A stretch of 39,140 bases of DNA, from NCBI RefSeq assembly GCF_016790145.1, contig NZ_JAEUOI010000220.1, forward strand, positions 1 through 39,140. The letters run 5' to 3'. Of this stretch, positions 1 through 39,140 are shown piece after piece (position 1 is the stretch's first letter; every line of letters starts with the position of its first letter). The notes beneath the pieces are model-generated. The model had not been told where the DNA came from. It was given only the letters and a program-made list of their open reading frames with translations, and did no database searches. The DNA comes from Propionivibrio sp. Its GTDB lineage: Bacteria; Pseudomonadota; Gammaproteobacteria; Burkholderiales; Rhodocyclaceae. The translations under genes were made by a program, and so were the position numbers.

Positions 1-860
1 GGGCTGAAGACGCGTTTGGCGATGGCGATCTGGTTCGGCGCCAGCGACCAGGCTCCCGAGCAGCCCATCAGGAAGGCATTGCGGAATTGCGCTTCGCAGG
101 CGGCTTCGTCCTTGAGGTCGCCAAACGGGCCGTAGAATGAATGCAGCCCATGCGCCACGGCCGCATCGACCATACGAGCGATGGTGTAATGCCAGAGATC
201 CTGCTGATAGAAAGCGCGCGTATCCTTGCCTTCTTCCTCGTCGACCAGTACACCGTAGCCGGGATGTCCGCCACCGACCCGCGTCGTCTTCATGCCGCGC
301 GAAGCGGCCAGATCGGCCGGGCCGAGGCTCAGGCCATGCATGCGCGGGCTGGCACCGCAGATGGCTTCGACGTTGGTGACGCCCTGCGCCGTTTCAAGCA
401 GGGCATGCAGCAGGATCGGCTTTTTGATTCCATATTTGGCTTCGAGCAGGGACACATACTGGTCAACGAAGTGAATATCCCACGGCCCCTCGACCTTGGG
501 AATCATGATCACATCGACCTTGTTGCCGACGTGCTTGATGATCTCGCTCAAGTCATCGAGTATCCAGGGGCTGTTCAAGGCATTGACGCGTACCCACATC
601 GCGGTGTCGCCGAAGTCGTTGTTGCTCAGCAACTCGATGAAGCCCGCACGCGCGGCGTCCTTGGATTCGATGGGGATGGCGTCTTCGAGGTTGCCGCACA
701 TCACATCGCATTGCTTGGCCGTCTCGGGGGCCTTGTTGCGGATCTTTTCGATATGCGGAGGGAAGAAATGGATCATCCGTTCCGGTCTCACCGGCAGTTC
801 GCGCAGGGGTTGCGGTGCGCCGATGGCGAGTGGCTTGTAGAAATGAACGGGTAGCTTCAT
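1..860 (-). CDS. mcl: L-malyl-CoA / beta-methylmalyl-CoA / citramalyl-CoA lyase, 3' end outside window
   Basis: This is a HpcH/HpaI aldolase / citrate-lyase-beta-like enzyme. Family members condense glyoxylate with acetyl-CoA or propionyl-CoA, or run in reverse, and the bicycle enzyme also splits citramalyl-CoA to pyruvate and acetyl-CoA. About 286 residues are visible; the Chloroflexus-type enzyme is near 350, so roughly 60 C-terminal residues lie beyond position 1. Visible family motifs are W-V-R-V-N (Arg91), L-L-E-T-A-Q-G (Glu156) and G-P-A-D-L-A-A-S (Asp183), the acyl-CoA/Mg-binding pattern of malyl-CoA lyases. The ATG at 860 has an AAAGGA ribosome binding site 7 nt upstream. It is the last visible gene of the smtA-smtB-mct-mcl operon. 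The CoA-transferase neighbours favour a bicycle-type trifunctional lyase over a serine-cycle malyl-CoA lyase; that substrate range is inferred. Confidence 0.88.
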
Positions 861-929
861 GGCATTTTCCTTTATCAGTGGAAGGCGGATGGATTTGACG
901 GAAGTCAGGGTGCTGCTGAGTAGTGTAGT

Positions 930-2150
930 TCAGGTCGGGCCGGCAACGATGCCGTCATCGTGCAGACGACCGACTTCGGCTTCGCTCAAGCCGAGGATGT
1001 CGAGCAGAATCTGGTCGGTATGCTCCCCGAGTACCGGCGCCAGCTTCGCCGGCAGGCGGGGAACGTCCGTGAAATCAAGCGGTGTGGCCGGCGCCAGATA
1101 CGATCCGATACCCGGTTGATCGACCATCGAGAACATCGGATTGTCAAGCGAGCAATCCGCATCCTTGGCAATGGCTTCGCGCACACCACGGTAGGGGCCC
1201 CAGGTAACCCGGTTGGCATCGAGAATACTCGCGGCTTCGGCCATTGTGCGGGCCTCGAACCATGGCTCCATGAGCGCGGCGATCTCCTGGCGGGCGCGAA
1301 ACCGATTGCCTTCGTCGTTAAGGTCAAGGCCGAGCCGGATGCCGAGTTTCTTGATTGCGTTCTGCAGGCCGGTCGCCTTGGTCAGACAATGCCACTGCAT
1401 GTCGGTCAGGCCGACGATCATCAGGCGTTTACCGTCCAGCGTTCTGAAGTCGCGCCCAAAGGAGCCATAGAGATAGTTGCCATACTTGGGCCGATCCGCA
1501 TTATTGACCATCACTTCGGCCAGCAAGCCGAGATTGCCGAGCATCGCCAGTGCCACGTCTTTCAATGACAGACGAACCAGTTGCCCTTCGCCGGTAAGCC
1601 GTCGATGTCTTTCGGCGGCGAGCAGGCCGATGGCGATCATGTGACCGCTGGTGTAATCCCACGCCGGAAAAGCGTCGTTCACCACCTCCGACGAATTGAT
1701 CGGCCCGTTCAAAAAGGGCAGGCCGACCTGTGGGTTAACGGTGTAATCGACCTCCGAACCGCCATCGCGACGACCAAGAAAGTTGATCATGATCAGATCC
1801 TGACGATGGGCTTTCAGCGTTTCATAACTGAGCCAGCCCTTGGCCGGGAAATTGGTGCTGAACAGGCCTCCATTTTCACCCGGGGCGCAGATCAGCCGGG
1901 TCAGCAACTCTTGACCTTCCGGCTTGCGAAAGTCGACGGCGATCGAGCGTTTACCCTTGTTCAGGCCAGCCCAGAACAGGCTGTGCTTGCCATCCAGGGT
2001 CAGCGGCCAGCGACTGTTGTCCAGCCCGCCGTCGAGCGGGTCGAAACGAATGACATCGGCACCGAGTTGCGCCAGAGTCATCCCGCCCAGTGGCGCAGCG
2101 ACAAAGGCGGTGCCTTCGACAACACGCAAACCCTTGAGAATTCCTTCCAT
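930..2150 (-). CDS. mct: Mesaconyl-CoA C1:C4 CoA transferase
   Basis: This is a class III CoA transferase of about 406 residues, the usual length of Mct from the 3-hydroxypropionate bicycle. That enzyme moves CoA from the C1 to the C4 carboxyl of mesaconate within one molecule. The N-terminal Rossmann-type motif (G-L-R-V-V-E-G, then G-A-D-V-I-R-F) is intact. The Asp in P-A-W-D-Y-T-S-G falls at residue 165 if the ATG at 2150 is used, in the class III catalytic position just before the conserved G-L-L-A-A helix. A GTG at 2159 adds three codons. The ATG is preferred because GGTGGA precedes it and the numbering then fits the family. It lacks the G-Y-G-Q-T-G-P motif of intermolecular transferases such as its smt neighbours, which fits an intramolecular enzyme. 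Confidence 0.87.
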   Translation of the reverse strand: MEGILKGLRVVEGTAFVAAPLGGMTLAQLGADVIRFDPLDGGLDNSRWPLTLDGKHSLFWAGLNKGKRSIAVDFRKPEGQELLTRLICAPGENGGLFSTNFPAKGWLSYETLKAHRQDLIMINFLGRRDGGSEVDYTVNPQVGLPFLNGPINSSEVVNDAFPAWDYTSGHMIAIGLLAAERHRRLTGEGQLVRLSLKDVALAMLGNLGLLAEVMVNNADRPKYGNYLYGSFGRDFRTLDGKRLMIVGLTDMQWHCLTKATGLQNAIKKLGIRLGLDLNDEGNRFRARQEIAALMEPWFEARTMAEAASILDANRVTWGPYRGVREAIAKDADCSLDNPMFSMVDQPGIGSYLAPATPLDFTDVPRLPAKLAPVLGEHTDQILLDILGLSEAEVGRLHDDGIVAGPT

Positions 2151-2190
2151 TTTGTCCACCCATCCCGTGTTGCGCTCAACTTGAGCGGTT

Positions 2191-3417
2191 TCAGATCACG
2201 CGCTTTTTGCGCAGCGCGTCAATCTCGTTCTGATTCATGCCGAGCAGACCGGAGAGTACTTCGTCCGTATGTTGCCCGAGCTTCGGTCCGAGGTGCCCGA
2301 TGCGGCCCGGTGTGACCGACAGGCGTGGAATCACCGAGGGTACGATGACCGTCTCGCCGATGTCCGGCTCGTCGATGGCCACCAGATTGCGTCGCGAGTG
2401 AAACTGCCGGTCGCCGAAAACATCGGCAATGCTGTTCAGGGGGCCGGCCGGCGCACCCGCCGCAAAGCAGCGGGCAAGCAGTTCTTCACGCGTCAGCGAA
2501 CCGCACCAGTCGCGAACGATTTCGTTGACATCGTGACGATGTTCCATGCGCACCTTCTGATCCCCATAGACGTGTGCAGCCGCCAGTTCGGGACGTCCCA
2601 TGGCCATCGCCAGTCGTTCGAACAGTTTGTCGGTAACACACGAAATGGCCACCCACTTGCCGTTCTCCTTGGTCGGGAAATGGCCATGCGGACAGGCGAA
2701 ATCGTTGTGTGTCGGTCCGTGCCGCTCGCGCACCGTTCCGTACATCCCATAGGCCGACGCCAGTTCGTCGGTGCAGCGAAACACCGATTCGTAGAGGGCG
2801 GCGTCGATATACTGGCCGCGTCCGCTGCGCTCGCGGTGGTGCAAAGCCATCAATATGCCGATGCAGCCATAGAGCCCGGTCAGGTAATCGCCGATAGTGG
2901 TCGACCCCGGAGTGACCGGTGTTCCTCTCGGCATACCCGAGAGAAAGGCAATGCCGCCGACCGCGTGCGCGACGCGGGCAAAACCGGGCCGGTCCTTGTA
3001 GGGGCCGGTCTGCCCGTAGCCGGTGACGCGCAGCATGATCAGACGCGGGTTGATTTCGTGCAAAACGTCCCAGCCAAGCCCCCATTTTTCAAGCGTGCCG
3101 GGCCGGAAGTTTTCGCACAGCACATCGGAGTTCTCGATCAGTTTCTTGAACAACTCGACGCCTTCGGGCAGGTGCAGGTCGAGTGTAACGGATTTCTTGT
3201 TGCGCGCTTCGCTCAGCCAGGCCAGCGTGTCCTTGCGTTTGGTCGGCGTGCCGAAGTAACGCATGGGATCGCCCCCTTTGGGGTTTTCGACCTTGATGAC
3301 CTCGGCGCCAAATTCGCCGAGAATGCTGGCGCTGTAGGGCGCGGCGATGACCGTGGCGGCATCGATCACACGAATGCCGGCGAGCGGTAACTTTGTCTCT
3401 TTCTGTTCAGTGGTCAT
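2191..3417 (-). CDS. smtB: Succinyl-CoA:L-malate CoA transferase, beta-like subunit
   Basis: This class III CoA transferase has 408 residues from the ATG at 3417, which has AGGA six nt upstream. A TTG at 3432 is in frame but lies upstream of that ribosome binding site and was rejected. Visible motifs are L-A-G-I-R-V-I-D-A at the N-terminus, [16 protein letters not shown], and the catalytic-type Asp in T-I-G-D-Y-L-T-G (residue 177). SmtAB moves CoA from succinyl-CoA to L-malate, giving L-malyl-CoA for Mcl to cleave. It follows smtA by 23 nt and closely resembles it, so the pair probably arose by duplication and forms a hetero-oligomer. Assigning the shorter partner as SmtB rests on length (about 406 residues in Chloroflexus) and gene order. 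Confidence 0.78.
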
Positions 3418-3440
3418 GTGGAGTCCTCGCAATGGCCTGT

Positions 3441-4784
3441 TCAGATGATCTTGCGTTGCCGCAAGCGCTGTATTTCCTGTGCCGAAATACCAAGCAGTTC
3501 GCGCAGGACTTCATAGGTCGCATTGCCGAGCGGCGGCCCGAGATTGGAGATCCTGCCCGGCGTCTCCGACAGCGTCGGTACGACACCTGGAATCACCACC
3601 TCGCCAAGCCCTTCCTCCCTGAGGTGGGCCAGGTTACCGCGCGCCAGAAAATGTTCGTCCACAAAGATGTCAGCGATGCTGTTGAGCTTGCCGATCGGCA
3701 CTTCGCCATCAATGCACAGCGTCATGATCTCGTCGCGGGTCAGCGTTCCGACCCATTCGATGACGATCCGGTTGACCTCGTCGCGCGCGGCCAGGCGCTT
3801 GCGCTGATTGCCATAGCACTCGGCCGAAGCAAGTTCGGGTTTGCCCATGGCCGCAGCGATACGTTCGAACATCTTGTCCGTAGTGCAGGCGATGGCGACC
3901 CATTTGTCATCGACGGTTCGGAAATGTCCGTGTGGAACGGCAACGTAGCTGCCAGCACCTTCACGCTCGCGAACCTTGCCGAACAGGCCGTAAGCCGCAG
4001 CGATCTCGTCCATCTGGCGGAAAACGGCTTCGTAAATGCCGATGTCGATGATCTGTCCTTCTCCGCTTGCGTCCCGGTGACGCAATGCGATCAGGATGCC
4101 AATGGCGCCGTAGAGGCTGGACAGGTAGTCACCGAGCGGCGAGGTACCGGGCACCACCGGGGTTTCACCGGGGAAACCGGCGAGGTAGGAGAGGCCGGCG
4201 AAGCCATGGGCGATGTGCGCAAAACCCGAACGATTGCGATAGGGCCCGGTCTGCCCGTAGCCGGAGACGCGGAGCATCACCAGGCCAGGGTTGGCCTTGC
4301 TCAACTCGTCCCAACCGAGCCCCCATTCCTCCATCGTGCCGGGACGGAAGTTTTCGATCAGCACGTCGGACTTGGCAACCAGTTTCAGAAACAGTTCGAC
4401 GCCTTCCTTCTGGCGCAGGTCGAGCGTCACCGATTTCTTGTTGCGACCTTCGCTGAGCCAGGCCAGCGTTGCGTCGTGGCGCTTCGATGCCGTTCCGAAG
4501 CGCCGCATCGGATCACCGTTGATTGGATGCTCGACCTTGAGAATCTCGGCACCGAACTCGCCAAGCATCGATGCCGCATAGGGACCAGCCAGAAAGGTGC
4601 CGACGTCGATGACGCGTACGCCGCTCATTGGCAGGTTTTCAGTATCGGGCATACGCTCCTGATCCGGGTCATCCTGCAGACACTGAGCGTTTGTGGATGA
4701 ATCGCTGGCTGGCGTTGCCTCCGCCGTGGCCGTAGATCCTGACCTCAGCGGGTCGGAATCCGACGTACCTGCTCTTTTTTTCAT
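3441..4784 (-). CDS. smtA: Succinyl-CoA:L-malate CoA transferase, alpha-like subunit, with N-terminal extension
   Basis: This class III CoA transferase has 447 residues and is the first gene of the operon. A strong AGGAGG sits 7 nt before the ATG at 4784; the in-frame start 21 nt upstream was rejected because it lies on the other side of that site. The first 50 or so residues are a polar tail rich in Ser, Thr, Ala and Asp. The enzyme domain starts at [10 protein letters not shown]. Motifs are [15 protein letters not shown] and the catalytic-type Asp219 in L-G-D-Y-L-S. The partner is the adjacent smtB product. The role, making L-malyl-CoA from succinyl-CoA and malate, is inferred from the cluster. 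Alone, the fold could be another CoA transferase such as formyl- or citramalate-type. Confidence 0.78.
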
Positions 4785-5003
4785 AGCCAATCCTCCTAAT
4801 AGCATACCCGTAAAATATATTTATTTATCATATTACGACAGATCCTTGCCGAAGCAAGTCGGGTAATATACAACAGAAAAGCTTAACGGCGCAAAAGCGG
4901 GGTGCTGCGCGATTCACACGATAATCTTGTGGCAACTTGAGTTTACCTGGCTGCTGTGCTGTACTTGCCGTAACGTCTCCAGTTAACCTGAAAGGATCAA
5001 GGC
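4785..5003. promoter_or_regulatory. Divergent promoter region of the smtA operon and meh, with nested inverted repeat
   Basis: This 219-nt spacer must drive both directions of the assimilation cluster. It is AT-rich next to smtA. At 4830-4869 an outer repeat (ATATTAC ... GTAATAT, with GAC/GTC continuing inward) encloses a perfect inner hairpin CTTGC-CGAA-GCAAG (4845-4858). For meh a weak sigma-70-like pair is visible, TTGAGT (4937-4942) and TGTACT (4960-4965), 17 nt apart. The nested repeat lies about 46 nt upstream of the smtA start, so it could be an operator for a dimeric regulator or a leader hairpin. Neither role is proven. Confidence 0.4.
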
Positions 5004-5858
5004 ATGACCGACTCGACAACAGATTACGCCCAGTGGATAGGCCGCCGGGAGATCACCGAAGATGACCTGGGACTGGCGCCGGCGCTGGCGGCGGCGGCCA
5101 TGCTCGACGATACGGTGACACGCTTCGAGAAAGGCAGTTCATTGCCGGCGTTGTGGCATTGGTTCTACTTTCTTCCGAAGGCGCCGCAAGCGCTGCTCGA
5201 CGTCGACGGCCATCCGCAGCGCGGCGGCTTCATGCCACCGATTCCTTTCCCAAGACGGATGTTTGCCGGTGCGCGCATGCGCTTTCATCGCCCACTGGTC
5301 ATCGGTCAACCGGCGCGCCGCGAAGCCGTGATTCGCGACATCCGCCAGAAGTCGGGTCGTTCAGGCTCGCTGGCTTTTGTCTCCGTAGTCTGCAGTTACT
5401 ACCAGGATGACCTGCTGTGTATCGAGGAGGAACAGGACATCGTCTACCGTGAACCGGGTCCGGCGGTTGCCTGCCCGCGCGTGATCGAATGGCCGCCGTT
5501 ACCCGACGGTGCCTGGTCACGCATCGTGACGCCAGACCCGAAACTGCTGTTCCGCTTTTCGGCGCTGACCTTCAATGCGCATCGGATTCATTACGACCGC
5601 CCCTATGCAACGCATGACGAAGGCTATCCGGGCCTGGTGGTGCATGGGCCGTTGACGGCCGTCCTGCTTATGGAAATGGTACGACACCATGTTGCTCGAC
5701 CGGTGCTCGGATACAGCTTCCGAGGACTGGCACCGCTCTTCGACCTGGCTCCGTTTCGCCTCGTCGGCATAGCAGCAGATGATGGCCGGGTAAATCTGGA
5801 AGCGCAGGGACCGGATGGCACAGCAGCGATGAACGCCAGCGCCGAACTTGCGGTTTGA
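5004..5858 (+). CDS. meh: Mesaconyl-C4-CoA hydratase
   Basis: This 284-residue double-hotdog protein belongs to the MaoC/HTD2-type dehydratase group. Residues about 1-160 form the degenerate N-terminal hotdog. The C-terminal half carries the hydratase-2-like stretch F-N-A-H-R-I-H-Y-D-R-P-Y-A, with G-L-V-V-H-G-P following. Meh hydrates mesaconyl-C4-CoA to (S)-citramalyl-CoA, which Mcl then cleaves to acetyl-CoA and pyruvate. The ATG at 5004 has AAAGGA 7 nt upstream. It is divergent from smtA, whereas the lyase and transferases it works with are on the opposite strand. Without the neighbours it would only be called a MaoC-like dehydratase, so the substrate comes from context; length and domain layout agree with the known enzyme. 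Confidence 0.82.
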   Translation: MTDSTTDYAQWIGRREITEDDLGLAPALAAAAMLDDTVTRFEKGSSLPALWHWFYFLPKAPQALLDVDGHPQRGGFMPPIPFPRRMFAGARMRFHRPLVIGQPARREAVIRDIRQKSGRSGSLAFVSVVCSYYQDDLLCIEEEQDIVYREPGPAVACPRVIEWPPLPDGAWSRIVTPDPKLLFRFSALTFNAHRIHYDRPYATHDEGYPGLVVHGPLTAVLLMEMVRHHVARPVLGYSFRGLAPLFDLAPFRLVGIAADDGRVNLEAQGPDGTAAMNASAELAV

Positions 5859-6149
5859 TACCAATGTCGTGCCAACAAGCGTCGGGATGACACGCAATGG
5901 GCTTGATGATGTTGAGCAATGACGCTGAAATTGCACCGTCAGCCATTTTTGATCCTGAATTTCACAGAGTAACTTAAGCTGCAATGTGTTATGTTATATG
6001 TAATCAGAGTTAAACAAGCAGCTAAGCTAGCTGATCGTCATCGCATCGAATGCTCGCACTAAAAGGCGTAACAAGCTGTTCGGACTATCAAGCAAATCCG
6101 GACTGGCGGATACCAATCCTTCCAGCGAAAAAATTCGGACCTCTGCCCC
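5859..6149. other. Intergenic region between meh and hypF
   Basis: No credible gene is seen in these 291 nt. A small perfect inverted repeat, CAGCTA-AGC-TAGCTG, lies at 6019-6033 in an AT-richer stretch. The 3' part lacks a clear ribosome binding site before the GTG of hypF. A long minus-strand open frame that starts inside hypF and ends here is its antisense shadow. Confidence 0.5.
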
Positions 6150-8474
6150 GTGCAAACTTCTGACAATCCAAATATCGTCTGCCAACGCATCCGGCTCAGT
6201 GGTGTCGTTCAGGGTGTCGGCTTCCGGCCATTTGTCTGGCGGCTGGCCAAGGAGCTCGATCTTACCGGCTGGGTCAGAAAAGACTCGCATGGCCTGGAAA
6301 TCGAAGTCTGCGGTGCGCTTGAACAAGTGCAAAATCTGCTTGAGCGGCTGAAAGAAGATGCTCCGGCAATGGCACGCATCGATTCTGTGAAGGCGCACGA
6401 GACCCAAGTGGAGTGTGTTGCCGAGGATTTCTATATCCTGAACAGCCGTGGTGGCCGGGCACCGGCAATGGTCGGGAACGACACGGCCGTCTGCCGCGAT
6501 TGCCTGACGGAGATGTTCAGTCCGGCGAACCGGCGCTGGCGTTACGCGTTCGCCAGTTGCAAGAGTTGCGGCCCGCGTTACACGATTTGCCGCGCCTTGC
6601 CTTACACTCGCGAGCGAACGAGCCTCAAACCCTTTCCGCTCTGCCTGAAGTGTCAAATCGAGTCCCGGCAGACTGCAGATCGGCACCATCATAACGAAGC
6701 CAATTGTTGTCCGAAGTGCGGGCCGCAGCTTGCGCTGCTCGACGCCGAAGGCAGGCCTCTGCAAGGCGATCCGATTGCCCAGGCCTTGAGTCTTCTGGAG
6801 CAGGGGAAGATCGTCGCCATCAAGGGCCCGGGGGGCTTTCATCTGGCCTGCGACGCACGCAATGCCGTGGCTGTAGCCGTCTTGCGCGAGCGCAAACAGC
6901 GTGATCAGAGGCCGTTTGTCGTAATGCTGGCCAATGCCTCTTCCGCCAGCACCTTCGTTCATCTGGGCATTGGCGAACCGGGTCTGCTCGCTATCCCGGA
7001 GCGACCGATCATTTTGCTCAAAAAGCGCGCCACTTGCGATGCGGCGCTACCGGGAGTGACATCGGGGCTGGGTTGGCTGGGCGTCATGATGCCGTGCACG
7101 CCCTTGCAGTACCTGCTCTTCCATGAAGCGGCGGGTCGCCCGCAGGGTACGGGCTGGCTGGATCAGCCGCAGAAACTCGCACTGGTGATGACCGGCGCCG
7201 ATCCCGGCGGCGAGCCATTGGTGATTGGCAACAACGAAGCCCTGCTGCGCCTGTCCGGCATCGCTGATGCCTTTCTCCTGCATGATCGCGAGATACAGGC
7301 TCGTTGCGACGACAGCATCGCGCGCTCAGGCCCCGGTGGGCTGCAACTTGTTCGCCGTGCGCGCGGCTATACGCCACGCGCGATCAAGTTGCCACGCTCC
7401 GGTCCGCCGGTACTGACGGTAGGCGGCTGGTTCAAGAACACGGTTTGCGTGACACGCGGCGATGAGGCCTTTGTTTCGCAACATATCGGTGATCTGGATA
7501 ATGCGGCAGCGTGTGATTTTTTTGAAACCACTGTCGCCCGTCTGCTCAAATTTCTAGAGATCAAACCGGCGCTGGTCGCGCACGATCTGGATCGCAACTT
7601 CCACTCGACACGATATGCCCTGGAGTTTGCCCGTCATAGAGGGGTGCCGGCACTCGCCGTGCAGCATCAGCACGCCCACATCGCTTCTGTTCTGGCTGAA
7701 CATCGGGTTGACGCCCCGGTTATCGGGCTGGCGCTTGATGGAATTGGCCTGGGGACGGATGGCGGCTGCTGGGGCGGCGAACTGATGCGCGTTGATGGAG
7801 CGCTAATGCAGCGTCTCGGCCATCTTGCGCCGATTCAGCTGACCGGCGACCAGGCGCTAAGAGAACCATGGCGACTGGCCGCAGCGGTGTTGCAGCAACT
7901 CGGGCGCGGCAAGGAAATCGGTCGGCGTTTTGCCAAACAGCGTTCTGCTGCCGCGGTCGAAAAACTACTCGTCAGTGGTGGCAACTGTCCTGCGACTTCG
8001 AGTCTTGGCTGTTACATCAATGCTGCAGCAGGTTTGCTCGGCGTCAAGTCCATGCTGACTTTTGATGGGCAGGCGGCTGAATTGCTCGAAGGAATGTCCG
8101 AACACTATGGCGATGTTTTGCCACTCAATGACGCCTGGACGATTGAAGATGGTGTTCTGAATCTGCTGCCCCTTTTCGCGGTTCTGGCCGATGAGAAAAA
8201 TGCCGAGCGCGGTGCCGCCGTTTTTCATGCCACACTGATTGCCGCGCTGGCCGACTGGGTATGCGCCGTAGCACCGGTAAACACAACGGTAGTTGGCAGC
8301 GGCGGTTGTTTCCTAAATCTGGTGCTTGCCCGTGGCCTGCGTTCCCGACTTGGTGGTCATGGCCTGCACCTGATCGAGGCGCGCCACCTGCCGCCAAATG
8401 ATGGCGGACTGGCGCTGGGTCAGGCGTGGGTTGCGCAGCAGTACCTGCTCGGGGGTAAAGCACCGCCTGGTTAA
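6150..8474 (+). CDS. hypF: Carbamoyltransferase HypF, [NiFe]-hydrogenase maturation
   Basis: HypF makes the carbamoyl group that becomes the cyanide ligands of the [NiFe]-hydrogenase centre, passing it to HypE. The 774 residues carry the full domain order. An acylphosphatase-like domain spans about 10-100 (G-V-V-Q-G-V-G-F-R-P-F, Arg26). Two zinc fingers follow, with CxxC pairs at 115-118, 137-140, 165-168 and 187-190. A YrdC-like domain has K-G-P-G-G-F-H-L-A-C-D, and a Kae1-like domain has H-Q-H-A-H and G-L-A-L-D-G-I-G. The residue matching the second acylphosphatase catalytic position, normally Asn, is Lys44 (V-R-K-D). No other hyp or hydrogenase gene is in the window. The start is a GTG with only a weak upstream site, so it is uncertain; the N-terminal domain itself is complete. 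Confidence 0.95.
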   Translation: MQTSDNPNIVCQRIRLSGVVQGVGFRPFVWRLAKELDLTGWVRKDSHGLEIEVCGALEQVQNLLERLKEDAPAMARIDSVKAHETQVECVAEDFYILNSRGGRAPAMVGNDTAVCRDCLTEMFSPANRRWRYAFASCKSCGPRYTICRALPYTRERTSLKPFPLCLKCQIESRQTADRHHHNEANCCPKCGPQLALLDAEGRPLQGDPIAQALSLLEQGKIVAIKGPGGFHLACDARNAVAVAVLRERKQRDQRPFVVMLANASSASTFVHLGIGEPGLLAIPERPIILLKKRATCDAALPGVTSGLGWLGVMMPCTPLQYLLFHEAAGRPQGTGWLDQPQKLALVMTGADPGGEPLVIGNNEALLRLSGIADAFLLHDREIQARCDDSIARSGPGGLQLVRRARGYTPRAIKLPRSGPPVLTVGGWFKNTVCVTRGDEAFVSQHIGDLDNAAACDFFETTVARLLKFLEIKPALVAHDLDRNFHSTRYALEFARHRGVPALAVQHQHAHIASVLAEHRVDAPVIGLALDGIGLGTDGGCWGGELMRVDGALMQRLGHLAPIQLTGDQALREPWRLAAAVLQQLGRGKEIGRRFAKQRSAAAVEKLLVSGGNCPATSSLGCYINAAAGLLGVKSMLTFDGQAAELLEGMSEHYGDVLPLNDAWTIEDGVLNLLPLFAVLADEKNAERGAAVFHATLIAALADWVCAVAPVNTTVVGSGGCFLNLVLARGLRSRLGGHGLHLIEARHLPPNDGGLALGQAWVAQQYLLGGKAPPG

Positions 8475-8482
8475 TACTCGCT

Positions 8483-9475
8483 TCATCTCGTCACAATGCC
8501 GGGTTTGTAACCGAGCGCCAGATGAATTTTCTCGGCGACCTTCTCGGCATCGGCTCGGGTGGCGTAGGGGCCGAGTTGCACGCGGTGTATTCCGCCACCG
8601 GCATTGACCTGGATACCTTCACTGAGCCAGTCCAGTTCGCGCGACAAATGTGAGCGCAGACTTTCAGCATTGTCCACATTGGAAAAGGCGCCGAGCTGAA
8701 GGAAAATGCCTTTCCGAACGAGCGGTGTGGGGGCTGCAAGCGGCGTCTCGCTGACGGCCAGAGCTGCCGCCAGCAGTTCAATCTCGTCGCGTTCGGCGAC
8801 AGGGGGGGCGGACTTGAGCGTCGCTGCCGGTGGTTTGACCTGGGCGTAGGTCAGCGTTGTTGCATCGTCGGGGAAAACAGCTTCAACTTCAACCGGTGTG
8901 CTGCCGTTGTTGATATAGCCAAGACGATGCGCAGCGGCGTAGGAGAGATCGATGATTCGATCGGCGTGGAAGGGGCCGCGATCCGTTACACGTACGACAA
9001 CCGATTTTCCACTGCTGACATTGGTTACCCGCACATACGAGGGTATCGCCAGCGTCGGGTGCGCAGCGGTCATCGAGAACATGTCGTAAGGTTCGCCGAT
9101 TGAGGTTTTCTGGCCGTGAAATTTTTTACCGTACCAACTGGCGATACCGCGCTGCTGGAAAGGCTTGAGGCTGGTATCCGGTACATACGACTTGCCGAGA
9201 ACGACATAAGGCTTGTTGGCAAAACGATGCAAAGGTTCGCTACGTGGCTGAGCGTCAGGGATATCGTCCAGATTGTCCGGTATATCGTCTCCCGGACCGT
9301 CGTCCTTGTAATACCCGCCGCCGCGCTTTTGCGTCACCGCCGGCTTGCGCGCAGCGCCGGCCGGTGGTGTCAGCGGCCCGGCAGCGGGCCGGGCGCCATC
9401 GACGGGGCGCGGCGGCGAACCCCCACAGGCCCCCAGAAACAGAACCAGCGCCAGCGCAACCGGGCGTCCGCTCAC
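8483..9475 (-). CDS. rlpA: Septal ring lytic transglycosylase RlpA, lipoprotein with SPOR domain
   Basis: RlpA is an outer-membrane lipoprotein that cleaves denuded glycan strands at the division site. The sequence begins with a lipoprotein signal ending in L-G-A-C (Cys17). A Pro/Ala-rich linker follows, then a double-psi beta-barrel with G-I-A-S-W-Y-G and the catalytic-type V-T-D-R-G-P-F, and a C-terminal SPOR domain that would bind denuded peptidoglycan (F-L-Q-L-G-A-F-S-N and V-Q-L-G-P-Y-A). At 330 residues it is a normal size. The GTG start at 9475 follows GGGGAG. It is the last gene of the rod-shape operon, 27 nt after rodA. Its end faces the hypF stop with only 8 nt between, so no separate terminator fits there. 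Confidence 0.93.
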   Translation of the reverse strand: MSGRPVALALVLFLGACGGSPPRPVDGARPAAGPLTPPAGAARKPAVTQKRGGGYYKDDGPGDDIPDNLDDIPDAQPRSEPLHRFANKPYVVLGKSYVPDTSLKPFQQRGIASWYGKKFHGQKTSIGEPYDMFSMTAAHPTLAIPSYVRVTNVSSGKSVVVRVTDRGPFHADRIIDLSYAAAHRLGYINNGSTPVEVEAVFPDDATTLTYAQVKPPAATLKSAPPVAERDEIELLAAALAVSETPLAAPTPLVRKGIFLQLGAFSNVDNAESLRSHLSRELDWLSEGIQVNAGGGIHRVQLGPYATRADAEKVAEKIHLALGYKPGIVTR

Positions 9476-9502
9476 CGTTCACTCCCCACACTTCCCTCCT
9501 TG

Positions 9503-10609
9503 TTACTTCTTGACCAGCATCCGGTGTGAGTGGATGCTCATGAGAATACCGAGACCAAGGAACAAGGTCACCAGGGCGGTACCACCATAGCTCATGAAAG
9601 GCAGCGGAACGCCAACCACCGGCAATATACCGCTGACCATTCCCATGTTTACAAATGCGTAGGTGAAAAAGCTGAGGGTGATTGAGCCGCCCAGAACTCG
9701 CGCAAAAAGCGTCGATGCGTTGGCTGTAATCATCAGGCCACGGGCAATCAGCATCAGATAGAGGAAAACCAGAATGCTGTTGCCCAGCAAGCCGCGTTCT
9801 TCCGAAAAAACGGCGAAAATGAAGTCGGTGTGACGTTCCGGGATGAATTCAAGGTGGGTTTGTGTACCCTCCAGCCAGCCCTTGCCGAATCCGCCACCGG
9901 AACCGATGGCAATTGTCGACTGAATGATGTGATAGCCCGAACCGAGCGGATCGCTCGTCGGGTCGATCAGTGTCAGTATTCGCTTGCGCTGGTAACCATG
10001 CAGCACGGTCCAGACAAAGGGCGCGGCACTTGCCCCCAAGACAATCATGCCGATGATCACCTTCCATGGCAGGCCGGCAAAGAAAATGACGTAAAAGCCC
10101 GCCGCGCCGACCAGGACAGCCGTTCCCAGGTCGGGCTGTTTGGCTATCAGGCCTAAGGGAACAATCAGCAACAGGCCGGCGATTGCAAAATGGCGAAACT
10201 TCAGGGCGGCTTCATATTTTTGGAAGTACCAGGCGAGCATCAGCGGCATTGCAATCTTGAGGATCTCGGACGGCTGGACTCGGGTGAAGCCGAGCGGCAA
10301 CCAGCGCCGGGCTCCGTTGACCTTTACCCCCACCAAAAAAACCAGCACCAGCAGAATGACACCGAGAACATAGAGCGGGACAGCAAAGCGCATCAGCTTC
10401 TGTGGCGGCAGTTGAGCGACGGCCCACATCACGGCCAGTCCGACCAGCATGTTGAGCGACTGGCTGAGTGCGCGGTTGTTGGCGTCGTAGGTCGCGCTAT
10501 AGACTGTAGCCAGGCCGAAACTCATCAAGGCCAGGGCAATCACCAGCAAGGGGCCGTCAATATGAGCGACCAGGCGTTCCCTGAAACGTTGAATTAATTG
10601 CAGGAACAC
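9503..10609 (-). CDS. rodA: Rod-shape SEDS glycosyltransferase RodA
   Basis: RodA is the SEDS-family peptidoglycan glycosyltransferase of the elongasome and works with PBP2. The 368-residue protein has about ten predicted membrane segments and the SEDS signatures V-N-G-A-R-R-W, V-Q-P-S-E-I-L-K and, near the end, P-F-M-S-Y-G-G. The GTG start at 10609 lies 3 nt beyond the mrdA stop; the GAGGAA ribosome binding site overlaps the end of mrdA, so the two are probably translationally coupled. FtsW is the main alternative, but the adjacent mrdA and mreBCD genes settle it as RodA. Confidence 0.96.
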   Translation of the reverse strand: MFLQLIQRFRERLVAHIDGPLLVIALALMSFGLATVYSATYDANNRALSQSLNMLVGLAVMWAVAQLPPQKLMRFAVPLYVLGVILLVLVFLVGVKVNGARRWLPLGFTRVQPSEILKIAMPLMLAWYFQKYEAALKFRHFAIAGLLLIVPLGLIAKQPDLGTAVLVGAAGFYVIFFAGLPWKVIIGMIVLGASAAPFVWTVLHGYQRKRILTLIDPTSDPLGSGYHIIQSTIAIGSGGGFGKGWLEGTQTHLEFIPERHTDFIFAVFSEERGLLGNSILVFLYLMLIARGLMITANASTLFARVLGGSITLSFFTYAFVNMGMVSGILPVVGVPLPFMSYGGTALVTLFLGLGILMSIHSHRMLVKK

Positions 10610-10612
10610 GAG

Positions 10613-12520
10613 CTATTCCTCCACGTCCTCTTCCGGCGTCTCGTCTTCCTTCGCCGGCCCCTTGGGCAGTTTGCCCAGCAGGTAATAGTCGAGTACCATG
10701 CGCGCGATCGGCGCAGCGGACTGGGCGCCAAAGCCGCCATTCTCGACCAGCACGGCGAGGGCGATTTTGGGATGATCGGCCGGCGCAAAGGCTATGAACA
10801 GTGCGTGATCGCGCAATTCCTGCTTGAGCTTGCCGCCTTTGTAGTCGGCGCCTTTCAGGCTGAACAACTGCGCCGTGCCTGTCTTGCCCCCTGATTCATA
10901 GGCGGCACCGGCAAAAGCGCGGGCCCCGGTTCCTTCCTTATTGACTCCAATCATCGCCTTTTTTATCGTTTCGATATTCTGCGGTTTCCACGCCAGTGTG
11001 CGTAAAGGTTCCGGTTCGATCAGGGTCTTTTCGCCGGTCCGGGTATCAGTGATGTACTTGACGAGATGCGGGCGGAAAATCACTCCGTTGTTGGCCAAGG
11101 CCGCCACCGCCTGCGCCAGTTGCATCGGTGTGTAAGCGTTATAACCCTGACCGATGCCGACCGAGATGGTTTCGCCGGCAAACCATTTCTGCTGTTCCGG
11201 GCGCTTGAAGCGGCGTTTCTTCCATTCCTGCGAAGGCAACACGCCTTCCGACTCGCCTTCGATGTCGATGCCGGTGCGGCTGCCAAGACCCAAGCTGCCC
11301 ATGAAGCGCGCGATGTTGTCGATTCCCATATCGTTGGCCAGCATGTAGTAGTAGGTGTCACACGAGGCAACGATCGACTTGTACATATCGACCGTTCCGT
11401 GACCGCCCTTCTTGTCGTCGCGGAAATGGTGGCCGCCGAAATTGAAGAAGCCGGGATCGAAGATGGTCTGACCCGGCGTACGCTTGCCGAGTTCAAGTGC
11501 GGCCAGTGCCATGAAGGGTTTGAAAGTTGAGCCTGGTGGATAGGCGCCGTTCAGAGCCCGATTGACCATCGGTCGATCAGGTGAATTGTTGAGCAGATCC
11601 CAGTCTTCTGTGCGGATACCGTCGACAAATAGATTCGGGTCGAAGGTGGGCGTGGACACCAGCGCAAGAATTCCGCCGGTGGACGGCTCGATGGCGACCA
11701 GTGCGCCGCGCCGCTCGCCAAAAGCCTTTTCGGTAATCTCCTGCAAACGCGCGTCAAGGGTCAAGGTCAGGTTGTTACCCGAAACCGGAGCGGTACGCGA
11801 CAGGCTACGAACTGCCCGCCCACCGGAATCGATCTCGACTTCCTCATAACCAGTCTCGCCGTGCAAATCGAATTCGTATTTCTGTTCAAGGCCGGTTTTT
11901 CCGATATGGTCGGTACCCTTGTAATTGGCTAACTGATCTTTCTTCTCAATGATTTCAAGATCGGTCTTGTTGATACGATTGATATAGCCCAAAGCGTGCG
12001 AGGCCATCGAGCCCAGCGGGTACTGCCGGAAAAGACGCGCCTTGACTTCAACGCCTGGGAAGAGATAGCGATTCGCGGCAAAACGGGCGACCTCCTCGTC
12101 GCTCAATCGCGAACGAATCGGCAGGCTCTCAAACGTCTTGCTTTCTTCGAGCATCCTGCGAAAACGCCGTCGATCCTTGGGCAGAATTTCGATGAGTTTG
12201 CCGAGACCGTCAATCGTGGCATCAAGATCCTCGATCTTGGACGGCGTGATTTCGAGGGTAAATGCCGAGTAATTCCGCGCCAGAATCGTTCCGTTACGAT
12301 CAAGGATGACGCCACGGTTCGGTGTGATCGGAACCAGTGAGATGCGATTGTCCTCGGCTCGCGTGGTGTAATAGTCGTGCTGAATGACTTGCAGATAGAA
12401 AAAACGTCCGATCAGGATGGCAAACGCCAGCACCACGGCACCCGCCGCAAAGGCAATGCGGAAGCGGAAGCGATCAAGATCACTATCCTGTGTATGAAAT
12501 GACGAGTGCCGCTTGTACAA
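10613..12520 (-). CDS. mrdA: Peptidoglycan D,D-transpeptidase PBP2
   Basis: PBP2 is the class B transpeptidase that cross-links lateral-wall peptidoglycan with RodA. The 635 residues comprise an N-terminal membrane anchor (about 22-45), a dimerisation/pedestal region and the penicillin-binding domain. The active-site motifs are S-T-F-K (Ser331, Lys334), S-C-D (Ser386) and K-T-G (546-548). The C-terminal tail is acidic. The start appears to be TTG at 12520, with GAGGA 8 nt upstream overlapping the mreD stop; no ATG in this frame lies nearby. It sits between mreD and rodA in the classical order. Confidence 0.96.
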   Translation of the reverse strand: MYKRHSSFHTQDSDLDRFRFRIAFAAGAVVLAFAILIGRFFYLQVIQHDYYTTRAEDNRISLVPITPNRGVILDRNGTILARNYSAFTLEITPSKIEDLDATIDGLGKLIEILPKDRRRFRRMLEESKTFESLPIRSRLSDEEVARFAANRYLFPGVEVKARLFRQYPLGSMASHALGYINRINKTDLEIIEKKDQLANYKGTDHIGKTGLEQKYEFDLHGETGYEEVEIDSGGRAVRSLSRTAPVSGNNLTLTLDARLQEITEKAFGERRGALVAIEPSTGGILALVSTPTFDPNLFVDGIRTEDWDLLNNSPDRPMVNRALNGAYPPGSTFKPFMALAALELGKRTPGQTIFDPGFFNFGGHHFRDDKKGGHGTVDMYKSIVASCDTYYYMLANDMGIDNIARFMGSLGLGSRTGIDIEGESEGVLPSQEWKKRRFKRPEQQKWFAGETISVGIGQGYNAYTPMQLAQAVAALANNGVIFRPHLVKYITDTRTGEKTLIEPEPLRTLAWKPQNIETIKKAMIGVNKEGTGARAFAGAAYESGGKTGTAQLFSLKGADYKGGKLKQELRDHALFIAFAPADHPKIALAVLVENGGFGAQSAAPIARMVLDYYLLGKLPKGPAKEDETPEEDVEE

Positions 12521-12531
12521 GGCAAGTGTCC

Positions 12532-13053
12532 TCAGATTGGCCGATTGGCGTCACGGTCTACCGGCTGATACTGGGGCAGAAGCAGTGCGAAGGTCAGGGG
12601 CAACCACAACAGGGCGCCAAAGAACGGTCCGACAAAATAGCTCAATCCGGGAGAGTCGGCACCCGGCATGACGCGAACAGCGAACTGCACAAGCTGCACC
12701 ATCAACAACAGGGGCAGGATATGCAAGGCCTGCTGGCCGAGCGGAAACCACAGGATGCGGCGCGACAGCGAGGTGGCCGCGTAGGACGCCAGAACATAAG
12801 CCAGCGCATGCTGCCCGAGCAGACTTGAATCGGCAACGTCCATGGTCAATCCGAGAATGAAGCCGGTTCCCATGCCCACGTGGCGTGGTTCACGAATGCT
12901 CCAGAAGATGATGAGTAAAGCCACCCAATCAGGCATCCATGGCCAGGCTGTGGTCGGAAAAAAGTTGAAGACCAGCGCGGTCGCCAGACTGATCAGGACA
13001 AACCAGGGGCGGACCGGCTGCAGAATGCGTGATGAGGAGTAAGTGGGTTGCAT
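12532..13053 (-). CDS. mreD: Rod shape-determining protein MreD
   Basis: MreD is a small integral membrane protein of the elongasome. The 173 residues are strongly hydrophobic with about five membrane segments and the family pattern P-D-W-V-A-L-L-I-I-F-W near the N-terminus and G-F-I-L-G-L-T-M-D-V after it. It begins only 3 nt after mreC ends. The family is poorly conserved, so the call rests on size, topology and its fixed place between mreC and mrdA. Confidence 0.93.
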   Translation of the reverse strand: MQPTYSSSRILQPVRPWFVLISLATALVFNFFPTTAWPWMPDWVALLIIFWSIREPRHVGMGTGFILGLTMDVADSSLLGQHALAYVLASYAATSLSRRILWFPLGQQALHILPLLLMVQLVQFAVRVMPGADSPGLSYFVGPFFGALLWLPLTFALLLPQYQPVDRDANRPI

Positions 13054-13056
13054 GGG

Positions 13057-13986
13057 CTATTCTCTTTTCAGTCGTTTTTTCTTTGCCCCGGATTTGGCAG
13101 ACGGTTTGGCGCCACCGGCAGCGGCTTCGCTGGTCAATTGTGCGGGCAACGGGATCGTCTCGCGGGGATCCAGCACCATGACGTCGCCGAAGTTTTCAAC
13201 GCCGGCGACGGGTACGCAGTAAATGCGTGCGAAGGAATACGAGGTGTCACGTTCGATATGCACGACTTTGGCCACCGGGAGTCCGGGCAGAAAGATGCCG
13301 TCCAGTCCTGAAGTCACCAGCAGATCGCCGTTCTGCACATCGGCATTGGCCGGCATATAGCGTAGTTCGAGTTGGCCATTGCCCAGCCCGAAAACAACCG
13401 AGCGCAGCCCGTTGCGAACAATTTGAACGGGCACGGCCTGATCCTTGTCGGTAATCAACGTGATCTCCGAAACGAAGGGGAAGACCCGCGTCACCTGGCC
13501 AACGACACCGGCATCATCGACCACCGGTTGTCCGGCAACGATTTTGTCCTGCTGGCCTTTGTCGACGATGATCCGACGCGAAAAGGGATCGCGTGCCGCA
13601 TAAAGGATTTGTGTTACCCGCCCATTCGTTTTTTGCCGTCCCTTGATGTCAAGCAGCTTGCGCAGACGCTCGTTCTCCACTTCAAGCTGTTGGGTGCGCA
13701 ATAGTGTCTCGGCACCGTCCAGTTGCGCGCGTTTCAGGCGGGCATTCTCATCCTGAAAGCGGTTGATGCCGGAAAAATAATTTCCGGCATTCTGGAGAAG
13801 CTCGACCGGAGCCTGTGCCGCCTTTTGTATGGGATGCGTAAACAGCGATACCCCCTGCCTCAGCAGCTCAAGGGTCTGAAAACGGGAATCGATGAAAATC
13901 AGCGCCAGCGAAAGCGCGGCATAGAACGACAAGCGCGCCAGCGGTGCCGGTCCACGTTTGAAAAATGGTGGCGGTTGATGATCCAT
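13057..13986 (-). CDS. mreC: Rod shape-determining protein MreC
   Basis: MreC is a bitopic periplasmic scaffold that links MreB to PBP2. The 309 residues show a short cytoplasmic N-terminus, one membrane segment (about 20-36), a coiled coil (about 70-115, with repeated E-N-x-R-L patterns) and the beta-sheet core (V-D-K-G, G-V-V-G-Q-V, T-S-G-L-D-G-I-F-P-like). The C-terminus is a Lys/Ala-rich tail. Unlike its neighbours it has no recognisable Shine-Dalgarno site: upstream of the ATG at 13986 the transcript is pyrimidine-rich and belongs to an inverted repeat (13998-14137). It may therefore depend on coupling to mreB or on that RNA structure. Confidence 0.95.
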   Translation of the reverse strand: MDHQPPPFFKRGPAPLARLSFYAALSLALIFIDSRFQTLELLRQGVSLFTHPIQKAAQAPVELLQNAGNYFSGINRFQDENARLKRAQLDGAETLLRTQQLEVENERLRKLLDIKGRQKTNGRVTQILYAARDPFSRRIIVDKGQQDKIVAGQPVVDDAGVVGQVTRVFPFVSEITLITDKDQAVPVQIVRNGLRSVVFGLGNGQLELRYMPANADVQNGDLLVTSGLDGIFLPGLPVAKVVHIERDTSYSFARIYCVPVAGVENFGDVMVLDPRETIPLPAQLTSEAAAGGAKPSAKSGAKKKRLKRE

Positions 13987-13997
13987 GATTCAGGCAG

Positions 13998-14137
13998 GAG
14001 TGAGGAGTGAGGAATGCGGAACCAGCATGCGGGCTCCACAACTGGCGTTTGCCTTGCCGACCGGAATTAGCGGACACGAATTCAGTGTAAAACAGGCAAG
14101 GGTTTTACTTCTCAATCCTCACCCCTCACCCCTCACG
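13998..14137. repeat. Inverted array of 7-nt repeats between mreB and mreC
   Basis: On the plus strand two copies of GGAGTGA plus a degenerate third start at 13998, and three copies of CCTCACC (the last CCTCACG) lie at 14117-14137. GTGAGGAGTGAGG at 14000-14012 is complementary, apart from one position, to CCTCACCCCTCAC at 14117-14129, so the 156-nt spacer can fold into a 13-bp stem with a loop of about 104 nt. In the mreB-to-mreC transcript the purine-rich arm follows the mreB stop and the pyrimidine-rich arm ends about 14 nt before the mreC start. No gene fits between the arms. Confidence 0.75.
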
Positions 14138-14142
14138 GAATT

Positions 14143-15286
<1,144 letters not shown>

Positions 15287-15574
15287 ATGTCGCTTACCCT
15301 GGAACAGGTCCGACGCGTCGCCCACCTCGCCCGGATCGAAGTCAGTGATGCCGAGGCGGAAGCCACGCTCGGCCACCTGAACGGAATATTCACCCTGATC
15401 GAAGCGATGCAGGCGGTCGATACCCGGGGCGTCGAGCCGATGGCTCACGCTCAGGATCTCGCCCAGCGCCTGCGCCCTGATTGCGTTACCGAGGAAAACC
15501 GCCGCGCGGACTTTCAGGCCATCGCCCCGGAAACCGAAGCCGGTCTCTACCTCGTGCCGAAGGTGATCGAATGA
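15287..15574 (+). CDS. gatC: Asp-tRNA(Asn)/Glu-tRNA(Gln) amidotransferase subunit C
   Basis: GatC is the small subunit that wraps around GatA and stabilises the amidotransferase, which converts misacylated Glu-tRNA(Gln) and Asp-tRNA(Asn). The 95 residues start with the typical [15 protein letters not shown] and contain the D-T-R-G-V-E-P-M linker motif. Its TGA overlaps the gatA start in an ATGA, which implies coupled translation. Confidence 0.96.
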
Positions 15575-17061
15575 TCGAGCACAGCGTTTCGGCTCTCTCG
15601 CAGGCATTGGCGGCCAGGAAAATATCCAGCGTCGAACTGACACAGCTCTATCTCGAGCGGATCGCCCGCCACAACCCGACAATCAACGCCTTTATTACTG
15701 TCGATGCGGAAAAGAGCCTGGCTCAGGCCAGGGCCGCCGACCAATTACGCAGCATCGGTCAGGCCGGGCCGCTGACCGGCATCCCGCTGGCGCAGAAGGA
15801 CATTTTCTGCACCAGGGGCTGGCTGACCACCTGCGGTTCGAAGATACTCGGCAATTTCATCAGCCCCTATGATGCTTGCGTCATCGAGCACTTCAATTCT
15901 GCCGGAGCCGTCATTCTCGGCAAGACAAACATGGACGAGTTTGCCATGGGCTCGTCGAACGAAACCTCCTACTACGGTGCGGTGAACAACCCCTGGGACA
16001 TGGAACGTGTTCCCGGCGGCTCATCGGGTGGGTCGGCGGCGGCAGTTGCCGCCCGGCTCGCCCCGGCCGCCACCGGTACCGACACCGGGGGTTCGATCCG
16101 CCAGCCGGCGGCGCTGTGCAACCTGACCGGCCTGAAGCCCACCTACGGCGTCGTTTCGCGCTACGGCATGATCGCCTTCGCCTCCTCTCTCGACCAGGCC
16201 GGTCCGATGGCACGCTCGGCCGAAGACTGCGCACTGCTGCTCAACGCCATGGCCGGATTTGACGAACGCGATTCGACCAGCCTCGACCGCCCGCGCGAAG
16301 ACTTCAGTGCGCAATTGAACGCGGCGACGGGTGAAAAGCCCCTCGCCGGGCTTAAAATCGGCCTGCCGAAAGAGTTTTTCGGTGCCGACGAACGATCGGG
16401 TTGCTCGCCTGAAGTCATGCAACTGGTTGAAGCCGCCCTCGCCGAATACCGCAAGCTGGGTGCCGAAACGGTAGACATCAGCCTGCCGAACATGAAGCTT
16501 TCAGTGCCGGCTTACTACGTGATTGCACCAGCCGAGGCCAGCTCGAATCTCTCGCGCTTTGACGGCGTGCGTTACGGTTATCGCGCTCCCGAGTACGGCG
16601 ACCTCAACGAAATGTACGCCAGGAGCCGGGCGCAAGGCTTTGGCGCCGAGGTCAAGCGACGCATCCTGATCGGCACCTACGTGCTTTCGCACGGCTATTA
16701 CGACGCCTACTACCTGCAGGCGCAACGCATCCGTCGCCTGATCGCCAGCGACTTCGTTGCCGCTTTCAGGCAGTGCGACGTAATCATGGGACCGACCAGC
16801 CCGAGCACCGCGTTCAAGCTGGGTGAAAAGGCTGCCGATCCAGTGCAGATGTATCTCTCGGACATTTACACGATTGCCGTCAACCTCGCCGGACTGCCGG
16901 GGATGTCGATCCCCTGTGGCTTCTCCAGAGGTTTGCCGGCGGGTCTGCAACTGATTGGTAATTACTTCAGCGAAGCCAGACTGCTCAACATAGCGCACCG
17001 CTACCAGGGGGTAACGGACTGGCATCTCCGGCATCCGGCAGGAATTGACTGGGTACATTGA
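15571..17061 (+). CDS. gatA: Asp-tRNA(Asn)/Glu-tRNA(Gln) amidotransferase subunit A
   Basis: GatA is the amidase subunit that releases ammonia from glutamine. From the ATG at 15571 it has 496 residues; longer upstream frames would overlap gatC. The amidase-signature triad is Lys76 (L-A-Q-K-D), Ser151 (P-G-G-S-S-G-G-S) and Ser175 (D-T-G-G-S-I-R-Q-P), with the same spacing as in characterised GatA enzymes (79/154/178). It overlaps gatC by 4 nt and the following lipoprotein gene by 1 nt. Confidence 0.97.
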
Positions 17062-17576
17062 TGAGATTGATTCATGCCTTGCCTCTGGTTTTGCTGCTCG
17101 GTGCCTGCGCCACCCCAGAACCAAAGCCTGTTCCGGGTGATCCGCCAGCGAGCGCCACCAGCCCTGAGCCGGAACGGATCAAGTCGCAGCCGCTCAAGCA
17201 CCTGATCGGCCGTACGCTTAAACCGATCCCGGACAGGGCGCTGGAGGTACGCGCCAAGTGCGGTTTCCGCAATCTGTCCGGCGGCAGAGGAATGCTGGAT
17301 TTGCAGGTGGCAAAGGCCGAGGTCAAGCGTTTTAGCGCCGAGGTGGACATCCCCAAACAGGGTCTGTGCCGCTTTGACATGAAGAATTTTCAGCAGACCG
17401 CCATGCTGCCGAATGTCGTGTTGACTGATGCTGCGAGTGGCTGCGTGGTGCACATGTGGGAGCAGGAGAAAAGCGTTACCGTCGCTTTTAGCGCCTGCCA
17501 GTCGATGTGTGGTGGCGATGCTTTCAGTTATCTCTGGCCGATTGTGGTTGATACCCGAAAGGGTAGCTGTTCTTGA
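17061..17576 (+). CDS. Putative lipoprotein of unknown function inside the gatCAB operon
   Basis: This 171-residue protein is not recognised. The ATG at 17061 overlaps the last base of gatA; an in-frame TTG three nt earlier is less likely. A signal peptide ends in L-L-L-G-A-C (Cys16), so it should be lipid-anchored. A Pro/Glu/Ser-rich linker follows. The remaining domain has six Cys, in K-C-G-F, L-C-R-F, S-G-C-V, A-C-Q-S-M-C and the terminal S-C-S, which suggests disulfides in a periplasmic or surface domain. It lies between gatA and gatB, 17 nt before gatB, with no visible terminator, so it is probably co-transcribed although its predicted location has nothing to do with tRNA amidation. Confidence 0.75.
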   Translation: MRLIHALPLVLLLGACATPEPKPVPGDPPASATSPEPERIKSQPLKHLIGRTLKPIPDRALEVRAKCGFRNLSGGRGMLDLQVAKAEVKRFSAEVDIPKQGLCRFDMKNFQQTAMLPNVVLTDAASGCVVHMWEQEKSVTVAFSACQSMCGGDAFSYLWPIVVDTRKGSCS

Positions 17577-17593
17577 CAAATGAGTAAAACGCA

Positions 17594-19051
17594 ATGAAAC
17601 AATGGGAAGTCGTAATCGGCATCGAGACTCATGCACAACTCGCGACCCGCTCGAAGATTTTCTCCGGCAGTTCGATTGCTTTCGGTGCACAACCCAACGT
17701 CCAGGCCAATGCGGTTGATATCGCTTTACCCGGCGTATTGCCGGTGTTGAACAAGGGCGCCGTCGAATGTGCCATACGCTTCGGGCTGGCGGTTGGCGGG
17801 CAGATCGCGCCGAAATCGGTCTTTGCGCGCAAGAATTATTTCTATCCCGATCTGCCCAAGGGCTATCAGATCAGCCAGTACGAGTTACCGGTGGTGCTTG
17901 GCGGACAAGTCACGATTCAGATGGGTCAGGGTGACCGCCTCACGGAAAAGACCATCAAGCTGACGCGCGCCCACCTTGAGGAAGACGCCGGCAAGTCCCT
18001 GCATGAGGATTTTCACGGCAAGACGGGCATCGACCTCAACCGTGCCGGAACGCCGCTACTCGAAATCGTTACCGAACCCGACATGCGCTCCTCTGCCGAA
18101 GCCGTGGCTTACGCCAAGACACTCCATGCGCTGGTGCGCTGGATCGGTATCTGCGACGGCAACATGCAGGAAGGTTCATTCCGCTGCGACGCCAATGTCT
18201 CGGTTCGTCCGCTCGGGCAAATGGAACTGGGTACCCGGCGCGAGATCAAGAACCTCAACTCCTTCCGTTTCATGCAACAGGCCATCGACTACGAAGTGCA
18301 GTGGCAGATCGCCACAATAGAAGACGGCGGCCGCATCGAACAGGCTACCGTGCTATTCGACCCAGACAGCGGCGAAACGCGCGCGATGCGCTCCAAGGAG
18401 GATGCGCACGACTACCGCTACTTTCCCGATCCCGACCTGTTACCCTTGATCATTGACCGCGAGTGGGTCGAATCAAGCCGGGCAAACATGCCGGAGCTGC
18501 CCCTTGCCAAGCGGGACCGTTTTGTTACCGACTATGCATTATCGGCCTATGATGCGACGGCTTTAACGGCCTCGCTGGATATTGCAGATTACTACGAAGC
18601 GGCCATTGCCGTTGCCGGGAAGGCAAGCGCCAAGCCTTGCGCCAACTGGGTAACGGTCGATCTGGCCGCACGCTTGAACAAGGAAGGCAAGGAAATCGGC
18701 GAATCTCCGGTATCTGCGCTGCAACTCGGCGGTCTGGTCGGGCGTATTGTCGACAACACGATTTCAAACAATATCGCCAAAAAGGTCTTTGAAGTATTGT
18801 GGAACGGCGAGTGTGGCTCGGCTGATGAGATCATCGATAAACAGGGTCTACGGCAGATCACTGACAGTGGCGCCATCGAGTCACTGCTCGACGGAGTACT
18901 GACAGCCAACGCAGCGATGGTTGCCGAGTTCAGGGCGGGCAAGGAAAAAGCCTTCAACGCGCTGGTCGGTCAGGCCATGAAAGCGACGAAAGGTAAAGCC
19001 AATCCGCAGCAGGTCAACGAACTGCTGCGCAAGAAACTCGGTCAGCAATAA
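17594..19051 (+). CDS. gatB: Asp-tRNA(Asn)/Glu-tRNA(Gln) amidotransferase subunit B
   Basis: GatB binds tRNA, phosphorylates the misacylated amino acid and receives ammonia from GatA. The 485 residues have the conserved N-terminus ([10 protein letters not shown]), [34 protein letters not shown], and [10 protein letters not shown]. The helical and YqeY-like tail domains complete the C-terminus ([11 protein letters not shown]). It ends 22 nt before the stop of the convergent gene on the other strand. Confidence 0.97.
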
Positions 19052-19073
19052 ACCCCCACGGATCAACAAGACC

Positions 19074-19706
19074 TCAGCGTGCCGACGTGTTGCGCCGGGC
19101 GATCTCCTGGTAGCGACGGAGATCCTCGTCGTATTTGATACGGATCAAATCAAGTTCCTTCTTCTTCGATTCGATCAGGTATTCCTGCGCCTTGATCTCA
19201 TAGTCCGCGTCGCGCAACCCTTTTTGAACTTCAGGCGGTATTTTTTTCTTTTTGTAGAACTCGGCCTCGTTCTCGAAAACCTTGCGCTCTGTACGAATTT
19301 CGACGATTTTGGTCTCGGCCGCATTGATCGACTTTTGCACATCGGCCAAGGCGCGCAAGCGCATCATTTCGATGTCTTTCTCGCTGCCGTAGGTGTTGAG
19401 CAGAGCCTGTTCCTTGCGCTGTTTCTCCCTGAGGATCTCTGCTTCCACCTTGCGCTGCGCTTCTTCAGCGCTCCGTGCGGCTCGCTGTTCAGCGGTCAAT
19501 GGCGCTTCGATGGTGCGCAGTGTCTGACCAGAAGGGCCAAGCTCACGATAGGCGCGCCCATAGCATGACTGAGGCAACAAGTCGCCACACATCTGCTTGC
19601 CGTTGGCGTCGACGCAGCAATAAAAATTGCCGGTCGCCATGGCCGGACCACCGAGTCCCAGCACGATAGCCAGTACCGGAAACCTAGAGAGAGTATGCAA
19701 CGCCAT
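19074..19706 (-). CDS. Secreted coiled-coil protein, DUF4124-like N-terminus
   Basis: This protein of about 210 residues has a signal peptide (cleavage likely after P-A-M-A, about residue 24). A short Cys-containing segment, N-F-Y-C-C-V-D-A-N-G-K-Q-M-C-G-D, resembles the start of DUF4124 proteins. A long charged coiled coil (about 65-205, rich in Lys, Glu and Arg) follows. No catalytic motif is seen and the function is unknown. It overlaps pyrE by 23 nt. The AGGAG site lies only 1 nt before the ATG at 19706 but exactly 7 nt before an in-frame TTG at 19700, so translation may really begin at that TTG. Confidence 0.7.
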   Translation of the reverse strand: MALHTLSRFPVLAIVLGLGGPAMATGNFYCCVDANGKQMCGDLLPQSCYGRAYRELGPSGQTLRTIEAPLTAEQRAARSAEEAQRKVEAEILREKQRKEQALLNTYGSEKDIEMMRLRALADVQKSINAAETKIVEIRTERKVFENEAEFYKKKKIPPEVQKGLRDADYEIKAQEYLIESKKKELDLIRIKYDEDLRRYQEIARRNTSAR

Positions 19707-20331
19707 ACTCCTGCCGATAGCGCGTTACCGCAGACTGATACTCCTTGAAATCCGGGCGTTCGCGAAGAAAGGCCAGCAAATCGTCGAGTGTGGCAACCGC
19801 CAGTACCGGGATGCCATATTCCTGCTCGACTTCCTGTACCGCTGACAACTTGCCGCTACCGTGCTCCATGCGATCGAGTGCGATGACCACGCCACAGGGC
19901 GTGGCCCCTGCCGCACGGATCAATTCAATGGATTCACGCACCGAGGTACCGGCGGAAATGACATCGTCGATAATCAGCACACGCCCCCTGAGCGGCGCAC
20001 CGATGATACTTCCGCCCTCGCCATGATCCTTGGTTTCCTTGCGATTGTAGGCGAAGGGCAGATTGAGCCCGGCACGAGCCAGTGCCAGCGCGCTCACGGC
20101 CACCAGGGGAATGCCTTTATAGGCCGGCCCGAACAGCATGTCGATGGCCATGCCGCTGGCGAGGATGGTCCTGGCGTAATATTGTGACAGTTGATCCAGC
20201 GCTTCTCCGTCATTGAACAGGCCGGCGTTGAAGAAGTACGGGGACAGCCGTCCCGCCTTGGTCTTGAATTCGCCAAAACGCAAAACGTTGTGCCCCAGGG
20301 CAAACCCGATGAATTCCTGACGAAAGTCCAT
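19684..20331 (-). CDS. pyrE: Orotate phosphoribosyltransferase
   Basis: PyrE converts orotate and PRPP to orotidine 5'-phosphate in pyrimidine synthesis. The 215 residues match the proteobacterial length. Visible are the N-terminal F-G-E-F-x-x-K-A-G-R-L-S-P-Y-F motif, G-P-A-Y-K-G-I-P, the flexible-loop Lys/Glu stretch (R-K-E-T-K-D-H-G-E-G-G) and the PRPP-binding motif V-L-I-I-D-D-V-I-S-A-G-T-S. It is divergent from xth, with 46 nt between starts. Confidence 0.97.
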   Translation of the reverse strand: MDFRQEFIGFALGHNVLRFGEFKTKAGRLSPYFFNAGLFNDGEALDQLSQYYARTILASGMAIDMLFGPAYKGIPLVAVSALALARAGLNLPFAYNRKETKDHGEGGSIIGAPLRGRVLIIDDVISAGTSVRESIELIRAAGATPCGVVIALDRMEHGSGKLSAVQEVEQEYGIPVLAVATLDDLLAFLRERPDFKEYQSAVTRYRQEYGVAYSL

Positions 20332-20377
20332 AACAAGCGTTGTTTATCCTGAAAACCAATTCCAGCAAGGATTCACT

Positions 20378-21157
20378 ATGTTACGCATCATTTCCCTAAA
20401 TCTCAACGGCATTCGTTCAGCGTACAGTAAAGGCGTTTTGCCCTGGATCGCGGCACAGAATGCCGATGTCGTCTGCCTGCAGGAACTCAAGGCACAATAT
20501 GCCGACCTCACAGACGAAATGAAGTACCCGGCCGGTCTGCACGCCTACTACCACTGCGCCGAAAAGAAAGGCTATAGCGGTGTTGGCCTGTGGTGCCGGC
20601 AAAAGCCCGACGCCGTGATCGAAGGCACGGGCAACGCCGAATTCGACGCCGAAGCGCGTTATCTGCGCGCCGACTTTGGTCAACTCTCGGTGATCTCGCT
20701 GTATCTGCCTTCCGGTTCGAGTTCGCCGGAACGGCAGCAGGCCAAATTCCGTTTCATGACCGTTTTTTACCCCCATCTCGTCGAACTGGCAAAGAGCGAG
20801 CGCGATGTCGTGATCTGCGGCGACTGGAACATCGCACATCAGGAAATCGATCTCAGGAACTGGAAAGGCAACCGCAAGAATTCCGGTTTTCTGCCCGAAG
20901 AACGTGCCTGGGTCAGCCGTGTTCTCGAGGAAGGCGGCTGGTGCGACGTGTATCGTAGGCTCCACCCGGCAACGAGCGACGAGTGCTACACTTGGTGGTC
21001 AAATCGAGGCCAGGCATGGGCCAAGAACGTTGGCTGGCGGCTGGATTATCAACTTGCAACTCCAGCTCTCGCCGCTACGGCTCGTGCGGCCACCGTTTTC
21101 AAGGCACAACGGTTTTCCGATCACGCGCCGCTGACAATCGATTACGAGCTTGTGTAG
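20378..21157 (+). CDS. xth: Exodeoxyribonuclease III
   Basis: This is the DNA-repair AP endonuclease and 3'-exonuclease of the ExoIII family. The 259 residues contain the Mg-binding L-N-L-N-G-I-R and L-Q-E-L-K motifs, Y-L-P-S-G-S, G-D-W-N-I-A-H, W-R-L-D-Y-Q and the catalytic F-S-D-H-A-P-L near the C-terminus. E. coli ExoIII is 268 residues. The start at 20378 gives the typical M-L-R-I-I-S-L-N beginning. Confidence 0.96.
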   Translation: MLRIISLNLNGIRSAYSKGVLPWIAAQNADVVCLQELKAQYADLTDEMKYPAGLHAYYHCAEKKGYSGVGLWCRQKPDAVIEGTGNAEFDAEARYLRADFGQLSVISLYLPSGSSSPERQQAKFRFMTVFYPHLVELAKSERDVVICGDWNIAHQEIDLRNWKGNRKNSGFLPEERAWVSRVLEEGGWCDVYRRLHPATSDECYTWWSNRGQAWAKNVGWRLDYQLATPALAATARAATVFKAQRFSDHAPLTIDYELV

Positions 21158-21597
21158 TGTCCAGGATTCAAGATACACGGAACGATTGATTCGCCATATT
21201 CACGTTCGTCATCGCTGCGAAAATCTTCAGAAGATCTCTATTAACAGGGTTGTGCGGGCCGATTACCGCAAGCAGCAGGATGCCTGACCATTTCCCGGAA
21301 GACAAGAGGAACTTAGGATCCTGCTTGAGCCGGGCTATACCTTAATCATGGGTTCAGGAGGTCAGCTTCGAACAGGCCTGCCCTGCCATGGCACCCATAA
21401 ATTCAACCCCCAACGGCTACGCGACCGGCAAGTTGTAAACCAATCACCTCGATTTGTATTGACCCTGGCCTAGCACCATCAAACTTCGCATTGATCTATT
21501 GACGCAAATTGGATAACCTGAGAGAGATGGTTCGCTAACTCCCTATTGTTTCGTTCCATATTTTGTGTTCATCCCTACTAACGCGATGAGGTGTGCT
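21158..21597. other. 440-nt non-coding stretch between xth and yqjD
   Basis: No protein-like frame was found here; the longest is a dozen codons. A perfect hairpin, ATCTTC-A-GAAGAT, lies at 21223-21235, 66 nt after the xth stop, but has no T-run on the plus strand, so it is only a weak terminator candidate. The 3' part is AT-richer and should hold the yqjD promoter; a TTGACG lies near 21498, but no matching -10 could be assigned. A small RNA cannot be excluded. Confidence 0.4.
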
Positions 21598-21918
21598 ATG
21601 TCTGAAGTTACCGATCTGTCCAACAGCAGCAAACAAAAACTAGTCTCCGACATGAAAATTGTTGTTTCCGACGCCGAGGAAATCCTGCGCGCTACCGCTG
21701 GTGTAGCCGGTGAAAAAATGGTCGACTTGCGCGAACGCATCAGTGAGCGTCTGCGCGATGCCAAGCTGCGCATTGCCGATGCCGAAGCGGCGCTAGTCGA
21801 CAAAACCAAGGCCGCCGCTCGTGCGACCGACGATTACGTCAACGAAAATCCCTGGCAGGCTGTCGGCATCGCCGCCGGCATCGGTCTTCTGATCGGCATA
21901 ATCATCGGTCGCCGTTAA
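21598..21918 (+). CDS. yqjD: DUF883 (ElaB/YqjD/YgaM) membrane-anchored protein
   Basis: Proteins of this family are stationary-phase, inner-membrane-anchored proteins; in E. coli YqjD binds ribosomes. The 106 residues start at the ATG at 21598 (GAGGTG upstream). They form an amphipathic helical body (about 10-85) and a C-terminal membrane segment of repeated Gly/Ile (A-A-G-I-G-L-L-I-G-I-I-I-G-R-R), the DUF883 hallmark. It is first in a yqjD-yqjE-yqjK set, 15 nt before yqjE. The ribosome role is taken from the family and not shown here. Confidence 0.88.
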   Translation: MSEVTDLSNSSKQKLVSDMKIVVSDAEEILRATAGVAGEKMVDLRERISERLRDAKLRIADAEAALVDKTKAAARATDDYVNENPWQAVGIAAGIGLLIGIIIGRR

Positions 21919-21933
21919 GCGGCGCACTGCACT

Positions 21934-22344
21934 ATGAGCAACAGCCAAGGCGGCGAGAACAGTCGGCTGTTCGCCGCCCTGAAAAACATCGCTGTTACGC
22001 TGCTGGCGAGCGGTAAGACTCGGCTTGAACTTCTCGGAAACGAAATCGAGGAGGAGAAGCTGCGTGCCATCAATCTGCTTCTCATGGCACAGGGAATGGT
22101 TTTTTGTTTCGGTGTCGGCACGCTGCTCACCGTCGCCTTTTTCACCGTACTGTATTGGGACAACCGGCTGTTCGTACTTTGTGCCTCTGCCGGCCTCTTC
22201 CTGGTACTCGGTGGCGTTTTTTTCGCCCTGTTCAAGCGCTTGACAACCCGGCCGGAGAAAGTCTTTGCCTCCAGTATTGCCGAGCTCAAGGAAGATCTGC
22301 GCCAGTTGAAAGCGGTAGTCGGCCATGAATCACCGGCTGAATGA
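21934..22344 (+). CDS. yqjE: YqjE-family (holin-superfamily-like) membrane protein
   Basis: The 136-residue protein has a helical N-terminus with L-F-A-A-L-K-N-I-A and R-L-E-L-L-G-N-E-I-E-E-E-K, then two membrane segments (about 48-70 and 76-100) and a charged tail. This is the YqjE layout. It is sometimes annotated as a phage holin family, but the neighbours show the chromosomal yqj operon and no phage genes are present. It overlaps the next gene by 20 nt. Confidence 0.85.
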   Translation: MSNSQGGENSRLFAALKNIAVTLLASGKTRLELLGNEIEEEKLRAINLLLMAQGMVFCFGVGTLLTVAFFTVLYWDNRLFVLCASAGLFLVLGGVFFALFKRLTTRPEKVFASSIAELKEDLRQLKAVVGHESPAE

Positions 22345-22645
22345 CCTGCACCTTCGGCGTGGCCGCTTGCTCGAGCGCATCGCCAACCAGCGTGCAACGC
22401 TGGGCCGGGAAGCGCAGCCCGTGCGCTCCTCGCTATATACAGCGGATCGCCTGCTGGCCATCGTGTGCGTCGGTGTTGATCAGGTAAAGCGACACCCCGG
22501 CCTTGCTACGCTGGCGGTTGCCGCATTTTTCATCGCCAGACCCAGGCGCATCTGGCGCTGGAGCAAACGCGCTTTCTTTGCCTGGCAAACCTGGCGGGCA
22601 GTGCGCAATAAATTGTTGGTGTTGGGACTGCGTTCCGGATCGTGA
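22325..22645 (+). CDS. yqjK: YqjK-like protein
   Basis: This basic 106-residue protein has an Arg-rich helix at the start (L-R-R-G-R-L-L-E-R-I-A-N-Q-R), one membrane segment (about 62-72) and a basic C-terminus. It overlaps yqjE by 20 nt and completes the yqjDEK set. The family is short and variable, so the name depends mostly on position and charge pattern. Confidence 0.75.
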   Translation: MNHRLNDLHLRRGRLLERIANQRATLGREAQPVRSSLYTADRLLAIVCVGVDQVKRHPGLATLAVAAFFIARPRRIWRWSKRAFFAWQTWRAVRNKLLVLGLRSGS

Positions 22646-22673
22646 GCGACGAGGAAAAATTCAAGTCAGCGCC

Positions 22674-23876
22674 ATGACGCCGGTGCGTTCTTCGCTGGCG
22701 CTGGTGCTCGTTTTCTGTAGTGCCGAAACACTCACGATGGCTGGCTTTGCGCTGGTGCCTTCTCTGCTGCCGCAATTTACCGCGCACTGGGAATTGTCGG
22801 CGACGGAAGGAGGCTGGCTGGGCGGCATCTTTTTTCTCGGCTACATCCTTGCGGTGCCCATGCTCGTCAGTCTTACCGATCGCCTGGATGCGCGGCGGGT
22901 CTATCTCGCATGCGCCGCCTTGAGTGGCTTGGCGCTGGCCGGCTTTGCCCTTTTTGCACGCAGTTTCGAAGCGGCGCTGTTCTGGTGGTGGCTGGCCGGA
23001 CTGGGCCTGGCCGGCACCTATATGCCCGGGCTGAAAGCGCTGACCGACCGCCTGCCGGTCAGCTCACAATCGCGCGGAACGGCTTTTTATACCGCGACTT
23101 TCGGTGTCGGCGCCGGGCTTTCCTACCTCTGGGTTGAATTCACACAATCCTTTTTTGCGTGGCCGGTGCTGTTCGGCATCGCTGCACTCTGTGCCGCAGT
23201 GGCTGTTGTGCTTGTCTGCTTCGGGGTTGCCGGAGGAGAAGCGGCGCCGGTGATCCACATCGCGCATGATCGTTGGTCGAGTGTGCTGAGAAACCGGCGC
23301 ATACTGGCTTTCTGCGGCGCTTACTTCGGCCATAACTGGGAGCTTTTCGGCTTTCGTAGCTGGCTGGTTGCCTACCTGACGTGGACGCATGCGACTACCC
23401 CGGATGCATGGACGGCCATGCCCGGGCTGATCGCCGCCCTGGCCACCTTTCTTGCCGTTCCGTCCAGCATCCTCGGTAACGAAGGTGCGCAACGCTGGGG
23501 ACGCCGTCGCTGGTTGACTTCGGTCATGCCGCTGTCGGGCGGACTAGCTCTGCTGGTCGCGGTGGCGGGCGGTCAGGCCGCATCGCTGCTGGTGCCTTTG
23601 CTTCTCGTCTACGCGGCAAGCATGAACCTCGATTCGGCAGCACTCACGGCCGGCCTGCTCACCGAAACAGCGCCGGAACTGCGCGGCACGGCGCTGGCGT
23701 TTTATTCAACGATCGGTTTTGCCGGAGGCTTTGTCGGTCCGGTCGTATTTGGCATGGCGCTTGACGCCTTTGGTCGCGCCAGCCAGGCCGGCTGGGCGGC
23801 AGGCTTTGTCACTCTGGCAGCGGGGGTGGGTTTCGGACGCTGGGCAATTGGACGGATCAAGCCGTCCCCACAATAG
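22674..23876 (+). CDS. MFS transporter, substrate unknown
   Basis: The 400-residue protein has twelve predicted membrane segments and the MFS loop 2-3 motif in degenerate form (D-R-L-D-A-R-R). The domain between segments 6 and 7 contains a charged linker. The ATG at 22674 is chosen because the transporter homology begins there; the longer frame from 22503 overlaps yqjK. Only a distant GAGGAA (17 nt) lies upstream, so the start is not certain. It could share the yqjDEK transcript (28 nt gap). No substrate can be assigned. Confidence 0.82.
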   Translation: MTPVRSSLALVLVFCSAETLTMAGFALVPSLLPQFTAHWELSATEGGWLGGIFFLGYILAVPMLVSLTDRLDARRVYLACAALSGLALAGFALFARSFEAALFWWWLAGLGLAGTYMPGLKALTDRLPVSSQSRGTAFYTATFGVGAGLSYLWVEFTQSFFAWPVLFGIAALCAAVAVVLVCFGVAGGEAAPVIHIAHDRWSSVLRNRRILAFCGAYFGHNWELFGFRSWLVAYLTWTHATTPDAWTAMPGLIAALATFLAVPSSILGNEGAQRWGRRRWLTSVMPLSGGLALLVAVAGGQAASLLVPLLLVYAASMNLDSAALTAGLLTETAPELRGTALAFYSTIGFAGGFVGPVVFGMALDAFGRASQAGWAAGFVTLAAGVGFGRWAIGRIKPSPQ

Positions 23877-23964
23877 ATGCCTGAACGGGATCCATGCGCT
23901 ACCGATCCGACTTCCAGCAGGCAAGCCACGCCAGCCAGGAACTTCTGACAAAGGTCTTCCGAAT

Positions 23965-23980
23965 CAACATTTTAATGTTG
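23965..23980. terminator. Palindrome between convergent genes, possible bidirectional terminator
   Basis: CAACATT-TT-AATGTTG is a perfect 7-bp inverted repeat, with CCGA and TCGG just outside extending the stem across a small bulge. It lies in the 125-nt spacer between the ends of the MFS gene (plus) and the TSUP gene (minus), where a shared terminator is expected. There is no T-run, so an operator or unrelated repeat is possible. Confidence 0.4.
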
Positions 23981-24001
23981 CGGTCGGATTGCCAGCCGTA
24001 A

Positions 24002-24769
24002 TCAGAAGGTATCTAAGGCGAACTTGATGATCAGCGCACTGACGACAAACAGAAAAACCTGCCGTACAAATCCGCTACCATGACGGAGCGCGAGTTGGGT
24101 ACCGATGACCGAGCCAAATATATTGAAGATCGCCATGACCAGCGCCACCAGGGGCAAGTAGAAACCGTTGGGAATGAAGAATCCGATGGCCGCCAGATTG
24201 GTTGCCACGTTGACTACTTTTGATGCGGCCGAGGCATGCAGGAAATCAAAGCCGAAGAAGCGGACAAACAGGAAAATCAGGAAACTCCCCGTCCCGGGAC
24301 CAAAGAATCCATCGTAGAAACCGATCGCTCCACCGACAATCAGTGCGTAGACCAGTTCATGGCGCCCGGCGTGTTGTGGTCGGTGCAGCGCACCGAAATC
24401 CTTGCGCCAGAAAGTATAGGCGGCAGATGCAACGAGCATGACCAGAATCAGCGGACGCAGCAGGTCGCGCGGCAGCCAGGCCACCGCCATTGCCCCCAGA
24501 AAGGAAAACGCGAACGCTGCCGTGGCCGCCGGAAGCGTCGTTCGCCAGGGCATGCTCACCCGACGCGAATAACGCCAGGCGGCATTCGCCGTGCCAAAAA
24601 CACTGGCGATCTTGTTCGTACCAAAGAGTGTGGCCGGCAACTCCTTCGGCAGCATGGTAAATAAGGCGGGGATCTGGATCAGACCGCCTCCGCCAACCAT
24701 CGAATCGATAAAACCCGCAAACAAGGCCGCACACGAAATGACGGCCAGCAGGGAATAGTCAATGCTCAC
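24002..24769 (-). CDS. TSUP-family (TauE/SafE) permease
   Basis: The 255-residue membrane protein has about eight segments and the two TSUP-type motifs, G-F-I-D-S-M-V-G-G-G-G-L near the N-terminus and G-F-Y-D-G-F-F-G-P-G-T-G in the second half. This is the YfcA-like subgroup. Members export sulfite or sulfoacetate or move other organic anions; the substrate here is not known. A 6-bp hairpin GGCGCG-AATC-CGCGCC lies upstream at 24795-24810, between this start and the end of the broken FHA gene. Confidence 0.88.
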   Translation of the reverse strand: MSIDYSLLAVISCAALFAGFIDSMVGGGGLIQIPALFTMLPKELPATLFGTNKIASVFGTANAAWRYSRRVSMPWRTTLPAATAAFAFSFLGAMAVAWLPRDLLRPLILVMLVASAAYTFWRKDFGALHRPQHAGRHELVYALIVGGAIGFYDGFFGPGTGSFLIFLFVRFFGFDFLHASAASKVVNVATNLAAIGFFIPNGFYLPLVALVMAIFNIFGSVIGTQLALRHGSGFVRQVFLFVVSALIIKFALDTF

Positions 24770-24943
24770 GGACTCAATACGAAGCTAGCGAACAGGCGCG
24801 AATCCGCGCCGTTGCTTGGTTGATCGGGTTCCAGTCTGGAAAATGGGCACAGTATTAGTAGTCATCCCCCGAATGATGCCAGCTAAAAGCCATGCCCGGT
24901 ACCGCTGCTTTTGCCGTATTGGTAACCTCGGGCTAGTCGAGTA

Positions 24944-25661
24944 TCAAATCAGCAAGCTTTCCTCGGTCGCTTTCCAGATCTTCCGGGAACCATTATCCAC
25001 GGTATGTACGCCATCCAAAAAAGCTTTGCCGTGAACCGGATTACCATTGACGGAGATACCAGCAAGGCTCCCCAGATCGTAAATCCACACATCATTGGGG
25101 TAGTTCACGATCACTGCGTGCCGGTGGCTGATGCCGTTCTGGTCGAAAGGAATAGTGTTGCTCTCAATTCTCCCCCAGTGTCATGAGAGGAGTATGAAGC
25201 GAATAGACATCGCCATCGCCACAGTCAAGAAAAATCGACTGCACCTTCTTGCGCTTTTCGATGGAACCAAATCGACAATCCTGGAACATCAGCTTGGACT
25301 TCAGCGTCGGCCCACCGTTATTGCCCCATCTTCGCGGGGTTTCGGTTGCCACTTCGTAGTTCAATCGCTTCAATGGATTGGATCGTTCGCTATCGACGAT
25401 GTTCTCCAGAAATTTCCGCCCATCAGCGCCCAACAGCCGAAAAAGGAATCGATTATTCACGAAGCAGTCATTTGCAGTGCGTTGAGCCATGAGCGTAACG
25501 GCCAACTGCTCGCGGAGTTCATATCGCTCGGTGAGATAGAAACACTGCAACAGCAGGTTGCATGCCTCGTAGTCCGTCGCTTCCCGTTGCAGATGATCAG
25601 TCAGCATCGAAATCGCCTGGGCTACGTTTCCCTCTTCGTTCGCGAACCAACTCAGTTCTTT
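24944..25661 (-). pseudogene. TPR/FHA-domain protein gene, 5' truncated and frameshifted
   Basis: The upstream part (25661 to about 25170) encodes helical TPR-like sequence (A-Q-A-I-S-M-L-T-D-H-L, then C-N-L-L-L-Q-C-F-Y-L-T-E-R-Y), then reaches a stop right after T-L-G-E-N. Shifting frame at the run of five C on the plus strand (25172-25176) restores T-L-G-R-I-E-S-N and continues into a clear FHA domain: G-I-S-H-R-H-A-V-I, V-W-I-Y-D-L-G-S and G-I-S-V-N-G-N-P-V, ending at the TGA at 24944. With four bases in the run the gene would be open. The 5' end is missing: the frame stays open to 25661, next to the G9 run, without a good start. FHA domains bind phosphothreonine, often in kinase or secretion regulation; the role here is unknown. 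Confidence 0.75.
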
Positions 25662-25675
25662 TTACAAGGCATCCC

Positions 25676-25684
25676 GGGGGGGGG
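25676..25684. other. Run of nine G at the junction of two truncated genes
   Basis: Nine consecutive G separate the broken 5' end of the FHA gene (left) from the broken 5' end of the TVP38-type gene (right). Such a run is unusual here and is a common place for sequencing or assembly error; it could also mark a real deletion end point. Confidence 0.6.
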
Positions 25685-26037
25685 TGATTCTGACCGCCGC
25701 CGTTCCCACGCTCGGGCGAAGCTGGGGAGGACTCGCCACCTATGCTGCCGCCTGCATATCATGCGTGCTGACGTTTTTCACCATCCGGCTGATCGGCGGC
25801 GACGCTTTGCGGCAATTGCAGAACAGAACCGCCGTGCGCATCCTCAACCAGCTTGACGTACAGCCGATCAGAAGCGTCGTCCTCCTGAGAGTGCTGTTCC
25901 AGACCGTACCCGCCCTCAACTATGCCCTCGCAATATCCGGCATCAGATTCCGCCAGTACCTCACCGGAACCCTGCTCGGCCTGCCTCGGCCGATTGCACT
26001 GTATTGCCTGGTTTTTGACTATCTGGCGAGAGCGTAG
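25684..26037 (+). pseudogene. TVP38/TMEM64-family membrane protein, N-terminus missing
   Basis: About 117 residues resemble the C-terminal two thirds of a DedA-related TVP38/TMEM64 protein: P-T-L-G-x-x-W-G-G-L-A-T-Y, a membrane segment, then L-L-R-V-L-F-Q-T-V-P-A-L-N-Y-A-L and I-R-F-R-Q-Y-L-T-G-T-L-L-G-L-P. Family members are usually above 200 residues, so the first membrane segments are absent. The GTG at 25684 is inside the G run and has no ribosome binding site; reading further upstream gives antisense FHA-gene sequence. It is best treated as a gene fragment. Confidence 0.65.
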
Positions 26038-26277
26038 AAGATACCGGGGTTTTGATTTTGTTGGCGCAAAATCGCGATTGGCTGCATTTTGCGACAGCGG
26101 AGATGCTCAAGAAATCGGCTTGGGCAACTGCTCGTCGGCTTTATGTGAAGCTTTTCAGAAGGCCGATGGGCAGTCGCTTGGATAATGATCACGAAGGGCT
26201 CCTATGATGTGTAAAGCGATCAGTGATCAATGCCGATTTTATCCTTTCCAGCGACTCGATCAGTCGAAGGCAGACAT
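26038..26277. other. Intergenic region downstream of doxX and the TVP38 fragment
   Basis: No gene is seen in 240 nt. Two small palindromes occur: GATCA-G-TGATC at 26218-26228 and CGACT-CGATC-AGTCG at 26252-26266. The latter is just beyond the doxX stop and could be a weak terminator, but it has no T-run. Confidence 0.4.
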
Positions 26278-26781
26278 TTAGTGCGCACTTCCCCAGCGCT
26301 GCTTCAGCCAGTAATCCAGCGACCAGCGCCCCGACCCGTGAAAGAGAATGACCAGTAGTAAGGCTCCCCATAGCACATGATCCTGCCGGCCGAGATCGGA
26401 AAGATCAGCGTAGGAAATAACGGCAATGACATTCATCACCGACAGACCGGCGGCGCCAAAGCGCCCGGCCAGGCCGAGTGCGAGGAGGACGGGCAAACCG
26501 AGCTCGCCGGCGGTTCCCATGAGGGCTGCCAGTTCCGGCGGCAGGACGGGTACCTGATACTCGTACTGGAATAGCGCCACCGTCGAGCTCCAGTCCTGGA
26601 TCTTGGTCAGGCCAGACTTGAAGAATACGCTGGCAACATAAAGCCGGATGGACAGATCGAAGAGCGGCGTCAGCCAGCGCTCGATCAGGGCAATGCTGCG
26701 CTGTGCGAAGGAGAGCAGAGCGCCGGTGGAACCGGCCAGCGGTGTGGAGGAAGTCGATCCGGTGAGGGAAGCATCGTTCAT
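26278..26781 (-). CDS. DoxX-family membrane protein of the bufferin operon
   Basis: The 167-residue protein has four membrane segments and DoxX motifs: D-L-S-I-R-L-Y-V-A-S-V-F-F-K-S-G, Y-E-Y-Q-V-P and L-L-A-L-G-L-A-G-R. AAGGAG precedes the ATG at 26781. DoxX proteins are quinone-linked or redox-associated membrane subunits and commonly accompany bufABC genes; their exact role there is not settled. It follows bufC by 94 nt, with a strong hairpin in between. Its sequence is noticeably similar to the first DoxX domain of the fusion protein at 34407-36533. Confidence 0.88.
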   Translation of the reverse strand: MNDASLTGSTSSTPLAGSTGALLSFAQRSIALIERWLTPLFDLSIRLYVASVFFKSGLTKIQDWSSTVALFQYEYQVPVLPPELAALMGTAGELGLPVLLALGLAGRFGAAGLSVMNVIAVISYADLSDLGRQDHVLWGALLLVILFHGSGRWSLDYWLKQRWGSAH

Positions 26782-26844
26782 TTTTTTCTCCTTGAGTCAG
26801 TCGATGAGGCGGGGTTTCGTTTCGCGCTTGGGGTGGACACAACA

Positions 26845-26875
26845 GTCGGGTCATGGCCTGTCGGCCTGACCCGAC
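26845..26875. repeat. REP-like hairpin between bufC and doxX
   Basis: GTCGGGTCATGGCC and GGCCTGACCCGAC form a 13-bp stem with one bulged base and a TGTC loop. It abuts the bufC stop codon. There is no T-run in either direction, so it looks more like a REP-type element or an mRNA-stabilising hairpin than a terminator; it would set the ratio of bufABC to doxX transcript. No second copy was noticed in the window. Confidence 0.65.
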
Positions 26876-27697
26876 CTACAATCGATGATCTGTTTCGTTC
26901 ATTGAAAATCCGGTCAGCGTGCGCTGTACGATGAAGGCTTGCAGCGTCGCGCCGGGGTTGAAGGCGGGGTCTTCGCTCAGCGCGGCGGTTATCGCTTCCG
27001 CCAGCGTCTGCCCGGATTGCAGAGCACGCAGGAAAGCCGCTTCACTGGCCGTCAAGGCCAGTGCAGAGACCCTGCCTTCACTGCGCACGACCAGCGCCCG
27101 GCAAGGCGCTGAGTGTGACAGGGCATCGATAGCGGCGAGCGCGCTGTCACGTTCGTCCTCGGTCAACTGGTGCGCCTGCCAGATATCGACCAGCGGCCAG
27201 GGCGATTCGATAAACGCGGCGCCGGCCCAGATGTGCAGGCGCAGATTCGGCTGCAAGGCGGAGGGGATCTCGGCCAGCGCGGCAAGATCGAAGACGGCGG
27301 CATCGACAGCACCATAGGCGACGAGCAGCGCCCACTCCAGCCGTGCCATGTCGGGCAGATAAGGTCGTTCACTGCTCAGCGATGAGGCTTCGAGCCAGGC
27401 CGCCAGCTCACCGCCATAGTCGTTCAGGTCGCCGCTACGGCTCGGGTAGCCGGCGATGTACTGATCGGCAAGCTGGCGAAAACGCTGCGCGCCGAGAAGC
27501 TGCGCGAGTACCGGGTAGCTCGATGCCAGGGCGCTGCGCCAGTTGCCGATCACGTTGCGCCGGTAAGCCGCCAGCCGTCGTTCGGCCAGCGCTTCGGGTT
27601 CAGTGAACAGCGCCCACAGTGCCGGGGTGTGGCCAGGCGCGGCGTCATTGCGCAGCGCGCCGCCAAATACGGCTTGCACTTCAGGCAGCGAGGGCAT
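26876..27697 (-). CDS. bufC: BufC, DUF2063 partner of the bufferin-modifying enzyme
   Basis: BufC-type proteins carry an N-terminal DUF2063 domain that presents the precursor peptide to the MNIO enzyme BufB. From the ATG at 27697 (AGGAA upstream) it has 273 residues. The N-terminal half has the DUF2063 pattern: R-L-A-A-Y-R-R-N-V-I-G-N-W-R-S-A-L-A-S-S-Y-P-V-L, then Y-P-S-R-S-G-D-L-N-D-Y-G and L-P-D-M-A-R-L-E-W-A. The start overlaps bufB by 17 nt, so a longer upstream frame would be antisense-like bufB shadow. No catalytic residues are expected. Confidence 0.88.
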   Translation of the reverse strand: MPSLPEVQAVFGGALRNDAAPGHTPALWALFTEPEALAERRLAAYRRNVIGNWRSALASSYPVLAQLLGAQRFRQLADQYIAGYPSRSGDLNDYGGELAAWLEASSLSSERPYLPDMARLEWALLVAYGAVDAAVFDLAALAEIPSALQPNLRLHIWAGAAFIESPWPLVDIWQAHQLTEDERDSALAAIDALSHSAPCRALVVRSEGRVSALALTASEAAFLRALQSGQTLAEAITAALSEDPAFNPGATLQAFIVQRTLTGFSMNETDHRL

Positions 27698-28574
27698 GAC
27701 CAGATTCCTGAGGTGATGCCGAATCAACGTGCATGCGGGCGCGCAGCCGCCGCTCGGCTTGCGCCGCTTCGCCTTGCAGCACGGCCAGAGAGGGGATGTC
27801 GACGTCCCATTCGATGAGCGTCGGCTTGGCGCCGAGCTGGTCGAGGGCGTACTCGTACAAGTCCCACACCGGCGAATGCACCGGCTGACCATGGGTGTCG
27901 ATGAGGAAATCCTCGCACGCCTCGAAGCCGGCCAGATGCAGTTCGCCGACGAGGTCGGCCGGGATGGCGTCGATATAGCTCTGGGCAGAAAAACCGTGAT
28001 TGCACGCCGACACGTAGATGTTGTTGATGTCGAGCAGAATGCCGCAACCGCTGCGTCTGGCAACAGCGACGAGAAAATCCCATTCGCTCATCATCGAGTC
28101 GGCGAACTGAAGATAGCTCGACACGTTCTCAACCAGAATCGACCGCTGCAAGCGTTCCTGCACGCAGTCGATGCGGGCAACGGCCTGCTCCAGCGCTTCT
28201 TTAGTGTAGGGCAGCGGCAGCAGGTCGTTGAAGTGCCGTGCACCGGCGGACGACCAGCACAGGTGCTCGGATACCGACGCCGGCTCGATGCGCTCTACGA
28301 GCGCCGCCAGTTTCTCCAGATGCGCTTCAAACAGGGTATCGAGCGCACCGAGCGAGAGGCCGACGCCGTGCAGGCTGAGCGGATAGGATTGCCGGATACG
28401 GTGCAGAAACTCGATCGGGGCGCCACCGGCGCTGAAGAAGTTTTCGCTATGCACCTCCCACCAGGCCACCGCCGGCCGTTCGGCAAGAACCTGCGCATGA
28501 TGCGGGGCGCGCAGGCCGATACCGGCGGCAAGGGGCAGTCTGATGGGCGTGGCAGGTGAGGAAAAAGAGCGCAT
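27681..28574 (-). CDS. bufB: BufB, multinuclear iron oxidase (DUF692/MNIO) modifying bufferin cysteines
   Basis: MNIO enzymes use two or three irons and oxygen to convert peptide cysteines; BufB makes thiooxazoles in bufferins. The 297 residues form a TIM-barrel with metal-ligand motifs of the family: W-E-V-H-S-E-N, S-L-H-G-V-G-L-S-L, S-E-H-L-C-W, I-L-V-E-N-V-S-S-Y, L-D-I-N-N-I-Y-V-S, H-L-A-G-F, D-T-H-G-Q-P-V-H and I-E-W-D. All appear intact. AGGAG precedes the ATG at 28574, 16 nt after bufA ends. It probably modifies both the adjacent BufA and the second precursor at 29091-29351; that is inference. Confidence 0.93.
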   Translation of the reverse strand: MRSFSSPATPIRLPLAAGIGLRAPHHAQVLAERPAVAWWEVHSENFFSAGGAPIEFLHRIRQSYPLSLHGVGLSLGALDTLFEAHLEKLAALVERIEPASVSEHLCWSSAGARHFNDLLPLPYTKEALEQAVARIDCVQERLQRSILVENVSSYLQFADSMMSEWDFLVAVARRSGCGILLDINNIYVSACNHGFSAQSYIDAIPADLVGELHLAGFEACEDFLIDTHGQPVHSPVWDLYEYALDQLGAKPTLIEWDVDIPSLAVLQGEAAQAERRLRARMHVDSASPQESGHALAA

Positions 28575-28590
28575 GCCCGCTACTCCTGGT

Positions 28591-28887
28591 TCAGCCTTTT
28601 TTCTTCATCTCCTTCTCCAGCTCGGCCGCCGCTTTGAGCTTGCCGCCCATTTTTTCGCAACTGCCTTTATCGACGTATTTCCAGTCGTTGGGGTCCTTGT
28701 CGACGGTCGAGGTGCCGGCGCAGGCGTGCTTCGAATACTTGCCGCCGCAGTCGTTCTTGCCGGCCATGGCGACGCCATAGCATTTTTCCTTGTCGGCTGC
28801 GGCGAAGGCAGCACCGGAAGATGCACTGAGGCCAAGGGCGAGCAGACCGGCGATGGCGGCTTGAGCGAGGGTATTTTCAGATTTCAT
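28591..28887 (-). CDS. bufA: BufA1-type bufferin precursor (DUF2282), copper-binding RiPP
   Basis: Bufferins are secreted, cysteine-modified peptides that bind copper in the periplasm and protect against it. The 98-residue precursor starts at the ATG at 28887 (GGAG upstream; an ATG 12 nt earlier is less well placed). It has a Sec signal peptide ending G-A-A-F-A (about residue 29). The mature part has the DUF2282 signature E-K-C-Y-G-V-A ... A-G-K-N-D-C, with further Cys in H-A-C-A-G and G-S-C-E-K, four in all. The tail is Lys/Glu-rich. It is first in the operon bufA-bufB-bufC-doxX; its promoter must lie in 28888-29047, but none was identified. Confidence 0.92.
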
Positions 28888-29047
28888 GTAAGTCTCCATT
28901 GGATGAGTTGGTTATCACAAACTGTCGGCCGGAATCGGGATTAATCTCCGGGAAAGCGCCGAAGTGCCTAACGCAGCAAATCCATCTGTGCGTCAAAACG
29001 TCGGCAGGCAATGCGCAGAATCAGATGCAAACGCATTGAATTCTCTT

Positions 29048-29079
29048 AAAAAGGCCACCCAGGCGATAGCCAGGGTGGT
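29048..29079 (-). terminator. Rho-independent terminator after bufA2
   Basis: On the minus strand CCACCC-T-GGC pairs with GCC-T-GGGTGG around a TATC loop, followed by CC and five T. It sits 12 nt after the bufA2 stop and separates that gene from the bufABC-doxX operon. Confidence 0.8.
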
Positions 29080-29090
29080 CAGCAACCCGC

Positions 29091-29351
29091 TTACTTGGCG
29101 ACCTTGCCGCCGGCGTCCGTACATTCCTTGGCGCTGGCCTTGCTTACCCAGCCCTGGCCCTTGCAGCTATTCTGGCCCTTGCACTCGTTTTTGGCTGTTT
29201 TGCAATCAGAGGTTCCCTTGCACGAATTGATACCTGTGCAATGCACCGTGCCGCCTTCGGCCGCCTGGGCAACAGGTGCCATGATGCCACCCGTGGCAAA
29301 AAGGGCAGCCGCAGCAGCGGCAAGAGCAATACCGGATAGTTGATTTGACAT
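29091..29351 (-). CDS. BufA2-type cysteine-rich bufferin precursor
   Basis: This 86-residue secreted peptide precursor starts at the ATG at 29351 (AAGGAG upstream); the longer frame adds an unrelated N-terminus. A signal peptide ends A-Q-A-A (about 31). The mature part has six Cys with near-repeated blocks: C-T-G-I-N-S-C-K-G-T-S-D-C, then C-K-G-Q-N-S-C-K-G-Q-G-W, and a last E-C-T-D-A-G-G. This matches the second family of MNIO-linked metal-binding precursors usually named BufA2. No MNIO gene is next to it; a terminator separates it from bufABC. Modification by the BufB at 27681-28574, and copper binding, are inferred. Confidence 0.85.
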   Translation of the reverse strand: MSNQLSGIALAAAAAALFATGGIMAPVAQAAEGGTVHCTGINSCKGTSDCKTAKNECKGQNSCKGQGWVSKASAKECTDAGGKVAK

Positions 29352-29420
29352 GATGAGTCTCCTTGATTTGATGGGGTAGAGGAAAAGCCGGCCGCCCGCA
29401 AACGGCTTTGCCGACACCGA

Positions 29421-29460
29421 TTAGACGCAGAATGATGGGAATTACTTACACTAAATGTAA
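29421..29460 (-). promoter_or_regulatory. Candidate ECF-type promoter and overlapping inverted repeat upstream of bufA2
   Basis: On the minus strand TGTAAGT (29450-29444) and CGTCTAA (29427-29421) are 16 nt apart, a layout like promoters of extracytoplasmic-function sigma factors, which control buf genes in other bacteria. The -35-like element overlaps an inverted repeat TTACA-N5-TGTAA (29446-29460), a possible operator. The -10 element is about 70 nt before the bufA2 start. No sigma factor gene is in the window, and the same pattern was not found upstream of bufA. Confidence 0.35.
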
Positions 29461-29735
29461 AATATTTTTCGTTTTACATCGATTGCTTTTATAAACAACA
29501 AGTTATAAAACCAATAAACCTGCCGAAAGTGCCTCGGCTTCAAGACCACTCACGAAGCTTTCATGAAGCAGCAACACTCGCGTCATAACGTTGTAGCACT
29601 TCAGACTTGAATCCGCCCTTGAACTTTCTCCGGTTCCGGACAGCAAGCAGGCCGAGTTTTCGCTCCCGGATAGCTAAATGGCCGTCACGGCAGCAATGCG
29701 TCTTGCATCGGCCGTGGCGGATGAATCATGTGACG

Positions 29736-29795
29736 AATAAAAAGGCCGGTCGCCACGCCGCTCCGCAAAGGAAGCCAATGGCGTGGCTCCGGTCG
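29736..29795 (-). terminator. Terminator after the EF-hand gene
   Basis: On the minus strand GCCACGCC (29787-29780 arm) pairs perfectly with GGCGTGGC (29759-29752 arm) across a 20-nt loop; GACCGG flanks can extend the stem. It is followed by GGCC and a T-run. It begins about 30 nt after the EF-hand stop. Confidence 0.7.
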
Positions 29796-29825
29796 ACATT
29801 CAGGCGCAGCTTCGATGCACGATCA

Positions 29826-30104
29826 TTAGCCGCCGTAACCGTATGTCTTGAAATCAAAACTGTCACGGAAGCTTTTCATGACGTCCTGCATAGTCGCCCC
29901 GCCCTTCTTATCAACGGGCATCTTGTCGAACACCTTCGAGTGGTAGGCGAGGTACTCGTCCTTCTCGATCATGCCATTCTTGTTGGTGTCCATCATCTTC
30001 ATCATGTCGGCGGAATTATCGGCGGCAAAGGCAGGGGTGGCAATCATGCCGCCGGCCAGGGCCAGGGAAAGTGCGACGATGGAAACGGATTTACGTGTGC
30101 TCAT
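29826..30104 (-). CDS. Small secreted EF-hand protein
   Basis: This 92-residue protein starts at the ATG at 30104 (AGGAGA upstream). A signal peptide ends T-P-A-F-A (about 27). One canonical Ca-binding loop, D-T-N-K-N-G-M-I-E-K-D-E, follows, then D-K-K-G-G and a Gly/Tyr-rich end. It is probably periplasmic. It is monocistronic by its own terminator, and lies between the two-component genes and the bufferin genes on the same strand; a link to metal or calcium handling is only suggested by position. Confidence 0.8.
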   Translation of the reverse strand: MSTRKSVSIVALSLALAGGMIATPAFAADNSADMMKMMDTNKNGMIEKDEYLAYHSKVFDKMPVDKKGGATMQDVMKSFRDSFDFKTYGYGG

Positions 30105-30261
30105 GGTGATTCTCCTTGATGTAGTCAAATGGTTGCCAGTCGGCTGACTGGTTGTTTGTCGGGTAGAGCGCTTTTTCTGAAACTCCAAACGACGCTATCA
30201 CTTTAGGCGTTCGACATGGGCCTTAATATTCGTATTGCTACTTAATCGGCATGCGTTGACT

Positions 30262-30271
30262 ACGTATACGT
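30262..30271. promoter_or_regulatory. Palindrome ACGTATACGT, candidate regulator site
   Basis: A perfect 10-bp palindrome lies between the response-regulator stop and the EF-hand gene, about 158 nt before that gene's start. Its position suits an activator site for the adjacent FixJ-type regulator, but the site preference of that protein is not known. Confidence 0.3.
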
Positions 30272-30287
30272 GCCGGCGTGACGGCGG

Positions 30288-30929
30288 CTAGACCAGGTCT
30301 TCATCCAGCACGATGCCGGCGCGCAGCGCCAGGCTGACAAGTTCGGCGACCGAACTGGCCTGCATTTTCTGCATGACGCGCGCCCGATGCGCCTCCACCG
30401 TCCTCGGGCTGATGTCGAGATCGCGTGCGATCAGCTTGTTCGATCGGCCGGCGACGATCTGCTTCAGCACGACCAGTTCGCGTGACGTGATCTGCCCTAC
30501 GCGCGCCGCCATGTCGCCGCTTACCGCCTGCGACCGGTCGCTACCCGGCGGCAGATTGAGCGCCGAATTCACCAGGTCGAGCAGATCCTGGTCGTTGAAT
30601 GGCTTCTCGACAAAGTCGTTGGCGCCCGCCTTCAGTGCGCGCACCGCCAGCTTGACGTCACCATGCGCGCTGATGACGATAACCGGCAGGCGGCAACCGC
30701 GTTTGCGCAGGGCCTCGATCAGATCGATGCCGTTCATCAGCGGCATGCGCAAGTCGGTGATCAGGCAACCACTTTCCAGATCGTCGGCGCCGGCCAGTGC
30801 GGCGTGCGCGTTCTCGAACTCGACCACCTTCATGCCGACAGACTGAAACAGCAAGCGCAGCGCATCGCGCACGCTCGGCTCGTCGTCGACGACGTAGACG
30901 ATGGGCATTCCCGGGGGGGTCTCAAGCAT
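30288..30929 (-). CDS. FixJ-family two-component response regulator
   Basis: The 213-residue regulator has a receiver domain (V-D-D-E-P at the start, phospho-acceptor Asp59 in I-T-D-L-R-M-P, S-A-H-G-D, V-E-K-P-F) and a LuxR/FixJ-type helix-turn-helix (I-T-S-R-E-L ... I-S-P-R-T-V-E-A-H-R). AAGGAG lies 7 nt before the ATG at 30929, which overlaps the kinase stop by 8 nt; this fixes the start and shows coupling. Its target genes are unknown; the EF-hand and bufferin genes directly downstream are candidates. Confidence 0.92.
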   Translation of the reverse strand: MLETPPGMPIVYVVDDEPSVRDALRLLFQSVGMKVVEFENAHAALAGADDLESGCLITDLRMPLMNGIDLIEALRKRGCRLPVIVISAHGDVKLAVRALKAGANDFVEKPFNDQDLLDLVNSALNLPPGSDRSQAVSGDMAARVGQITSRELVVLKQIVAGRSNKLIARDLDISPRTVEAHRARVMQKMQASSVAELVSLALRAGIVLDEDLV

Positions 30930-32952
30930 CCCGGAACTCCTTGAGGGTGAAGGTGAATGTCGCGCCACGGTCCGGCTCGGCGGCGCCATGCAGTTGGCCG
31001 TCGTGATCCTCGATGATCGATCGACACAGCGCCAGCCCGATACCGACGCCGTCAGGCTTACTGGTGTAGAACGGCTCGAATATCTTTTCCATCTCAGCTG
31101 CGGCGAATCCCGGCCCCGAATCGATGACCGCGAAGGCCACGCCATCGGGCGGGGCGTTAATACTTTTCAGGGTAATGAGCCTTATCGCCGACCCGGCCTC
31201 GGCGATGGCCTCGGCAGCGTTGCGCACAAGATTCAGCAAAACCTGCTGAATTTGCACCGGGTCGACAAAAACCCTGCAGCCGCTACCGCACAGGTCGGTA
31301 CGCAACTCGACGCCATGCTGACGGACCTCCGGTTCGGCGAGACGAGCGACTTCGCCGACCAGAAGATCCGCCACCTGCGGCACGCGCTCGGACTTCCTGT
31401 CCTGAACGAAGCCGCGAATCCGCCGGACGATTTCCGATCCGCGACGCGCTTCGCGCTCGGCGCCATCAATGGACTCCCGGGCGGGACCGATGGCGCCGGC
31501 GCCAGACGACAGAAAGCGCCTTGCCGCTTGCGCATAGCTGGTGATCGCGGTCAGCGGCTGGGCTATCTCATGGGCGAACGCGATTGCCATTTCGTCCATG
31601 GACTGCACACGATTGGTGTGCGCGATTTGCTGCAGGCGCAAGCGGGAGAGTTCCGCAGCCCGGCGCGACTCGGTGATGTCGGCGACCACGGCCATGATTC
31701 TCTTCGGCTGTCCCGCAGAACCGGCCAAACGGCGCGGTGCCACCGATGCGAGCATGGTTCCTTCGCCGGCGCGCTCCAGCGCGACCTCGATCTGGACGTC
31801 CTGTCCGCCTTCGGTATCGTTTAACGCCTGCTCAAGACGAAGACGATCCGTGGTGGCAACCAACTGAGTGAAGGGACGACCAATCAGATCCTGACGTTGC
31901 CAGCCAGATAGCGCGCAGAAGCGATCCGAAACAAAGGCAAAGCGACGCAAACCGTCGAGTGTGATGACTCCTTCCCGCATCTGCTCGATCAGCATCCGGT
32001 GTGCATGTTCGCTTTCCTCGACGCGTTGCGCCGACGCAGAGCGTTCGCGGGCTGCGGCCGCGAGCAACAGGGCCGTGACGGTGGCGATCATCAGAAACAG
32101 GCCCAATGAATACAGCGCCTCGATCTGGTTGCTGATGATGAACGGACCGCTGGCGCGCCAGGCCGCCCAGGTGGCGAAAATGGCTGTCAGCAGCATCACG
32201 TCGGAGGTCTCGCGGGGACCGAAGCGCAATGCAGCCCACAGAACGACGACGAACACGGCATAGAGAAGCGCCGATGCCGGACCGCTTGGAGTCGCCGTGA
32301 AGGCGGCGGCGTTGAGCAGTACGGCCGCCAGCAGCAACAGAAAAAACTCGGCGGACGGCTTGAGCAGGGGTCTTTCGGCCGTCCATGAAAGAATGACGGG
32401 TGCCACCAGCAGCACGCCAAGGCCATGTCCCAGAGAGCCGACGAAAACGGTTTGCGCATTCGGAACCGGCATTGGCCCGGCGTCGCCCATGACCGCGATC
32501 AGCAGCAGCCGGGGCATCATACAAAACATGGCGGCGGGCAGGACGCCTGCCGTGACGAAGGCAGTCACATCCTTGATACGCCGCAGTCGCGGGTCGAATC
32601 CGGCAATGCGCGTAAGCAGATACCAGGCGATCAGCGCTTCGCCGACGGCGCCAATAGCCAGCAGCAAGGCGTGGACGACCGGCAGGCCGGTATTCAGGTT
32701 GACGAGAAAATCGCTGAAAAAAATCGCCAGTGAAACCGAAGGGCCGAGCAGCAACATGGCCGCCACCGAAATGCCCGCGGCGGGCCAGATGCCGGCGACT
32801 CCATTGCCGATCGGAAAGACGGCAAAGGCAAGCATGCCGGCGCCGTAATACGCAGCCGCCGTAACAAGGTGTACCAGCAAGCGGGAGGGCAGAGTCAGCG
32901 AAATCGATGGGTCGTAGTAGCCAGCGCCGGGCTGAACAGGCTGTTCAGACAT
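30922..32952 (-). CDS. MASE1-PAS sensor histidine kinase
   Basis: The 676-residue kinase starts at the ATG at 32952 (GGAG about 9 nt upstream). It has an N-terminal MASE1 membrane sensor of about eight segments (G-N-G-V-A-G-I-W-P-A-A-G-I-S). A PAS domain (about 325-440, M-R-E-G-V-I-T-L-D-G) follows, then a HisKA domain with A-H-E-I-A-Q-P-L-T, and a HATPase domain with N box L-L-N-L-V-R-N-A-A-E-A-I, D-S-G-P-G-F and G-V-G-I-G-L-A-L. This is the FixL/TodS-type partner of the following FixJ-like regulator. The signal sensed by MASE1 is unknown. Confidence 0.92.
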   Translation of the reverse strand: MSEQPVQPGAGYYDPSISLTLPSRLLVHLVTAAAYYGAGMLAFAVFPIGNGVAGIWPAAGISVAAMLLLGPSVSLAIFFSDFLVNLNTGLPVVHALLLAIGAVGEALIAWYLLTRIAGFDPRLRRIKDVTAFVTAGVLPAAMFCMMPRLLLIAVMGDAGPMPVPNAQTVFVGSLGHGLGVLLVAPVILSWTAERPLLKPSAEFFLLLLAAVLLNAAAFTATPSGPASALLYAVFVVVLWAALRFGPRETSDVMLLTAIFATWAAWRASGPFIISNQIEALYSLGLFLMIATVTALLLAAAARERSASAQRVEESEHAHRMLIEQMREGVITLDGLRRFAFVSDRFCALSGWQRQDLIGRPFTQLVATTDRLRLEQALNDTEGGQDVQIEVALERAGEGTMLASVAPRRLAGSAGQPKRIMAVVADITESRRAAELSRLRLQQIAHTNRVQSMDEMAIAFAHEIAQPLTAITSYAQAARRFLSSGAGAIGPARESIDGAEREARRGSEIVRRIRGFVQDRKSERVPQVADLLVGEVARLAEPEVRQHGVELRTDLCGSGCRVFVDPVQIQQVLLNLVRNAAEAIAEAGSAIRLITLKSINAPPDGVAFAVIDSGPGFAAAEMEKIFEPFYTSKPDGVGIGLALCRSIIEDHDGQLHGAAEPDRGATFTFTLKEFRDA

Positions 32953-33219
32953 CGCGGCCTGCTCCGTGGGCCAAGGCTGTCGCCAGATTGCCAGAGCATC
33001 CCTGGAGCGCTGAAAGCACGCCGCAAGTCGGGCCAAGGCAACACTTGCCGCTACGTGCGACGGCGCACCGTGACCGGCGAAAGACCGGAATCAAAATCAT
33101 CGAATCAATATCGAGCTCGGCAGAGGATCCCGTCATTTCGGTCGACACCAGGAAGGAGGAATTGATTGGCGACTTCAAGAATGCCCGCATCTTCAGACTC
33201 TGGTTTAGACCGCCACCCG
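32953..33219. other. Intergenic region between the sensor kinase and MFS genes
   Basis: These 267 nt hold the kinase promoter; no convincing promoter or terminator was found. An open minus-strand frame crosses it but continues as an out-of-frame shadow of the MFS gene. Confidence 0.4.
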
Positions 33220-34395
33220 TCACCGCGAACGGGCGACCAGCCACAACGCCAGTCCGATCACCGTAGCCGGGTAGAAAGCCGAGATCCGGTAGAGTTGCTC
33301 GAACGTCAGCCATTCCCGCAGCGGGCCGATCACGAACGAGCCCAGCCCCACGCCAACCATTAGCGCGGCGATCAACATGGACGACACCCAAGCCACATGC
33401 TGTGGAAATCGCTCCGACGCCAGGGTGATGGTCAGCGGAAAAAATGCCGAACAGGCCAATCCCGCAAGCGCGAACAGGCCCAACCCCAGTAGCGGGGTTT
33501 CGGCAGAGGGCAGCAGCAAAAACGCCACGACCATCAGCGCCGGCAACGCCAGCCAGATCGTCAGCGGCGCGATCCACGCCACCAGCAACGAGACCAGCAA
33601 GCGACCGGCCACCATGGCGCCCCAGAATACCGACAGCGCGAGCCCGGCCACGATTGCCGACAACCCCTTGGCGTCGCGCAGATAGATGGCGGCCCAATTG
33701 CTGAAAGTGCCTTCGGCAAAGGCGTATAGCACCGCAATGGCGACGAAGATCCAGAAAGCGCCGGAATGCAGCGGCGGTCTCTCATCGTCGCGGCGCGTCG
33801 TTTCGCCACCGCCATCCGTCGGCAACCGAACGGTCGCGGCGGCCAATGCCAGGAGCGCGCTCAAGCCCAGCAAGGACAGTGGAAACCCGATCCACCAACC
33901 GGCCAGACCGAAACCGCCCGCCAGCAGCGGTCCCACCATCAAGCCGAATCCCAACAGGGTGTGCAAGGCCACCACTGCAGTCGGCGCACGCCGGGGAAAA
34001 AACCGGGGCGGATAGCCGTTCAGCGGCGCGCCGCCTAGCCCGAAGCTCAGCCCCAGCAACGCCGTTCCCGCCAGAATGACCGGGAACGCCAGCGCCGGCA
34101 TCACCCAGACGCTCGCCGCCAACGCCAATTGCGACAAGCCGTTGCCGACAGCCGACATCCAGAGCAGCGGTTGGAGACCCAGACGGCGAGCCAGCGACCC
34201 GCCGGCCACCGCGCCCAGCACCGCCATCGCGACTTGCGGCAAGAAGATCGCGCCATACTGGGCGTCGGTAAAACCGTGCATCTGCTTCAACACCGCGCTG
34301 CTGGCGGGGAAGCTGACCAGCGTCAACCCTTGCAGGAAGGCGATGAGATACACCGCGAGTACCGCAGGCCCGTTCGACGAAGTTGTCTTGATCAC
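33220..34395 (-). CDS. MFS transporter, substrate unknown
   Basis: This is a 391-residue protein with twelve predicted segments. The start is GTG at 34395, with GAGGAG exactly 7 nt upstream; a longer upstream frame overlaps the flavoprotein gene in the wrong frame. Segment 2-3 carries G-S-L-A-R-R-L-G, and the mid-loop is polar (G-G-G-E-T-T-R-R-D-D). It begins 11 nt after the DoxX-flavoprotein stop, so the two are probably one operon. The substrate cannot be told from sequence. Confidence 0.85.
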   Translation of the reverse strand: MIKTTSSNGPAVLAVYLIAFLQGLTLVSFPASSAVLKQMHGFTDAQYGAIFLPQVAMAVLGAVAGGSLARRLGLQPLLWMSAVGNGLSQLALAASVWVMPALAFPVILAGTALLGLSFGLGGAPLNGYPPRFFPRRAPTAVVALHTLLGFGLMVGPLLAGGFGLAGWWIGFPLSLLGLSALLALAAATVRLPTDGGGETTRRDDERPPLHSGAFWIFVAIAVLYAFAEGTFSNWAAIYLRDAKGLSAIVAGLALSVFWGAMVAGRLLVSLLVAWIAPLTIWLALPALMVVAFLLLPSAETPLLGLGLFALAGLACSAFFPLTITLASERFPQHVAWVSSMLIAALMVGVGLGSFVIGPLREWLTFEQLYRISAFYPATVIGLALWLVARSR

Positions 34396-34406
34396 GGGAA
34401 TACTCC

Positions 34407-36533
34407 TCACTCCTGGCCGCCGGTGATGAGCCGGGTGCCGCGTTTGTAGGTGAGATAGGCCCAGAACCATTCGATGGCCACCGAAAAACGCTTGCGCGTG
34501 TCGACCAGGTAATAGATGTGGGCGAGGCCCCACAGCCACCACGCCAACGCTCCACTCAACCTGAACCAGCCGAAATCCACGACCGCCGCCTGGCGGCCGA
34601 TGGTGGCGAGATTGCCCAGATGGCGGTAGCGGAACGGCGGTAATTGGGTTCGCCCTTCCAGGCGAGCTTTGATGATCCGGGCGACGTAGGCGCCTTGCTG
34701 TTTGGCCGCCGGCGCGAGCCCAGGTACCGGCTTGCCGTCCCAGGCTTCGCTCAGAGCGGTGTCGCCGACGGCGAAGACTTCGGGCAGGCCGGGTACGGTC
34801 AGATCCGGCCCGACCTTGAGGCGGCCGGCCGCATCGGCTTCAGTCTTCAGCCATTGCGCGGCGGGCGAGGCCATCACCCCGGCCGCCCAGAATACGGTAC
34901 GAGACCCGATCCGCTGGCCGGACACCAGCGCTCCTTCGGCGTCAATCATTTCCACTCGGCTCTTGGTCATCACCTCGACGCCCAGCGTTCGCAGCGATTG
35001 CGCCGATACCTCTGACAGCGATTCGGGAAACGACGGCAGCAGGCGAGGCGCCGACTGCACCAACAGCACGCGCGCTTGCGCCGGATCGATGTTGCGGAAT
35101 TCACCGGTTAGACCGTGGCGGGCCAGTTCGGCGATAGCGCCGGCCAGTTCGACGCCGGTCGGACCGCCGCCGACGATGATGAAGGTCAACAGGCGCTGCC
35201 GCTCCTCGGGGTCGGCGCAGTTCTCCGCCTGCTCGAAGGCCTGTAGCAGACGGCGGCGGATGACGGTAGCATCATCGACGCGCTTCAGTCCCGGCGCGTG
35301 GGGTTCCCAGTCGTCGCGCCCGAAGTAGCTGTGACGGGCACCGGTGGCCAGCACCAGGTAGTCGTAACCGATGCGCGCGCCGTCGCTCAGGTTCACTTGA
35401 CGCGCGGCGATGTCCACGTCCACCACTTCGCTCAGCATCACCCGCACGTTGTGCTGGTCGCGGAACAGCGCACGGATCGGGGTGGCGACATCGGCCGGCG
35501 ACAGGCTGGCGGTCGCCACCTGATAGAGCAGCGGTTGGAACAGGTGATAGTTGCGCTTGTCGATGACGGTGACTCGGCAGGCTGCCAGCCGCAGGCCGTG
35601 CGCCGCCGTCAATCCACCAAAGCCGGCGCCGACGACGACCACATGCGGTACGTCGTTCAGCGCCGCATCGGACCAGCCTGCCAGCGGTGGGAACCAGCGA
35701 GCCAGTTGCCGGCGCAGGAGAGCGTCGGCGGCGATAGGCCCCGGCCCGCGCAGCGCGATGAGCCCGAGCAGGAAGAGTTGATACAGCCGGTTGATGGTCT
35801 GGATTTCGTCCGCACCCATGAAACCGGAACCGAGCAGCGCCAGCGCTGCGGCGATGGCGACCGGGCGGGTCGCCAGTCCCAGCGCCAGCAGAGGACCGAC
35901 GAAACCCAACATCGCTTCCAGGAACGAGGGTCCCACCAGAACCGGCGCGTACCACAAGCTCGCCAGCCAGAGACGCAACACGAGCTGATAGACCGGGCCA
36001 AGATAGCGCGTGCATACGGCGTACAGGCGACCCAGAGGCTTGACCAGAGGTAATGCCGAGGCGGCCAAGCCGGAAGCCAGCAGCCGATCCATGGAAATCG
36101 GCCCCGCGCCCATCACCACGTACCAGCCGAACAGCGCGGCCCAGTACAGATTCGATTCCAGAGCAAGGTACTCGAAATGAATGACCAGGGACAGTACCAA
36201 CATCGGGATAGCGGCCAGCCGGGTCGCCAGCCCTAACGCCAGAAGCATCGAGCCCAGCACTTCGATGCTGACGCCCAGCACGGCGACCGTAAACGGGTCC
36301 AACCAGGACACCGGATATTCGTGGGTGGCGAGCGTCAACGCAGTATCCCAGTTGGCGAGTTTAAGCACGCCAGATACCCAGAACGCTTGCGCCAGCCAAA
36401 GCCGGATCGCCAGATCCAGGAAGGGATAGAGCGTGACCTCGGCGACGCGCAGCGCTTCGTCCACGTGCTTTAGGTAGGCCGCGATGACGTTGGCCCGGCG
36501 GTGCCGGAGGGCGGCGACGGTTGTGGTCAGCAT
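34407..36533 (-). CDS. Fusion of two DoxX domains with a type II NADH dehydrogenase-like flavoprotein
   Basis: The 708-residue protein is a three-part fusion. Residues about 38-155 and 180-275 are two DoxX-like membrane domains; both contain L-L-A-L-G-L-A-T-R, and the first has D-L-A-I-R-L ... H-E-Y-P-V. Residues 296-708 form an NDH-2-like enzyme: FAD motif G-A-G-F-G-G (302-307), NAD motif G-G-G-P-T-G-V-E-L-A-G (455-465), V-F-A-V-G-D (586-591), the quinone-side A-K-Q-Q-G and a C-terminal amphipathic anchor. NDH-2 proteins pass electrons from NADH to quinone. The flavoprotein has a single Cys (439) outside any catalytic motif, so a sulfide:quinone oxidoreductase is unlikely. How DoxX contributes is unknown. 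Confidence 0.88.
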   Translation of the reverse strand: MLTTTVAALRHRRANVIAAYLKHVDEALRVAEVTLYPFLDLAIRLWLAQAFWVSGVLKLANWDTALTLATHEYPVSWLDPFTVAVLGVSIEVLGSMLLALGLATRLAAIPMLVLSLVIHFEYLALESNLYWAALFGWYVVMGAGPISMDRLLASGLAASALPLVKPLGRLYAVCTRYLGPVYQLVLRLWLASLWYAPVLVGPSFLEAMLGFVGPLLALGLATRPVAIAAALALLGSGFMGADEIQTINRLYQLFLLGLIALRGPGPIAADALLRRQLARWFPPLAGWSDAALNDVPHVVVVGAGFGGLTAAHGLRLAACRVTVIDKRNYHLFQPLLYQVATASLSPADVATPIRALFRDQHNVRVMLSEVVDVDIAARQVNLSDGARIGYDYLVLATGARHSYFGRDDWEPHAPGLKRVDDATVIRRRLLQAFEQAENCADPEERQRLLTFIIVGGGPTGVELAGAIAELARHGLTGEFRNIDPAQARVLLVQSAPRLLPSFPESLSEVSAQSLRTLGVEVMTKSRVEMIDAEGALVSGQRIGSRTVFWAAGVMASPAAQWLKTEADAAGRLKVGPDLTVPGLPEVFAVGDTALSEAWDGKPVPGLAPAAKQQGAYVARIIKARLEGRTQLPPFRYRHLGNLATIGRQAAVVDFGWFRLSGALAWWLWGLAHIYYLVDTRKRFSVAIEWFWAYLTYKRGTRLITGGQE

Positions 36534-36536
36534 GGT

Positions 36537-39140
36537 TCAGCCCTCCGCCGCGTTCATGGCTGGAATCGCCCTCACCCCTGACCCCTCTACCAGAAGGAGA
36601 GGTGAGTCCTGGGTCGCCATCCGCTGGCTCCAATAGGCCGGAATATCCCGACGATAACGGCGCGTCACCAGATTCGCCAGCAGTCCGGTCCAGCCGGTCT
36701 GGTGGGCGGCACCCAAACCCTGGCCGGTGTCGCCGTGGAAGTATTCGTAGAATTGCAGCAGGTCGCGCCAGTGCGGGTCATTTTGGAAAGGGCTGTCGGC
36801 GGGAAACGCGGGCATCAGCCCGTTCGAATCGCGGCGATAGATACCCACCAGCCGCTCGGCGATCAGGGTGGCGATTTCCTTCAGATTCAGTTCCCGGTTA
36901 CCCAGACTGGGCACGGCGACGGTGAAGTTGTCGCCGAGAAAGCGGTGGAATTTCTCCAGCGCCTGCACCAGCGTGTAGTTGGTCGGCAACCAGATCGGGC
37001 CGCGCCAGTTGGAATTGCCGCCGAACAGGCCGGAGTTGGATTCGCCGGGCACGTACTCAATCAGCACCTCGCCAACGCCGGACAGCGTGCCCAAATGCTT
37101 TTCTGTGGCGTGGACGCGGCTGACGCTGCGAATGCCGTACGGAGACAAAAACTGGTCCTCGCTCAGCAGCCGTTTCAGGATGCGCGGCAGCATCCGGTTG
37201 GTGACCAGCGACAACAAATGCTCGCCCCGCTCGTTTTCCCAATCCGGGCATTGGCAAATGATGCTGCCGTCGAACACGCCGTGGCGGTTCTGGCGCAGCT
37301 GTTCCCGGAAGCGGGGGACCTTGGCCAGGATGCGCTGGTCCACTACCTCGCAGGCGAACAGCGGAATCAGCCCGACCCAGGAGTATACGTCGATCCGCTG
37401 GGTCTGACCGTCCGGGCAGATCATCAAATCCTTGAAGAAACCGGCTTCCGGGTCCCACAACGGCACTTCGTTGCCGGCGTGTCCGGCGATAGCGTTGGCG
37501 ATGGCGAGAAACTGTTGGTGAATCTGGATGGCGATGTCTTCATATTCCAGATCCTCGGCCGCCAATTCCAGCGCAATGACCGTCATGTTCAGGGCGAACA
37601 TCGCCATCCAGCCGGTGGCGTCGGCCTGCTTGAGAGCATAGCCAGCCGGCAACGGATGGGAGCGGTCGAACACCGAGATGTTGTCCAGCCCCAGAAAGCC
37701 GCCCTCGAACACGTTGTTGCCGTCGCTGTCCTTGCGGTTGATCCACCAGGCGTAATTCAACAGCAACTTGTGAAACACCCGCTCCAGGAAATGGAGATCG
37801 CCCCGGCCTCGCTGCACCCGTTCCGCCCGGAACACCTTGAGGGCACCCATCGCGTGCACCGGCGGATTCACGTCGCCGAACGCCCATTCGTAGGCGGGAA
37901 TCTGACCGTTGGGGTGGAGATAGCTCTCCTTCAACACCAGCTCGATCTGATCCTTGGCGAAATCGACGTCCACCAGCGAAAGCGCGGCGCAGTGGTAGGC
38001 CAGATCCCAGGCCGCAAACCAGGGATACTCCCATTTGTCGGGCATGGAGATGACGTCGGACGCCTTGAGGTGCCGCCAGGAACGGTTGCGGCCACTTTTG
38101 TGAGCGTCGGGCGGCGGGAGTTGATCGCCGTCCAGCCAGCGGGCCACGTCGTAATGGAAGAACTGTTTGCTCCAGATCATTCCCGCCGAGGCCTGGCGCA
38201 GGATGCGTCGGTCTTCATCCGAGGATTCGGGCAGCAGATCGCGATAGAAGCCATCTGCTTCGGACCGGCGGTCGGCGAACACCGCGGCAGTGGCGGCGAA
38301 AGCTTGGGCCAGCGGCGCAGCGCTCAGCACCAGTTCTATTTCAGCCTGCTGGCCGCCATCCACGGTCAGCACATGCCAAGCGGCGAACTTGGTGCCTTCA
38401 CACGCGGGATTGACCGCGTCCCGCTCGCCATTAACCACCCGGCGATGAAAGCTGTCTTTGACGTAGGGCGAGGCGTTCGCGAGTTCCCACAAACGCTGGG
38501 CATTGTGCTCGTTCTCGGTATACAGCGGTTCGGCGGGTTGCCGACCGTAAAGGTGATACGCGCCCAAAGTCGGATGCTCGGCCCGCACCGCCCAACTCGC
38601 GCTGGCCGGCGCCTTCATGGCGCGCAAGATTGGCTTGTCCGGCTTCTGGTCGGGTGAAATCGGATCGCCCCGCAACTCGGCCAGCGCTCGTTCTTTCTCC
38701 TCGTCGCCCCAGGCCCAGGTGTTGCGGAACCACAGTTGCGGCAACAGGTGCAGGGTCGCTGACTCGGGTCCACGGTTGGCGACGTTAATACAGATATGTA
38801 TTTCTTCCGGGCCGGCTTTGGCGTAAGACACGTCCACATCCCAGTAGCGATTGTCCTGAAAAACCCCGGTGTCCAGCAGGTTGAACGGCGGGTCCTGGCG
38901 ACCCCGGAGTCCGTTTTCCTCGACCAGCCGGCCGTAGGGATATTCGGCCTGGGGATACTTGTACAGGTAGCGCAAATAGCTGTGGCTGGGCGTGGCGTCG
39001 AGATAGAAGTAATACTCCTTCACGTCCTCGCCGTGGTTGCCCTGATTGCCGGTGAGGCCGAACGCCCGCTCTTTCAAAATCGAGTCGCGGCTGTTCCATA
39101 AAGCGAACGCGAAGCACAGCCGCTGCCGCTCGTCGCAGAT
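36537..39140 (-). CDS. GH63-like glucosidase (MGH1-type), 5' end outside window
   Basis: The frame is open to the right edge (I-C-D-E-R-Q-R-L-C-F-A at the start of the visible part). About 867 residues are present; family proteins are near 900, so only some tens are missing. The internal TTG at 39077 is not the start. Features are E-R-A-F-G-L-T-G-N-x-G-N-H-G-E-D-V-K-E, a beta-sandwich region, and an (alpha/alpha)6 barrel with W-E-Y-P-W-F-A-A-W-D, G-Q-I-P-A-Y-E-W and N-W-R-G-P-I-W-L-P-T-N-Y. This matches bacterial homologues of mannosyl-oligosaccharide glucosidases; the natural substrate, probably an alpha-glucoside, is unknown. It ends 3 nt before the DoxX-flavoprotein start. Confidence 0.85.
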   Translation of the reverse strand: MCDERQRLCFAFALWNSRDSILKERAFGLTGNQGNHGEDVKEYYFYLDATPSHSYLRYLYKYPQAEYPYGRLVEENGLRGRQDPPFNLLDTGVFQDNRYWDVDVSYAKAGPEEIHICINVANRGPESATLHLLPQLWFRNTWAWGDEEKERALAELRGDPISPDQKPDKPILRAMKAPASASWAVRAEHPTLGAYHLYGRQPAEPLYTENEHNAQRLWELANASPYVKDSFHRRVVNGERDAVNPACEGTKFAAWHVLTVDGGQQAEIELVLSAAPLAQAFAATAAVFADRRSEADGFYRDLLPESSDEDRRILRQASAGMIWSKQFFHYDVARWLDGDQLPPPDAHKSGRNRSWRHLKASDVISMPDKWEYPWFAAWDLAYHCAALSLVDVDFAKDQIELVLKESYLHPNGQIPAYEWAFGDVNPPVHAMGALKVFRAERVQRGRGDLHFLERVFHKLLLNYAWWINRKDSDGNNVFEGGFLGLDNISVFDRSHPLPAGYALKQADATGWMAMFALNMTVIALELAAEDLEYEDIAIQIHQQFLAIANAIAGHAGNEVPLWDPEAGFFKDLMICPDGQTQRIDVYSWVGLIPLFACEVVDQRILAKVPRFREQLRQNRHGVFDGSIICQCPDWENERGEHLLSLVTNRMLPRILKRLLSEDQFLSPYGIRSVSRVHATEKHLGTLSGVGEVLIEYVPGESNSGLFGGNSNWRGPIWLPTNYTLVQALEKFHRFLGDNFTVAVPSLGNRELNLKEIATLIAERLVGIYRRDSNGLMPAFPADSPFQNDPHWRDLLQFYEYFHGDTGQGLGAAHQTGWTGLLANLVTRRYRRDIPAYWSQRMATQDSPLLLVEGSGVRAIPAMNAAEG
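36571..36606. repeat. Palindromic repeat-like element within the glucosidase 3' end
   Basis: CTCACCCCTGACCCCTCT and GGAGAGGTGAG form an imperfect hairpin (CCTCT/AGAGG inner, CTCAC/GTGAG outer). It looks like the dispersed intergenic elements of many proteobacteria. It is read in frame and encodes part of the last 25 residues (S-P-L-L-L-V-E-G-S-G-V-R), after the conserved domain ends. Confidence 0.5.

Follow-up and report, generated by a model that had tools for sequence, protein, structure and literature searches.

The window, by which we mean the whole stretch of 39,140 nucleotides of Propionivibrio sp. DNA that was analyzed, contained five functionally related genes among its open reading frames within positions 1–5858, encoding Mct, Mcl, two Smt subunits, and Meh (Table 1). 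A preliminary description had named this cluster as smtA, smtB, mct, mcl, and meh, and all five genes were recovered, Mct by passing a curated model and the others by similarity or place. It had also predicted mch just left of position 1, where the gene was indeed located: window positions 1–135 exactly matched the final 135 bases of C171, another contig of this genome that completes Mcl to its full length and carries mch beside mcl. The joined stretch of C171 and the window was unbroken across the junction in blastn comparisons with two congeners (G007 and G022), in which the block was collinear. The full block comprised six genes, mch-mcl-mct-smt1-smt2 and the divergent meh, with mch on the adjoining contig. 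Neither tandem repeats nor tRNA genes were found in the window.

Table 1. Genes of the block and its right boundary
Gene	Position	Strand	Assignment and evidence
mch	outside the window, contig C171 (L041 8130–9188)	−	568 bits to 4e3e (presumably a Chloroflexus structure)
mcl	3–860	−	malyl-CoA/beta-methylmalyl-CoA/citramalyl-CoA lyase; 286 of 347 aa in the window, cut by the contig end
mct	930–2159	−	TIGR04253, 781 bits; 7xkg/8apq, 725/717 bits
smt1	2191–3432	−	family III CoA transferase, putative succinyl-CoA:malate CoA transferase subunit
smt2	3441–4805	−	family III CoA transferase, putative partner subunit of smt1
meh	5004–5858	+	putative mesaconyl-C4-CoA hydratase; divergent from the other block genes
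hypF	6150–8474	+	right boundary of the block, outside it

Mct exceeded the cut-off of the NCBIfam model TIGR04253 (725 bits), was 93 and 95% identical to Mct of the two block-bearing congeners, and carried D168, L46, R50, and Y139 at the positions aligned with Asp165, Leu43, Arg47, and Tyr136 of Chloroflexus Mct. Mcl gave 557 bits to 6kin and 540 bits to 4l7z, which we take to be the Roseiflexus and Chloroflexus Mcl, respectively, and its E156 and D183 (aligned) and D317 (ungapped extension) corresponded to Chloroflexus Glu157, Asp184, and Asp318. The solved Mct structures 7xkg and 8apq are those of Roseiflexus and Chloroflexus, respectively, according to the accessible text of PMC9813914. No curated NCBIfam equivalog was passed by Mcl, the two Smt proteins, or Meh. 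The scores against PF02515 were 386 bits for smt1 and 366 bits for smt2, while Meh matched 8huc, a MaoC_dehydrat_N domain protein, with 226 bits and 8khg, an itaconyl-CoA hydratase, with 225.5 bits. The names Smt and Meh were given because of their conserved place and their identity to Chloroflexota blocks, where same-place genes were 72–79% (smt1, nine loci), 70–79% (smt2, seven loci), and 65–71% (the divergent meh, five loci) identical. Neither a placement among generic formyl-CoA transferases nor an absence of mch from the neighborhood, which would have spoken against the initial annotation, was found.

Given that one of the two solved Meh matches is an itaconyl-CoA hydratase and that both Smt subunits have the general character of family III CoA transferases, the block might be read as serving the catabolism of C5 dicarboxylates (mesaconate, itaconate, or methylsuccinate) or propionate, in which the CoA transferases would activate the acids. 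We regard this as very improbable, since the narrowing Leu of Mct points to the intramolecular type rather than to a mesaconate-activating transferase, and since the matches of Mcl and Mch to enzymes of the 3-hydroxypropionate bi-cycle kind are far stronger than that of Mcl to the itaconate-set lyase RipC (92 bits, cut-off 375).

The genes for the second cycle of that bi-cycle, mch, mcl, mct, and meh, were all there, Meh by position and similarity only. The order and orientation of the six genes were as in the Chloroflexales Roseiflexus sp. (L054) and Chloroploca (L063), and the window Mct was 77% identical to that of L054 and scored 717 bits to Chloroflexus 8apq; the comparison covers the second cycle, and malonyl-CoA reductase and propionyl-CoA synthase, of the first cycle, lie outside it. 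In contrast to Chloroflexales, the window block lies in a genome of the Accumulibacter family that has ethylmalonyl-CoA (EMC) pathway genes, and its proteins form a clade with those of Accumulibacter. Judging from its gene content, the block would interconvert glyoxylate plus propionyl-CoA, mesaconyl-CoA, and pyruvate plus acetyl-CoA.

The EMC pathway is of the type found in Methylobacterium and Rhodobacter, and the window genome shares its front half: Ccr (crotonyl-CoA carboxylase/reductase), a mutase, MeaB, and methylsuccinyl-CoA dehydrogenase (Msd). Ccr and Msd had been overlooked in the preliminary description. On contig C115, ecm, meaB, and ccr lie in a row with a carbonic anhydrase gene, and Ccr, as a whole protein, scored 553 bits against TIGR01751 (cut-off 378.55). 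The msd gene is on contig C159, whose end overlaps the start of C115 with 95% DNA identity over 479 columns; its product was 86% identical to the Msd of G022, which gave 633 bits to 8ciw, a solved (2S)-methylsuccinyl-CoA dehydrogenase. The best solved matches of the mutase beside ccr were methylmalonyl-CoA mutases (388 bits), structure matches that do not tell the two mutases apart, and its relative in G022 scored 532 bits, below the methylmalonyl-CoA mutase equivalog cut-off of 876. We assign it by its operon place as a putative ethylmalonyl-CoA mutase. With the mutase substrate assigned in this way, the genes for Ccr, the mutase, Msd, Mct, Meh, and Mcl reside in one genome; in the window genome (G000) and in G007, the block and the EMC operon are on separate contigs. 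Malate synthase and isocitrate lyase were both present in the window genome, and isocitrate lyase was found in all six genomes searched with the default threshold. The idea that Mcl and Smt make up for the lack of either enzyme was therefore rejected.

The reading of the combined gene set that we consider most likely, with about even confidence, is that in the window genome and in Accumulibacter the block works, perhaps alongside other uses, as an outlet of the EMC pathway leading from crotonyl-CoA and CO2 to pyruvate. Ccr, the adjoining mutase, and Msd would convert crotonyl-CoA, arising from acetyl-CoA or from PHB stores, together with CO2 into mesaconyl-C1-CoA, the expected substrate of Mct, which would shift the CoA to C4. 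Meh would then hydrate mesaconyl-C4-CoA to citramalyl-CoA, and Mcl would split the latter into pyruvate and acetyl-CoA. Alternatively, Mch and Mcl could take the intermediate to glyoxylate and propionyl-CoA, which the block may also recover as pyruvate and acetyl-CoA, and Smt could exchange malate and malyl-CoA. For the window organism, enzyme activities, the existence and direction of flux, and a connection to storage polymers are all predicted from the genes. On paper the module would be feasible: acetyl-CoA + HCO3− + 2 NADPH + UQ → pyruvate is listed with −39 ± 9 in a table in the accessible part of PMC10521678. The conversion of glyoxylate plus propionyl-CoA into pyruvate plus acetyl-CoA, which had been put forward as a capability conferred by the cluster, stands as a possible use, but it is too narrow as the sole one of several, because Ccr, the mutase, and Msd would make mesaconyl-C1-CoA without glyoxylate.

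The block occurred in 3 of the 28 genomes of the window genus (G000, G007, and G022) versus 27 of the 28 Accumulibacter genomes, the latter number also holding for Mct. Two proteins had first suggested that the block-bearing congeners are dispersed through the genus; this was discarded, as a nine-protein tree built from 15 of the 28 genomes united them in one clade with support of 97/97. Ccr was detected in 4 of 119 genomes at E ≤ 1e-100 and Msd in the same four at E ≤ 1e-110, and these were also the four with Mct above the curated cut-off. Because G000, G007, and G022 belong to one clade, this co-occurrence does not amount to four independent events but to no more than two lineages within the family. 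Among the 11 named Accumulibacter loci, mct, mcl, and mch were kept in all and meh in nine; EMC genes lay in the fetched flank of the block in eight, as they did in G022 and G045; and six had no smt beside mct, with one more having a 68-aa fragment. In five named gammaproteobacterial loci, Msd was encoded no more than a few kb from Mct, and no mch or mcl was found there. The genes themselves, their completeness, linkage, and co-occurrence, and the key residues of Mct and Mcl are observed. The identity of the Ccr/Msd genomes with the Mct genomes together with the adjoining EMC genes in Accumulibacter, the absence of intact smt beside mct in loci that have mct, mcl, and mch, and the proximity of Msd to Mct where mch and mcl were not found all argue for the block as an EMC outlet.

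The coupling of the block and the EMC front half is one-way, because two other Burkholderiales had block genes while neither Ccr nor Msd exceeded the thresholds there (mch, mcl, mct, a 243-aa smt match, and meh in G098; mct, smt1, smt2, and part of meh on a 4.1-kb contig in G099), and because no EMC genes at ≥50% identity were found in the fetched flanks of any Chloroflexota or Gemmatimonadota locus. We counted this against the EMC outlet, along with the limit of two lineages, the separate contigs in G000 and G007, and the ambiguity of the mutase. The presence of isocitrate lyase and malate synthase, which gives the cell the usual acetate route, also weighs against it.

The block might instead serve solely for glyoxylate assimilation, with the EMC genes being a separate matter. 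Smt would then turn malate into malyl-CoA, which Mcl would split into acetyl-CoA and glyoxylate, followed by the sequence Mcl-Mch-Mct-Meh-Mcl with propionyl-CoA from propionate or PHV. Each of the six genes that this requires was found, both smt as full-length frames, isocitrate lyase could supply glyoxylate, and the block stands without Ccr over the threshold in G098 and without adjoining EMC genes in Chloroflexota loci. We nevertheless consider this reading unlikely, as it leaves unexplained why every genome with Ccr and Msd among the 119 has the block, why the neighbors of the block include EMC genes in 8 of the 11 named Accumulibacter loci, and why seven of these loci have no smt, or just a fragment, beside it.

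In a 2025 metatranscriptome study, as far as its accessible text goes, the EMC pathway of these organisms ends in propionyl-CoA and glyoxylate, and its relation to the glyoxylate cycle is called unclear (PMC12604563); these end products count against an outlet to pyruvate. EMC gene sets in Accumulibacter and Propionivibrio are read there in the classical way, as are those of Contendobacter in the accessible text of PMC8956781: Mch and Mcl would take mesaconyl-C1-CoA to glyoxylate and propionyl-CoA (for PHV, as a redox sink), Smt would replace the thioesterase acting on malyl-CoA, and Mct and Meh would be minor passengers. However, an intact Mct with the four checked residues, 93 and 95% identity to its congeners, and presence in nearly all Accumulibacter genomes does not resemble a passenger, and a second, PF19315-type hydratase is encoded in the EMC operon of 6 of the 11 named Accumulibacter loci; we therefore hold the classical pathway to be a distinctly improbable account of the whole block.

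A similar gene set in the phosphate-removing Accumulibacter had been mentioned in the preliminary description, and the block is in fact already known there; the possession of genes of the bi-cycle pathway by Accumulibacter is in print in the accessible text of PMC6593406 and PMC9813914. The Accumulibacter blocks are the nearest relatives outside the window genus, and EMC genes are found there too. The window genome differs in belonging to another genus of the same family, in having the block at a genomic place unlike that in G045, and in keeping both smt genes, whereas 7 of the 11 named Accumulibacter loci lack an intact pair beside mct. Relative to the EMC pathway, the added Mct and Meh would give pyruvate and acetyl-CoA instead of, or besides, glyoxylate and propionyl-CoA.

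As described in the accessible part of PMC10521678, a "reductive citramalyl/ethylmalonyl-CoA pathway" was drawn up in 2021 as a paper design. The window gene set covers its distinctive steps, from the EMC reactions to mesaconyl-C1-CoA and then by Mct, a hydratase, and a lyase to pyruvate and acetyl-CoA; it differs in being a natural gene set with a predicted flux, and thiolase, acetoacetyl-CoA reductase, crotonase, and epimerase lie outside the comparison. Among the open-access texts searched, no report of a natural module from crotonyl-CoA and CO2 to pyruvate was found, the route turning up there only as a design. We propose, tentatively and with somewhat more doubt than belief, that Accumulibacter and a clade of the neighboring genus naturally run this artificial module, from crotonyl-CoA (acetate or PHB) through mesaconyl-C1-CoA and its C4 ester to pyruvate and acetyl-CoA. 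If so, a module proposed as artificial would already occur in nature, its genes inherited together, and in these cells the tail of the EMC pathway would be formed by the second half of the 3-hydroxypropionate bi-cycle. The route would provide an oxygen-tolerant equivalent of pyruvate synthase at no direct ATP cost, linking PHB to glycogen and fixing CO2. How bacteria that store polyphosphate and glycogen keep carbon and redox in balance among acetate, PHA, and glycogen is not settled, and a conversion of mesaconyl-CoA to pyruvate by way of Mct and Meh, if real, would alter the products, CO2 balance, and PHV yield that are predicted.

Regarding origin, the window proteins and those of Accumulibacter formed a joint clade (SH-aLRT 99 to 100). 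In the midpoint-rooted Mct tree, the window fell in a Rhodocyclaceae-type clade of 16 rows (SH-aLRT 99) that stood alongside the Chloroflexota rows and was not nested in them. In the midpoint-rooted concatenation (25 rows, including three non-Chloroflexota outgroup rows), this clade stood next to Roseiflexus (86), among Chloroflexota rows as drawn, while support of 74 at the Accumulibacter grouping neither showed nor rejected one group. The module transfer implied in the preliminary description is thus supported as a movement between phyla, because phyla are mixed in the trees; a Chloroflexota source would fit the Roseiflexus placement in the concatenation, with Mct itself lying beside the Chloroflexota rows.

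The mean four-fold-site identity of nine block and EMC genes between G000 and G045 was 58.9%, higher than the 48.8% of nine flanking, mostly housekeeping genes of G000 and G007 (Mann-Whitney p = 0.003) and equal to the 58.1% of the pair G000 and G010 (p = 0.46), the genes not being independent in either comparison. The reference genes came from pairs within the window genus, with Accumulibacter housekeeping genes outside the comparison. The same nine genes reached 59.1% between G000 and G007, so slower silent change in block and EMC genes is an alternative to a possible transfer between Accumulibacter and the genus.

The tblastx block lists were too noisy and were not used. No empty site was found in G010, G026, or G005, the three congeners with both flanks on one contig. 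The order hypF-rlpA-rodA-mrdA was common to these three genomes, which have no block, and G007. The left flank (an SDR gene) and the right flank (rlpA) were approximately 122 to 353 kb apart in the three, so that G000 may have undergone a rearrangement or may have been joined wrongly in assembly. No promoter-like sites were found over positions 4600–6300, and the same range held 5 terminator-like sites against 1.5 expected.

The 3-hydroxypropionate bi-cycle-type block (mch-mcl-mct-smt1-smt2 and the divergent meh) adds a new member to a set already described in Accumulibacter, and its tie to the ethylmalonyl-CoA (EMC) pathway is the part worth a second look. The five block genes claimed by the preliminary description for the left end of the window, which is the full contig C180 of a 4.05-Mb genome in 239 contigs, were all present there (see table), and Mct passed a curated model (781 bits; cut-off, 725). 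The solved Mct proteins of Roseiflexus and Chloroflexus matched it at 725 and 717 bits, respectively, and Mcl scored 557 and 540 bits against 6kin and 4l7z, which we take to be the Mcl of Roseiflexus and Chloroflexus, respectively. Mcl, both Smt proteins, and Meh passed none of the curated equivalog models; the Smt and Meh names are putative, resting on block position and similarity to Chloroflexota proteins (70–79 and 65–71%, respectively). Window Mct has D168, L46, R50, and Y139, which by alignment numbering correspond to the aspartate, leucine, arginine, and tyrosine highlighted in the structure paper (PMC9813914).

Block genes located in the window
Gene	Coordinates	Strand	Remark
mcl	3-860	minus	truncated by contig end
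mct	930-2159	minus	
family III CoA transferase gene 1 (smt)	2191-3432	minus	
family III CoA transferase gene 2 (smt)	3441-4805	minus	
meh	5004-5858	plus	

Searching the same genome for MaoC-type hydratases retrieved a double-MaoC protein on contig C171, a 352-aa Mch that scored 568 bits against 4e3e, presumably from Chloroflexus, and 467 against a beta-methylmalyl-CoA dehydratase. The mch gene had been predicted left of position 1, and C171 indeed overlaps the window start: window positions 1-135 match its last 135 bases exactly, and the C-terminal part of Mcl precedes mch at that contig end, on the minus strand. After joining, Mcl comprises 347 aa in a frame without break, where E156, D183, and D317 (the last placed by ungapped extension) correspond to Chloroflexus Glu157, Asp184, and Asp318, and blastn of the joined stretch crossed the junction without break in the congeners G007 (84.5%) and G022 (83.9%). 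Because the flanks lie approximately 122 to 353 kb apart in the three congeners with both on one contig, the C171–C180 join stays an assembly inference. At the left block edge, the stretch between mch and an SDR gene (C171, L041 7331-7926) encodes a MazE-type antitoxin and a PIN-domain protein, a possible sign of earlier mobility.

The Mct cut-off was passed by 4 of 119 genomes, our own (G000) included, the others being G007, G022, and the Accumulibacter genome G045; two other Burkholderiales, G098 (716 bits) and G099 (561.5 bits), fell under it. Within the window's genus, an alignment of six Mct proteins (E≤1e-100) found matches in 3 of 28 genomes. The suggested Accumulibacter link held, as 27 of 28 Accumulibacter genomes matched the mct DNA of Ca. 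Accumulibacter contiguus over nearly the full query (G124 at 100% identity), and the window's genus is another in that family. Among the best 80 of at least 577 Mct relatives in the named collection were Accumulibacter, Chloroflexales, Gemmatimonadota, other Burkholderiales, Gammaproteobacteria, and others, and in 34 of these 80 loci mcl and mch at ≥60% identity adjoin mct. No smt lies between meh and mct in 6 of 11 named Accumulibacter loci (L047, L049, L051, L052, L055, and L058), and in L059 smt is a 68-aa fragment. Defluviicoccus locus L074 and locus L073 carry mct and then meh (61%) without the other four block genes. A meh-like (41–45%) and a CitE-like (29–33%) gene stand ahead of mct in 14 further loci (L094-L096, L099-L106, L108, L110, and L111), 12 of which have Competibacteraceae, Competibacter, or Contendobacter in their titles, with Mct at 59–63% identity and smt1 found in 10 (77–81% identical); this arrangement suggests a mosaic history.

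In a quick Mct tree (86 rows, SH-aLRT only), the window grouped with G022 and G007 (support 100) within a 16-row clade containing Accumulibacter and one betaproteobacterium (99). Chloroflexota rows, with one gammaproteobacterium among them, lay beside this clade, and other Burkholderiales joined Gemmatimonadota (99). The same Rhodocyclaceae-type clade appeared in the mch (99) and smt1 (99) trees, and in a 25-row concatenation (midpoint root, only three outgroup rows) it had a support of 100 and, in the drawn topology, fell within the Chloroflexota rows beside Roseiflexus (86). These patterns imply transfer of the block between phyla, in line with the module transfer proposed earlier; a Chloroflexota donor is only possible, the clade lying beside the Chloroflexota rows in the Mct tree. 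PMC6593406 reports that Accumulibacter and Competibacter, among other organisms, have block genes, and doubts Chloroflexi as the source. DNA similarity of the window genome to G007 or G022 ends at both block edges, and approximately 400 bases past meh are common to G007 and G022; in G022 an rmlD-type gene lies there. As G000, G007, and G022 formed one clade (97/97) with the block's branching in a genus tree of nine flanking proteins and 15 genomes (argS missing in G022 and G002, mreB in G003), a single gain in this clade with later block moves is the simplest history.

Genes adjoining the block in G022 and G045 include those for a mutase, a DUF6986 protein, and an acyl-CoA dehydrogenase of 553 to 556 aa; a MeaB-type GTPase gene follows, and G045 additionally has a PF19315 hydratase. 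The mutase is putatively assigned to ethylmalonyl-CoA from its gene place. The dehydrogenase matched 8ciw best among solved structures (633 bits vs 319.5 for the next, 6es9) and is assigned by sequence as (2S)-methylsuccinyl-CoA dehydrogenase (Msd). Crotonyl-CoA carboxylase/reductase (Ccr; E≤1e-100) and Msd (E≤1e-110) were found in the same 4 of 119 genomes, G000, G007, G022, and G045, and 8 of the 11 named Accumulibacter loci have EMC genes in their fetched flanks (L047-L053 and L059; not L055, L056, or L058). In our own genome, ecm-meaB-ccr and a carbonic anhydrase gene are consecutive on C115, and msd is on C159, whose end (L160 4662-5136) overlaps the C115 start (L142 1-478) inexactly, at 95% over 479 columns, which hints that the bin mixes strains or that the ecm start is present twice. 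C180, C171, C115, and C159 are alike in G+C (57.6–59.4%). The carbonic anhydrase gene (L142 5134-5907; 288 bits, cut-off 251) directly follows ccr, is near ccr in G022 too (L144), and would make sense as a CO2 supply for the carboxylase. The EMC operon retains the gene for the DUF6986 (PF22484) protein next to msd (L043 5145-6587, L044 3862, and seven named Accumulibacter loci, L047-L052 and L059).

According to the respective papers, Msd makes mesaconyl-C1-CoA in the EMC pathway (PMC12290011), this is the Mct substrate (PMC9813914), and Chloroflexus Mcl cleaves citramalyl-CoA and also handles malyl-CoA and beta-methylmalyl-CoA (PMC3832036). Mesaconyl-C1-CoA, which a hydratase also uses in the EMC pathway, could thus pass via Mct, Meh, and Mcl to pyruvate and acetyl-CoA, or via Mch and Mcl to glyoxylate and propionyl-CoA. 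For a designed module, PMC10521678 gives acetyl-CoA + HCO3- + 2 NADPH + UQ to pyruvate with negative free energy and no ATP need, yet assigns a cost of 1.25 ATP to electron transfer from ubiquinone to NADPH; a related link is proposed as a synthetic-biology tool in PMC12290011. We infer that G000, G007, G022, and G045 may be able to run such an acetyl-CoA + HCO3- to pyruvate module. Outside the family, five gammaproteobacterial loci (L113, L115, L117, L124, and L126; one Marinobacter, three titled Porticoccaceae) have Msd (55–59% identity) no more than a few kb from Mct, a pattern supporting the pyruvate module. No mch or mcl was found in these loci, which perhaps represent another route via methylsuccinyl-CoA; the Marinobacter neighbourhood encodes a CitE-like lyase as well as a MaoC protein at 42% to Meh. 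In L115, HMG-CoA synthase-like, thiolase, MaoC, and CitE-like genes accompany the Msd-type dehydrogenase near Mct. PMC12604563 reports that EMC genes are transcribed in Accumulibacter and Propionivibrio; the words mesaconyl, citramalyl, and hydroxypropionate are absent from its main text. Searches of open-licence literature turned up no title, abstract, or passage stating a natural EMC–Mct link; older literature may hold more.

Neither Ccr nor Msd exceeded thresholds in G098 (mch, mcl, mct, a 243-aa smt match, and meh) or G099 (mct, smt1, smt2, and a partial meh, on a contig of 4.1 kb), and the fetched flanks of Chloroflexota and Gemmatimonadota loci, small on short contigs, held no EMC genes at ≥50% identity. 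The block thus does not require the EMC pathway; conversely, the block was present in every genome here that encodes both Ccr and Msd. The co-occurrence represents no more than two independent lineages. G000, G007, G022, and G045 all encode isocitrate lyase and malate synthase.

Elsewhere in the window, clustered DoxX, DUF2063, MbnB/TglH/ChrH (DUF692), and DUF2282 genes (26278-28899, minus) look like a RiPP cluster, presumably of the copper-related bufferin kind. A single 708-aa frame (34407-36533, minus) with a DoxX domain ahead of a type II NADH dehydrogenase (Pyr_redox_2 + NDH2_C) is an apparent fusion. The minus strand also carries a MASE1-PAS histidine kinase gene (30922-32952) and an MGH1/GH63-kind glycoside hydrolase gene (36537-39140) that continues off the contig end.
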